This document shows, one piece after another, positions 1 through 43,596 of a stretch of 43,596 nt of DNA. The DNA is from Syntrophomonadaceae bacterium (lineage in GTDB: Bacteria; Bacillota; Dethiobacteria; DTU022). The stretch spans positions 1 to 43,596 of the forward strand of contig SKPH01000021.1 of the NCBI GenBank assembly GCA_007119615.1. Direction: 5' to 3'. Position 1 is the stretch's first letter. Each line of letters opens with the position of its first letter. A program made the translations under genes and the position numbers. The notes under the pieces are model-generated. The model was not told the origin of the DNA. It worked only from the letters and a program-made list of their open reading frames with translations, and ran no database searches.

Positions 1-81
1 CTACGCAGCCTGGAGATGAATTTGCAGTCCGGACAGGGTGTGGCACACGGGCTGGTAGGTATAGTTAAGGTAGTTAAGTAA
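1..81 (+). CDS. C-terminal fragment of an unidentified gene, cut by the window edge
   Basis: Frame 1 is open from the first base to a TAA at 79-81 and encodes 26 residues ending in GIVKVVK. It reads like the end of a protein, but it is too short to assign to a family. It is followed by about 380 bases without a convincing gene, so it is probably the last gene of an upstream unit. It could also be chance open frame. Confidence 0.3.
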   Translation, partial: LRSLEMNLQSGQGVAHGLVGIVKVVK

Positions 82-460
82 TATCATTCGGAGAAGTTTA
101 AAAACCGGTTCTGAGATTATTACAGTACCTGAGATAGGTGTTCCCCGAATAAAACCTGTTCAGGCTCTGTAAGCTTTAGATTTGGCAGAAATATGGCTAA
201 TTACTGCCAAATCTATTATTTGTATCTTCAATCTGTATATGAAATAATGACATTGTAGCTTATCTGTCTCGATTATTCTCAAAAGTGTCAATTGAAACTC
301 AAAAATTCTTCGCATTGTTGCACATAATCTGATTACTTTTCTCAGCACACAGCCCTTTGGACCGGACTAGCGTCGAAGTTTCTTTGCTCTTTGATTAGTT
401 TAACGGCAGCCAGGATGCCTGGTTGGTTACTTGAAAAACAGGGAGGGTGATTGCTAATTT
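82..460. other. Intergenic region upstream of the opuC-like operon
   Basis: About 380 bases with no convincing gene. The only open frame, a 62-codon minus-strand one at 160-348, has low-complexity content and no family resemblance. The stretch holds a 12-bp inverted repeat (177-215) and, near the right end, a small CCAGG/CCTGG hairpin at about 412-424. The operon promoter must lie here, but I could not pick one with a good -35/-10 pair. Confidence 0.5.
177..215. repeat. 12-bp perfect inverted repeat upstream of opuC-like operon
   Basis: TAGATTTGGCAG at 177-188 is matched by its exact complement at 204-215, with a 15-base A/T-rich spacer. No T-run follows, so it is not a classical terminator. 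It may be an operator for the transporter operon or the end of the upstream transcript. The function is inferred from position only. Confidence 0.5.
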
Positions 461-1195
461 ATGATTCAACCTACAGGTTACTTTTTATCCTTATTCCATT
501 TTCCAGCAAATGAGATTATCTCGGCAACGCAGGCGGGAAGTGTTTCCTTAATTGCGAGAAGCGTAAACTACCTGCGCCTGCGCAGTGATCTGGTTTTGGA
601 TTTAATGGGCGAGCATTTCTGGTTGGTAATCGTATCGATTTTAATTGCCGTGGTAGCGTCCGTGATAATAGGGGTGGCTATAAGCTACAAAACGGGCCCC
701 GCTATCACTGTGCTAACCATTTGCCAGATCCTGATGACCATACCCAGCCTGGCCATGCTCGGGTTTTTGGTGCCGCTTTTCGGTATTGGCTTTACAACCG
801 GTGTGATTGCACTGATACTATACAGCCTTCTTCCGATCGTAAGAAACACCTACACCGGGATAAAAGAAATCAGCCCGGCCATTGTCGAGTCGGCTGTAGG
901 GATGGGTATGACCGAGTGGCGTGTTTTAACGAAGATTAAAATTCCCCTGGCCAGGCCTGTAATCATGGCCGGGATACGCACCGCAACAGTTATGATTGTC
1001 GGTATTGCTGCAATTGCCGCTTATGTCGGCGCCGGCGGCCTGGGCGAGTTGATTTTCCAGGGCATATCTCGTTCCAATGAACCGATGATTATTGTCGGAG
1101 CTATCGGTGTTTCAATTATTGCGCTTGTTTTCGACTTCATTTTAGCCTGGGGCGAGCGACGGCTGGCCGCAGTAGGCAAAGTCGGGGAGGTATAA
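461..1195 (+). CDS. opuCB: OpuCB-like ABC permease for glycine betaine/choline-type osmolytes
   Basis: This is an inner-membrane subunit of an osmolyte uptake ABC transporter, 244 residues, in the binding-protein-dependent permease family. Hydrophobic segments begin near residue 53. The cytoplasmic EAA-type loop that docks on the ATPase lies around residues 139-170 (EISPAIVESAVGMGM, then IPLARP). The N-terminal 40 or so residues are longer than usual. The ATG at 461 follows an AGGGAGG site with slightly long spacing. The stop is two bases before the ATPase gene, so the genes are cotranscribed. A second permease lies downstream, as in OpuC and other two-permease quaternary amine systems. The exact substrate (betaine, choline, carnitine or proline betaine) cannot be read from the sequence. 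Confidence 0.85.
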   Translation: MIQPTGYFLSLFHFPANEIISATQAGSVSLIARSVNYLRLRSDLVLDLMGEHFWLVIVSILIAVVASVIIGVAISYKTGPAITVLTICQILMTIPSLAMLGFLVPLFGIGFTTGVIALILYSLLPIVRNTYTGIKEISPAIVESAVGMGMTEWRVLTKIKIPLARPVIMAGIRTATVMIVGIAAIAAYVGAGGLGELIFQGISRSNEPMIIVGAIGVSIIALVFDFILAWGERRLAAVGKVGEV

Positions 1196-1197
1196 AC

Positions 1198-2310
1198 ATG
1201 ATAAAACTGGAAGGAGTAACAAAAAAATTTCCTGGAATGGAAAAACCCGCGGTTGACGACTTGAACCTGGAGATAAAGAAAGGTGATGTCTGTGTCCTGG
1301 TCGGCCCTTCCGGATGCGGCAAAACTACGACCATGAAAATGATTAACCGTATCTACGAGCCGACTGAAGGTTCGATCTACATCGATGGCAAGGATGCTTT
1401 AAAAATGAACCCAATTAAACTGCGCCTCGATATTGGCTACGTGATCCAGGAAATAGGGCTGTTCCCCCACATGACGATTGAAGATAATGTTTCCACAGTG
1501 CCCAAAGAGAAAAAGTGGCCAAAAGATAAAGCTATGAAACAGGTTAATGAAATGCTGACCCTGGTCGGTCTTGACCCGGAAATATACGGCAAACGCTACC
1601 CGTCAGCTTTGAGCGGGGGGCAGCGTCAGCGCGTCGGGGTGGCCCGGGCGATGGTATCCGACCCGCCAATCATGTTAATGGACGAACCTTTCGGTGCTGT
1701 TGACCCGATCACCCGGGCCAAGCTGCAAAATGAATTTTTGCGGATCCAGGAGCGTATTGGTAAAACCATTGTTTTTGTCACTCACGATATTGACGAAGCA
1801 ATCAAAATGGGCGATACCATCGCCGTTATGCGGGAAGGGCGCCTGATTCAGCATGATACTCCCAGTGATCTTTTAAGCTCACCGGCTGACGAGTTTGTTT
1901 CCAACCTGGTGGGGAGGAACCGTTCCATCAAGCGCCTGCACCTGATTCGTATCCATGAGATTTTGGGTGAGTTTGACAGGCCAACGCCGGCAACGGAGGA
2001 CATGGCATTGCATGAAGTTAAAAAAAGAATTGACGAGAGCGATATCCGCTCCGTCATGATCGTAGACCGGGATAATAAGCTGAAAGGCATTATCGGCATT
2101 AACGACCTCAAACGGAAAACAGGGGCAGTGGCCGCGGATATTATGCAAGAGCTGGATCAGTCGGTTACAAGCGATGCTACCCTGAACGATGCCTTATCGG
2201 TAATGCTGGAAGTCGGTGAAGGCTACGTTGCAGTGGTAAACGAGGACGATCAGTACCAGGGGACAATTACCCTGGGAGACCTGTTAAATGTTGTCAAGGA
2301 GGAGGGGTAA
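1198..2310 (+). CDS. opuCA: OpuCA-like ABC ATPase with C-terminal CBS pair
   Basis: This ATPase powers the osmolyte ABC importer (370 residues). The Walker A motif GPSGCGKTT is at residues 36-44, the signature LSGGQRQRVG at 138-147, and the Walker B IMLMDEP at 158-164, followed by the H-loop region VTHD. Residues about 250-370 form a tandem CBS domain. In OpuA/OpuC-type systems that domain senses ionic strength or cyclic dinucleotides and gates transport. The gene is tightly packed: two bases after the first permease and four bases before the likely start of the second. Length and domain order match the family. Confidence 0.92.
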   Translation: MIKLEGVTKKFPGMEKPAVDDLNLEIKKGDVCVLVGPSGCGKTTTMKMINRIYEPTEGSIYIDGKDALKMNPIKLRLDIGYVIQEIGLFPHMTIEDNVSTVPKEKKWPKDKAMKQVNEMLTLVGLDPEIYGKRYPSALSGGQRQRVGVARAMVSDPPIMLMDEPFGAVDPITRAKLQNEFLRIQERIGKTIVFVTHDIDEAIKMGDTIAVMREGRLIQHDTPSDLLSSPADEFVSNLVGRNRSIKRLHLIRIHEILGEFDRPTPATEDMALHEVKKRIDESDIRSVMIVDRDNKLKGIIGINDLKRKTGAVAADIMQELDQSVTSDATLNDALSVMLEVGEGYVAVVNEDDQYQGTITLGDLLNVVKEEG

Positions 2311-2314
2311 CCGG

Positions 2315-3034
2315 ATGAATAAATTTTTCAGGTGGGCTGTTATACCCCTTCTGCTGATAGCTGCTGGTGTGGTGATTGTGATTTATACGGTCAACAACCC
2401 CACTGATGGGTTGGTAGCACGGGCCCTTACTTATCAAAATATAATGACCGCGCTGCAGCAGCATATGGGCCTGATGTTTGTTTCCATGTTTGGGGCCATC
2501 GTGGTAGGAGTACTGGTTGGAATAATGCTTTCCAGGCCCAAGCTGTATTATATCGGGCGCGGTGTTGAAAATATTGTTAATGTCGGTCAGACCATTCCCA
2601 GCCTTGCTATCCTGGCGTTATTTTTTACTATCCTCGGCCTTGGCTTCAGGGTGGCGGTTTTCGCGCTCTTTTTATATTCCATCCTGCCCATCCTGCGCAA
2701 CACTTTTGCCGGAATAATCGGTGTGGAGCCCAGTATCATTGAATCAGCCAAAGGGATGGGCATGAATCCGTACCGGATTTTAACCCGCATCGAATTGCCG
2801 CTTGCTTTTCCAATCATTGTTGCAGGTGTCCGGACGGCAGTTGTAATTAATGTAGGGGCCGCAACTCTGGCCACATTCATAGGAGGCGGTGGTTTTGGAG
2901 ACCTTATCGTAACCGGCCTTTCTGTCGGCAGAAGTATGGTTATTTTTACTGGGGCCAGTTTAGCTGCGATAACAGCGATATTCCTCGACTATGTTGTCGG
3001 GGAAATTGAAGGCAGAATTGTGCGCTGGACATAA
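2315..3034 (+). CDS. opuCD: OpuCD-like ABC permease, second subunit
   Basis: This is the second membrane subunit of the osmolyte importer, about 239 residues and paralogous to the first permease. It has an N-terminal membrane anchor, a BPD-type permease core and the EAA-type segment EPSIIESAKGMGM followed by IELPLAFP. An in-frame ATG at 2288 lies inside the ATPase gene. I prefer the ATG at 2315 because AGGAGG at about 2298-2303 sits at ideal spacing to it and would otherwise be inside the coding region. The binding-protein gene follows after 63 bases. Confidence 0.85.
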   Translation: MNKFFRWAVIPLLLIAAGVVIVIYTVNNPTDGLVARALTYQNIMTALQQHMGLMFVSMFGAIVVGVLVGIMLSRPKLYYIGRGVENIVNVGQTIPSLAILALFFTILGLGFRVAVFALFLYSILPILRNTFAGIIGVEPSIIESAKGMGMNPYRILTRIELPLAFPIIVAGVRTAVVINVGAATLATFIGGGGFGDLIVTGLSVGRSMVIFTGASLAAITAIFLDYVVGEIEGRIVRWT

Positions 3035-3097
3035 AAAGTTTACCAGTTTGGCCGTTTTTCCCGGAGCACTTAAACTAAAAGGGGGTAGATTCAGTTT

Positions 3098-4021
3098 ATG
3101 AATATGAAACGTTTATTAACCGTAACTTTGATTTTAATGGTCTTAACCGCTGCGCTTTTTGCCGGTGGTTGCGCGCCCGAAGAAGGGGTTGTTATTGGAT
3201 CCAAGGAGTTTACAGAACAGCTGGTCCTGGGTCAAATTGCGATCCTGGCGCTGGAACACAATGGTATACCCACCATTGATGAAACCGGACTTGGTGGTAC
3301 CGTTGTTGTCCGTGAAGCCCAGGAAGGCGGAGATGTTGATCTTTACTGGGAATATACCGGGACCGCACTGATTACCCACCTCGGGTATGATGAGGCAATC
3401 ACCGATCCGCAGGAATGCTACGACGTAGTCGCTGCCGATGACCTGGAGAGGAATAACCTGGTATGGCTCGATTATACACCGTTCAACAACACTTATACGG
3501 TCATGATGCGGAAGAGTGATTCTGAAGCAATGGGAATCACAACCCTCAGTGACCTGGCCAATGCGATCAATGAAGGTGTTGAGGCCCCTGAGCCCGGGAC
3601 CTGGAACTTTGCCACCGATCATGAATACACTATTCGTGATGACGGTTATCCCGGCCTGCAGCAACTTTACGGTTTTGAATTTGAAGATGTAATCACCATG
3701 GACCTGGGGATTACTTACGGGGCGCTAAGAGACGGTGATGTTGCCACGGCGATGGGATTTGCCACCGATGGCCGTATTGCCGCTTTTGAACTGGTCAACC
3801 TGGAAGATGACTTGAACTTCCACCCGGTATATAACTGTTCACCCGTAGTTCGCCAGGAAACCCTGGATGAGTTTCCCGAAATCGCCGATATCCTCAACCC
3901 GATAGCCGCTGCTCTCACTGCAGAGGCAATGTCAGCCATGAACATGGAAGTGGATATCGAAGAGAGACTTCCCGTTGAAGTGGCGGAAGAGTGGCTGAGA
4001 GAGCAGGGCTTTATCGAATAG
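3098..4021 (+). CDS. opuCC: OpuCC/ProX-like osmolyte-binding lipoprotein
   Basis: This is the substrate-binding protein of the OpuC-type importer (307 residues), predicted to be lipid-anchored outside the membrane. The N-terminus is a basic, hydrophobic signal peptide ending in the lipobox LFAGGC, which makes Cys25 the lipidated residue. The family motifs GSKEFTEQ (about 34-41) and YWEYTGTA (about 83-90) belong to the OpuAC/ProX fold, where aromatic residues cage the trimethylammonium group. The start at 3098 has a G-rich site (GGGGG) upstream. A second ATG two codons later is possible. It is the last gene of the operon, and a hairpin follows at 4104-4132. Confidence 0.9.
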   Translation: MNMKRLLTVTLILMVLTAALFAGGCAPEEGVVIGSKEFTEQLVLGQIAILALEHNGIPTIDETGLGGTVVVREAQEGGDVDLYWEYTGTALITHLGYDEAITDPQECYDVVAADDLERNNLVWLDYTPFNNTYTVMMRKSDSEAMGITTLSDLANAINEGVEAPEPGTWNFATDHEYTIRDDGYPGLQQLYGFEFEDVITMDLGITYGALRDGDVATAMGFATDGRIAAFELVNLEDDLNFHPVYNCSPVVRQETLDEFPEIADILNPIAAALTAEAMSAMNMEVDIEERLPVEVAEEWLREQGFIE

Positions 4022-4103
4022 ATACAGTAAAACGGATGCATTACGTGTACTTCCAGACAATATAAGCTTTCGATAATAAAGGGAAAAACAGCCGATTCAA
4101 AGC

Positions 4104-4132
4104 GGGCAGGCAGGAACAGTTCTTGCTTGCCC
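4104..4132 (+). terminator. Stem-loop after the opuC-like operon
   Basis: A 14-bp stem (GGGCAGGCAGGAAC with GTTCTTGCTTGCCC, two G-U pairs) has a tight loop and is followed by CCAAAATTT rather than a clean T-run. It lies between the binding protein and the CBS-protein gene. It could terminate or attenuate transcription. Confidence 0.4.
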
Positions 4133-4182
4133 CAAAATTTATAGTTCTAAAATTATTGACAACCTTAATAGGAGGGAATACC

Positions 4183-4680
4183 ATGGCCATATTGGCGAAA
4201 GATATAATGACATCGCCGGTTGTTACTATCAAGGCCGATACACCGCTGAAGAAGGCAGCTGAAATTTTAGATGAAAACTCCTTTAGCGGTATGCCGGTCG
4301 TTAACGATGAGGATAAATTAATAGGGGTAATTTCGGAGACAGATATATTGAGTTATACACAGCAAATCATTGGACAACCTCTGCGTGACCCGCACCGTGC
4401 ATTCACTAAAAGCCAGGAAGTGCTGTATATCGACATTACCTGCCGGGGGTTGGAAGTAATTGAACTTGTAGCTTCAACGACGGTTGAAACTTTAATGACC
4501 CTGGATGTTATCTATGTAACCGGCGATGCGCCACTTTACGACGTAGTCAGCCTCATGCAGGAACATAATATTAATCGTATCCCTGTAGTTGATGAAACAA
4601 AAGAAGTCCAGGGAATTATCACCAGGGCAGATATAATTGCTACAATGGTGAATAACTGGGAATCAATAAACCTGGATTAA
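4183..4680 (+). CDS. Stand-alone tandem CBS-domain protein
   Basis: This is a 165-residue cytoplasmic protein made of two CBS domains, about residues 5-60 (AKDIMTSPVVTIKADTPL...) and 100-160 (VETLMTLDVIYVTGDAPL...GIITRADI). CBS pairs (Bateman modules) bind adenosyl nucleotides and act as energy or redox sensors. The ATG at 4183 is chosen because AGGAGGG lies 7-8 bases upstream. Extending to a TTG at 4123 would place coding sequence across the hairpin. It sits between the osmolyte transporter and the MttB-like enzyme, so it may regulate betaine use. No partner can be named from sequence. Confidence 0.85.
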   Translation: MAILAKDIMTSPVVTIKADTPLKKAAEILDENSFSGMPVVNDEDKLIGVISETDILSYTQQIIGQPLRDPHRAFTKSQEVLYIDITCRGLEVIELVASTTVETLMTLDVIYVTGDAPLYDVVSLMQEHNINRIPVVDETKEVQGIITRADIIATMVNNWESINLD

Positions 4681-4730
4681 GCAGGCTGTTTAACCCGGTT
4701 AATAGCAACTTGGTATTGGGGGCAGGCGAT

Positions 4731-6212
4731 ATGGATAAGCCGATCTATGAAGGTGGAAGCTACCATGTTTTATCTGAAAAAGAGATTAGCAAAATTCACG
4801 AGACCTCGATCAGAGTTCTCGAAAATGTAGGCTTCGAAATTAATTACCCTCCAGCCCTGGAATTGTTTGAAAAAAACGGGGCTGATGTTGATTATGACCA
4901 GCACCGGGTTTACCTTTCCCGGGAACTGGTTTCCAGGAGTATCAAGCAGGCTCCTTCGGAATTTGTATTTCACGGACGGCAGAAAGGAAAAAGTATAACC
5001 GTTGGCGGTAAGCGAGTTCATTTCGGCACCGGGGGTCTTGCTCTGTATGTTTTGGATCTTGAACGCACAAAGCGGCCGGGAACAATTAGGGATATAGCAG
5101 ATCTGGCTCGTCTTGCCGATAAGCTCGAGAACCTGGATTTCTTCATTATTCCTGTTTACCCTCACGACGTCAATATCGACACAGTTGATATCAATTCCAA
5201 ATACCAGGCCATGCTGAATACCGGAAAACCGGTTATGGGTGGTATTTTTAACAAACAGGGGCTTGAAGATATAATAAAAATTTCCTCGATTATTGCCGGA
5301 AGCCTTGAAAAATTGCAGCGAAGGCCTTTTATCGGCTTTATATCTTCGATAACCAGCCCTTTGAAAATAAGTGCGGATCATGCGGATTATATTATGGAAG
5401 TGGCCCGCTATGGACTGCCCCTGGCTACATCGACGGCCCCTGCCGCAGGCGCAACAGCCCCGGTTACCCTGGCCGGAACCCTGGTGCAGCAGAATGCGGA
5501 ATCGCTGATGGGGGTCGTATTTACCCAGCTGGTTAATCCGGGCACTCCGGTGTTTTACAGTGCAGTGCCGGTTACCATGGATATGCGGACAATGTCATTT
5601 TTAATGGGCAGCATCGAGTCGGGTCTGATGAATGCGGCGATTACCCAGATGGCCCATTACTACCGGCTGCCCTGTTACATAACGGTAGGGACTACTGATT
5701 CCAAGCTTCCTGATGCCCAGGCAGCCCACGAGAGCGCTTCTACAGCGATGCTGGCTGCTTTAGCCGGAGGGAACTTTATCCATGAGGCATTCGGAATGCT
5801 CGACGGAGCCATGACTGTTTCTCACGCCCAGTATATAATTGATAATGACATTGTCGGCAGTTGCTTAAGGACCCTGCGCGGTATTGAGATAAATCGGGAC
5901 ACTCTGGCTTATGATACTATTGCCAGTGTCGGGCCGGGTGGCAATTTCCTCAGTGAAGAACATACAATCAGGTATATGCGTACAGAAAGTTACGCTCCCC
6001 GGGCCAGTGATCGCCAGCAGTATCAGAGGTGGATTGATGCCGGAAGCAAGGACAGCTGGAAGAAGGCTGAAGAAGTTGCCGCACAGTTGCTGCAGGAACC
6101 CTCCGAACCTATTATACCGGCAGAAGTTGATGCCATAATCCGGGAGCAATTTCCTGAGCTTGTCGAACTCGATGTTGATGATGATTTGAAATCGGGAACA
6201 GGATCAGTTTAG
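4731..6212 (+). CDS. MttB-family (non-pyrrolysine) methyltransferase, possibly glycine betaine:corrinoid
   Basis: This is about 493 residues of the trimethylamine methyltransferase (MttB) superfamily, a TIM-barrel fold that moves a methyl group from a quaternary or tertiary amine to a corrinoid protein. Recognisable stretches are ETSIRVLENVGFEI near the N-terminus, GGLALYVLD, TSTAPAAGATAPVTLAG and GTTDSKLPDAQAAHES. True MttB uses pyrrolysine encoded by an in-frame TAG. Here the reading frame has no internal TAG, like the betaine enzyme MtgB. The gene does end in TAG. I prefer the ATG at 4731 (GGGGG about 8 bases upstream) over a TTG at 4710. The upstream OpuC-like importer supports a betaine-type substrate, which remains inference. 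No corrinoid protein gene is in the window. Confidence 0.8.
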   Translation: MDKPIYEGGSYHVLSEKEISKIHETSIRVLENVGFEINYPPALELFEKNGADVDYDQHRVYLSRELVSRSIKQAPSEFVFHGRQKGKSITVGGKRVHFGTGGLALYVLDLERTKRPGTIRDIADLARLADKLENLDFFIIPVYPHDVNIDTVDINSKYQAMLNTGKPVMGGIFNKQGLEDIIKISSIIAGSLEKLQRRPFIGFISSITSPLKISADHADYIMEVARYGLPLATSTAPAAGATAPVTLAGTLVQQNAESLMGVVFTQLVNPGTPVFYSAVPVTMDMRTMSFLMGSIESGLMNAAITQMAHYYRLPCYITVGTTDSKLPDAQAAHESASTAMLAALAGGNFIHEAFGMLDGAMTVSHAQYIIDNDIVGSCLRTLRGIEINRDTLAYDTIASVGPGGNFLSEEHTIRYMRTESYAPRASDRQQYQRWIDAGSKDSWKKAEEVAAQLLQEPSEPIIPAEVDAIIREQFPELVELDVDDDLKSGTGSV

Positions 6213-7249
6213 GGAAAGGTTATAACAATTCTGACCAGAGATTGATTCTTCTTTTTAAGCATCTCCAGTCCCTTGTTTACTTCACTTAGATGTAATTCCC
6301 GGCTGACCGAATAAGACAGGTCGAGTCTCTTTTGAGCAGCCATTTCTATGATGACCGGAAAATCGGCCCTGCTCTGATCGGCGCTTCCGATAATTGACCT
6401 CTCTTTAAGCAGTAAATCCTGGTAAGGATTTAAGCCAAGTTCATTGGGGCAAATACCGACAACCACGGTGCGCCCACCCGGACCGGTGTTATCAATAGCC
6501 TGCCTGATGGTAGTAGTTAGGCCGATCAATTCTACAGCCACATCAACTCCCCTGCCTCCGGTCAGTGAGCCAATTTTTCCTTCCACATCATCGTTTTGCG
6601 GGTTTATTACTGCTGTAGCTCCGAATTTTTTTGCCAGTGTAAGTTTTTCAGCGGAGAGGTCCATCGCTATTACCTGGCCTGCCCCCATTATCTTAGCAAG
6701 CTGCACGGCATGGAAACCAAGGCCTCCGATACCGACAATCAAAACATTTTCCCCGGTTTTAACAGCTGCTCTTTTCAGGGCGTGAAACGGGGTAGCGACT
6801 GCATCGGCGATCAAGGCAGCCTGAGAGAAGGGGATTGATTCAGGGAATGGAAAAACATTGCGCTCAGGAACGGCTATAAATTCAGCGAATCCTCCGTCGA
6901 TATTTTTTCCCAGCATTTTTGCTTCACTGCAGTAATTGTCATTGCCGGTAGTGCACATCATACATTTCCCACAGGTAACCAGGTAAAACAGACTAACCCG
7001 GTCGCCTGCTTTAAAACCGTTTACTCCCCTGCCGCACTCCGCTACTTCTCCTGCCAACTCGTGACCTAAAGTAATCGGCAGCTTCGTTACCCGGCTGCGG
7101 CCATCCTGATAATGGATATCCGAGCTACAGATTCCTGCCGCTTTGATCCTGACTAAAATTTCTCCCGGTTTTGGTTCGGGAACCGGCACTTCAACCAGTT
7201 TTAGCGGCTCACCGATTTTTGTCAACTGTGCCGCCTGCATGGTCTTCAT
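6209..7249 (-). CDS. Zinc-dependent medium-chain alcohol dehydrogenase
   Basis: This is an NAD(P)-dependent alcohol or polyol dehydrogenase of the MDR family, 346 residues. Catalytic zinc ligands are visible as Cys41 (GICSSD) and the GHE motif at 62-64. The structural zinc site is Cys93, 96, 99 and 107 in CGKCMMCTTGNDNYC. The Rossmann motif GIGGLG is at 173-178, and Asp197 at the end of the next strand favours NAD over NADP. The gene is convergent with the MttB-like gene and overlaps its end by four bases. A G-rich ribosome site precedes the ATG. Sorbitol/threonine dehydrogenase-like enzymes are closest by eye, but the substrate is unknown. Confidence 0.85.
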   Translation of the reverse strand: MKTMQAAQLTKIGEPLKLVEVPVPEPKPGEILVRIKAAGICSSDIHYQDGRSRVTKLPITLGHELAGEVAECGRGVNGFKAGDRVSLFYLVTCGKCMMCTTGNDNYCSEAKMLGKNIDGGFAEFIAVPERNVFPFPESIPFSQAALIADAVATPFHALKRAAVKTGENVLIVGIGGLGFHAVQLAKIMGAGQVIAMDLSAEKLTLAKKFGATAVINPQNDDVEGKIGSLTGGRGVDVAVELIGLTTTIRQAIDNTGPGGRTVVVGICPNELGLNPYQDLLLKERSIIGSADQSRADFPVIIEMAAQKRLDLSYSVSRELHLSEVNKGLEMLKKKNQSLVRIVITFP

Positions 7250-7555
7250 TTAATTACCCCCCGGATTATTTATACCATATTAGTTCGTTTATTCTTTTGG
7301 AGAACCCTTTAATCATGATATAAATTTAAATGACCGCGGGACCGGGGTTTTGTACTGAGATACCTGAGATATAAAATATAACCGGTAGTGTTAAGTTGCA
7401 CCCGGTATGCTCTATATAGTCAGCTTTTCTATCGCACTGCCAGGAAGGAAACAGGCTTATTTTGTAGAAATCTATGAGGATGAATATAAATTCAGTCCGG
7501 TCATTCGTGGGTTAAATTTTAGCCAAGAACAGTGGATGGGTGGTGAACTGGTGAT
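7250..7555. promoter_or_regulatory. Divergent intergenic region between alcohol dehydrogenase and galU
   Basis: About 306 bases between two divergently transcribed genes, so it must carry promoters for both. It is A/T-rich in the middle (around 7365-7430). No clear consensus promoter, riboswitch or small gene could be identified. Confidence 0.35.
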
Positions 7556-8419
7556 ATGAAAATTAAAAAAGCTGTCATTCCGGCAGCAGGACTGGGGACT
7601 CGTTTTCTTCCGGCGACAAAAGCGCAACCCAAAGAGATGCTGCCGATAGTTGATAAACCAACTATCCAGTATGTGATTGAAGAGACGGTGGAGGCAGGCA
7701 TAGAAGACATCCTGATCGTCACCGGCCGCAATAAAAAAGCGATCGAGGACCACTTTGACAGAAATATCGAGCTTGAATTGGCACTTGCTCAAAAGGGTAA
7801 AGAAAACGAACTAAAAATGGTCCGGGAGATTAGCGAGCTGGCAAATGTTTTCTATATCCGGCAGAAAGAGCCGCTGGGGCTTGGTCATGCCGTTCTTCGC
7901 GCACGGCGATTTATTGGAAGTGAACCTTTTGCAGTACTGCTTGGCGATGATGTAATACATGCCGAAGTGCCCTGTATTAGGCAGCTGGCGGATATATATG
8001 AACAAAAAGGGCATACAGTGCTGGGTGTCCAGCAGGTTGGCTGGGAAAATGTTCATAAGTACGGAATTGTTGAGGCGGAAGGAGAAAACGGGCAGCTGGT
8101 CAGGGTCAGTCAGTTAACAGAAAAACCCGGCAGGGAGGAAGCAAAAACAGATCTGGCTGTTTTAGGACGATACATTATTGATCCTGAAATCTTTGATATC
8201 CTGCAGTCCACAGCTCCGGGTGCCGGTAGCGAGATTCAGCTTACCGATGCCTTAAATGTTCTAGCTGAAAAATTTCCTGTCTGGGCCTACACTTTTGAAG
8301 GAAGGCGTTACGACGTTGGGGATCAACTCGGCTTTCTGGAGGCTACAGTTGAATTCGCCCTGCGGAGGGAAGATCTTGCCCCCGATTTGATTACGTTTCT
8401 AAAGAGTTTGAAGCTATAA
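7556..8419 (+). CDS. galU: UTP-glucose-1-phosphate uridylyltransferase
   Basis: This enzyme makes UDP-glucose from UTP and glucose 1-phosphate for cell-envelope polysaccharide and glycolipid synthesis (287 residues, the usual length for bacterial GalU/GtaB). The nucleotidyltransferase signature GLGTRFLPATK is at 12-22, followed by KEMLPIVDKPTIQYV. Later blocks include PLGLGHAVL, LLGDD, LTEKPGREEAKTDLAVLGRY and FEGRRYDVGDQLGF. The ribosome site is weak (GGTGG about 12 bases upstream of ATG). It appears monocistronic, divergent from the alcohol dehydrogenase. Confidence 0.93.
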   Translation: MKIKKAVIPAAGLGTRFLPATKAQPKEMLPIVDKPTIQYVIEETVEAGIEDILIVTGRNKKAIEDHFDRNIELELALAQKGKENELKMVREISELANVFYIRQKEPLGLGHAVLRARRFIGSEPFAVLLGDDVIHAEVPCIRQLADIYEQKGHTVLGVQQVGWENVHKYGIVEAEGENGQLVRVSQLTEKPGREEAKTDLAVLGRYIIDPEIFDILQSTAPGAGSEIQLTDALNVLAEKFPVWAYTFEGRRYDVGDQLGFLEATVEFALRREDLAPDLITFLKSLKL

Positions 8420-8639
8420 TAATCATAATCACCAACTACCTGAAAAGGGCATAAGTTCAAATCTGTTCCCGGATGACTGCCGGACGATATGAAACAAAAT
8501 TCTTCGCATTAGCAGTCAATCAATATACACAGATGTTATGGTTCTTCAGGTTGGTTGCCATCAATCTAAATTATCTGCCGGGTTTTATTTGCATCAGTTA
8601 TAAGTTAAACCAAGCTGTTTTTGAAAAGGAGGAGTAAAA

Positions 8640-9953
8640 GTGTATTTACATCCGGCCCCCCTGGGCCCGATAGCCCGGGACCTATCCAGTGGAGCACTTG
8701 ATCTGAAAGAATACATTAATGCCGTCTGCGATCGTCTTGATAAGTATGATTCAGAGATTGAGTCTTTTTTACCTGAAGAAAACAGGCGTAAGCGGCTTCT
8801 TGAAGAAGCAGATTCATTACAGAGGTTATATCCCAAGCCGGAAAACCGGCTTTCGCTTTATGGTGTGCTGATCGGAATTAAAGATGTCTATCAGGTTGAT
8901 GGGTTTCCAACCAGGGCCGGATCAAATCTCGACCCTGATGTTCTCGCAGGCCCCGAGGCGGATTGTGTTAGGCTTCTGCGTCAGGCCGGGGCACTGGTTC
9001 TCGGTAAAACAGTAACCACGGAATTTGCCTACTTTGAACCGGGACCGACCCGAAATCCTCATAATCTGGATCACACTCCGGGCGGTTCCAGCAGTGGTTC
9101 TGCCGCCGCTGTTGCTGCCGGTTTTAGCCCTCTAACCCTGGGGACACAGACCATCGGTTCAGTTAACCGTCCCGCCGCTTTTTGCGGTGTCGTCGGTTTT
9201 AAACCGAGTTTTAATCGTATTCCAACAGGCGGGTTGTTATATTTTTCCCGCTCGGCTGATCACGTAGGCTGTTTTACACAGGATGTGGAAGGGATGATGT
9301 TGGCAGCCGGAATTTTGTGCCGTGGATGGCATGACATAAGTGTAAACTATAAACCGGTTTTAGGTATTCCCAAGGGCAAATATCTGGAACAGGCTTCAAG
9401 GGAAGGGCTTACGTCATTTGATAAACAGTTGGACAGGCTGCGCAATGCAGGGTATTCTGTCAAAGAAGTAAACGCCCTCGACGATATTGAAACCATTAGT
9501 TCTTGGCACCGTAAGCTGATCTCGGCTGAAATGGCTCTTGAGCATGAGCAACTTTACTCCAGGTTCGCAGACCTTTACCGCCCGCGGACCGTGGAAATAA
9601 TCGAAGAAGGTAAATTAGTTCCGGACAGCGAGCTGGAAGAAGCCCGCAACCGGCAGATAGAACTTCGGGAAAAGCTGGAAACGCTGATGCGTGAATCGGG
9701 TATAGACCTCTGGATTACCCCGGCTGCGCCCGGATCGGCACCGGAAGGGATTGATGCTACCGGAAATCCGGCTATGAATCTGCCCTGGACTAATTCCGGC
9801 CTTCCTTCAGTTTCATTTCCATCCGGCCGTGCTGAAAACGGCCTCCCACTTGGGTTGCAGTTAGTTGGGCCTTTTATGGGTGATGAACTGCTTTTATCCT
9901 GGGCTGATGATCTGGCCGATCTGTTTGAAGAGTTTAAGGCTTATAACCTCTGA
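8640..9953 (+). CDS. Amidase-signature family hydrolase
   Basis: This 437-residue protein belongs to the amidase signature family (Ser-cisSer-Lys triad), which hydrolyses amide bonds or, in GatA, transfers ammonia. The catalytic Lys81 lies in GIKDVY, the glycine/serine-rich block GGSSSGSAAAVAAG begins at 148, and the likely nucleophile Ser174 is in GTQTIGSVNRPAA. The usual D-T/I-G-G-S-I-R version is altered to Q-T-I-G-S-V-N-R. The C-terminus GLPLGLQLVGPFMGDELLL is typical. There are no gatB or gatC neighbours, so it is probably a catabolic or biosynthetic amidase rather than GatA. It begins with GTG, 8 bases after AAGGAGG. Its end overlaps the convergent gene by 13 bases. Confidence 0.85.
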   Translation: MYLHPAPLGPIARDLSSGALDLKEYINAVCDRLDKYDSEIESFLPEENRRKRLLEEADSLQRLYPKPENRLSLYGVLIGIKDVYQVDGFPTRAGSNLDPDVLAGPEADCVRLLRQAGALVLGKTVTTEFAYFEPGPTRNPHNLDHTPGGSSSGSAAAVAAGFSPLTLGTQTIGSVNRPAAFCGVVGFKPSFNRIPTGGLLYFSRSADHVGCFTQDVEGMMLAAGILCRGWHDISVNYKPVLGIPKGKYLEQASREGLTSFDKQLDRLRNAGYSVKEVNALDDIETISSWHRKLISAEMALEHEQLYSRFADLYRPRTVEIIEEGKLVPDSELEEARNRQIELREKLETLMRESGIDLWITPAAPGSAPEGIDATGNPAMNLPWTNSGLPSVSFPSGRAENGLPLGLQLVGPFMGDELLLSWADDLADLFEEFKAYNL

Positions 9954-10405
9954 GTCGTCTCTGGAGTGAAATAATCAAATAGAGAGGCGGCTAACCTTGT
10001 AATCAATATGGCCAGAAAAGTTCTGGTTCCCAACAGGATTAGTGGGTTGGCGCCAAAAACTGCTAATATAAAGGTATCTTCGACTATAGAATGCGAGATG
10101 CTAAGGAAAATTCCAATCAAAAGAAGATCTCTTTTTTTAAGGTATCCTTCCCTGGCATAGTCGATGATCAATGCCGAGCCAAGGACGATTCCGAAGAACA
10201 TTCCCGCCAGCAGGGGGAAGGCTGCTTCCTGGGGCAGGGTTAAAAATTGCAGGGCTCCTTTAACTCTTCCTGTGATTTTTTCGATTAACCTGTAATGTCT
10301 GGCGATTTCAATCAGGATCAGGACCGGTACCAACAGCAAAGCCAGGCGGGCGATACTGAGCAGGGTGTTGAAAATTGTTTCAGTAAGAAGGTAAACTATT
10401 TCCAT
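9941..10405 (-). CDS. Gate (nucleoside recognition) domain membrane protein, subunit 2
   Basis: This 154-residue membrane protein has about four hydrophobic segments and resembles one Gate/nucleoside-recognition domain, the half-transporter fold also seen in SpmA/SpmB and in the FeoB membrane domain. The segment ISHSIVEDT in the second half aligns with ICHELPVET in the upstream partner, which suggests the two are paralogues forming a heteromer. It lies four bases after the partner gene and is cotranscribed with it. The substrate is unknown. Proximity to a FetAB-like metal exporter is suggestive only. Confidence 0.65.
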   Translation of the reverse strand: MEIVYLLTETIFNTLLSIARLALLLVPVLILIEIARHYRLIEKITGRVKGALQFLTLPQEAAFPLLAGMFFGIVLGSALIIDYAREGYLKKRDLLLIGIFLSISHSIVEDTFILAVFGANPLILLGTRTFLAILITRLAASLFDYFTPETTQRL

Positions 10406-10409
10406 TTTG

Positions 10410-10850
10410 CTACCCTCCCAGCGCCAGGCTATAAATTAAATTCAGGATCAGGCCCGCACCCAGTGCAGTAAATAGACGTAGAGCTGCCGATACGGGTATG
10501 CGCAGTCCGGTGTAACTGCAAACAACTGTCTCTACAGGTAGCTCGTGACAGATTCCGATCATTACCGCCAGAATAGTAATCTGCTGAGAGCTCAGGGACA
10601 GTGTCGTTATCACTCCCAGCGCCGCGTAAAAATTGACTAAGAAACTGAGCAGTAAAGCGATGGTTGCTTCTCCGGGCAGGCCGAATAAAGCCATGGCGGG
10701 GGTAAAGAAACCGGCAATTGATTCTATAATGCCGTAATAATCGAGGATGGCAACCAGGCACGAAACAGGCACAATTATTCTAGTCAGGAGCCATAACAGG
10801 TGCATACTTTTTATTAAACCTTTTTTAACCGGTTCTGCTAATGTCGACAT
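10410..10850 (-). CDS. Gate (nucleoside recognition) domain membrane protein, subunit 1
   Basis: This is a membrane protein of about 146 residues with a clear Gate-type pattern: IVPVSCLVAILDYYGII, then FGLPGEATIALLL, then ICHELPVET. Longer starts exist back to 10913. I chose the ATG at 10850 because GGAAGGAAG sits just upstream and the longer form would run into the divergent ABC gene. It partners with the following Gate protein (4-base gap). Both have the size of one half of a typical two-domain Gate transporter, so the pair may be a split version. Confidence 0.65.
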   Translation of the reverse strand: MSTLAEPVKKGLIKSMHLLWLLTRIIVPVSCLVAILDYYGIIESIAGFFTPAMALFGLPGEATIALLLSFLVNFYAALGVITTLSLSSQQITILAVMIGICHELPVETVVCSYTGLRIPVSAALRLFTALGAGLILNLIYSLALGG

Positions 10851-10896
10851 CAAGGTACTTCCTTCCGGCCTGAATTTATTAAAGCGGGGTGATCTA

Positions 10897-11559
10897 TTGC
10901 AAACGGTTTTCACCCTCCGTGATGTTTCTTACGGGAATATTCTTTTCATACCGTCTCTCGATATAGTTGCCGGTTCTCTTTTTGGTATAACCGGAAAAAG
11001 CGGCAGTGGCAAGACTACACTGCTTAAATTACTTAACAACCTGGTTAACTGCGATCGGGGAGAGGTTCTGTATTACGGTAAGAACGTCCTGGTTTACGAA
11101 CCGGTTGAACTGCGGCGCAAAGTGTTGATGATCCCCCAGGCGCCTTATATTTTCCCGGGAACGGTACTGGAAAATATCCGGCTGGCATTTTATTTTAACC
11201 GTAAAGAAGCTCCACCGCAAGATGAAATGGAGGAAATGATGTCTGCTTTTGAAATGGAGGGGATGCTCAACAGGGATACATCGAATCTATCGGGGGGAGA
11301 AAAACAGCGCCTGGCGCTGGTCCGCGTGCTGCTTCTTGAGCCTGAAACATTGCTTCTGGATGAACCGACGGCAGCCCTGGATGAAGATAACGCCACAACA
11401 GTTGTGACATATCTTGCCAGGTGGGTTAGAAAACCCGGGAAGTCTGTCGTTATGATATCACATGCCGGAAGCCTGGTTAGCGATTACGCCGGTACAATCC
11501 TTGATTTGTCAGGCGGTCGAATTAGCAGCCTAAAAGAAAGAAGGGGCGCTAATGTCTGA
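10897..11559 (+). CDS. fetA: FetA/YbbL-like ABC ATPase
   Basis: This 220-residue ATPase has Walker A GKSGSGKTT at 33-41, the signature LSGGEKQRLA in the middle and Walker B TLLLDEPTAALD. It overlaps by eight bases the gene for a FetB/YbbM-type permease, so it belongs to the FetAB exporter family, linked in E. coli to iron efflux and peroxide resistance. Upstream in-frame codons reach 10747, but that extension has no ABC homology and overlaps the divergent gene. TTG at 10897 with GGGGTGAT upstream is the better start. Metal specificity is inferred from the family. Confidence 0.8.
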   Translation: MQTVFTLRDVSYGNILFIPSLDIVAGSLFGITGKSGSGKTTLLKLLNNLVNCDRGEVLYYGKNVLVYEPVELRRKVLMIPQAPYIFPGTVLENIRLAFYFNRKEAPPQDEMEEMMSAFEMEGMLNRDTSNLSGGEKQRLALVRVLLLEPETLLLDEPTAALDEDNATTVVTYLARWVRKPGKSVVMISHAGSLVSDYAGTILDLSGGRISSLKERRGANV

Positions 11560-12340
11560 TCTACTGACGATCGAGTTGTGGCGGCTTGCAGCTTCGTATC
11601 TCTTTCTGATTCTACTGCTGGTGATGTCCCTGCTGCTCAAGCTTGGGCGAGGCAGAGAATTTTTTGTAGCCACAGTGCGCATGACTCTGCAGCTAGTCCT
11701 GGCCGGCTATATCCTTGAAATGGTATTCAGGCAGCAGCACGTTCTGGTTACCCTGGCGATCTTACTTTTTATGCAGGTCTTTGCCCTGGTGACCATATTT
11801 GGCAGGGTTAAAGGGAAAATCGGGCCCCGTCTGAAAAGGGTAGTCAGCTTAGCTCTTTTTGTTGGGACATCTTTGCCGCTTGCCTACTTTATGCTCGTAG
11901 TCATTGCTGCCGATCCCTGGTATGAACCGCGCTTTTTTATCCCGATCGCGGGAATGACCGTTGGCAACTCAATGACCGGAATAACTCTGGGAGCAGAAAG
12001 ATTGGCCCGGGTTTTTCAAACTACCCGGGCGCGTATTGAAGAATCACTTATGCTTGGGGCCACACCGCAGATGGCAGTGAGTGAATTTCTCAGCGATACG
12101 TTCAATGCGGCTATAATCCCAACCGTAAACTCGATGCTCGGAATGGGGATTATTTTCATTCCGGGGATGATGACGGGACAAATCCTTGCCGGCGCATCTC
12201 CTGTTGATGCAATAAAATATCAAATAGTGATCATGATGGGTATCCTGGGCAGCGTGGCATTTGCTGTCTTTATAATCATTCAACTCGGGTACAGGACTTT
12301 CTTTAACGAAAGAGCCCAGTTGATCAACAATCAGGATTGA
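11552..12340 (+). CDS. fetB: FetB/YbbM-like ABC permease (UPF0014)
   Basis: This 262-residue integral membrane protein with about six or seven hydrophobic segments is the permease partner of the preceding ATPase (8-base overlap, same operon). Recognisable family blocks are GMTVGNSMTGITLGAERL and LMLGATPQMA, and PGMMTGQILAGASPVDAIKYQIVI is the typical C-terminal block of UPF0014 (read here in overlapping pieces). Members export iron or other metals. The stop abuts the stop of the convergent protease gene. Confidence 0.82.
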   Translation: MSDLLTIELWRLAASYLFLILLLVMSLLLKLGRGREFFVATVRMTLQLVLAGYILEMVFRQQHVLVTLAILLFMQVFALVTIFGRVKGKIGPRLKRVVSLALFVGTSLPLAYFMLVVIAADPWYEPRFFIPIAGMTVGNSMTGITLGAERLARVFQTTRARIEESLMLGATPQMAVSEFLSDTFNAAIIPTVNSMLGMGIIFIPGMMTGQILAGASPVDAIKYQIVIMMGILGSVAFAVFIIIQLGYRTFFNERAQLINNQD

Positions 12341-13459
12341 TCATTTCGAATCCAGGGCGATATGCATTTTCATATAACGCATCATATCGGTCCTGCTGAG
12401 CAGGCCGACGAGTTTATCATTTTCCATGACCAGGGCCCGGCCGGCATCCAGTTCGGCCATCTTCTTCATTACATCGGCGGCATCGGCATCAGGTTTAAGC
12501 ACGAGGGTATCTTTCAGGGGAGTTAAAATGCCATGCACTTTGGTTTCAGACCATTTTTCGCGCGGGATATCTTTCATGTTTCGGAGGCTCACCAGTCCGT
12601 GGATAGTCGAGCCGTAAACAACCGGGAAAGCTCCGAATTTATGGTGCAGAAAGTGGTCAGCCAGTTCATCCAGGGTGGCATCCGGAGAAATTGTTTCCAG
12701 GTTAGTACTCATTAGTTCAGAGACCTTCATTCCGGAGAAGGTTTCTTTGTATACAAGTTGTGAATAGCTGGATTGCCCGGCCTGGTAGATCAGCCAACCA
12801 ATAAAGATCAGCCAGAGACCGGACAAATCACCCTGAAAGAAAATAATCATAAAGCCGACTCCCATAACCATGAATGAGAGAACGCTGCCCAAACCGACAG
12901 CAACGCGTGTAGCTGTAACCAGGTTTTTTGTTAACAACCAGGCGATTGAACGAAACAGCCGCCCACCGTCGAGGGGAAAAGCCGGGATCAGGTTGAAAAT
13001 GGCCATGACCAGGTTTATCTGGGCCAACAGTAGAACTGCCTGGCTGATTATCTGCCCCGGGGGCATAAGGTAAAAATATATTAATCCCATTGCCAGCGCA
13101 ATCAGCAGGCTGGTCAGAGGTCCCGCTGCAGTAACCTTGAGCTCTGCGGAAGGGCTGGGCGGCTCAATCTCCATCTGGGACACCCCACCGAAAATAAAGA
13201 GCGTGATTCCTTTAATTGGGATTCCCTCCCTGATGGCTACGAAAGAGTGTCCTAATTCATGAGTTAACACTGAAGCAAAAACCACCAGCGTTGTTAGAAT
13301 ACCGGCGATCCAGTAAGTTTGAGTGCTCAGCCCTTCAACAACTGCGGGAAAATAACCCTGGGCAAGCGAGATGCTTAATAGAAAAAATATGAAGAGCCAG
13401 CTTATATGTATCTCCACAGGTATGCCGCCAATTTGGATCAGGCGTAAGGAAGTTTTCAT
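12341..13459 (-). CDS. Site-2-type membrane zinc metalloprotease (M50) with CBS pair
   Basis: This intramembrane protease (372 residues) is of the SpoIVFB-like M50B group that carries C-terminal CBS domains. The zinc-binding motif HELGH is at 67-71 inside a membrane segment. The third ligand Asp164 lies in FPLDGGR (the NPDG-like motif) at 162-167. Hydrophobic segments cover residues 1-225. Two CBS domains occupy about 248-372 (VSELMSTNLETISPDATL... and VHGILTPLKDTLVLKPDA...), likely sensing nucleotides to control cleavage. AGGAGGG precedes the ATG. The substrate could be an anti-sigma factor or another membrane protein. No sporulation partner (SpoIVFA, BofA) is adjacent, so a sporulation role is not shown. 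Confidence 0.88.
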   Translation of the reverse strand: MKTSLRLIQIGGIPVEIHISWLFIFFLLSISLAQGYFPAVVEGLSTQTYWIAGILTTLVVFASVLTHELGHSFVAIREGIPIKGITLFIFGGVSQMEIEPPSPSAELKVTAAGPLTSLLIALAMGLIYFYLMPPGQIISQAVLLLAQINLVMAIFNLIPAFPLDGGRLFRSIAWLLTKNLVTATRVAVGLGSVLSFMVMGVGFMIIFFQGDLSGLWLIFIGWLIYQAGQSSYSQLVYKETFSGMKVSELMSTNLETISPDATLDELADHFLHHKFGAFPVVYGSTIHGLVSLRNMKDIPREKWSETKVHGILTPLKDTLVLKPDADAADVMKKMAELDAGRALVMENDKLVGLLSRTDMMRYMKMHIALDSK

Positions 13460-13623
13460 AATTGATTTAAACCCTCCTGTTATTTATTGAGTATAATAGT
13501 AAATGTGCGGGAGTCAGAAAACAACATTTAATTGAACTGCTTGACTACTCTTTTATTTGCCATATAAGCCCTGATTCCTGCAGATCCAGTTAGATTAAGT
13601 GTAAAGGTGGGTAATTTATCTCC

Positions 13624-14058
13624 ATGACACCACGTAATATTTTAATATTCATAGCCGTGGATCTGGCTTTCCTGGTTGCGATCCTGCTATTTCTCAGCTA
13701 TTACGGAATGAGTCACCTTTTATTAATGGCTATGGGGTTGGTATTTCTTCTGTTAACCCTGTACGATTTGCAAACGGGTAGTCTCTCCGAATTTTTCTCA
13801 GAATTTCTCGGACTATCCGATCCCGGTGAACTGGGTAAATTGAAGTGGGTTCCTGTTGTTCTTTCTGCATTATTACTGATGCTCAGTGTTCCGATCTTTA
13901 TTGAGCACGGCTTCGTTAATACTGATCAGCGCTGGGCCATGCAGCACGGCCAGTTCATACGTGTGGCCATACCCGCCCTTGCAGGCGGCTTCATTGTTAT
14001 TGCAGTGGCAGTTTGGACTGTTATCTCCGGCAGCAAAAAATCCCGGGGGAAAGAATGA
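13624..14058 (+). CDS. Small multi-pass membrane protein of unknown function
   Basis: This 144-residue protein has four predicted hydrophobic helices (about 6-26, 30-46, 74-92, 113-134), a polar loop at 50-70 and a basic tail (SGSKKSRGKE). I recognise no family. The ATG at 13624 follows a weak site (AAGGTGG, then 14 bases). It stands alone, divergent from the M50 protease, and is followed directly by the long palindrome at 14071-14129. Confidence 0.65.
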   Translation: MTPRNILIFIAVDLAFLVAILLFLSYYGMSHLLLMAMGLVFLLLTLYDLQTGSLSEFFSEFLGLSDPGELGKLKWVPVVLSALLLMLSVPIFIEHGFVNTDQRWAMQHGQFIRVAIPALAGGFIVIAVAVWTVISGSKKSRGKE

Positions 14059-14070
14059 TACAAAATAAAA

Positions 14071-14129
14071 CCGGCAGACCCAATAAGTTAATAAAAGGTG
14101 TCAGACACCTTTTATTAACTTATTGCCGG
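14071..14129. repeat. Long near-perfect palindrome (MITE/REP-like or bidirectional terminator)
   Basis: Two 21-base arms (14082-14102 and 14104-14124) are exactly complementary around a single central A. The centre is GGTGTC-A-GACACC. Outer CCGGC and GCCGG (14071-14075, 14125-14129) extend the pairing past an internal bulge. It sits between the stops of two convergent genes. The perfect symmetry and non-uniform composition look more like a small mobile or REP-type element than a plain terminator, but it could act as a terminator in both directions. Confidence 0.7.
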
Positions 14130-14164
14130 GCAAACAGTCTTATGCCGTTCCGCGATAGCTGCTT

Positions 14165-15289
14165 TTAGCTGCAGGCCTCCAGGGCTAGTATTGTTTCTTC
14201 CCGGACCTCGTTATCCCGATCGTATTTAAGTGATTTTTCCAGGGCGAAAACTGCTTTTGAACCACCAATCTTCCCCAGGGACCAGGCGGCATGAAGCCTG
14301 ATCAGAGAACGGGGATCGTTTTCGAGCAGGCGGGACAGCGGCTTAACGGCGGTTTTATCCCCAATATTTCCAAGTGCGATCACCACATTGCGCTGTAAAG
14401 TAGTTTTGCCTCTCCATCCGGCCGAAGTCAGCCCGATAGTTAGTTCATACTCTCTTCGAGTTAGCTCTAGAAGCGGTATTAAAAGCGGACTGGCAGGGAA
14501 AAAAGGAAAAGCCAGTTCTGATATAGGTGAGCTCACGGGGTCCTGATTATGAGGACAGGCATCCTGGCAGCGATCACAGCCATAGATATGGTTTCCAAAT
14601 GCAGGCCTCATTTCCCGGGGGATAACTCCTGTCGCCTGGGTCAGGTAAGAGAGGCAGCGGTAGGGGTCCATAGTAAAAGGTTTGGCAATTGCCCCGGTTG
14701 GGCATGCACTGCGGCACTGGCCGCATCCGAGACAGGAAGGGGAAACCGCTTCATCGGGCTGGATATCCCTGTCCACCAGTATTGTCCCCAGGGCGGTATA
14801 GGAACCGTAAATCGGATTAATAAGAGTGCAGTTTTCTCCGATCCAGCCCAATCCGGAATTGGCGGCCAATTCCCGCTCCAAAAGCGGGCTGCGATCGGTT
14901 AAAATTCGGTAACTAAATGAAGAAGCGGCCTCAACCCTGATTGCTTCGGCTATCCGGGTAGCTTTATTTTCAACGATATGATGATAATCGATACCCTGAG
15001 CGCAGCGGGCAACCATCCCTTTAGGGCCAATTTCAGTTTCGGGCAAAAGGTGATCGGGCGCAGCATAAGGAACAGCCAGGGTTATTATAGAGCGGCAGCC
15101 GGTCAGCAGATGTTGCGGAGTGATTCTTGAATCCGGATCTGGTTCCTCGAAAGGAGAGATCCGTCCTTCGTCTGCACGGAGTTGCAGTTTCTTATGCATG
15201 TAATAGAGAGGTTCGGCAGTAGTTACGCCGATCTGATCAACTCCGGCCGTGATTGCTATCTCTTTTAGCTTTTCCTTGCCGATCAGCAT
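14165..15289 (-). CDS. queG: Epoxyqueuosine reductase
   Basis: This enzyme does the last step of queuosine tRNA modification, reducing epoxyqueuosine with cobalamin and two [4Fe-4S] clusters (374 residues). The conserved Asp132 in TDRSPLLER is the expected catalytic acid. Cluster cysteines are Cys186, 189, 192, 196 (CLGCGQCRSACP), Cys212, and Cys238, 241, 245 (CDRCQDAC). Residues about 285-374 form HEAT-like repeats that bind tRNA, so this is the long form. GGGAGG precedes the ATG. It appears monocistronic. Confidence 0.92.
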   Translation of the reverse strand: MLIGKEKLKEIAITAGVDQIGVTTAEPLYYMHKKLQLRADEGRISPFEEPDPDSRITPQHLLTGCRSIITLAVPYAAPDHLLPETEIGPKGMVARCAQGIDYHHIVENKATRIAEAIRVEAASSFSYRILTDRSPLLERELAANSGLGWIGENCTLINPIYGSYTALGTILVDRDIQPDEAVSPSCLGCGQCRSACPTGAIAKPFTMDPYRCLSYLTQATGVIPREMRPAFGNHIYGCDRCQDACPHNQDPVSSPISELAFPFFPASPLLIPLLELTRREYELTIGLTSAGWRGKTTLQRNVVIALGNIGDKTAVKPLSRLLENDPRSLIRLHAAWSLGKIGGSKAVFALEKSLKYDRDNEVREETILALEACS

Positions 15290-15641
15290 GCAATGAACCT
15301 CCCGTCAAAGGCATGAAAAGAAAAGGTCTATTTTAAAAGTACTGATTCTACGGTATCATAATAAGGACAATATTGGTAGCTGCGGAGCAATCGTGATCAG
15401 TAAGCCGCAACCTGTAGTCGAAATAATTAAAGCCGCCAGCCTGAGAAATTTTAAAAACAGGAGTCCTTTGAGCGGTGTTGAGTGAAAACCCGGCAGTCGG
15501 TTTAACTGTTCCGGTATTTGGATTTTCGTTCTTCCGGATCTCGATTCCCGGTTGCCGTAGATGAGGTGGAGTATGCAGGATTATGAGCGGTTTAGAAGAA
15601 TATTTGGTTAAGATCATGTACACAGCAAAGGTGGAAACTTT
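15290..15641. other. Intergenic region between queG and the DUF2007 gene
   Basis: About 350 bases between divergent genes. The only long open frame runs on the minus strand through the downstream genes and shows no family resemblance. I see no riboswitch, clear promoter or small gene. A ribosome site (AAAGGTGG) sits at the right end for the next gene. Confidence 0.4.
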
Positions 15642-15875
15642 ATGGTTGAGCATGGATGGGTTGTGCTGGTGGAAGCTGGCAATGATGTGGAAGCAGATAT
15701 AATTAGCGGGTTTTTGCAGGACAAAGGCATTCCGAATAAAAAAGCAGACAGCAGCCCCTACGCCGGGGCGATGCGTGTTATAGGCGGACAGGCTGTAGAA
15801 GTTCAGATCCTGGTTCCTGAACCATTTTTGAAAAAGGCCAAAGAACTTCTGGAAAGTTTTGAAGCAGATTTCTAA
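15642..15875 (+). CDS. DUF2007-family small protein
   Basis: This 77-residue cytoplasmic protein has the pattern of DUF2007 ('putative signal-transducing protein'). It opens with WVVLVEAGNDVEADIISGFL, has the central GIPNKKADS and VIGGQAVEVQILVPE, and a C-terminal helix KKAKELLESF. The family has a small ferredoxin-like alpha/beta fold with no established biochemical role. AAAGGTGG is 7-8 bases upstream of the ATG. The PAP2 gene starts 23 bases downstream and is likely cotranscribed. Confidence 0.75.
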   Translation: MVEHGWVVLVEAGNDVEADIISGFLQDKGIPNKKADSSPYAGAMRVIGGQAVEVQILVPEPFLKKAKELLESFEADF

Positions 15876-15898
15876 CCCAGTCAGCGAGGAGGTTTCAA

Positions 15899-16885
15899 AT
15901 GAAAAAATATCCACCTGTGAAAAAACCTTTTTTTTCAGAAGATCCGGGACGGGAGTTGTTCTGGATTAAGTTTTTACTGGCCGTAACTGTTGTTTCGGCA
16001 GCTATTCTCATTATTGCCTGGCCGCAGACCCGCAGCGTGGAGTTTGTTGCCGCTCTCCAGCAGTGGCGTATCGCTCCTGTGGAAATTATTTTTAGATTTT
16101 TTACTTTTCTCGGGGACGATGAATTTTTCATGATCTTTTTTAGTGTTATGCTCTGGTGTGTCAACAAAACAATCGGCTTTTGGGGCGCCTTTGTTCTTTT
16201 AACTTCGGCAACCTACAGCAACCTGATTAAAGATATATCCATGCTCGAACGCCCTCCGCTGGAAGGGGTGAGCCATCCTGAGGGAAGCTATGCTTTTCCC
16301 AGCGGTCATACCCTGACTGCTGTAACAGTGTGGGGATATCTGGCCGTACGGGTTAAAAATAAATTCTTTTGGATCTGGGTTTTTGCAGCTGTAATTTTAA
16401 TCGGATTTTCGCGTATGGTTCTCGGTTATCACTATTTGGGTGATGTCCTCGGCGGCCTTGCTTTCGGGATTCCATTTTTACTATTTTTCCTTTGGGCAAG
16501 CTCAAAGTTTGCTGAAAAAGGCTGGATCGGGAAATTTGCTACACCGGTGCTACTGGTTTTATCACTGGTAGTTCCGATAATCCTGGCAGCAGTCCTGCCG
16601 GGTTCGGATCCGCCAAAAATTCTTGGTTACCTGGCCGGCGCCTCCTTCGGCTATATCGTCGAAAAGGAAAGAATCAGATCTGTTGTCAGGGGAGCATTTC
16701 CGGCCCAGATTTTAAAAGTTCTCCTGGGGCTGGCGGTTTTATTCGGGATTATTATCGGGCTTGGCGGTTTGCTCCCATCGGCAGTTACACCTCTTGGGTT
16801 CATTCGCTATGCTCTGGGTGGGGTTTGGGTAACCCTGGGAGCCCCTGCCTTGTTTGTATATCTCAGGCTGTCCGTAAAAGAATAA
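15899..16885 (+). CDS. PAP2-family membrane phosphatase
   Basis: This 328-residue integral membrane protein has the three PAP2 phosphatase motifs: K111...R118-P119 (KDISMLERPP), PSGH at 134-137, and SRMVLGYHYLGD with S171, R172, H178 and D182. Such enzymes dephosphorylate lipid phosphates such as undecaprenyl diphosphate or phosphatidylglycerophosphate on the outer face of the membrane. It is longer than minimal PAP2 proteins because of about four extra C-terminal helices (residues 215-325) of unknown role. AGGAGG precedes the ATG. Confidence 0.88.
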   Translation: MKKYPPVKKPFFSEDPGRELFWIKFLLAVTVVSAAILIIAWPQTRSVEFVAALQQWRIAPVEIIFRFFTFLGDDEFFMIFFSVMLWCVNKTIGFWGAFVLLTSATYSNLIKDISMLERPPLEGVSHPEGSYAFPSGHTLTAVTVWGYLAVRVKNKFFWIWVFAAVILIGFSRMVLGYHYLGDVLGGLAFGIPFLLFFLWASSKFAEKGWIGKFATPVLLVLSLVVPIILAAVLPGSDPPKILGYLAGASFGYIVEKERIRSVVRGAFPAQILKVLLGLAVLFGIIIGLGGLLPSAVTPLGFIRYALGGVWVTLGAPALFVYLRLSVKE

Positions 16886-16924
16886 ATAGTTAAAGGGAAC
16901 CGGGAATTAATTAATTAGGGAGTA

Positions 16925-16953
16925 TCGTAATTATATCTAAAATAAGCTATAAT
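16925..16953 (+). promoter_or_regulatory. Candidate sigma-A promoter for the tat cluster
   Basis: An exact TATAAT at 16948-16953 lies 17 bases after a weak -35 (TCGTAA, 16925-16930). It is about 60 bases upstream of the first tatA start, and the upstream gene ends at 16885, so a promoter is expected here. Confidence 0.45.
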
Positions 16954-17016
16954 GATATTCGGCTGTGAAATAAGTACTTAAATAAAAAGGTTTAATAAGA
17001 GATGGAGGTGAAGGTA

Positions 17017-17229
17017 TTGATCGGCAAAATTGGAATGTGGGAAATCATGCTAGTTCTTGCCGTAGCCTTGATAATCTTTGGTCCTGCTAAGCTACCTGAG
17101 CTGGGCCGGTCCATCGGTAATGGTCTGAAAGAATTCAGGAAAGCGACAAAAGATTTGAAAGACAGCATCAGCTTTGATGAAAAAGATAGTATCAGCCTGG
17201 ATGATAACGAGAATGATAAACAGGTCTGA
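17017..17229 (+). CDS. tatA: Twin-arginine translocase subunit TatA (first copy)
   Basis: This is the pore-forming subunit of the Tat pathway, which exports folded, often cofactor-bearing proteins (70 residues from the preferred start). The pattern is IGKIGMWEIML, a single transmembrane helix, then FGPAKLPELGRSIG (hinge and amphipathic helix) and an acidic tail. An ATG at 17002 is in frame, but the ribosome site GGAGGTGA lies just inside it. TTG at 17017 gives correct spacing and aligns with the start of the second copy. It is followed by another tatA and tatC. Confidence 0.88.
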   Translation: MIGKIGMWEIMLVLAVALIIFGPAKLPELGRSIGNGLKEFRKATKDLKDSISFDEKDSISLDDNENDKQV

Positions 17230-17397
17230 CCATTTATGAAGAAGTGTTCTATGCCGAAATATAATTCCAGATAAAGTTGATCATTCTGGAGTAAGATTTA
17301 AGTGAATAATTGCGCATGGTTACCGAAAGGGTAAAAATATGTTACAATTATGAAGTAGACATAAAACAGATTGATTCTCGATAGAGGAGGATATGTT

Positions 17398-17586
17398 ATG
17401 TTGGGTAGAATTGGTCCGTGGGAGATAATCGCAATCTTAGCGGTAATCCTTTTGATTTTCGGTTCGACAAAGCTTCCCGAACTGGCTAAAGCTGTCGGGA
17501 AAAGTGTTGTTGAACTGAAAGAAGGATTGAAAGGCAGCACCGGATCTGACGAGTCGGCCACCCCAAAAACCGATCCTGAAAAATAG
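17398..17586 (+). CDS. tatA: Twin-arginine translocase subunit TatA (second copy)
   Basis: This is a 62-residue TatA paralogue: MLGRIGPWEII, one membrane helix, FGSTKLPELAKAVGKS, then a short charged amphipathic tail. The ATG at 17398 is preceded by GAGGAGG at good spacing, so the upstream in-frame TTG at 17371 is rejected. It differs from the first copy mainly in the tail. No separate TatB is visible, as is usual for Firmicutes. Confidence 0.9.
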   Translation: MLGRIGPWEIIAILAVILLIFGSTKLPELAKAVGKSVVELKEGLKGSTGSDESATPKTDPEK

Positions 17587-17670
17587 GAATGCTGTTCCAT
17601 TCTGATAAGATGATTACAATCAGGGGGGATTGAAAAGCAGCGTCGGAATGCCGGGGGGTATTCATTAAGG

Positions 17671-18384
17671 GTGACTAAAGATAAAGAAAGCACTATGCCC
17701 GTACTCGAGCATCTTGCAGAGTTACGACTGCGTCTGCTTATATCAGCAGGCGCTTTGCTTGTCGCTATAATTTTCTGCTTCGCATACATCGAGTTTATTC
17801 GCGGCATACTAACTTACCCGCTTGAAGGGTTAAGGCTGATATATCTATCGCCTCCTGAAGCTTTTATGGCTAACCTGCGCCTTGCGTTTGTCGGAGGGTT
17901 CATCGTTTCCTCACCGGTTATAATCTATGAGTTACTGGCTTTTGCATTTCCCGGTTTAACCAGGAATGAAAAAATATTTATAATCAGTATTTTGCTTGGA
18001 GCGATTTTCCTTTTCCTAAATGGAGTTGTATTTGCATATTATGTGGCATTTCCCTTCACACTCGGATTTTTCTTGCAGTTTGCCGCTGCTCAGCTCGAAC
18101 CCCGCTTTACGATTAGTGAATACATCTCGTTTGTTCTTTCCTTTCACCTTGCGTTCGGAGTGGTCTTTCAACTGCCCCTGGTGACCTGGGCCCTTGGCAA
18201 GGTTGGCCTGTTGTCAACGCAATTTCTGAGGAGTCACCGGAAAATAGCTTTATTGATAATGCTTATACTGTCGTCAGTAATTACACCGCCTGATATAATA
18301 TCCCAGGTGATAATGCTTGTTCCGCTGGTGCTGCTTTACGAAATAGGAATAATCATGGTTATGATCAGTGAAAAAAACGCCTGA
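17671..18384 (+). CDS. tatC: Twin-arginine translocase subunit TatC
   Basis: This six-helix membrane receptor for twin-arginine signal peptides (237 residues) opens with the family's cytoplasmic segment MPVLEHLAELRLRL. It has the conserved SPPEAFMANLRLA loop, a FVLSFHLAFGVVFQLP segment and the C-terminal SSVITPPDIISQ block. It begins with GTG. A G-rich stretch (GGGGGG) lies about 10 bases upstream. It follows the two tatA genes and precedes mobA, which fits export of molybdenum enzymes. Confidence 0.93.
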   Translation: MTKDKESTMPVLEHLAELRLRLLISAGALLVAIIFCFAYIEFIRGILTYPLEGLRLIYLSPPEAFMANLRLAFVGGFIVSSPVIIYELLAFAFPGLTRNEKIFIISILLGAIFLFLNGVVFAYYVAFPFTLGFFLQFAAAQLEPRFTISEYISFVLSFHLAFGVVFQLPLVTWALGKVGLLSTQFLRSHRKIALLIMLILSSVITPPDIISQVIMLVPLVLLYEIGIIMVMISEKNA

Positions 18385-18434
18385 AATTATTGTCCCGGTA
18401 ATAATGTTGTAATCTCCGTTTAAGGGGTGTAAAT

Positions 18435-19091
18435 TTGAACAGTTGGAGCGATAACAAGAATGAGAGCCGCGGAGCGGTTATACTAGCGGGGGGCGACAGT
18501 AAAAGACTGGGAGAGCCGAAAGCGCTGCTTGATTTTGAAGGACGATCGCTGATTGAGTTGATGATCAGCCGCCTGGGCAGATACTTTGATCAGCTTACCG
18601 TGGTAACAGACAGGCCTGATCTGTACAGCAACCTTCCTGTCCGTTTAACCGGGGACCTGCTTAAAGATGAACAGAAAAGCCCCCTGCGGGGCATTCATGC
18701 CGGGTTGAGTGTTTCGAATTTGCCCTATCAGTTTGTAGCAGCCTGTGATATGCCTTTCCTGAACCTTGAGCTGATTAAGTATATGGAAGAATTTGCTCCT
18801 GATTTTGATGCTGTGGTGCCTCGTATCGGAGAGTATTATCAGCCGCTTCATGCGTATTATAACCGCTCCTGTATTAAAATAATTGAAGAGCAGGTCAGTT
18901 TGGGCCGGTATAAAGTTACCGATTTTTATGACCACTTAAAAATCAGGTTCATCGGCTTGAAGGAAATTTTAAGGATTGATCCCGATCAGGAATCGTTTAT
19001 AAACATTAATACCCGGAGCGATTATGAACTTGCCCTTAAAACCTGGGCGAATAAACAAAAACAAGATAAGATAAGAGACAGGAGGGGATAA
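18435..19091 (+). CDS. mobA: MobA-like molybdenum cofactor guanylyltransferase
   Basis: This 218-residue nucleotidyltransferase has the MobA signature AVILAGGDSKRLGEPKALL at the N-terminus, then DQLTVVTD, SPLRGIHAG and AACDMPFL with the metal-binding Asp. It would join GMP (or another nucleotide) to molybdopterin. It begins with TTG after AGGGGTG. Two bases separate it from the CofE-like gene downstream. Its place next to tat genes fits maturation of Tat-exported molybdoenzymes. A CMP-type specificity (MocA) cannot be excluded. Confidence 0.82.
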   Translation: MNSWSDNKNESRGAVILAGGDSKRLGEPKALLDFEGRSLIELMISRLGRYFDQLTVVTDRPDLYSNLPVRLTGDLLKDEQKSPLRGIHAGLSVSNLPYQFVAACDMPFLNLELIKYMEEFAPDFDAVVPRIGEYYQPLHAYYNRSCIKIIEEQVSLGRYKVTDFYDHLKIRFIGLKEILRIDPDQESFININTRSDYELALKTWANKQKQDKIRDRRG

Positions 19092-19093
19092 GA

Positions 19094-20263
19094 ATGATTG
19101 AAATCCCGGATTATGTTGGGCCAATGGCTTTTGGCCTGAAAATGGGTGTTATCTTGCCTGGGATGGATATTGTGGAAAAGGTAAGTGAACCTTTAACCCA
19201 ATGTCATCGTGACGGCATGCTTGGCGACGGAGATGTTATCTGTGTAACTGAATCTATTGTGGCCCGCGCTCAAAACAATTATGTCACAATCGATGATATT
19301 GCCCGGGAAATACAAGGGAAATTAAATTTATCAGAAGACAGCAGAGTGGCCGTGGTTTTTCCTATTGCCAGCCGAAACCGTTTTTCAATGATTATGAAGG
19401 GGATAGCCAGATCTGTCCCTCGCGGTGAAGTGGTAGTCCAGCTTTCATTCCCTGTCGATGAAGTTGGCAATCAGGTAATTGATACCGAGTTTGTTGAAAA
19501 GCTGGGTAAAGATCTGATTAGCCCCGAAGATCTTGAAGGGCATAGTTTCAGGCATCCGGTTACGGGTGTGGATTATATTAACCTTTACAATGAGATCATC
19601 AGAACAGAAGGAGCAAAGCCGGTCATTTTTCTATCAAACGATCCCCTGCGCGTTCTCAGGTTTGAACCGGAAGGCATTATTGCAGCCGATATCCATACCA
19701 GGTCTCTAACTAAAAAAATAGTTTGCAGCAAATTTCGAAACTGTATTACATTGGATCAGGTATGCACTGAAGGTGCATCGTGCTCAGAATGGGGATTGTT
19801 GGGCAGCAATATGTCCTCAGGTGAAAGGCTTAAGCTGGCTCCGCGTGACGGTTTCAAGGTTGTTAACCGCCTGAAAGAAAAATTGAAAGAGGATCTTGGT
19901 ATAGATGTACAGGTGATGATTTATGGAGACGGTGCATACCTTGATCCCTCAAGCGGTATATATGAACTGGCTGATCCCCGGGCGGCCTTTGCTGCTACGG
20001 AAGGCTTAAATTGTGTCCGGGAAGGTTTCAAATACAAGTACCTGGCTGACCAATGCTTCCATGAAGAAAAAAAGAACGCGGAAGAAATTGAGGCAATCCT
20101 GCTGGATAACAGCCGCCGGGTGGGGTTGACTGAAGATTGTATTGACAGGGAAGGAACCACACCGCGGCGGATGGAAGATGTTCTTGCCAGCCTGGCTGAC
20201 TTGGTGAGCGGTTCTGCCGATGCCGGCACCCCCGTGGTAGTTTTAAGAGGTTTTCTTAAATAG
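19094..20263 (+). CDS. CofE-like glutamate ligase family protein (F420-0:gamma-glutamyl ligase fold)
   Basis: This 389-residue protein resembles the coenzyme F420-0:L-glutamate ligase family in its N-terminal block (EKVSEPL...LGDGDVICVTESIVARAQ) and in the central NDPLRVLRFEPEGIIAADIH. Known CofE adds gamma-linked glutamates to F420 using GTP and a metal. The protein is longer than archaeal CofE and has a Cys-containing stretch around residues 212-240 (CSKFRNC...VCTEGASC) that may bind metal. No other F420 genes are in the window. Coupling to mobA (2 bases, GGAGGGG site) suggests a cofactor substrate, which is inference. Its end overlaps the convergent lnt by 21 bases. Confidence 0.65.
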   Translation: MIEIPDYVGPMAFGLKMGVILPGMDIVEKVSEPLTQCHRDGMLGDGDVICVTESIVARAQNNYVTIDDIAREIQGKLNLSEDSRVAVVFPIASRNRFSMIMKGIARSVPRGEVVVQLSFPVDEVGNQVIDTEFVEKLGKDLISPEDLEGHSFRHPVTGVDYINLYNEIIRTEGAKPVIFLSNDPLRVLRFEPEGIIAADIHTRSLTKKIVCSKFRNCITLDQVCTEGASCSEWGLLGSNMSSGERLKLAPRDGFKVVNRLKEKLKEDLGIDVQVMIYGDGAYLDPSSGIYELADPRAAFAATEGLNCVREGFKYKYLADQCFHEEKKNAEEIEAILLDNSRRVGLTEDCIDREGTTPRRMEDVLASLADLVSGSADAGTPVVVLRGFLK

Positions 20264-21784
20264 TCCTGCGTTGATATGGTATGGCACTGTGATTAGAAGA
20301 AATACGATCCAGATGATCGGAAAGTAATCGCCAAATTGAACGTAGAAAGTATCCCGGGTAATTAGATCCAGGGGCAGTGTAAAGATCGCGGCTTCATTCT
20401 TACCTGAACGGAAGAGTTCACGGCCGCGGTGATCAAATGATATGGTGATGCCGCTGTTGGCTACCTGGGTCACACCGGAACCCATTTCGGCTGCCCTGAT
20501 AGCAGCTGCCTGGGCATGCAATTCCAACCCGATCGATTCGCCAAACCAGTTATCATTTGTTGCGACAAAGAGGTGACGGCTGCCCTTTGCAGCAATTAAC
20601 CGGGTATGATCGCCGAAATAAGACTCAAAGCAAACTGCTCCACCTACCGGGTTGCCCTCGACTTGAAACACGGTTATTTCTTCACCGGCTGTATAACTGC
20701 CCAAGAGCAGATCCAATTCCAATATCCGGTTTAACAGTTGGTCCAGGGGAAAGTACTCAACAAAGGGAACCAGGCGGTGCTTTTTGTATACAGGCACTTC
20801 TTCCTGCCCCGGGGTAAAAAGAGTAATTGAATTAAAGAGTTGATCGCCTTCCCGAATCCTCGCTCCGTAAAGTATACTAACTTCGTGTTCTTCCGCAAGC
20901 TGTACTATCAATGGATGGTGTTTTTCTCCTGCAGAAAAGTTAAGTTTAGCTACGGTTTCCGGCCAGACAACAAGCTCTATATCCGGCTCACGGTTTAAAG
21001 CGGTGGCGGTTAGGGTTAGATAAAGCTGAACAATATCTTCGTTACTGCTGTCAATTATTTGATCTGGATTGCTGTTGCCCTGAATCAGTGCGACTGAAAG
21101 GTGCTGCTCATCATTTTGTACAGTCTGCAGATCGGGTAGTAGAAGCCCTGTCGAAAGCAAGAATAAAAAAATACCGGCTATGAGGCCCAGCTCCGGTCCT
21201 TTTAATTTTTTCCGGTATAATAGCAAAATAATAACCTGGAAAAAGACCATCAGGAAGGGTAGTCCCCAATAGCCGTACTGGGATGCAATATTAAGCAGCG
21301 TGGGGTAACCCCATTGAGTGTAACCAAGATAACCTACATTGTATGCAGTAAAGCCGAGTGAACGAAGGTACTCTGAAAATAGCCATAAAGAGGGTGTTGC
21401 CAGGGCTATAAACCAGGTTTTTCCGGTCCGGTTGATCAGGGAAGCTCCCAGGGCGAACAAACCATTAAAGAGGCTGATATATAGAACCAGGGCTGCTATG
21501 GCGGCAACCGCCAGTGTTGTGGATAGATAAGGGAAAAGAACGTTGGTGAGATAAAAGTTTAAATAAAAATGTAGAGGCACTCCAAAAATAAAGCCTGCCC
21601 AAAAAGCCTTTTGTGGATTAACCGTTAAAACAATTGTGAGCAGCGGCAGTAGTGCAAACCATGCTAGATAACCCTGTTCGAAGGGTGGAAAAGCAGCAAT
21701 CAATAACAACCCCGATAGTACCGGGAGAAGTATTGTTTGTTTTCCCTGCAGGATACTTTTCAGGTTGATTCTATTAGTCGCCAA
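20243..21784 (-). CDS. lnt: Apolipoprotein N-acyltransferase
   Basis: This integral membrane enzyme adds the third acyl chain to the N-terminal cysteine of lipoproteins (513 residues). It has six or so N-terminal hydrophobic helices (18-215), a carbon-nitrogen hydrolase domain (about 228-475) and a final helix. The catalytic triad is visible as Glu276 (VVWPETVAK), Lys335 (VYKKHRLVPFVEYFP) and Cys385 (GGAVCFESYF). These match E267, K335 and C387 of the E. coli enzyme. It begins with TTG with GGAGAT upstream. Lnt is unusual in low-GC Firmicutes, where other acylation routes are common. Several lipoproteins are encoded nearby. Confidence 0.9.
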   Translation of the reverse strand: MATNRINLKSILQGKQTILLPVLSGLLLIAAFPPFEQGYLAWFALLPLLTIVLTVNPQKAFWAGFIFGVPLHFYLNFYLTNVLFPYLSTTLAVAAIAALVLYISLFNGLFALGASLINRTGKTWFIALATPSLWLFSEYLRSLGFTAYNVGYLGYTQWGYPTLLNIASQYGYWGLPFLMVFFQVIILLLYRKKLKGPELGLIAGIFLFLLSTGLLLPDLQTVQNDEQHLSVALIQGNSNPDQIIDSSNEDIVQLYLTLTATALNREPDIELVVWPETVAKLNFSAGEKHHPLIVQLAEEHEVSILYGARIREGDQLFNSITLFTPGQEEVPVYKKHRLVPFVEYFPLDQLLNRILELDLLLGSYTAGEEITVFQVEGNPVGGAVCFESYFGDHTRLIAAKGSRHLFVATNDNWFGESIGLELHAQAAAIRAAEMGSGVTQVANSGITISFDHRGRELFRSGKNEAAIFTLPLDLITRDTFYVQFGDYFPIIWIVFLLITVPYHINAGLFKKTS

Positions 21785-22007
21785 AAGAGTTTATCTCCCG
21801 TATCCACAATTTAATGGAAAATTCGATCAGTATTGAAGGACATTGTAGCATACTGAGGAAAATTTGAAAACAGAACGGGTCGGGAAACCAATCTTGACCG
21901 TGATCTCTTTGAATGGTATAAATGACTTAGTTAATATTTGACACGGTTAATAGTTTAGCGCTTTAAGTAAATAAAGAGGAGAGAGTGCAATAAAAAACGA
22001 AAACCGG

Positions 22008-22460
22008 ATGATTGACTATATTAAAGAACTCGACCAGGTTTTTAGCCGCCTAATCTACAGGGTAAGAGTCTTACACAATCGCTATACGGTAGATGAGATA
22101 ACTGATACCCAGTATGTAGTGCTCCGTGCGGTGAGAAAAGCGCCCTGCAATACATCCTATCTCGCCCATATGCTCGGGGTAACTTTAAGCGCTATTACGG
22201 CACTAATCAATCGCCTGCACAGGATGGGCCTTGTTACGAGACAAAGGCATGAAAAGGATCGGAGGCAGGTCTGGATCTCTATTACCCCAAAAGGGTCGCA
22301 GGTTTTGGAAGATGTGGAGGAGAGGCGTAACCTGCTCCTGGCTGTTTATCTCTCACGCATTCCTGAAGATGAGCTGCAGCAGCTATTAGAACTTTTACAT
22401 AACGCTGTCAATCTATTTGAACGCGATGATATCCTCGATGAGGATGTTATAAAAACTTAG
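22008..22460 (+). CDS. MarR-family transcriptional regulator
   Basis: This 150-residue winged-helix regulator has the MarR pattern: helix-turn-helix LAHMLGVTLSAITALINRLHRMGLV, the wing RQRHEKDRRQVWISITPKG and a C-terminal dimer helix (given here in overlapping pieces). These dimers repress nearby genes and respond to phenolic or oxidant ligands. The closest ribosome site (AGAGGAGAGAG, 21975-21985) is about 23 bases upstream of the ATG but 5-8 bases from an in-frame ATA at 21990, so the true start may be six codons earlier. The neighbours are on the opposite strand, and the target is unknown. Confidence 0.85.
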   Translation: MIDYIKELDQVFSRLIYRVRVLHNRYTVDEITDTQYVVLRAVRKAPCNTSYLAHMLGVTLSAITALINRLHRMGLVTRQRHEKDRRQVWISITPKGSQVLEDVEERRNLLLAVYLSRIPEDELQQLLELLHNAVNLFERDDILDEDVIKT

Positions 22461-22506
22461 CGGCATCAGCATAAATTAATTTATGACAGCTCTTTAAACT
22501 CACACT

Positions 22507-23445
22507 CTATTTAGTCTCGATGTCGGTTTCTACTTTAGCTCTGCGCTTCGAAAGTTTCCGAACTATCAGCCAGACCAAAACGGCCAGCAAACCCAAAACA
22601 ATCACAATTGGCAGCAGAGCTGAAAAGGCAATTATAATATAGGAAACTGAATTTAGAATTATATTGATGCTTGCAATGAAAGTTTGAACAATTCTGCTGC
22701 CCAGGTTATGAAAAGCATAGGGTGAAATAATTTCCGTTGGTATTGCCTCTTCCCGAAGAGATAGATGAATAGTAGAAAAAGAAACCTGATCTTTCAAGTA
22801 GTCGAACTGAGCAGTCATGGTCTCAACTTCTCCCCTGATCCGGAATAATTCTCTTTCTACCTCCAGGATCTCTTCAACGGTATCGGCCAATTCCAGAATT
22901 TCTACCAACCGCGCTTCCTGGGCTTTTTGGTTATTTAAACGTGACTCGAGGTCGATATACTGCATGGTGACATCATCAAGCCCGGTTTGCATATTTGTTG
23001 CTTTGCCGAGTGCTTCGAGTTGAAGCATTACAGGGTCAAAGTTTTTGTCCGGAACACGTAGAGTTAAATATGCAGCGTACTGCCCCTCCCTCACTTCGTA
23101 AACATTCGAGTTGCTGACAATTCCTCCAGCGCCTCCGACAATACTGTTTACCTCGTCCATTGCTTCCCTGGTGTCTGAAACAGTCAGATCCAGTGAACCG
23201 CTGCGGATAACGTGGCGCAGCGCGGATTCCCCAACTCTGCCGCTAACCATATCACCACGTTCTTCAGCTGCTTCGTCACTGTCAAAGTAATAATCTTCGG
23301 CAGGATCCACTTCAGGCCCCATATAGTCCTTGGAAGCCCTGTTTGAATCTAAATAGCTTGCAGCACCACAGGAAGTCAGAAACATTCCTGCCAGACCGGA
23401 CACCAGGACCAACGTAATGAAAATTACTGTTTTTTTTGCAGGCAT
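22507..23445 (-). CDS. DUF4349 lipoprotein with coiled coil
   Basis: This is a predicted membrane-anchored lipoprotein of about 312 residues. The signal peptide ends in the lipobox LTSC. The DUF4349 region follows (IRSGSLDLTVSDTREAM... VPDKNFDPVM), then a long coiled coil (about 160-225, ESRLNNQKAQEARLVEILE...), and a C-terminal transmembrane helix followed by a basic tail. I chose the ATG at 23445 because AGGAGAG sits 8 bases upstream. A TTG ten codons earlier lacks a site. The DUF4349 function is not established. Lipid anchor plus C-terminal helix implies both ends at the membrane. Confidence 0.82.
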   Translation of the reverse strand: MPAKKTVIFITLVLVSGLAGMFLTSCGAASYLDSNRASKDYMGPEVDPAEDYYFDSDEAAEERGDMVSGRVGESALRHVIRSGSLDLTVSDTREAMDEVNSIVGGAGGIVSNSNVYEVREGQYAAYLTLRVPDKNFDPVMLQLEALGKATNMQTGLDDVTMQYIDLESRLNNQKAQEARLVEILELADTVEEILEVERELFRIRGEVETMTAQFDYLKDQVSFSTIHLSLREEAIPTEIISPYAFHNLGSRIVQTFIASINIILNSVSYIIIAFSALLPIVIVLGLLAVLVWLIVRKLSKRRAKVETDIETK

Positions 23446-23747
23446 CCTTTTCACTCTCCTTTTCCCAAGTGACAACCGGAGCCGGAGTACGGTTCCCTGG
23501 CAAGTACAGACATTATCAGAAGTTAGTTAATTTTTAAAACTGGTGATCATGTAACGCTGAACTTCGGATCGACCGGTATTCCGCCGGTCCGCTTGCTACG
23601 AAATCATCGCTATTCTTAACGCATCCTCCGCAACGTTACGGCTTTTCATTTTTACTTCCTTGCCTGTAGAGTAATATAGTTATGCTCTCTGCAGGCCCAA
23701 AAAAGCAAGCCATATCAGGAGCTTTCAATCTGGATTATTTTGAAGTA

Positions 23748-23756
23748 TGTTATAAT
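23748..23756 (+). promoter_or_regulatory. Extended -10 promoter (TGTTATAAT)
   Basis: TG-n-TATAAT at 23748-23756 is an exact extended -10 element. Transcription would start near 23763, just at the GGAGGATT ribosome site of the zinc-ribbon gene, giving a very short leader. No good -35 is needed or seen. Confidence 0.5.
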
Positions 23757-23776
23757 TGTTATGGAGGATTATTTTA

Positions 23777-24334
23777 ATGAAAGAAAAATATTGCAGCACA
23801 TGTGGTCAGGATTTCAAACCCGGTGAGCTTTCAATCCGCTGCCGCCTGTGCATGCGCAATTATCATGCCGGGTGCTGGGAAAAAACCGGTGGTTGTACCA
23901 CCTGGGGATGCGCCGGTAAACCATTGCTTGAAGACAATAATCAGCCTGTATCTTATAAACGCTGCCGCTTTTGCGGAGAAGAGATTATCGAATTTGCAAC
24001 AAAATGCCGCTATTGCCGGTCATTGCTTGAAGAAAACGAATTTTCCAGTCCAGGGCCTTCTCCTAAGAGGAGCCGTAACACCACCACTGGTTTTAGGAAA
24101 GATCCCATTTTAACCGGACTTCTTAATTTGATTTTTCCAGGTGCAGGCTATATGTATCTGGGCCAGTTCAGTAAGGGACTGATCTGGTTTCTAGTCGCTA
24201 TCGCAGCCTGGTTTTTTACTCGCGGTCTCGGCCTAATTGCTGTTTATATTTGGGTCATGTACGACTCATCCAGACAGGCAGTGATGATGAATCGCGGAAT
24301 ACCTTCCGGAAAGAAAACGATTCAACGCCCCTGA
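23777..24334 (+). CDS. Zinc-ribbon/RING-like membrane protein
   Basis: This 185-residue protein has two Cys-rich modules and a hydrophobic tail. The first (CSTCG... CRLCMRNYHAGCWEKTGGC...WGC, residues about 6-48) has C/H spacing like a RING- or PHD-type zinc fold. The second (CRFCGEEI...KCRYC, about 64-85) is a UPF0547-like double-CxxC ribbon. After a Ser/Pro/Arg linker, residues 108-170 hold two membrane helices with GLLNLIFPGAGYMYLGQF, the pattern of TM2-domain proteins. The ATG at 23777 follows GGAGGATT. The function is unknown. Cys-rich heads on TM2 proteins may sense or recruit partners at the membrane. Confidence 0.75.
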   Translation: MKEKYCSTCGQDFKPGELSIRCRLCMRNYHAGCWEKTGGCTTWGCAGKPLLEDNNQPVSYKRCRFCGEEIIEFATKCRYCRSLLEENEFSSPGPSPKRSRNTTTGFRKDPILTGLLNLIFPGAGYMYLGQFSKGLIWFLVAIAAWFFTRGLGLIAVYIWVMYDSSRQAVMMNRGIPSGKKTIQRP

Positions 24335-24503
24335 CAGCTTTCTTTGCTCCATCCATCCAGAAATAACTCTAATAGATTTAATCTTTATATTTTACAAAAT
24401 ATTATAATTTACATGCAGGATTTCTTCCGGTAATGTAGAACCTTGCTTAAAGTTATAAGTTTGGGTTAATGATCTGCCAAAACCCAACCTCCTATTTCTT
24501 TTT

Positions 24504-24532
24504 ATTACAGGGTCTTAACCCTGTAATTTTTT
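24504..24532 (+). terminator. Rho-independent terminator
   Basis: A 10-bp perfect stem (ATTACAGGGT/ACCCTGTAAT) with a 4-base loop is followed by a run of T on the plus strand (about 24527-24532). It serves the zinc-ribbon gene about 170 bases upstream. The stop codon of the minus-strand methyltransferase lies in its loop. Confidence 0.75.
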
Positions 24533-25768
24533 GTTGAACAAGACAATCCGGTTACTATTTGTCCCGGAGCAATTATTTTTAATACCCCAAATATTCGAGG
24601 TTTTAGTAAAATTTTGCCGGTTAATAACTATACCTGCACATTCAAAACCATTATCTATTCCGATGGGGATGATCTCTTCTTCAAGTTTCAAGCGCCCTCT
24701 TTTAACTTCACCAACCTCAAAAGCGATCCATCCACCCGGTCTGGTAATGCGATAAAGTTCATTGAAGACAGCGCTCATTTTTGATGTCCACTCATCCAGC
24801 GTTTTTGCCATCGTAAGCCGCTTTTCGATTGCCTCCAGGTTGATGTTGTTGAACCAGCAGCGCAGCCAATTATCCCCGGAATACTGAACTACATCTAAAA
24901 AGGGGGGGGAGGTTACGGTCAGGTCAACACTTTCCGCAGGAATGGTTTTTGTATCAGAGGCATCGCTTATCAGGAACTGGGCGCTTAATGATGCTTTTCT
25001 CAGTCGCATCACTTGATCGGGGGAGAGGTTGCGGGTCAACTGCACTGTTTTTCTTAAAATAATACTTCTAACATCACGGTAAGTGGGCTGCTGATTACGC
25101 CTGGAGTTGATAATTTTCTGGCGTTTTGCAGAGACTGCCTGGTTCGGTGGCATAGTATAAACTGAAAAAAACCCTGTAGAGTGACCGGTTAGCCGGTTTG
25201 TAGCAACCATTCTGATCCATTTATCAATATTATCCATAGATTCTTCTTTCTGCGACGTCAGGTATTTGCGCAGAGAGAGAAGTTCCGCTTCGGTCCGGAA
25301 ATGGTAAAACATCGAAAGATCAATTTCATTTTCCGGTTTATTATCAAATGGTATTTCCGACAACCGCTTTTCGATGGCCCGAACCGGAGGGAGAGCAAGC
25401 CTTGGCTCGCTTAGTATTTGGCTCAGGGGGTTGACATCATTTGCGATAACTTTCCGGTCCATTAGGCCAGTTTCGATAGCGGTCGTCCCACGGCCGGCGA
25501 AAGGGTCGTAAACAGTATCGCCTTTATTGGTAAAGAGGTTAATAAAGAAACGGGGCAGTTGAGGTTTAAAGCATGCCCGGTAAGAAATTTCATGGATTGC
25601 CGAGGCCTGCCTCTGCCGGGATGTCCAGAACTCATTAATATAGCGGTTTATTTTGGTGGCCCCGGCAGAAAACTCTTCAATTATAGTTGTTTTCTCGGCC
25701 GATAACTGGTTTTTTTCTTCAAAAACAGACTTTTCCAGAGATTTCAATATTGCCCGGTCAACAGGCAC
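24515..25768 (-). CDS. Orphan site-specific DNA methyltransferase (N4/N6 amino type)
   Basis: This 417-residue protein has S-adenosylmethionine motif I DPFAGRGTTAIE at about 88-99 and catalytic motif IV TSPPF at about 286-290. About 190 residues between them could hold the target recognition domain, an alpha-like motif order. TSPP(F/Y) favours N4-cytosine but does not exclude N6-adenine methylation. No restriction endonuclease or other defence gene is adjacent, so it is a solitary methylase. GTG at 25768 has GAGGTG six bases upstream. A GTG five codons earlier lacks a site. Confidence 0.8.
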   Translation of the reverse strand: MPVDRAILKSLEKSVFEEKNQLSAEKTTIIEEFSAGATKINRYINEFWTSRQRQASAIHEISYRACFKPQLPRFFINLFTNKGDTVYDPFAGRGTTAIETGLMDRKVIANDVNPLSQILSEPRLALPPVRAIEKRLSEIPFDNKPENEIDLSMFYHFRTEAELLSLRKYLTSQKEESMDNIDKWIRMVATNRLTGHSTGFFSVYTMPPNQAVSAKRQKIINSRRNQQPTYRDVRSIILRKTVQLTRNLSPDQVMRLRKASLSAQFLISDASDTKTIPAESVDLTVTSPPFLDVVQYSGDNWLRCWFNNINLEAIEKRLTMAKTLDEWTSKMSAVFNELYRITRPGGWIAFEVGEVKRGRLKLEEEIIPIGIDNGFECAGIVINRQNFTKTSNIWGIKNNCSGTNSNRIVLFNKKLQG

Positions 25769-25994
25769 AGTCAGGCACCTCACTTAAAGCTGCAGGTTAC
25801 TATTAATTATAGCAGATATCAGACCGGTGGAGGTCTGCTTGTCATAGCATTTTGGATATGATATAGTTTAAATTGGTATTGAAAAGAAGAGATGAACTTG
25901 AAAAGATCTTAACCCACCGGCTATCAGCAAGGCAAAGGTACTTTAAGTTAATCCGCTTTTTAATCCTAATTTATTGTTAAAGGAGTTTGTTAGC

Positions 25995-26192
25995 ATGCAG
26001 GGTAAGGTAAAATGGTTTAATCCGGATAAGGGCTATGGTTTTATCGAAAGTGAAGAAGGTGTAGATGTTTTTGTTCATTTCTCGGCAATTCAGACAGATG
26101 GTTTCAAAACTCTCGAAGAAGGGCAAAGTGTCGAGTTTGAAACGGTTGAGGGTGACCGCGGCAAACAGGCAGCGAATGTTGTTCCTCTGTAG
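25995..26192 (+). CDS. Cold-shock protein, CspA family
   Basis: This 65-residue single-domain OB-fold RNA chaperone has the nucleic-acid binding motifs RNP1 (KGYGFIE) and RNP2 (VFVHFSAI), after the usual [13 protein letters not shown] opening. AAAGGAG precedes the ATG at 25995. A longer frame from 25974 is rejected. The A/T-rich leader upstream may carry the cold-responsive mRNA structure common in csp genes. A strong terminator follows. Confidence 0.95.
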
Positions 26193-26213
26193 AGTTTAAC
26201 TCTAAAAAAACGG

Positions 26214-26251
26214 TAGGGGATACTTTCTTATGAAGTATCCCCTATTTTTTT
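26214..26251 (+). terminator. Rho-independent terminator of the cold-shock gene
   Basis: A 12-bp perfect stem (TAGGGGATACTT/AAGTATCCCCTA) with a 7-base loop is followed by seven T residues. It lies 21 bases after the csp stop. Confidence 0.9.
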
Positions 26252-26297
26252 AAAAACTTATGCCGGGTTTTCACTTTAGAGCGAATTTCATGCCGGG

Positions 26298-26708
26298 CTA
26301 TCTAGGTTTATTTTGATCCGCCAGGGAGCATGAAGGGCAGAGGCCGTAAAAATCGAGTCGATGTGATTCAACCCGGTAATTGGTTGAGTCGGCTGCTTTT
26401 TTATTCAGACCGGATAAAGCTTTCAGTGGAAGGTCATCAACGGAGCTGCATATTCGGCATATAAAGTGGTAATGCAGATCTGTGTTGGCATCGAAACGGT
26501 TGAAACTGCTACCGGCCTCAATTTTTTTGACTAAATTTTGGTCTATTAATATATTAATATTTCGATATACAGTTCCTATACTCAGGTTGGAAAACTCTGT
26601 TCGCAGTTGCTCATAAATCCAACTTACTGTAGGATGTGTGTCAGTATCCCGTAATATACCTAAAATACGCTCTCTTTGTCTGCTGCGTTTGTATTTAGAT
26701 TGATCCAT
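26298..26708 (-). CDS. perR: PerR-like peroxide-sensing Fur-family repressor
   Basis: This 136-residue metalloregulator is of the Fur family. With a constant offset of 12, its residues His25, Asp73, His79, His81 and Asp92 match the B. subtilis PerR regulatory-metal ligands H37, D85, H91, H93 and D104. The structural zinc site is Cys84/Cys87 and Cys124/Cys127. Asp rather than Glu at the D104 position is the PerR-type choice. The N-terminal winged helix is residues 1-70. It would repress oxidative-stress genes until peroxide oxidises a metal-ligand histidine. A ZIP transporter and superoxide reductase lie just beyond on the same strand. It has a weak ribosome site. Confidence 0.85.
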   Translation of the reverse strand: MDQSKYKRSRQRERILGILRDTDTHPTVSWIYEQLRTEFSNLSIGTVYRNINILIDQNLVKKIEAGSSFNRFDANTDLHYHFICRICSSVDDLPLKALSGLNKKAADSTNYRVESHRLDFYGLCPSCSLADQNKPR

Positions 26709-26781
26709 CCGGCATTGATTCCATTTCTAATTAATTTTGTGTCTCTATCGATAGTATATGCTTACAGGCCACAGGTCAAGC

Positions 26782-27522
26782 TTAAAACCAGGCCGTAAAG
26801 AGAATACCTAAAATGGTTCCAACCGTAATTCCTAAAATTGAAAGGTGGGCCCCGGCACTTTTATAGGCATCAGGAATAAGTTCATCACAAACAATATATA
26901 GCATTGCTCCCGCAGCAAAGCCCAGTGAGAGCCCCAGGACGTAATCAGATATGCTGCTGATAGCGGCGCCAATGAGGGCCCCGATACCCATCGGGACTCC
27001 GGCCAGCGCAGTTATGGCGAACACTTTCCAGTAGCTGTAACCGCCATGTCGCAGCGGAGCAGCAACAGCCATACCTTCAGGTATATTATGCAGCCCGATT
27101 ATAATGGCCAGAGATAATCCCAGCTCAGGAGAGCCGACAAACCCGGTGCCTATGGCCAGTCCTTCTGGAAAGTTGTGAAGGCCTATTCCTAAAGCCAGTA
27201 AGGTCCCTTTTTTTAGATAAGCGCCAAAAGGGTTTTCTTCAGGGGTTACCGCGTGATGATGCGGTAGAAAGTGATCAAGGATATAAAAAATGCCCATACC
27301 AAGGATAATTCCTATGATTGCCGCCCAGTGGCCGCTGTAGAAAATTGATTCATCCACAAGCTCCAGGAATACAATAGAGAGCATAATCCCGGCTGCAAAG
27401 GCAAGAATTGTACCTGTAAAGCGAGGGGTCGGATTTTTAACAAATACCGATGAAAGTCCGCCCAGGCCGGTGCCGGCAACTCCCGCCAACATACCGAGCG
27501 CCCCTACTTCCAGCCAATTCAT
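26782..27522 (-). CDS. ZIP-family divalent metal transporter
   Basis: This 246-residue membrane protein has about eight helices. The ZIP metal-binding helices are visible as LHNFPEGLAIG and LHNIPEGMAVA. A His-rich loop HFLPHHHAV lies between the third and fourth helices. It resembles the GufA/ZupT branch, which imports zinc, iron or manganese. AAGGAATG precedes the ATG. The perR-like gene is 73 bases downstream on the same strand, so metal uptake and peroxide sensing may be coregulated. Confidence 0.88.
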   Translation of the reverse strand: MNWLEVGALGMLAGVAGTGLGGLSSVFVKNPTPRFTGTILAFAAGIMLSIVFLELVDESIFYSGHWAAIIGIILGMGIFYILDHFLPHHHAVTPEENPFGAYLKKGTLLALGIGLHNFPEGLAIGTGFVGSPELGLSLAIIIGLHNIPEGMAVAAPLRHGGYSYWKVFAITALAGVPMGIGALIGAAISSISDYVLGLSLGFAAGAMLYIVCDELIPDAYKSAGAHLSILGITVGTILGILFTAWF

Positions 27523-27613
27523 TTAATAATCATTCCTTATAAAAATAGAATAAATATCCTCGACTATTTTAAATCTACGACCTGAAAAAATAAAATGTTC
27601 CTTCCGGAGACAA

Positions 27614-27646
27614 CCAAAGAAATCCCCTGCCAGGGGATTTCTTTGG
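27614..27646 (-). terminator. Hairpin downstream of superoxide reductase gene
   Basis: Perfect 16-bp arms (CCAAAGAAATCCCCTG and its complement) around a single base. Reading leftward on the minus strand, it follows the superoxide reductase gene and is succeeded by TTGTCT, a poor T-run. It probably ends that transcript. Confidence 0.6.
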
Positions 27647-27704
27647 AAAATACACCGGCAGAAACCCGTAATAACTGTTTAACATATGTTTATTCTAAAG
27701 ATTT

Positions 27705-28100
27705 TTAACCTAAATCGAGTTTCTCAGTATTATCCCAGAGGCCGTGGATGTTACAGTAGCTGAGAGCGATTAGTTCACCCGGCTTTTCCAGGGTTACTGT
27801 AGTTGAAACAACCGGTTCACATTTGGCGCTGCCTTCATTGGCTCCTTCTACAGATTCTGCATGAGCTTCAAACTGGAATGTTCCCAACTGGACGATAAAC
27901 TTTTCGCCTTCAGGTTTAAAGAGTAGTTTAATGTAGCGTATATGATGTTCTGTAGTGTGGGGATGAGGGACTTCCTCTCCTACACTTAGCTGAACTTTGA
28001 ATGCTTCGCCTTTCTTGGCCGGGCCCTGAACTTTGATTACAGGCACATGCTTTTCAGTTTTCCAGTCATCTGACTGGACATGAGCTCCTATAGCGCTCAT
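27705..28100 (-). CDS. Superoxide reductase (neelaredoxin-type, one-iron)
   Basis: This 131-residue enzyme reduces superoxide to peroxide without making oxygen, a hallmark of anaerobes. The iron ligands are recognisable: EKHVP near residue 16-20, HPH with EHH at 46-53, and YCNIHGLW near the C-terminus (Cys and His). The N-terminal rubredoxin-like (desulforedoxin) domain of two-iron enzymes is absent. The ATG at 28100 has AAGGAGGAG six bases upstream, better than a start six codons earlier. It is transcribed toward the ZIP and perR-like genes. Confidence 0.92.
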   Translation of the reverse strand: MSAIGAHVQSDDWKTEKHVPVIKVQGPAKKGEAFKVQLSVGEEVPHPHTTEHHIRYIKLLFKPEGEKFIVQLGTFQFEAHAESVEGANEGSAKCEPVVSTTVTLEKPGELIALSYCNIHGLWDNTEKLDLG

Positions 28101-28232
28101 AAATAACTCCTCCTTCATGATAATAATATCTTCTTTATTTATATATTCTCCGGAAACCGGGTTCTTCCTTTATTTAAGCGAAAATTCTTCTTAATAATTG
28201 CTGTAAAACACCTCTTATCCTGCAAATAAAGA

Positions 28233-28241
28233 TGCTATAAT
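28233..28241 (+). promoter_or_regulatory. Extended -10 promoter (TGCTATAAT)
   Basis: TG-n-TATAAT at 28233-28241 lies about 60 bases upstream of the LIM-like/winged-helix gene, in the region shared with the divergent superoxide reductase gene. The -35 is weak. Confidence 0.5.
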
Positions 28242-28299
28242 AGAAATCAATTAACCTTTGTTGTCAGGGGCAAATTCCAGGGGGAGGTGAACTACGGTC

Positions 28300-28671
28300 A
28301 TGGAATGTGCAAGATGCCGAAGTGAAACTCCATTAGACGAAGTTTACAATTACCGCGGTCAGGATCTTTGTGAAGATTGTTTCATGGGGGCAATGCAGTC
28401 TCCCAAAACCTGTGATGTGGCGGCGACCCATCTGGCAAAAAAACACCGCCAGGCTGCCGGCCAGACCGGAACTGAAGGTTTGCTTGATATTCAAAAAAAG
28501 ATTTATAACTATATCAGGAAACAGGGCAAAGTTACCAGGGATCAGGTCATGCAGGAATTTGGGATCCCCGAATGGGAACTAGATAAACAGATCGCGGTTC
28601 TGAGGCACTGTGAATTGGTTAAAGGGAAAAAAGAAGAAAATAATGTATTCCTGGTGCTTTTTGAGGATTAG
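28300..28671 (+). CDS. Zinc-ribbon plus winged-helix protein, putative regulator
   Basis: This 123-residue protein has an N-terminal LIM-like zinc finger (CARC...ELYNYRG-type spacing, then CEDC; residues 3-28), a linker, and a C-terminal winged-helix region (about 65-120, IYNYIRKQGKVTRDQVMQEF... VLRHCELVKG). The combination suggests a DNA- or RNA-binding regulator. I do not recognise a named family. GGGGGAGGTGA precedes the ATG. It is divergent from superoxide reductase, so it may control the oxidative-stress genes. Its last four bases overlap the convergent MFS gene. Confidence 0.7.
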   Translation: MECARCRSETPLDEVYNYRGQDLCEDCFMGAMQSPKTCDVAATHLAKKHRQAAGQTGTEGLLDIQKKIYNYIRKQGKVTRDQVMQEFGIPEWELDKQIAVLRHCELVKGKKEENNVFLVLFED

Positions 28672-29876
28672 GCCTGCTCTTTCATTGCCGCAGCGCTTTT
28701 TCTCATCAGTGGGTAAACAGCGGCGACAGTCAGAATTCCGGTAACCAGAAATGCGGGGCCCAGCCCCGGCCATTGAGCGGCCAGACCGAATGCAAGTGCT
28801 CCCACAGCGAAGAATATATCAATTGTGTTTTCCTGAAGGCTGATCGTGGTTGCCCGCAACCCTGGTTTGCAAATGTCGATTAACCATGCTGCGAAGACAA
28901 GTGAACTTCCCTGGATACCGACGCCGAGCAGAATGGCGCATACAAAAATTAATGCAGGCCACAGGGGCAGGTAATAGAAAAGCGCTACCCCGATTCCGAG
29001 GGTAATTAACATCGGCCATGCTACCCGCTGACGGCCGAAATGGTCGGAGAGGGCTCCCGCCCCGGGGCAGGCAGCGATGCCGGCGGCGCCGAAAATGATA
29101 AAGAAGTACGCAGCCTCGGTTCCCGGGGCTGCTGTTTCTATGTGAACTGCGGCGAAAGATATTACAGCGCTGTAAGAAAAAGCGAATATAGCAATGCCCC
29201 CGATAATCGGGTATATCTGTTTAACAGACAGAGCTTCCATTATATGCTTCCATGAACTTATTTTTTTCACTGACCCGGATCGGACAGCAGGCGCCCTGAC
29301 AACTGCCAGCAGGGCCAGGGCCAGTAAACTGCTCATTCCACTGACTATGAACCAGCTATTGTAATTAAATCTTTCGATGATCAGGAGAGCGGTAGCCGGC
29401 CCCGCCAGCAGACCAAGATTAAAGAATATCCGTAAAGTTCCCAGGTAGGTGCCAATTCGGTTTGGAGGCGCCATTCCTGAAGTGAGGGTATACATGCCCG
29501 GCAGAAATACAGCCAGCCCAAGCGACTGGTAAATACGTGCAGCAAGCAGCAGATTGTAAGCAGGGCTGAGCAGCAACAGCAGAGGTGTGGTTGCGAAGGT
29601 GAACGCTCCCAACATCATTAATGGTTTTGTGCCGTACCGATCCATGATCGGCCCCAGGTAGAAGCGAATCAATACCGCTGTTACTCCAAATGCAGTATTT
29701 TGCAGTCCGGCCTGGAATGGACTGCTTCCGATTGCCAGGCTGTATGCAGGATAAGTGGCGATAGCAGCAAAAAGATTAGCCATAAAGAAGAAAGCCGACC
29801 CATAAAACATGGCCCAGTTAATCCAACTAAAGGAAGATCCATTCTCACTTTGTATCTGCGGCAGTTTATCCCTCAA
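28668..29876 (-). CDS. MFS transporter
   Basis: This 402-residue major facilitator protein has about 12 helices. The loop 2-3 motif is GPIMDRYGTKPLMMLGA (family consensus GxLaDrxGrkxxl) and the symmetry-related GALSDHFGRQRVAW begins the second half. It resembles drug or metabolite efflux carriers. The substrate is unknown. It begins with TTG with a poor ribosome site. An internal start near the first helix is possible. The DUF3786 gene lies 14 bases upstream on the same strand, so the two may be cotranscribed. Confidence 0.85.
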   Translation of the reverse strand: MRDKLPQIQSENGSSFSWINWAMFYGSAFFFMANLFAAIATYPAYSLAIGSSPFQAGLQNTAFGVTAVLIRFYLGPIMDRYGTKPLMMLGAFTFATTPLLLLLSPAYNLLLAARIYQSLGLAVFLPGMYTLTSGMAPPNRIGTYLGTLRIFFNLGLLAGPATALLIIERFNYNSWFIVSGMSSLLALALLAVVRAPAVRSGSVKKISSWKHIMEALSVKQIYPIIGGIAIFAFSYSAVISFAAVHIETAAPGTEAAYFFIIFGAAGIAACPGAGALSDHFGRQRVAWPMLITLGIGVALFYYLPLWPALIFVCAILLGVGIQGSSLVFAAWLIDICKPGLRATTISLQENTIDIFFAVGALAFGLAAQWPGLGPAFLVTGILTVAAVYPLMRKSAAAMKEQA

Positions 29877-29890
29877 GTTTAAGTAACATC

Positions 29891-30568
29891 CTAACTGTAA
29901 TGTGGCATTAGACGATCAGCCAGACTTTTGCCGACGACAGCGGCTACGTCTGCCGCTACGTATTGATTGACGGCGGCATCGAAGAGCATCGTTGCCCAGG
30001 ACTTTTTTGTTCCAGGGGAAAGCCGGTAGCACAGGCAAAGAGGGAGGCGGGGGAGGGCCCGCCATTCAAATGCCAGGTCGGCCAAACCTGCAATGGGCCA
30101 ACCGCCGCTGGCCAGGCATTTGTTACGCAGGTTTTCGATATTATCACCCCAGGCTTCTGCCAGCTTGTCCCCACAATAACCCTGGAAGGCCTGCTGGTAA
30201 AATAGTCCGCCAATCTCACTTAAATTAACCCAGCGGCCGGTAAGCGGCCGGCCGTTAGCCCGGGCAAGATAGTGCAACCACAGCGCTTCCGTTTGTAGAG
30301 TTACGGGGTTGCCGTCATTTTTGGAAAGTGACAATTCCGGCCAGTGGATCTCATGTGTCTCAAGGTAGTGATCCCCACAAAGAATGAAGCTTCCATCCGC
30401 TTTAGCCCGGATACTCAGGGCAGCCGAACTGGCAAGTTTATATGGATCTTTTTTTTGAATTATATCCCTGTACTGTTCGCATCGTTTACGCAGCGCCTGG
30501 CGCTTTTTCTCTTCATTTACGCTTTGTTCCAACCCTGGTGCACAGTAAGGTTCTTTTTTGGAAACCAT
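29891..30568 (-). CDS. DUF3786-family protein
   Basis: This cytoplasmic protein of about 225 residues resembles DUF3786, with the pattern EALWLHYLARANGRPLTGRW and the following LSEIGGLFYQQAFQGY. No enzymatic function is established for the family. It is seen mainly in anaerobes. I chose the ATG at 30568, with GGTGGTGAT upstream, over the GTG at 30580. The protein is rich in Trp and Leu but has no signal peptide or membrane helix. The MFS gene follows within 14 bases. Confidence 0.65.
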   Translation of the reverse strand: MVSKKEPYCAPGLEQSVNEEKKRQALRKRCEQYRDIIQKKDPYKLASSAALSIRAKADGSFILCGDHYLETHEIHWPELSLSKNDGNPVTLQTEALWLHYLARANGRPLTGRWVNLSEIGGLFYQQAFQGYCGDKLAEAWGDNIENLRNKCLASGGWPIAGLADLAFEWRALPRLPLCLCYRLSPGTKKSWATMLFDAAVNQYVAADVAAVVGKSLADRLMPHYS

Positions 30569-30724
30569 TGTAATCACCACCGGTTATTTGCACTGCGGCA
30601 ATTATAGCGATATTTTTTAAGCCAAGTCAAGGGTGTTTCTTTTCTGCCGCTGTAACAAGTATTTAGAGGAACATATTTATCGGTTGGAGAATATATTTCT
30701 TAATACGGTCTTAAGGGGGACTGA

Positions 30725-31495
30725 TTGGCTTTGCGTATAGGTATTGCCGGTTATGGGCAGATGGGTAGGATGATCCGGCAAAAAGCACTTGCCGGCGGTC
30801 ACGAAGTACCGGTAATTGTTGATCCCGACAGCACCTCTGAGGAGGTCACCGCTGAAGATGTAGCTTCGATTTCTGCACCAGTGGATGTTATAATAGATTT
30901 TACGGCGCCGCATGAGGTAATTAATAACATTGAACGTTACGGCGAATTGAAAATACCGGCAGTAATCGGAACTACCGGATGGTATGAGCAGATGAACCGG
31001 GTTGCCGCAATCGTCGATAAATCTGGAATCGGCCTGATCTGGTCGAGCAACTTCTCGTTGGGAGTAAATCTTTTTTTCCAACTGGTTAAATCGGCCGGCA
31101 GGCTAATGAACCGTTTTCCTCATTACGATGCAGCAATTCATGAATGTCATCACCGCCATAAAGCAGACAGCCCATCAGGTACAGCCAAAACGATCGGTGA
31201 TATCATTTTAACTGCTCTGGATAGAAAAAGGTTGACGGTAAGTGAATTACGGGAAGGCCGTATTGATAAAGACGCACTGCATATATCATCTACCAGGTGT
31301 GGTTCTGTACCGGGTTTTCACCGGGTGATTTTTGACAGCGATGTGGATACCATTGTTTTGGAGCACACGGCCAGAAACCGTGAAGGATTTGCCGAAGGAG
31401 CTCTGGCAGCGGCCGATTGGATTTGCGGCAGAAAAGGTATGTTTAGTATAGACGATATGATGGAATCAATCATCGGAGGTGTTTTCGATCGATAA
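30725..31495 (+). CDS. dapB: 4-hydroxy-tetrahydrodipicolinate reductase
   Basis: This enzyme catalyses the second committed step of lysine/meso-DAP synthesis (256 residues, usual length). The Rossmann motif is GIAGYGQMGRMI, the substrate region is ECHHRHKADSPSGTAKT (with the catalytic His-His and Lys), and the C-terminus EFAEGALAA-like block follows. It begins with TTG, 8 bases after AAGGGGG. Its end overlaps the preferred frame of dapA by 17 bases, giving translational coupling. Confidence 0.93.
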   Translation: MALRIGIAGYGQMGRMIRQKALAGGHEVPVIVDPDSTSEEVTAEDVASISAPVDVIIDFTAPHEVINNIERYGELKIPAVIGTTGWYEQMNRVAAIVDKSGIGLIWSSNFSLGVNLFFQLVKSAGRLMNRFPHYDAAIHECHHRHKADSPSGTAKTIGDIILTALDRKRLTVSELREGRIDKDALHISSTRCGSVPGFHRVIFDSDVDTIVLEHTARNREGFAEGALAAADWICGRKGMFSIDDMMESIIGGVFDR

Positions 31496-32390
31496 TATAT
31501 TCCGCGGAGCGCATACAGCCCTGATTACTCCGTTTACTTCAACCGGGGCCGTGGATATTGGAGCATTCAAACGCCTGGTGGAATACCAGATCGAATCGGG
31601 TATCGATGGATTGGTGCCCTGCGGTACTACCGGCGAAAGCTCAACTCTTACTCATGATGAGCACGATAGGGTCATAGCCCTGACAGTGGAGTATGCTGAC
31701 GGACGGGTCCCGGTTATTGCCGGAACGGGAAGCAATGCCACCGTAGAGGCGGTTCAATTATCTCAGCATGCCGAACAGGCAGGAGTTGATGCAGTCCTTC
31801 TGGTCAACCCTTATTATGTAAAACCAACCCAGAAAGGCCTCTACCTGCACTTTAAAGCTGTTGCGGAATCGATCTCGATTCCCTGTATAGTTTACAATAT
31901 CGAAGGGCGTACCGGTGTTAATCTTGAGAATGAAACCCTCTACCGGCTGATGAGCGAAAACAAAAATATCGTCGGAGTGAAAGAAGCTTCGGGAAGCCTG
32001 GAGCAGATGAAAAACCTGATCAGTTTACGCCACGATGAATTTGTAGTCCTGTGTGGTGACGACAATATGACTGTAGACCTGATTGAAGCCGGGGGCAATG
32101 GTGTTGTTTCCGTGGCAGCGAACCTGATTCCACGTCAGATGACAGAGATGGTTCACAATGCTCTTGATGGGAATATCAAACAGGCCAGAGAGCTTGAAAA
32201 CCGCCTGATGCCTTTTTTTAAAGCCTGTTTTGTTGAAACAAACCCAATCCCGATCAAGACGGCTATGGCCATGAGAGGTTGGTGCCAGGAAGCTTTCAGA
32301 CTGCCGATGTGTTCACTCTCCCGTGATGAGCATTATAATGTTATCAGGGAAGCGATAGATAAACTGGAAATTCCGGAGTTTAATGCGTAA
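31479..32390 (+). CDS. dapA: 4-hydroxy-tetrahydrodipicolinate synthase
   Basis: This enzyme condenses pyruvate with aspartate semialdehyde to begin the DAP branch (303 residues). Typical blocks are GAHTALITPF, GTTGESSTLTHDEH, AEQAGVDAVLLVNPYY, the YN-x-GRTG loop and VGVKEASG with the Schiff-base lysine. The loop reads YNIEGRTG where P is usual in place of E. The start is unclear. GTG at 31479 overlaps the ribosome site GGAGG. The same site is 8 bases from an in-frame ATC (31488), so initiation may use a rare codon or depend on coupling to dapB. Confidence 0.93.
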   Translation: MFSIDNIFRGAHTALITPFTSTGAVDIGAFKRLVEYQIESGIDGLVPCGTTGESSTLTHDEHDRVIALTVEYADGRVPVIAGTGSNATVEAVQLSQHAEQAGVDAVLLVNPYYVKPTQKGLYLHFKAVAESISIPCIVYNIEGRTGVNLENETLYRLMSENKNIVGVKEASGSLEQMKNLISLRHDEFVVLCGDDNMTVDLIEAGGNGVVSVAANLIPRQMTEMVHNALDGNIKQARELENRLMPFFKACFVETNPIPIKTAMAMRGWCQEAFRLPMCSLSRDEHYNVIREAIDKLEIPEFNA

Positions 32391-32422
32391 TCAGAAATTA
32401 TTAGGAGAATAAGGAGCAGGTT

Positions 32423-33652
32423 ATGGCAAAAATTAATGCACATTACAGAAAACTAAGCGCCGGTTATCTTTTTCCTGAAATCGGCAGGAGAATAAAAATA
32501 TTTCAGCAGGATAACCCCGGTTTCAAAGTGCACCGGCTGGGTATCGGTAACACTACTGAACCGCTTACGCAGGCCGTGATCAACGGTCTGCGGAAGGGAG
32601 TCGACTCCCTGGCAGCAAAGGAAACCTATTCAGGTTACGGAGACGAACAGGGCGAAGAAGAACTGCGGGCAGGACTTTCCCGATTTTATAAAAACCGGGG
32701 AGTCGGTATTGAAATTGACGAATTTTTTGTCAGCGATGGAGCAAAACCTGATGCTGGAAATATTCAATCGATTTTCAGCACTGATAACCGGATCGCATTC
32801 CAGGACCCGGCCTATCCGGTTTATGTCGACTCAAATGTAGCTGCCGGGAGGTCGGGCCCTTATGACAATAAACAGGGTAATTACAGTGGCTTTGTCTACA
32901 TGGTTTGCAACCTGGAGAATGGATTTATTCCCGATCCGCCACAGGAGCGGGTCGACCTGCTTTACCTGTGCAGCCCGAACAACCCAACCGGTGCCGTCGC
33001 TACTCACCGGGATCTGCAAAATTTTGTTGACTATGCCCGTGAACGGAATGCAGTGATAATTTACGATGCTTCTTATTCAGAGTTTATTTCCGATTCAGCT
33101 CTCCCGCGCTCAATATATGAAGTTAACGGAGCTAAAGAATGTGCGATCGAGATTAACAGTTTTTCCAAGTTCGCCGGATTTACAGGAGTTCGCCTTGGAT
33201 GGTCGATCGTTCCCAGGACCCTGGTTTGTGAAGACTGTGAACCCGGTGAGCTTCATGATTTTTGGTTGCGCCGGCAGACAACCTTTTTTAACGGGGCTTC
33301 AAATATTGCTCAGCGCGGCGGGATTGCTGTGCTCTCAGATCAGGGACTAAGGGAATGCGCTGCTCTGATTGATTACTACATGGAAAATGCCCGGGTGATC
33401 AGAGAGAGCCTTCTAAAAAGGGGGCTTTTAGTCTACGGAGGAGTAAATGCCCCATATCTCTGGGTGAAAGCTCCCGGAAACCTTTCTTCGTGGGAATTTT
33501 TCAATAAACTCCTCGATGAAGCTCATGTGGTTGGTACTCCCGGATCAGGTTTCGGCCCTTCCGGTGAAGGGTACATTCGGCTGAGCGCGTTTAACCACCG
33601 TGAAAATATTGAAGAGGCGGTAAGGAGTATCCTGGATAACCTGGCTTTATAG
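32423..33652 (+). CDS. dapL: LL-diaminopimelate aminotransferase
   Basis: This PLP enzyme makes LL-diaminopimelate directly from tetrahydrodipicolinate, bypassing the succinylase route (409 residues). Recognisable blocks are GYLFPEIGRRIKIF, LGIGNTTEPLTQAV, SPNNPTGAVA and the PLP site SFSKFAGFTGVRLGW with Lys249. AAGGAG precedes the ATG. It lies between dapA and lysA in a pathway-ordered cluster. No dapD, dapC or dapE is present here. Confidence 0.93.
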   Translation: MAKINAHYRKLSAGYLFPEIGRRIKIFQQDNPGFKVHRLGIGNTTEPLTQAVINGLRKGVDSLAAKETYSGYGDEQGEEELRAGLSRFYKNRGVGIEIDEFFVSDGAKPDAGNIQSIFSTDNRIAFQDPAYPVYVDSNVAAGRSGPYDNKQGNYSGFVYMVCNLENGFIPDPPQERVDLLYLCSPNNPTGAVATHRDLQNFVDYARERNAVIIYDASYSEFISDSALPRSIYEVNGAKECAIEINSFSKFAGFTGVRLGWSIVPRTLVCEDCEPGELHDFWLRRQTTFFNGASNIAQRGGIAVLSDQGLRECAALIDYYMENARVIRESLLKRGLLVYGGVNAPYLWVKAPGNLSSWEFFNKLLDEAHVVGTPGSGFGPSGEGYIRLSAFNHRENIEEAVRSILDNLAL

Positions 33653-33805
33653 CCGGCAAAATCCTGGAAATAAAGAACTCATTGATAAATTGATTCAATT
33701 TACTAATACCGGTTATCTTTATAATTGAAAACAGTTAACTTTCTTCTTACCAACGAGGGAGAGGTATTCTAATCGGATTAACTCTCTATTGCGGAGGCGG
33801 CAAAT

Positions 33806-35068
33806 GTGAATGAAAAAAGAATCCCTTTATCGAAAACAGAACTGGAAGCGATAGCATCTGAATATCCTACACCATTTCACATCTACGACGAAAAAGCTAT
33901 TCGGGAAAATGCGCGGGCTTTTTATCGGGCTTTCTCCTGGATTTCCGGTTTTAATAACCATTTTGCGGTTAAAGCCTGCCCCAATCCGACTATACTGAAT
34001 ATTTTGCGCGAAGAAGGTATGGGAGTCGATTGCAGCTCTTTGGCGGAGCTGGTTTTATCTGAAAGGGTTGGTTTTAAGGGTGATCAGATAGTTTTCACTT
34101 CCAATGATACTCCGCCGGAGGAATTTATCGCTGCCACCCGCCTGGGCGCTGTTATCAACCTGGATGATATCGGGCATATTGAAACTTTGGAAAAAAGCGC
34201 AGGTTTACCCGAACTGCTATCTTTTCGTTATAATCCCGGTGAGGCCCGTACTGGCAATGTTCTCATCGGGCAGCCGCAGGAAGCAAAGTATGGGATAACT
34301 ACCGATCAGGTTGGAGAAGCTTACCGGAGGATCAGGGATAAAGGTGTAAAACGTTTCGGCCTGCATACAATGGTTGCCTCGAATGAACTTGAAAACAGTT
34401 ACTTTGTGGAAACCGCCCGCATGTTGTTCGAGCTGGCTGTGAAGATAAAGCGTGATTGCGGGGTAGATATTGAGATGATTAATATGGGCGGAGGTATTGG
34501 AATTCCGTACCGCCCTGAAGACAGCGCAATTGATCTATCGGAAATTTCCAGGGGCATGCAAAAACTTTACGGACAAATCATTGTGCCTGAAAGCCTTGAC
34601 CCCCTGAAAATAGTTTTTGAGTGCGGCAGGCTAGTAACAGGGCCTTACGGTTACCTGGTCAGCAGGGTGCGCCATGTAGCCCATAAATACAAGGATTATG
34701 TTGGTTTGGATTCCTCTATGGCCAACCTTATGCGCCCGGGCTTATACGGAGCATACCACCATATTACTGTGCCGGGTAAAGAAAATATGCCTCCAGGGCG
34801 AACATACGATGTTACCGGCTCTCTTTGTGAAAATAATGATAAATTTGCTATTGACCGCCCTCTTCCGGAAATTGAAGCAGGGGACCTGGTGGTTATTCAC
34901 GATACCGGAGCTCACGGCTATTCGATGGGTTTCAACTATAATGGCAAATTGCGCTCTGCGGAACTATTGCTTCGGGACGACGGTTCAGTTCAAAAAATTC
35001 GCCGTGCAGAGACCATCGATGATTATTTTTCGACAATGCGGTTTCCGGGAGCCCCGGTATCGATTTGA
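33806..35068 (+). CDS. lysA: Diaminopimelate decarboxylase
   Basis: This PLP enzyme decarboxylates meso-diaminopimelate to lysine (420 residues). It is a fold type III barrel with Lys56 in FAVKACPNP, the glycine loop NMGGGIGIPY, ECGRLVTGPYG, and the second-domain GSLCENNDK. The active-site Cys and the partner Tyr near HGYSMGFNYNG are present. It begins with GTG with GGAGGCGG upstream. The 153-base gap after dapL is A/T-rich and may hold its own promoter. DapF is not seen in the window. Confidence 0.9.
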   Translation: MNEKRIPLSKTELEAIASEYPTPFHIYDEKAIRENARAFYRAFSWISGFNNHFAVKACPNPTILNILREEGMGVDCSSLAELVLSERVGFKGDQIVFTSNDTPPEEFIAATRLGAVINLDDIGHIETLEKSAGLPELLSFRYNPGEARTGNVLIGQPQEAKYGITTDQVGEAYRRIRDKGVKRFGLHTMVASNELENSYFVETARMLFELAVKIKRDCGVDIEMINMGGGIGIPYRPEDSAIDLSEISRGMQKLYGQIIVPESLDPLKIVFECGRLVTGPYGYLVSRVRHVAHKYKDYVGLDSSMANLMRPGLYGAYHHITVPGKENMPPGRTYDVTGSLCENNDKFAIDRPLPEIEAGDLVVIHDTGAHGYSMGFNYNGKLRSAELLLRDDGSVQKIRRAETIDDYFSTMRFPGAPVSI

Positions 35069-35129
35069 GCCGCTTGCCTTTGCCTCGATGAATGCGGCTA
35101 TTTAAACTATAGAAAGGAGTGTGTTTTAA

Positions 35130-35900
35130 ATGATCAGAAGCGATCTCAGGGCCTACATCAATATAGGAGCGCTGGTTCTTGTTTTGCTGGTTAACTTTCT
35201 CTCCAATTTCTTACCTTTCGGAGGGGTTACACAAGAAGAGCTTGGCGAGCTGTACCCGGTACTGATTACCCCTGCTGGTTACGCCTTTTCTATCTGGGGC
35301 CTAATCTATCTTGCCCTCATTGCCTTCATAATCTACCAGGCCACACCGGGCTTCCGGGAAAATCCGGCCGTCAAGGCAGTGGGAATATTATTTGCAGTGA
35401 GCAGTCTTTTCAACATCCTCTGGTTGTTTTTCTGGCATTACCAGCGGGTGGGCTGGTCTATGATTGTTATGCTCCTACTGCTGGCAACGCTGATCATCAT
35501 TTATCTTCGTATCGGCGCGGTTACGACGGAAAAAACTTTATATGACCGTCTGCTGGTGAAGTATCCCTTCAGCCTTTACCTTGGTTGGATAACGGCTGCG
35601 GCGATTGTTAATTTTAATGTGCTGCTCTATAATATCGGCTGGCTGGGTACTGGTGCCGGTGCGGTCTTATTTACAATGTTGATGATTGTTTTTGCCGCCC
35701 TGGTGGCAATTGCTGTTTTTTACCTGCGCCAGGATTATATCTACTCCGCTGTCTTTGTCTGGGCCCTGGTCGGTATCGGGGTTCGTCACGGTACTGATAT
35801 AATTATCCTGACAATTTCAGCCTGGCTGGCTGCTGCAGCGATTATTTTCTTTCTCGGCTGGATTACCGCCCGAAGCAAGACTGCAACGGGGCCGCGTTAA
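35130..35900 (+). CDS. TspO/MBR-like membrane protein (extended family)
   Basis: This 256-residue membrane protein has seven or so helices. It contains ITPAGYAFSIWGLIYLALIAF, a segment characteristic of tryptophan-rich sensory proteins (TspO/MBR) of the longer type. Canonical TspO has five helices and binds porphyrins or tetrapyrroles. The extended proteins have no established function. AAAGGAGTG precedes the ATG. It lies between lysA and an MFS gene on the same strand. Confidence 0.7.
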   Translation: MIRSDLRAYINIGALVLVLLVNFLSNFLPFGGVTQEELGELYPVLITPAGYAFSIWGLIYLALIAFIIYQATPGFRENPAVKAVGILFAVSSLFNILWLFFWHYQRVGWSMIVMLLLLATLIIIYLRIGAVTTEKTLYDRLLVKYPFSLYLGWITAAAIVNFNVLLYNIGWLGTGAGAVLFTMLMIVFAALVAIAVFYLRQDYIYSAVFVWALVGIGVRHGTDIIILTISAWLAAAAIIFFLGWITARSKTATGPR

Positions 35901-35986
35901 ATCTACCTGAAGCAGTATTGCAGGTTAATATTGCTTTGATTGCCAGGCGGTCAGGTTAGCATATTTTAACGGAGGGCGGTGTGTTT

Positions 35987-37318
35987 GTGAATATGCAAAC
36001 GACAGATCAACAGTATAAACGGCGCACCGGCCTTCTCTACCTGCTGTTCAGCACTGTATTTTTTTTAAATGCTGTAATCTTTCTTTTCCAGGCTCTAACC
36101 AAAAATCTCTTTCCGCCCCTTCTTTTGCCGCTCAGGGAAGCTTTTCTGATTGATAACTCCCAGGTGGGCATGCTGGTTACCCTGGTTTTTTTCGGTTATG
36201 CCCTGGCCAGATTCCCTTCAGGCATAATGGCTGATCACATTGGCTGTACCAAAACCGTCCTCCTGGGAAGCGCCGCCATGGCCATCTCCTTCGTCGGAGT
36301 GGCTGTGTCTCCAAATTATCCCGTAATGGCTATTATGGTTTTCATCCTTGGTGTTAGCAGTGGTGTTTATGTCACAGCCGGTTACACTCTTGCTGTTATC
36401 ATTGGTTCCCGAAAGAGAGCTGCTACGGCTACCGCTGCTTTCGAATCTTTCGGTATTGCAGCCGGCATAGCTTCTCCTGCCCTGGTTACGGTATTCGTCC
36501 TTTTCCTGAATTGGCAGTTACTGTTTATACTGTCCGGTATTTTACTGGCAGCAGTTACAGCTTTGTTTCTCCGTTTTAAAGAGAGCTCATTTAATTACGA
36601 GGAAGAGTATGCCGCTCAAAGTGGTATTGATGGAGGATATATTGATAATTTACCATCACCGGAGCCCCAGGCGGGAATGTTAAAAAAATTAATACAAGAT
36701 ATCCGCTCCTCTAATGTTATATTCCGCGATCCAGTGATCAGGCGGTTTATTATCTGGAGCACCCTGGTCGGTGGATTAGGAGCGCTGTCATGGACCGGCA
36801 TAAATTCATTTATCCCCACTTTCCTGGTTGAAGAAAGAGGCTATAGCTATGATCTTGCCAACAGGATGTTTATTATAGTCGCTGTGGCAGGGCTGGCTGC
36901 GAAGATCGGAATTGGCTCGCTGGCAGACCGGTTTGGGAACAACCCGGTTTTACTGGCAAACCTTGCCCTTAGTATAATAATGTTCTTTGCCCTGACTCTG
37001 GCAGTCGGGTATTGGCAGCTTATAGCTATCCTGGCATTACTTGGAGCCGCCTGCCTGAATACAAATACCCTGATCAATTCTTACGTTCTTCGCAATATGC
37101 CTCCCCGGTACCAGGGTGCAGGCTTCGGTCTTTTTAGTACAGCCTATACTGCAATTTACAGCCTGGGTCCTTACCTGACCGGTTCTTTGGCAGACATGGT
37201 CGGCCTCGGCAAAGCGATCCAATTTAGTTCTGCAGGAGCTGTGTTGGCAGTATTCCTGATCTTTTCAGCCAACTACTTTGTCCCAAAACATCTAGTTGAT
37301 AAAATGTCCCCAAGTTGA
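35987..37318 (+). CDS. MFS transporter, organic anion/nitrate-type
   Basis: This is a major facilitator protein of about 443 residues with 12 helices. The motif FPSGIMADHIGCTKTVLLGS lies after helix 2, and GLAAKIGIGSLADRFGNN begins the second half. A 40-residue polar loop (about 200-240) separates the halves. Possible starts are GTG 35981, GTG 35987 and ATG 35993. GGAGGG at 35971-35976 best fits the GTG at 35987. The substrate is unknown. Its place just before the peptide-active genes suggests it could import or export their substrate. Confidence 0.82.
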   Translation: MNMQTTDQQYKRRTGLLYLLFSTVFFLNAVIFLFQALTKNLFPPLLLPLREAFLIDNSQVGMLVTLVFFGYALARFPSGIMADHIGCTKTVLLGSAAMAISFVGVAVSPNYPVMAIMVFILGVSSGVYVTAGYTLAVIIGSRKRAATATAAFESFGIAAGIASPALVTVFVLFLNWQLLFILSGILLAAVTALFLRFKESSFNYEEEYAAQSGIDGGYIDNLPSPEPQAGMLKKLIQDIRSSNVIFRDPVIRRFIIWSTLVGGLGALSWTGINSFIPTFLVEERGYSYDLANRMFIIVAVAGLAAKIGIGSLADRFGNNPVLLANLALSIIMFFALTLAVGYWQLIAILALLGAACLNTNTLINSYVLRNMPPRYQGAGFGLFSTAYTAIYSLGPYLTGSLADMVGLGKAIQFSSAGAVLAVFLIFSANYFVPKHLVDKMSPS

Positions 37319-37440
37319 ATTAAAATATACTGAACATATATTATTTCTAATGTTAGGCGATAAAGGGTATAATTTTCATACAAAATATTTAGTAGTATTA
37401 ATATTAGAAATGCGTATTTGGTGAAAGCGGGTAGATTGAA

Positions 37441-39099
37441 ATGGTGGGATCTACAACAACCCATGAGAGAAAAGCAGTTACGGCAAAAAGCAGGTATGGA
37501 ATGGTCTCGACCGCATCGCAAGTCGCAACTGAAGCCGGGGTCCGGATTTTGGAAAAAGGAGGCAACGCTGTAGATGCAGCGGTTGCAGCAGCCTTTTGCC
37601 TCGGAGTAACCGAACCACAGGCTTCGGGCCTGGGTGGACAAAGTATGGTCCTGCTACACCATTGCCCGGGGGAAAAACCGGTTACTCTCGCGCTTGACGG
37701 ATCTTCACGGGCTCCATTTGTGATAAATCCCGAACTGCTTCCGGCAAAACCTCTTAATCAGGGCATAAGGGCGACTACAGTCCCGTCAACACCCGCCACT
37801 CTCGGTTACCTGTTGGAAACGTACGGAACCCTGACCCTGGATAAGATCTTGCAACCCTCAATTCTTGCGGCCAGGGAAGGTTTCAGGATTACTGCATTGC
37901 AGCACAGACTGCTTTCCAGGGAGAAGGAAAAGTTTACAGACGAGTTAGTGCAGTCCATATTCTTTAAAAATGGCAGGCCTTTAAATGCCGGAGATATTGC
38001 CTATCAACCTCAACTTGCAGGCTGCCTGGAAAGGATTGTTGAGAAGGGGTGGAGAGACTTTTACCTTGGAGACATTGGAGAGCAAATCATTGAAGATATG
38101 CAAAAGCGTGGAGGATTAATCACGAAAATCGATTTAAGCCAGATTCCATTACCGGTTCAACGTAAAGTTTTAAATAGTTCTTACCGTGGTTATGCTTTGG
38201 CAACTTTTCCGCCGCCGGGAGCGGGGCGGACCATGGTCCAGATCTTAAAAACCCTTGATCAGATCGAACCGGAGAAGCTTGTACCGGATTCACCGCTCTA
38301 TTATTTATTGCTGGCCATGACCTTCAGGACCGCCCTGATGGACAGGGAACGGTTTCCCATTGACCCTGTGCTTTACCCGCAGCTAAACGACAAAGGAATG
38401 ATTGATAAAGAAACCGCTTTGCGTGTTGCTTCACGTATAAAAAATTTGGTTTCTTATCTGGTAGGAGAACAGTTTACGCCCCCGCCTGCTTCCGGGGAGA
38501 CAACCCACTTATCAGCTGCCGATGCTTATGGTAATATCGTCGGTATAACACAATCGATAGAGCATGTTTTCGGGGCCAAAACCATGGCTGAAAAATTGGG
38601 GTTTTTTTATAATAATTACATGAGCGCTTATAATTATACAAATATGTTGCACCCCAACTATCTTTTGCCCGGTGGCCGTCCCTGGAGCAGTGTAGCCCCA
38701 ACCTTGCTGTTTCGTGAAAATGGGCAGCCATTTATGATCTTGGGCAGTCCCGGCAGTGAGCGGATTTCCACTATTCTGGCCCAGGTTATTTGCAGGGTTA
38801 TTGATTGCGGCCAGGAACTGGCTTATGCCATCGAAGCGCCCCGCTTTCATGCCGGAAGAACCGGTAAAGTGGCAATCGAAAAAAGAAGTTACCGGCCGGA
38901 AGTGGTTGAACTTTTGGATCGTGCAGGGTTTACGGTCAGAAGCCGGGGTGATTACAGTTTTTATCTGGGCAGCGTACAGGCCGTAGAACTGCCGAAACAA
39001 CCCGGAGGGGTCTTTATCGGGATTTCTGATCCCCGCCGCGATGGAATCGCCCGCGGGCCGCGTTCGATAAAAACTGAATGCCAGGGAGAGGTGAGATAG
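37441..39099 (+). CDS. Gamma-glutamyltranspeptidase homologue lacking a signal peptide
   Basis: This 552-residue protein of the GGT family self-cleaves and hydrolyses or transfers gamma-glutamyl groups. The opening GMVSTASQVATEAG and GGNAVDAAVAAAFCLGVTEP are typical. The predicted nucleophile is Thr354 in GETTHLSAADAYGN, and the oxyanion block WSSVAPTLLF follows. No signal peptide is present, so it is predicted to be cytoplasmic, unlike the classical secreted enzymes. The substrate may therefore be an internal gamma-glutamyl compound. The ribosome site is weak. The stop TAG shares its last base with the GTG start of the next gene. Confidence 0.83.
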   Translation: MVGSTTTHERKAVTAKSRYGMVSTASQVATEAGVRILEKGGNAVDAAVAAAFCLGVTEPQASGLGGQSMVLLHHCPGEKPVTLALDGSSRAPFVINPELLPAKPLNQGIRATTVPSTPATLGYLLETYGTLTLDKILQPSILAAREGFRITALQHRLLSREKEKFTDELVQSIFFKNGRPLNAGDIAYQPQLAGCLERIVEKGWRDFYLGDIGEQIIEDMQKRGGLITKIDLSQIPLPVQRKVLNSSYRGYALATFPPPGAGRTMVQILKTLDQIEPEKLVPDSPLYYLLLAMTFRTALMDRERFPIDPVLYPQLNDKGMIDKETALRVASRIKNLVSYLVGEQFTPPPASGETTHLSAADAYGNIVGITQSIEHVFGAKTMAEKLGFFYNNYMSAYNYTNMLHPNYLLPGGRPWSSVAPTLLFRENGQPFMILGSPGSERISTILAQVICRVIDCGQELAYAIEAPRFHAGRTGKVAIEKRSYRPEVVELLDRAGFTVRSRGDYSFYLGSVQAVELPKQPGGVFIGISDPRRDGIARGPRSIKTECQGEVR

Positions 39100-41267
39100 T
39101 GAAAATAGCGATAATTTATAATAGAGACAGCCAGGCAGTGATCAATCTGTTTGGGACGCCCAATCGCGAAAAATACGGTTTGCAAACGATCGATATGATT
39201 ACTGAAGCTCTCGGGGAAGGCGGTCATCAGATTAAAGCGTTTGAAGGCGACAAAAACATCATGTATGCGCTGGAAGAATTTATGCCCACGGTTATTTCCG
39301 GTGAGCGGCCTGGGCTTGTTTTTAACCTCAGTTACGGTATTCAAGGCCGGGCCCGCTATACTCATATACCTGGCATTCTCGAAATGCTGGGCATTCCTTA
39401 TGTTGGTTCAAGCCCGGCAACCCATGCTATTGCTCTGGATAAAGTGCTGACCAAGATGGTACTCCTCCAGAAAGGGCTGCCCACTCCGAAATTTACGGTA
39501 CTGGAAACACCCCACTTTACTCTGCCCCTGGGCGATGATTTGAAATATCCTCTGATCGTCAAGCCTAAGGATGAGGCTGTCTCTTTCGGACTGAGGATTG
39601 TAAACAATGATCAGGAATTGCGGGAAGGGGTTGCAACAATTTACAACAACTTCAGGGCAACTACACTGGTTGAGGAATATATTGAAGGCCGTGAAATTAA
39701 TATAGGACTTCTGGGGAATGATCCTGTCGAAGCTTTTCCGCCAGTTGAAATTGTTTTCAGTGAAGGGGAGCATATCTATACCTATGAAGATAAAATAAAA
39801 ACCAGCGGTAGAATGTTGGATAAAATCTGTCCAGCGCCTCTCGAGCCGAAGGTAACTGAAAAGTTGAAGCGGCTGGCTGTTGATGCATTTAAAGCCTTGG
39901 ACTGTTTCGACAGCGCCAGGGTCGATTTTCGGATTGATAATCAAAACAACCCCTATATTCTGGAAGTAAATTCCATGGCCAGCCTGGGGCCGGGAGGGTC
40001 GTATGTCTATGCGGCAGAAAAAGCGGGACTGCCTTATAATGCTCTGGCCAACCGTTTGATTGAGGTAACCAGTCAGCGCTATTTTGGCCCCATGGTTATA
40101 GGAGACAGTTCACCCTGGTATCAGGATGACCCCAGAAGTACGGCTTTTACCAGCCTTACTCAGAATCGCGACAAGTTGGAGGAAGAGTTAAAAAACTGGA
40201 CAAATCTTCCCAGCTGGACCGGTGATCCTGTGGGACTTGGCGCAGTTGTAAAGAGGTTGGAACAACGGTTTTCCGAGCTCGGCCTTAAACCGGTACAGGA
40301 GTACAGCAGCAAACGTTCAGCCTGGACCTGGCAGACGGAATCCGGTTTTGAAGACGGGACACTGCTTGTTGCATCCATTGACGTTCCCCGGGACGGAGGT
40401 GGCGGTTATCCGATTCCTTTCCGGCGCGATCCTGAATGGTTGTATGGCGAAGGGATAGCTTCCAGCCGGGCCGGCATTGTCTGTATCCTGGAAGCTCTTA
40501 ATACCCTAAATTCAATCGATAAACTACAGGACAATAAGCTGGGTGTTTTTATTTATGCCGATGAGGGCAGGGGAATGCGTTACAGCTCGCAATACCTGCA
40601 GCGGGCCGCCGCCGCGGCAGGGCAGGTAGTCGTTTTACAGCCCGGTTTTTCCGGCGGCAAAGTTGTTGACCAACGCCGCGGTTCACGTAAGTTCAGTATT
40701 TTGGTAGAAGGAGAATTTCAACGGATTGGTTCTCACGGATCATCTGATGACCTGATGAGCTGGTTTTTGTCCCGAGCCGACAAAATCGGCTCACTCAGTA
40801 TGCCGGAAGAGCGGCTGACGGTTGCAGTGCAGGAAGTTCACTCCGAACGGTATAGCGTCTTACTTCCTCACCGCATCAGGGCTACAGTATACGTTACATT
40901 TCTTGATGCTGAACTGGCGGATCGGGCAGAATCCAGGCTTCATGAGTTTTTTGCTCCCGGGCAGGGAGAAATGGATGAAACCATGGTTTATATCGAACGC
41001 CTTGAGGAGAGGCCTTCCTTAAACCGATCAGAGGAGACAGCCCGAATGATTTCGCGGTTAAGAAAAATAAGTGAAGATTGGAAACTGCCGTTTGGGGTTG
41101 AAGCCAGCTTACTGCCTTCAGCTGCCGGCGAGGTACCAGCAGGGACACCTGTAATTTGCGGATTTGGGCCTGCAAGCCGGGACATGTTTACCCCCCACGA
41201 ATGTATTCACAGGGGAGAAATGCTGCAACGGGCCCTGCTTTTAACTCTTTTACTGTTGGAGGATTAA
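39099..41267 (+). CDS. ATP-grasp (D-Ala-D-Ala ligase-like) fused to M20-like pseudopeptidase
   Basis: This is a 722-residue two-domain protein. Residues about 1-330 resemble D-Ala-D-Ala ligase ATP-grasp enzymes: VFNLSYGIQG, IPGILEMLGIPYVGSSPATH, LIVKPKDEAVSFG and the metal site RVDFRID...ILEVNSMASLGPGG (Glu289, Asn291). Residues about 365-722 follow the M20 metallopeptidase order, but the metal ligands look replaced: the H-x-D motif reads ASIDV (Ser426), the next D reads GEGIASSRAG, D-E-E reads DEGRG, and the following E reads VVLQP (Gln514). The catalytic Glu and the final His (TPHECIH) remain. The preferred start is GTG at 39099, overlapping the previous stop by one base, with GGGAGAGGTGAG upstream. 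The activity may be amide-bond formation plus substrate binding. Confidence 0.75.
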   Translation: MKIAIIYNRDSQAVINLFGTPNREKYGLQTIDMITEALGEGGHQIKAFEGDKNIMYALEEFMPTVISGERPGLVFNLSYGIQGRARYTHIPGILEMLGIPYVGSSPATHAIALDKVLTKMVLLQKGLPTPKFTVLETPHFTLPLGDDLKYPLIVKPKDEAVSFGLRIVNNDQELREGVATIYNNFRATTLVEEYIEGREINIGLLGNDPVEAFPPVEIVFSEGEHIYTYEDKIKTSGRMLDKICPAPLEPKVTEKLKRLAVDAFKALDCFDSARVDFRIDNQNNPYILEVNSMASLGPGGSYVYAAEKAGLPYNALANRLIEVTSQRYFGPMVIGDSSPWYQDDPRSTAFTSLTQNRDKLEEELKNWTNLPSWTGDPVGLGAVVKRLEQRFSELGLKPVQEYSSKRSAWTWQTESGFEDGTLLVASIDVPRDGGGGYPIPFRRDPEWLYGEGIASSRAGIVCILEALNTLNSIDKLQDNKLGVFIYADEGRGMRYSSQYLQRAAAAAGQVVVLQPGFSGGKVVDQRRGSRKFSILVEGEFQRIGSHGSSDDLMSWFLSRADKIGSLSMPEERLTVAVQEVHSERYSVLLPHRIRATVYVTFLDAELADRAESRLHEFFAPGQGEMDETMVYIERLEERPSLNRSEETARMISRLRKISEDWKLPFGVEASLLPSAAGEVPAGTPVICGFGPASRDMFTPHECIHRGEMLQRALLLTLLLLED

Positions 41268-41269
41268 TC

Positions 41270-42088
41270 ATGACGCCTGGTATTAGCAGCCTGCCGCTGA
41301 TAATATCAGTTCCGCACGGCGGTCTGGAAGTGCCGCCGGAGGTGGAAAAATATTGCCGCCTCGATTCGTCGGACCTGCTAAGAGAAGGAGACATCTGGGC
41401 AGATTTTATATATAATATAAAAGAACATGTCCATGCATTTATTAAGTTTCCGGTAGCCCGGGCTATTATTGACGTTAACAGGGCTGCCGACGACAGGCCC
41501 CCGCAAAATCCCGACGGGGTAGTAAAAACTTTAACTCTGAATAATGATTATATCTGGGAAAAAGTCGGGGGGCTTTCCGAAGATCAAATCGGAAAGCTGT
41601 TGGATCGTTATTATTATCCGTACCATCAATATCTCTCTGCCTATTCTGTTAACCGGGATATATTGTTGGGTCTTGACTGCCATACCATGCTGGAGCGAGC
41701 GCCGCAAATTTCGAACTGCCCTGGAGAAGCGCGGCCCCTGGTCTGTCTGAGTAACGGGGGAGATGAAAACGGGGAAGCATTAGACGAACCTGTTACCGCT
41801 TCTCCTGATCTGATTCGGTCCCTGGCGCAGGCCCTTGAGCGGCAGTTGATGAATTTTGGTCTTGACAGTTCAGTGCCGCCCGTTTTGCTTAACCGGCCTT
41901 TCAGCGGCGGTTATATTACAAAAACAAATGGTTCTGTCGAACAGATACCCTGGATTCAGATTGAATTTAACCGCTCTTTATACCTTTCAGATGAACCCCG
42001 GGTTTCAGGTCCGGATCAGCAGACTACAAAGCGTATTGAGATGCTGAAAATGTATTTTTTAAAAGCTCTTGAAGATTTGTTTTTATAA
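41270..42088 (+). CDS. N-formylglutamate amidohydrolase family protein
   Basis: This 272-residue protein resembles the N-formylglutamate amidohydrolase (HutG-like) family of zinc amidohydrolases: ISVPHGGLEVPPE at the N-terminus, RAIIDVNRAADDRP and LGLDCHTMLERAP. The His and Asp residues in SVPHGG and LDCH are expected metal or substrate contacts. ATG at 41270 follows GGAGGATT and is two bases after the upstream stop. Longer in-frame readings extend into that gene and are rejected. No other histidine-degradation genes are present, so the substrate is more likely an acylated or gamma-glutamyl amino acid made or used by the neighbours. Confidence 0.82.
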   Translation: MTPGISSLPLIISVPHGGLEVPPEVEKYCRLDSSDLLREGDIWADFIYNIKEHVHAFIKFPVARAIIDVNRAADDRPPQNPDGVVKTLTLNNDYIWEKVGGLSEDQIGKLLDRYYYPYHQYLSAYSVNRDILLGLDCHTMLERAPQISNCPGEARPLVCLSNGGDENGEALDEPVTASPDLIRSLAQALERQLMNFGLDSSVPPVLLNRPFSGGYITKTNGSVEQIPWIQIEFNRSLYLSDEPRVSGPDQQTTKRIEMLKMYFLKALEDLFL

Positions 42089-42108
42089 GAAAGGAGGTGT
42101 TCCGGAGA

Positions 42109-42384
42109 ATGGATAAAGAAGCATATAAGCAGAAACAGGAAGCGCAATTAAAGGAGTGGCAGGCGGAAATTGATAAGCTGAAAGCTCAGACCCAGAAGAA
42201 AAGCGCCGAATCCAAAATAGCATACGAAGAGAATATAAAGAAACTGGAAGAAAAGAAGGAAGAAGCATCAGAGAAATTTAAGGCGTTGCAGGAAACCGGC
42301 GATGAACGCTGGGAAGAAGTCAAAAGTGAGTTTGAGAAAAAGGCGGAAGACTTTAAGAAGCAGCTAAAGGATATATTTTCTTAA
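42109..42384 (+). CDS. Small charged coiled-coil protein
   Basis: This 91-residue protein is almost entirely helical, with a continuous Lys/Glu-rich heptad pattern (KEWQAEIDKLKAQTQ...YEENIKKLEEKKEEASEKF...). It has no signal peptide or membrane segment. It resembles small coiled-coil proteins annotated in many bacteria without a known role. AAGGAGGTG lies 8-10 bases upstream of ATG 42109. It is the last gene of the ggt-like cluster (20-base gap) and is followed by a strong hairpin. Confidence 0.8.
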   Translation: MDKEAYKQKQEAQLKEWQAEIDKLKAQTQKKSAESKIAYEENIKKLEEKKEEASEKFKALQETGDERWEEVKSEFEKKAEDFKKQLKDIFS

Positions 42385-42420
42385 GTTTTCATAAGTTAGA
42401 AGTAGTTTTCTGCTATGCGG

Positions 42421-42459
42421 AACAGGGTAAGCCGGGAATAATTCCCGGCTTACCCTGTT
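42421..42459 (+). terminator. Long hairpin terminating the ggt/ATP-grasp cluster
   Basis: Two perfect 19-base arms (42421-42439 and 42441-42459) form a very stable stem containing AAGCCGGGAA. The following bases (TTTAAATGG) give only a short T-run. Its position 36 bases after the coiled-coil gene supports termination. Confidence 0.75.
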
Positions 42460-42682
42460 TAAATGGCATCACCCTGATTGCCTGCAATCTTCTTTTACCC
42501 ATAGGATTAGTAAATAATGATAATAAGGTTAGTTTAATAACTTATCAGTCATGCAGTGAAAATGCTTCGAGGCTATTAATTGGGATGGGCTATAAAGATG
42601 TCTACGATTTCGGTGGGGTAGTTGATTGGAATTACGATATCATCGAAGATCAGCAATCCTGACGGATGGGTTGTTGTAAAGG

Positions 42683-42717
42683 CAGAGAAGCGCCGGATTA
42701 ATTCCGGCGCTTCTCTG
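42683..42717 (-). terminator. Hairpin downstream of tRNA-Pro
   Basis: Perfect 15-base arms (CAGAGAAGCGCCGGA and its complement) flank a 5-base loop. Eight bases separate it from the 3' CCA of the tRNA gene. Read on the minus strand, it is followed by CCTTTACAAC, a weak T-run. It is likely the tRNA terminator. Confidence 0.65.
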
Positions 42718-42724
42718 ATAATCG

Positions 42725-42801
42725 TGGTCGGAGCGAGAGGATTTGAACCTCCGACCTCTTGGTCCCGAACCAAGCGCGCTACCAAACTGCGCTACGCCCC
42801 G
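42725..42801 (-). tRNA. tRNA-Pro (anticodon CGG)
   Basis: The minus strand folds as a tRNA. The 7-bp acceptor (CGGGGCG with CGCTCCG, one G-U) is followed by discriminator A and an encoded CCA. The D-arm is GCGCAGTTTGGTAGCGC, the anticodon stem is CTTGG/CCAAG around the 7-base loop TTCGGGA (anticodon CGG, proline), and the T-arm is GGAGGTTCAAATCCTCT. Total length is 77 with CCA. Confidence 0.95.
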
Positions 42802-42958
42802 TAAATGCAACCTGATTATAGCACAGCGCAAATTAAAGGACAATAGGCATACATAGTGAGTTTATCAGGATCAGGCGCAATTATTCTGCACATGAAATGC
42901 CGGCGGCAACAGCTGTTGCTTGAGAAAAAATTAACTTGAGCAAATATTTGAAATATTG

Positions 42959-42987
42959 TTGACATATTGAATTGGGATTAGTATAAT
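42959..42987 (+). promoter_or_regulatory. Perfect-consensus sigma-A promoter
   Basis: TTGACA at 42959-42964 and TATAAT at 42982-42987 are separated by exactly 17 bases. Transcription would begin near 42994. The only genes it can drive before a hairpin at 43377 are the two microproteins, so it marks them as strongly expressed. Confidence 0.85.
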
Positions 42988-43067
42988 TACTCATGTAAAG
43001 GGTAAGAGCACTTAAAATAATAATGTGGTCGATAAGTAGATCGCGACCTGGAAGGCGGAAAGCGATT

Positions 43068-43160
43068 TTGGAATATATCGTTATGATTGGAATCATCTTA
43101 ATAATTTCCTGGGGTGTCAGGGTTTTAATTCATACACAGGTGAAAAAACGCAATCGTTAA
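43068..43160 (+). CDS. 30-residue single-pass membrane microprotein (first of a pair)
   Basis: A TTG start at 43068, with GGCGG nine bases upstream, gives 30 residues: a short N-terminus, a hydrophobic helix (MIGIILIISWGVRVLI) and a basic tail ending KKRNR. The in-frame ATG at 43083 gives 25 residues and one at 43023 gives 45, with poorer ribosome sites. It is too short for family assignment. The pattern is like small accessory subunits of sodium symporters or like stress microproteins. It lies downstream of a consensus promoter and 45 bases before a similar gene. Confidence 0.55.
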   Translation: MEYIVMIGIILIISWGVRVLIHTQVKKRNR

Positions 43161-43205
43161 GTCAAATATCCGGCCAGGCATTATCATCTGAAAGGAGAGC
43201 TTTGG

Positions 43206-43298
43206 ATGTTAAATGCAATTGCTTTTGTCGGTTTCTTTTTAACTGTTACTCTCCTACTTGGTCTTATGGTAGTTAAAGATGTTAAGAAATCAAATTAA
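43206..43298 (+). CDS. 30-residue single-pass membrane microprotein (second of a pair)
   Basis: The ATG at 43206 follows AAAGGAGAG at ideal spacing. The 30-residue product is one hydrophobic helix (AIAFVGFFLTVTLLLGLMVV) with a basic tail KDVKKSN and no signal-peptide cleavage pattern. It is clearly translated-looking despite its size. It is cotranscribed with the preceding microprotein. The role is unknown; possible parallels are a transporter accessory peptide, a respiratory small subunit or a type I toxin. Confidence 0.65.
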   Translation: MLNAIAFVGFFLTVTLLLGLMVVKDVKKSN

Positions 43299-43376
43299 AG
43301 AATTGCACTTTTTCCGGGCATCAAAAGCAACAGGATAAAAAAGTGGTTTTGTATTTATTGTACCGTTACGCTATTA

Positions 43377-43402
43377 TTAGGGGTGTCCAGAGACATCCCT
43401 AA
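43377..43402 (+). terminator. Hairpin after the microprotein genes
   Basis: TTAGGGGTGTC and GACATCCCTAA form an 11-bp stem (one G-U) with loop CAGA, followed by GCTTATTTTATAGG. It ends the short transcript that starts near 42994. Confidence 0.6.
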
Positions 43403-43436
43403 GCTTATTTTATAGGTTTTTTCATGTCGGGTTGAA

Positions 43437-43596
43437 GTGAATTAAAAGCAGCCAAAGGTTGGAATTCCACGCGCCCCTGAATATTATACTTTTACCCTCG
43501 CAGGAGAAGCTTTCCTGAAAAGCTGGGCGCTGAAGCAACTATTTCAAAGCCAACATAACGCAAAATTCTTTGAAGACGGTATTAAGGAAACAGTAG
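43437..43596 (+). pseudogene. Decayed acyl-CoA dehydratase activase-related gene (DUF2229-like), cut by window edge
   Basis: From a GTG at 43437, conceptual translation gives a protein start resembling the DUF2229 family found with 2-hydroxyacyl-CoA dehydratase activators (KVGIPRA...YYTF). There is a TAA at codon 3 (43443-43445). A shift of frame near the T-run at 43490-43493 gives FYPRRRSFPEKLGAEATISK. A shift back near 43556 gives NAKFFEDGIKETV up to the edge. The three pieces align in order with one family N-terminus, which implies two compensating indels plus a nonsense change. Sequencing error is possible but would need several events. Confidence 0.6.

Follow-up and report, generated by a model that had tools for sequence, protein, structure and literature searches.

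What does a peptidase fold do when it sits behind an ATP-grasp ligase and has lost the residues that held its metals? The question is raised by one gene in the window, by which we mean the whole stretch of 43,596 nucleotides analysed, from a Syntrophomonadaceae bacterium. An initial annotation, made from the DNA letters alone, had described the product as a Ddl-like ATP-grasp ligase joined to an M20-type domain without metal ligands.

A ligase and a peptidase fold in one reading frame

Pfam, profile alignment and Foldseek all confirm that a Ddl-like ATP-grasp half and an M20-type half are fused here. The frame is open throughout 39078-41267 on the forward strand and is divided as follows:

39099..41267, + strand: fused ATP-grasp/pseudo-M20 protein, 722 aa, GTG start, within a long ORF from 39078
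39099..40088, + strand: Ddl-like ATP-grasp ligase half; ATP/Mg core intact, Ddl E15/S150/Y216 triad absent
40089..41264, + strand: M20/CPG2-type half, without metal ligands

The start MKIAIIYN at GTG 39099 is the start position in most homologues. Numbered from 39078, residues 131-329 match the Ddl-type ATP-grasp (Ddl C-terminal) domain of Pfam (E 8e-37) and residues 439-726 match Peptidase_M20 (E 7e-6; 26.6 bits against a cut-off of 24.6). For comparison we used 18 close fused proteins from 16 genomes, two of them single-contig, which we call clade A; all 18 homologous C-terminal halves match Peptidase_M20 separately.

A profile built from the 18 M20 halves finds carboxypeptidase G2 (CPG2) as its first match in the PDB (E 6e-13). 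Structure prediction, which the initial annotation had proposed as a check, agrees with this profile alignment: in a Foldseek search with an AlphaFold model of the M20 half (six sequences; pLDDT 73, pTM 0.71), CPG2 entries came out on top, with 1cg2 at TM 0.68 and E 7e-20. A full-length model, also from six sequences, was poor (pLDDT 54) and was not used for placing the domains.

Could the fusion be an artefact of assembly or frame? The source is a metagenome-assembled genome of 66 contigs and about 70% completeness, which would leave room for one. The same fusion, however, recurs across 19 genomes, of which G152 and G357 are single-contig assemblies with 98-99% completeness, and this recurrence already refutes an artefact, leaving it a negligible probability.

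All five zinc ligands of the M20 half are lost

We read the former active site against CPG2, using as a yardstick the residues that we take CPG2 to carry at each position:

40374..40376, + strand: Ser426, at the CPG2 H112 ligand position; P/S/C in homologues
40380..40382, + strand: Asp428, at the CPG2 D114 position (Asp orienting a ligand His); invariant
40461..40463, + strand: Ser455, at the CPG2 D141 bridging-ligand position; S, once T
40563..40568, + strand: Glu489 and Gly490; catalytic E175 invariant (40563-40565), ligand E176 lost (40566-40568), with Gly invariant
40638..40640, + strand: Gln514, at the CPG2 E200 ligand position; Q, M, H, A
41187..41189, + strand: Phe697, at the CPG2 H385 ligand position; Y, F, and His twice, in homologues

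None of the five dizinc ligands is present in the window copy, and the general base Glu175 and Asp114 are kept and are invariant in clade A. The alignment upholds the initial annotation in reading the H, D, E and E ligands as S, S, G and Q, and in finding the catalytic Glu retained (E489, equivalent to CPG2 E175, invariant in clade A). It was mistaken about the last His, which it believed to remain. FTPHE is the counterpart of the M20 HxxxE motif, which puts a Phe (F697) at the H385 ligand position; the His of TPHE lies three residues past it and is H, N, Y, D, Q, T or F among the homologues. The same register of ligands is obtained in PDB alignments, with CPG2 covering the first motifs and DapE the last one, as well as with 26 standalone M20 proteins.

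The residues that bind substrate in CPG2 have gone as well: Arg324 is T and the lid His229 is R in the window protein, and both the Arg and the lid His are lost in clade A. Whatever the M20 half may bind therefore need not be the ancestral ligand, or a glutamyl one.

It is possible that the M20 half has retained or acquired catalysis in another manner than by the classical dizinc site, by a relocated metal site or by metal-free chemistry through D428, E489 and E701. The equivalents of E175 and D114 are invariant in 18 of 18 proteins, together with D488, E701 and R457, and the sister clade described below retains D or E at most of these places. Yet a metal-site-like set of conserved His and Asp that could replace the five lost ligands was not found in the homologues, the His near the last motif vary, and the active hydrolases of the operon are probably the products of the two flanking genes. 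We regard such catalysis as unlikely.

The loss is shared by related fusions

Other proteins with both domains, for which the initial annotation had suggested a search, were found, and the loss of the first four ligands is conserved across the 18 clade-A fusions; the fifth is also missing in 16 of them. Of 71 genomes of the order, 8 carry the fusion or part of it; among 399 genomes sampled across the phylum the number is 12, from 10 genera, with two single-contig genomes among them. The named carriers are Syntrophomonadaceae metagenome assemblies and one labelled Mollicutes, and isolate names point to soda lakes as their habitat. At E <= 1e-20, the M20 half was seen only in fused frames or in fragments at contig edges. 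At one locus (L011, 2090-8184) a single gamma-glutamyltransferase (GGT) gene has a copy of the fusion on either side; the two copies have diverged and share 69% and 81% identity with that of the window.

Searching with the ATP-grasp half uncovered three more fused proteins, which form a sister clade (clade B). Identity is about 50% in the ATP-grasp half and about 21% in the M20 half, and these proteins hold different remnants of the metal site: H or N at H112, E at D141, Q or K at E200, H or N at H385, and D followed by T or W at E175/E176. In the nearest standalone M20 proteins all five zinc ligands are kept (26 of 26).

Ligands at shifted positions, or homologues with intact ligands, were the two findings named in the initial annotation as speaking against true loss. 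A fused protein with an intact M20 site was not found among roughly 500 distinct genomes sampled. The shifted site fared less clearly and was only mostly rejected: the His near the last motif are variable, and the invariant acids leave only an atypical site conceivable.

In the M20 tree, the standalone proteins lie apart from clades A and B (100/97), and clade A sits on a long stem branch; in the ATP-grasp tree, A, B and one unfused relative are grouped (99/99). The simplest reading is a single fusion, followed by stepwise, lineage-specific loss of the metal site and later by one loss of the whole M20 half. The last step refers to L081 (7994-8986), a standalone ATP-grasp protein 61-62% identical to the ligase half, which has apparently lost the domain. 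The M20 half has thus been dispensable at least once, which counts against the role that we propose for it below.

The former active site appears to be constrained

Is the M20 half simply decaying? The loss of ligands, the long clade-A stem and the one relative without this half could be read in this way. Against it, the half is open over its full length in 21 fused proteins, 54 of its 392 window positions are invariant in the 18 homologues, and dN/dS is well below 1 (0.03-0.12, compared with 0.02-0.07 in the ligase half, with dS near saturation). This conservation largely refutes a vestigial M20 half, which we consider very improbable. Decay of this one copy was rejected too, as the half is conserved in the 21 fused proteins; ligand loss that is conserved across at least ten genera, with both halves under purifying selection, is genuine and not the mark of a single degraded copy.

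A different possibility is that the M20 fold is purely a scaffold that supports dimerisation or stability, with no small ligand bound to it. A scaffold would tolerate the loss of ligands, dN is about 1.3-2 times higher in the M20 half than in the ligase half, and CPG2-type M20 enzymes dimerise through their satellite domain. Conservation is not evenly spread, however, as might be expected of a scaffold, but peaks at the former active-site positions: of the 68 residues no more than 6 away from one of the seven former active-site positions, 20 are invariant, against 34 of 302 elsewhere (Fisher p 3e-4), although some of those close to the site are structural glycines. D428 and E489 are moreover invariant with no obvious structural demand on them. 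A mere scaffold therefore seems to us improbable, if still credible. The cleft appears to be constrained rather than drifting, and the concentration of conserved residues fits a retained pocket, in which, as the initial annotation conjectured, the acceptor of the ligation might be held.

The ligase half is probably active on a substrate other than D-Ala

Aligned to the Ddl of the source genome itself, the ligase half has the equivalents of K97, K144, E180, E187, R255, D257, E270 and N272, which are invariant in all 18 clade-A and all 3 clade-B proteins. Its best matches in the PDB are Ddl enzymes (E 3e-34). The triad that binds D-Ala (E15, S150, Y216), by contrast, reads A, V and I in the window protein, and none of its residues is conserved in the fusions; curated Ddl models (NCBIfam) reach at best 172 bits against a cut-off of 243, and a canonical Ddl is encoded elsewhere in the source genome. 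Probably the ATP-grasp half is active as a carboxylate-amine ligase but uses a substrate different from D-Ala.

A GGT gene and an FGase-like gene flank the fusion

The genes surrounding the fusion give a further indication of its function:

35981..37318, + strand: MFS transporter, upstream; conserved in close relatives only
37441..39099, + strand: GGT family gene; no obvious signal peptide, catalytic Thr motif ETTHLS present
41270..42088, + strand: FGase (N-formylglutamate amidohydrolase)-like gene; ATG two bases past the fusion stop

The GTG of the fusion at 39099 overlaps the TAG stop of the GGT gene (TAGTG). With this overlap on one side and the ATG two bases past the stop on the other, the GGT, fusion and FGase-like genes look translationally coupled. 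The initial annotation had missed this operon context, as it had clade B.

A GGT gene adjoins the fusion in 8 of the 11 fusion genomes that have any GGT, and an FGase gene in 7 of the 8 that have any FGase; the linkage spans several families and extends to clade B (L079). Assuming two copies among 2,000 genes, the chance of such adjacency is roughly below 1e-17 for each of GGT and FGase, a figure from which kinship among the genomes has not been removed. Speaking against our preferred reading, neither gene is adjacent in about half of the genomes. The linked GGTs have the ETTH motif and no clear signal peptide, and enzymes of this family that lack such a peptide are considered intracellular (PMC8062742).

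In relatives of the source genome, three loci (L119, 839-2809; L120, 850-2832; L121, 3218-5197) encode proteins of about 660 residues in which a GshB/MptN/RimK-like ATP-grasp domain is itself fused to an FGase. These fusions indicate independently that amidohydrolases of this kind act together with ATP-grasp ligases; a description of them was not found in the literature searched.

Further upstream, at 30725-35068, lie dapB, dapA, a dapL-type aminotransferase gene and a lysA-like decarboxylase gene, followed by the TspO-like, MFS, GGT, fusion and FGase genes. A link to this diaminopimelate/lysine operon was considered and set aside: the order is conserved only in a close relative (L013/L038), and the operon is therefore probably not part of the system. 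Behind the FGase-like gene, 42097-42384 encodes a charged protein of 95 residues, probably a coiled coil, which has no Pfam match and is conserved in L011.

A proposed binding module for a probable amide ligase

We propose, with a probability of roughly 0.55, that the protein is a working ATP-grasp carboxylate-amine ligase for a substrate other than D-Ala, fused to a pseudo-M20 module that serves binding, positioning, regulation or assembly, with the GGT and the FGase-like enzyme acting on its product. In the ligase half, a carboxylate would first be converted to its acyl phosphate and then coupled to an amine. The M20 half would no longer hydrolyse, having kept its fold and conserved cleft, and would most likely bind substrate, product or effector for the ligase instead, perhaps also mediating assembly. 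The GGT and the FGase-like amidohydrolase, co-expressed in the cytosol, would process the same amide or isopeptide.

This product may contain glutamate. CPG2 and glutamate carboxypeptidase are the nearest relatives of the M20 lineage, and GGT, FGase and the glutamate-ligase fusion share the theme; as the substrate residues of CPG2 are lost, the link, drawn from family names, is suggestive only. A bolder version, which we hold tentatively and at somewhat less than even odds, is that a captured glutamate carboxypeptidase domain, stripped of its zinc, now holds the substrate or senses the product of the ligase, as part of a GGT/ligase/FGase-like cassette for the synthesis and recycling of an undescribed metabolite that may be glutamyl.

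The fusion is a clear example from nature of a degradative domain turned into the partner of a biosynthetic one. As the two clades parted with their metal sites along different routes, it also allows the stages of this conversion to be followed. The linked genes provide a way, open to testing, towards a new intracellular amide or isopeptide in anaerobic and soda-lake bacteria. Under automated annotation these proteins would be called D-Ala-D-Ala ligase or M20 peptidase, either of which is misleading.

Comparison with known systems

The literature searches covered an ATP-grasp/M20 fusion, the combination of ATP-grasp with FGase and GGT, and LysX/LysK; they returned no matches, most subscription papers lying outside their scope. 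Metallopeptidase pseudoenzymes are reviewed in PMC11266112; a text search of this review gave no discussion of M20-family members. The M20 half resembles such pseudoenzymes in its conserved peptidase fold, its lost catalytic metal site and its assumed binding or regulatory role; one fused to a biosynthetic ligase was not found in the literature searched.

With Ddl and Ddl-like enzymes the protein shares the ATP-grasp fold, the invariant ATP/Mg-binding residues and its best PDB matches, and it differs in the replaced triad, the missed NCBIfam cut-offs, the C-terminal M20 half and the presence of a separate Ddl in the genome. With CPG2 and glutamate carboxypeptidase (M20) it shares the fold, the closest match in sequence and structure, and the conserved Glu175 and Asp114; unlike them, the window copy is without all five zinc ligands, Arg324 and the lid His229, and sits behind a ligase.

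In the LysW amino-carrier lysine pathway, the ATP-grasp glutamate ligase LysX and the M20 hydrolase LysK act on one amide. Those are separate proteins with an active M20 enzyme, whereas here a single chain carries a metal-dead one. In E. coli, glutathionylspermidine synthetase/amidase (GspS) carries an amidohydrolase on the same polypeptide as an ATP-grasp-type amide ligase. The fusion likewise has a ligase and a hydrolase-type domain in one chain; the GspS amidase, however, is an unrelated, active, N-terminal CHAP domain (GspS and its CHAP domain are named in PMC10318531), and that of the fusion is a C-terminal, metal-dead M20. The sequence argues against classical hydrolysis. The ATP-grasp/FGase fusions of L119-L121 also join a ligase to an amidohydrolase in the same bacterial family, with an FGase of the type encoded by the flanking gene; their ATP-grasp domain is GshB/MptN-like rather than Ddl-like, and their FGase His motifs appear intact.

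Follow-up and report, generated by a model that had tools for sequence, protein, structure and literature searches.

What does a bacterium make, or unmake, with a GGT-like enzyme, an ATP-grasp ligase fused to something that resembles a peptidase, and an FGase-like amidase, if it keeps the three genes packed head to tail? The question is raised by one end of a window of 43,596 nucleotides, the whole stretch of DNA that was analysed. Within a metagenome-assembled genome (MAG) of 1.06 Mb and 70% completeness it forms contig C59. The original prediction saw there a candidate cluster for the tailoring of gamma-glutamyl or peptide compounds. An ORF check of the window found four co-directional genes at 37441-42384. 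With their surroundings they are:

30725-37318, + strand: dapB, dapA, dapL, lysA-like, tspO-like and MFS genes, the conserved lysine operon of the family, context outside the cassette
37319-37440, + strand: gap between the MFS and GGT-like genes, 122 bases, AT-rich, with sigma-70-like sites (scan)
37441-39099, + strand: GGT-like gene, ATG start, 552 aa
39099-41267, + strand: ligase fusion gene, GTG start at 39099, 722 aa
39099-40098, + strand: ATP-grasp ligase domain (fusion residues 1-333), D-Ala-D-Ala-ligase fold, PF07478 8.1e-37
40098-41267, + strand: carboxypeptidase-G2-like (M20) domain, CPG2 being the best structural match (Z 38.2, 370 residues)
41270-42088, + strand: FGase-like gene, ATG start, 272 aa, 2-base gap after the ligase gene
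42110-42384, + strand: small coiled-coil gene of the sll1863 family, ORF 42097-42384, preferred ATG at 42110
42420-42465 (about 42420-42460), + strand: strong hairpin, MFE -36.5 kcal/mol, z = -8.2

The packing that had been claimed for the trio, a 1-base overlap and a 2-base gap with a hairpin after a fourth gene, is borne out by the ORF coordinates and by folding. The GTG of the ligase gene shares one base with the GGT stop, and in the alignment the ligase homologues of other genomes begin at the same residue. The fourth gene most likely starts at the favoured ATG 42110, which is preceded by AAAGGAGG. Its product reaches 84.6 bits in NF052504, ‘sll1863 family stress response protein’, whose cut-off is 35, and a gene of this type is also found 3' of the FGase gene in G019, G451 and G452. 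The hairpin is a probable transcript end; its T tract is short and does not match the canonical T-rich terminator. An Rfam scan found tRNA as the sole RNA element. A promoter of the trio's own inside the 122-base gap is possible; the sigma-70-like sites seen there are consensus matches only and not evidence of function.

Other parts of the window may be recorded in passing. At 461-6212 two glycine-betaine/choline-type ABC permeases with their ATPase and binding protein, as read from sequence, are followed by a CBS-domain protein and an MttB-family methyltransferase (PF06253). The frame of the latter is open, with no in-frame TAG, and therefore of the non-pyrrolysine type; the whole is possibly a unit for betaine uptake and demethylation. 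At 18435-20263 a MobA-like nucleotidyltransferase precedes a protein of the F420-0:gamma-glutamyl-ligase family (PF01996), another relative of gamma-glutamyl-type ligases within the window. A Fur-family regulator, a ZIP-type transporter and a desulfoferrodoxin/superoxide-reductase-like protein, likewise read from sequence, cluster at 26298-28118.

Does the trio occur elsewhere? We surveyed 398 genomes of the phylum, with co-occurrence statistics on 397, the window's genome being excluded; other phyla were sampled through 72,556 plasmid records. With subfamily limits of E <= 1e-130 for GGT and E <= 1e-50 for FGase, the ligase fusion was present in 15 of the 398 genomes (three more have the ligase only), the GGT subfamily in 8 and the FGase subfamily in 7. 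Among the 397 genomes, and without phylogenetic correction, the fusion accompanies five of six FGase carriers (p = 1.5e-7) and five of seven GGT carriers (p = 5e-7), while GGT and FGase occur together in six genomes (p = 1.3e-12). The three genes are adjacent in six lineages and in three gene orders: GGT-ligase-FGase in the window, G019, G057 and G289, ligase-GGT-FGase in L024, and GGT-FGase convergent with the ligase in G104. Pairs of them are seen in G027, G143, G209, G339 and G452. The conserved neighbourhood that had been predicted thus recurs, and its confinement to a single genome is refuted. The open literature searched offered nothing on point for the trio, the ligase-pseudopeptidase fusion or y4rH; neither the exact trio nor this fusion was described there.

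Of course, three ordinary enzymes might share an operon by chance, and the many orphan ligase fusions and the patchy distribution would fit such a view. It is, however, barely credible in the face of uncorrected co-occurrence p values down to 1e-12 and of a gene order permuted in six lineages and again in Bradyrhizobium. A ligase identity of 35-81% also disfavours a single recent transfer. At about ten fusion loci GGT and FGase are both missing from the neighbourhood, which means that the ligase can work without these partners. Against a cassette stand G288, with GGT-FGase but without ligase, and G451, with FGase and no ligase on the contig.

Some loci look like stages of loss. The GGT-FGase pair of G288 (L101, G288:C1:1072954-1075374) has a transposase gene just upstream of GGT, and no ligase-fusion gene was found in that genome at a limit of E 1e-55; a loss event is possible. 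Several stops and a change of frame interrupt the ligase fusion of another genome (L145 / L026, G457:C207); the adjoining FGase gene is intact, and the locus appears as one of ligase decay with the amidase kept. Alternative partners of FGase (HU-ParA, an HD-domain protein, glycerate kinase) were considered in G143, G339, G189 and G267; none was consistent.

The middle member of the trio is an unusual fusion. Its 722 residues match PF07478 (8.1e-37) and PF01546 (6.7e-6). An AlphaFold model based on 25 sequences reached a mean pLDDT of 84; an earlier one from 8 sequences (pLDDT 66) was discarded. According to Foldseek/VIA comparison of the model, residues 1-331 resemble Ddl with a Z of about 32, and residues 344-722 carboxypeptidase G2 (1cg2) with a Z of 38.2. 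Across 25 homologues no change is seen in the ATP-grasp metal residues D276, E289 and N291, nor in R274 and K155. With carboxypeptidase G2 and the M20 peptidases the second domain has in common the fold of the entire domain and the general-base glutamate E489, which is retained in the main clade of fusion homologues. The zinc ligands H/D/E/E/H of M20 metallopeptidases, in contrast, are absent: other residues stand at all five positions, which we take to be H112, D141, E176, E200 and H385 in CPG2 numbering, both in the window protein and throughout 21 fusion homologues, the one exception being a lone histidine in G104. Invariant metal residues and lost zinc ligands imply an active-looking ligase joined to a dead peptidase domain, and the original description of the protein as ligase plus pseudopeptidase stands.

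Nor is the ligase domain an ordinary Ddl. It shares with Ddl (PF07478) the ATP-grasp fold over residues 1-331 and the Mg-binding D/E/N residues, but scores 172 bits against an NCBIfam cut-off of 243 and falls below every Ddl cut-off. The places of the D-Ala-binding residues, presumably of the E15/Y216 type of E. coli DdlB, are occupied by YNRDSQAVINLFG and EDKI, so that the N-terminal substrate motif and the Tyr216 position are altered, and a second domain of 390 residues is added. Another contig of the same MAG, C63, carries a Ddl-like gene of its own, which together with the low scores excludes the fusion as the housekeeping Ddl.

The GGT-like protein belongs to PF01019 (5.8e-116), and its T355 aligns with T391, the nucleophile of E. 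coli GGT (2e0w); autoprocessing is predicted from this alignment. Fold family, predicted Thr nucleophile and oxyanion-loop region are those of GGT, class-IV cephalosporin acylase and CapD-like Ntn hydrolases. It differs from them by a start without evident export signal, as read from sequence, by a score under the TIGR00066 cut-off (345 versus 358), and by its donor site. E. coli GGT holds the donor with R114, N411, Q430, D433, S462 and S463 (PMC6769717). In the subfamily of 13 members R114 has become S in nearly all, Q430 is Y in all but one, and D433 is mostly A; the window protein has S/Y/A. With Ala in place of Asp, B. subtilis GGT loses all transfer and retains some hydrolysis, whereas R-to-S alone is mild, with 85% activity in the B. 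licheniformis enzyme, and is natural in extremophile GGTs (PMC8062742). Since D-to-A has this effect, a hydrolase with altered acyl specificity is likelier here than a gamma-glutamyl transferase. The idea that the enzyme transfers or hydrolyses gamma-glutamyl groups finds no support in view of the changed R114/Q430/D433, and ‘gamma-glutamyl’ is better dropped from the name of the cassette.

The FGase-like protein is a member of the PF05013 superfamily (5.8e-40; 138 bits versus a cut-off of 28.9) with conserved PHGG, GD and D-x-H motifs in alignments. The PHGG and D-x-H motifs are common to it and HutG N-formylglutamate amidohydrolase (PF05013, 2q7s). It is, however, not a HutG deformylase by score (70 bits against the TIGR02017 cut-off of 279), and no histidine-degradation genes lie near it in the window. 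The removal of N-acyl groups from glutamate-like amino acids, as once proposed, therefore goes no further than the family name. That the trio fits neither the histidine nor the glutathione pathway is borne out; despite their annotated family names, these GGT and FGase genes probably have a role outside both metabolisms.

With hydrolases as two of the three active enzymes, the set could serve degradation or salvage: the GGT-like and FGase-like enzymes would cleave an N-acylated or gamma-linked amino acid or short peptide taken up from outside, and the freed amino acid would be re-used by the ligase. FGase indeed persists in G451, G454 and G457, whose ligase is lost or damaged, and an MFS gene adjoins GGT-ligase in the window and, as a non-orthologous one, in G027. 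We nevertheless concede to this view a minor chance at best: the ATP-using ligase is the most widespread component (15 of 398 genomes versus 8 for GGT and 7 for FGase), the GGT lacks an evident export signal, and the MFS of the window belongs to the lysine operon.

The latter point deserves some detail. The operon dapB-dapA-dapL-lysA-tspO-MFS occurs without the trio in G025, G033, G005, G014 and G002. The MFS carrier had been correctly placed just upstream of the trio; as a specific component it drops out, its orthologue being the last gene of the dap operon in genomes devoid of the trio. The incomplete MAG contains no second DapL above the cut-off and, for LysA-like, only a weaker match. Three loci, those of the window, G019 and G027, have the trio or a pair directly behind the lysine operon. 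The FGase and coiled-coil genes of G451 separate tspO from MFS, and G454 shows a truncated GGT plus FGase after tspO. Trio, pair or remnants are thus found in or beside the lysine operon in five genomes, a linkage known from one family only. We read these loci, from their gene arrangement, as one linked cassette that presumably suffered repeated partial losses. Its position beside the operon suggests lysine or a lysine-pathway compound as a substrate.

The adjacency to dap genes might also be explained by the cell wall, if the ligase extended a peptidoglycan or capsule precursor by an amino acid, with the stem peptide held by the dead domain. The ligase fold is that of a D-Ala-D-Ala ligase, the dap genes do adjoin in one family, and the capsule enzyme CapD is among the relatives of GGT. 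Yet the Ddl-like gene on C63 is separate, the N-terminal motif and the Tyr216 position of Ddl are altered in the fusion, and the loci examined show no recurring mur, mraY or secreted partner. This makes a cell-wall module quite unlikely.

The reading that we prefer, if only tentatively, is a cassette that makes and recycles a small amide or amino-acid conjugate in the cytoplasm, perhaps one derived from lysine and linked to stress. The ATP-grasp domain would activate a carboxylate with ATP and then join it to an amine, in the window's family most likely lysine or a compound of its pathway. The fused dead carboxypeptidase domain might bind or position a peptide-like substrate or product, and the GGT-like Ntn-hydrolase and the FGase-like metallo-amidase would trim or break down the conjugate. 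The sll1863-type protein in the cassette suggests expression under salt or general stress. The gene content, the conserved co-occurrence and linkage, the intact residues of ligase and nucleophile and the loss of the zinc ligands are observed; we infer that the substrate is a small molecule and not a protein, that lysine is the partner, in which direction the two hydrolases act, and the role in stress.

For this reading some circumstantial points can be quoted. The named near relatives that also carry the fusion comprise Syntrophomonadaceae MAGs whose sample codes contain CSSed, and one labelled ‘Mollicutes’, T1Sed10_57; we take these codes to denote soda-lake sediment. Sll1863 is among the top salt-induced proteins of Synechocystis; inactivation of Sll1862/Sll1863, however, caused no salt-sensitive phenotype (PMC8670252). 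A lysine operon that feeds the compatible solute N-alpha-acetyl-alpha-lysine is a precedent (PMC4685198). The codes of the relatives, the salt induction and the precedent count for the cassette and its stress link; the null phenotype, the lysine linkage in one family only and the confounded KamA association described below count against it.

In Bradyrhizobium barranii, which supplies the best GGT match among the 72,556 plasmid records, this gene has the best ATP-grasp match as its neighbour; the genes run KamA-like aminomutase, GGT, 7TM_transglut, ATP-grasp. The signature TQSI...FG(A/S)K...YNNY is common to this GGT and the Firmicutes members. In other rhizobia the ligase is near a condensation-domain/KamA fusion or panD; a Mesorhizobium plasmid protein (L013:6923-9736), encoded just upstream of the ATP-grasp ligase, unites an NRPS condensation domain with a KamA-like radical SAM aminomutase. 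KamA is present in 17 of 17 ligase carriers versus 266 of 397 genomes, with a p of about 0.001 that is confounded by anaerobe phylogeny. As a general partner KamA (lysine 2,3-aminomutase) is a weak candidate, since two thirds of all genomes carry it; in the incomplete MAG of the window it was not found.

The 7TM_transglut protein between GGT and ligase in Bradyrhizobium recalls the rlo operon of Pseudomonas, where such a protein is paired with an ATP-grasp protein (PMC12239564), and both could be taken to indicate tagging or modification of proteins with peptides, as in RimK-like or 7TM_transglut/ATP-grasp (Rlo-like) systems. We consider this very unlikely: neither 7TM_transglut nor an aspartic protease was among the Firmicutes neighbours scanned with Pfam, and a Ddl-like fold is typical of small-molecule ligases. 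Within the preferred make-and-recycle reading a bolder version can be formulated, which we hold to be unlikely as a whole. A hitherto unrecognised pathway would yield an alpha- or beta-lysyl amide, derived from lysine, that serves as solute or signal under salt stress; the dead CPG2 domain would select or sense the peptide, the two amidases would recycle the amide, and the ligase-GGT core would be re-used on rhizobial symbiosis plasmids with aminomutase or NRPS parts.

Whatever the product, an enzyme set that recurs across phyla, has a clean genetic boundary and comprises an unusual fusion of an active ligase with a dead peptidase merits attention, and culturable carriers make the missing metabolite directly testable. 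Among known systems, NAGGN clusters bring together dedicated enzymes and genes that supply the amino acids for a small metabolite of the stress response. The present locus resembles them and the N-alpha-acetyl-lysine compatible-solute clusters in this combination (for the lysine case, see PMC4685198). It differs by having neither an acetyltransferase nor an amidotransferase, and the solute role is putative here. A survey of ATP-grasp amidoligase neighbourhoods was reportedly presented by Iyer and co-workers in 2009. In neighbourhoods of this type ATP-grasp enzymes are clustered with amidases, aminomutase or 7TM_transglut, just as they are in the present set.
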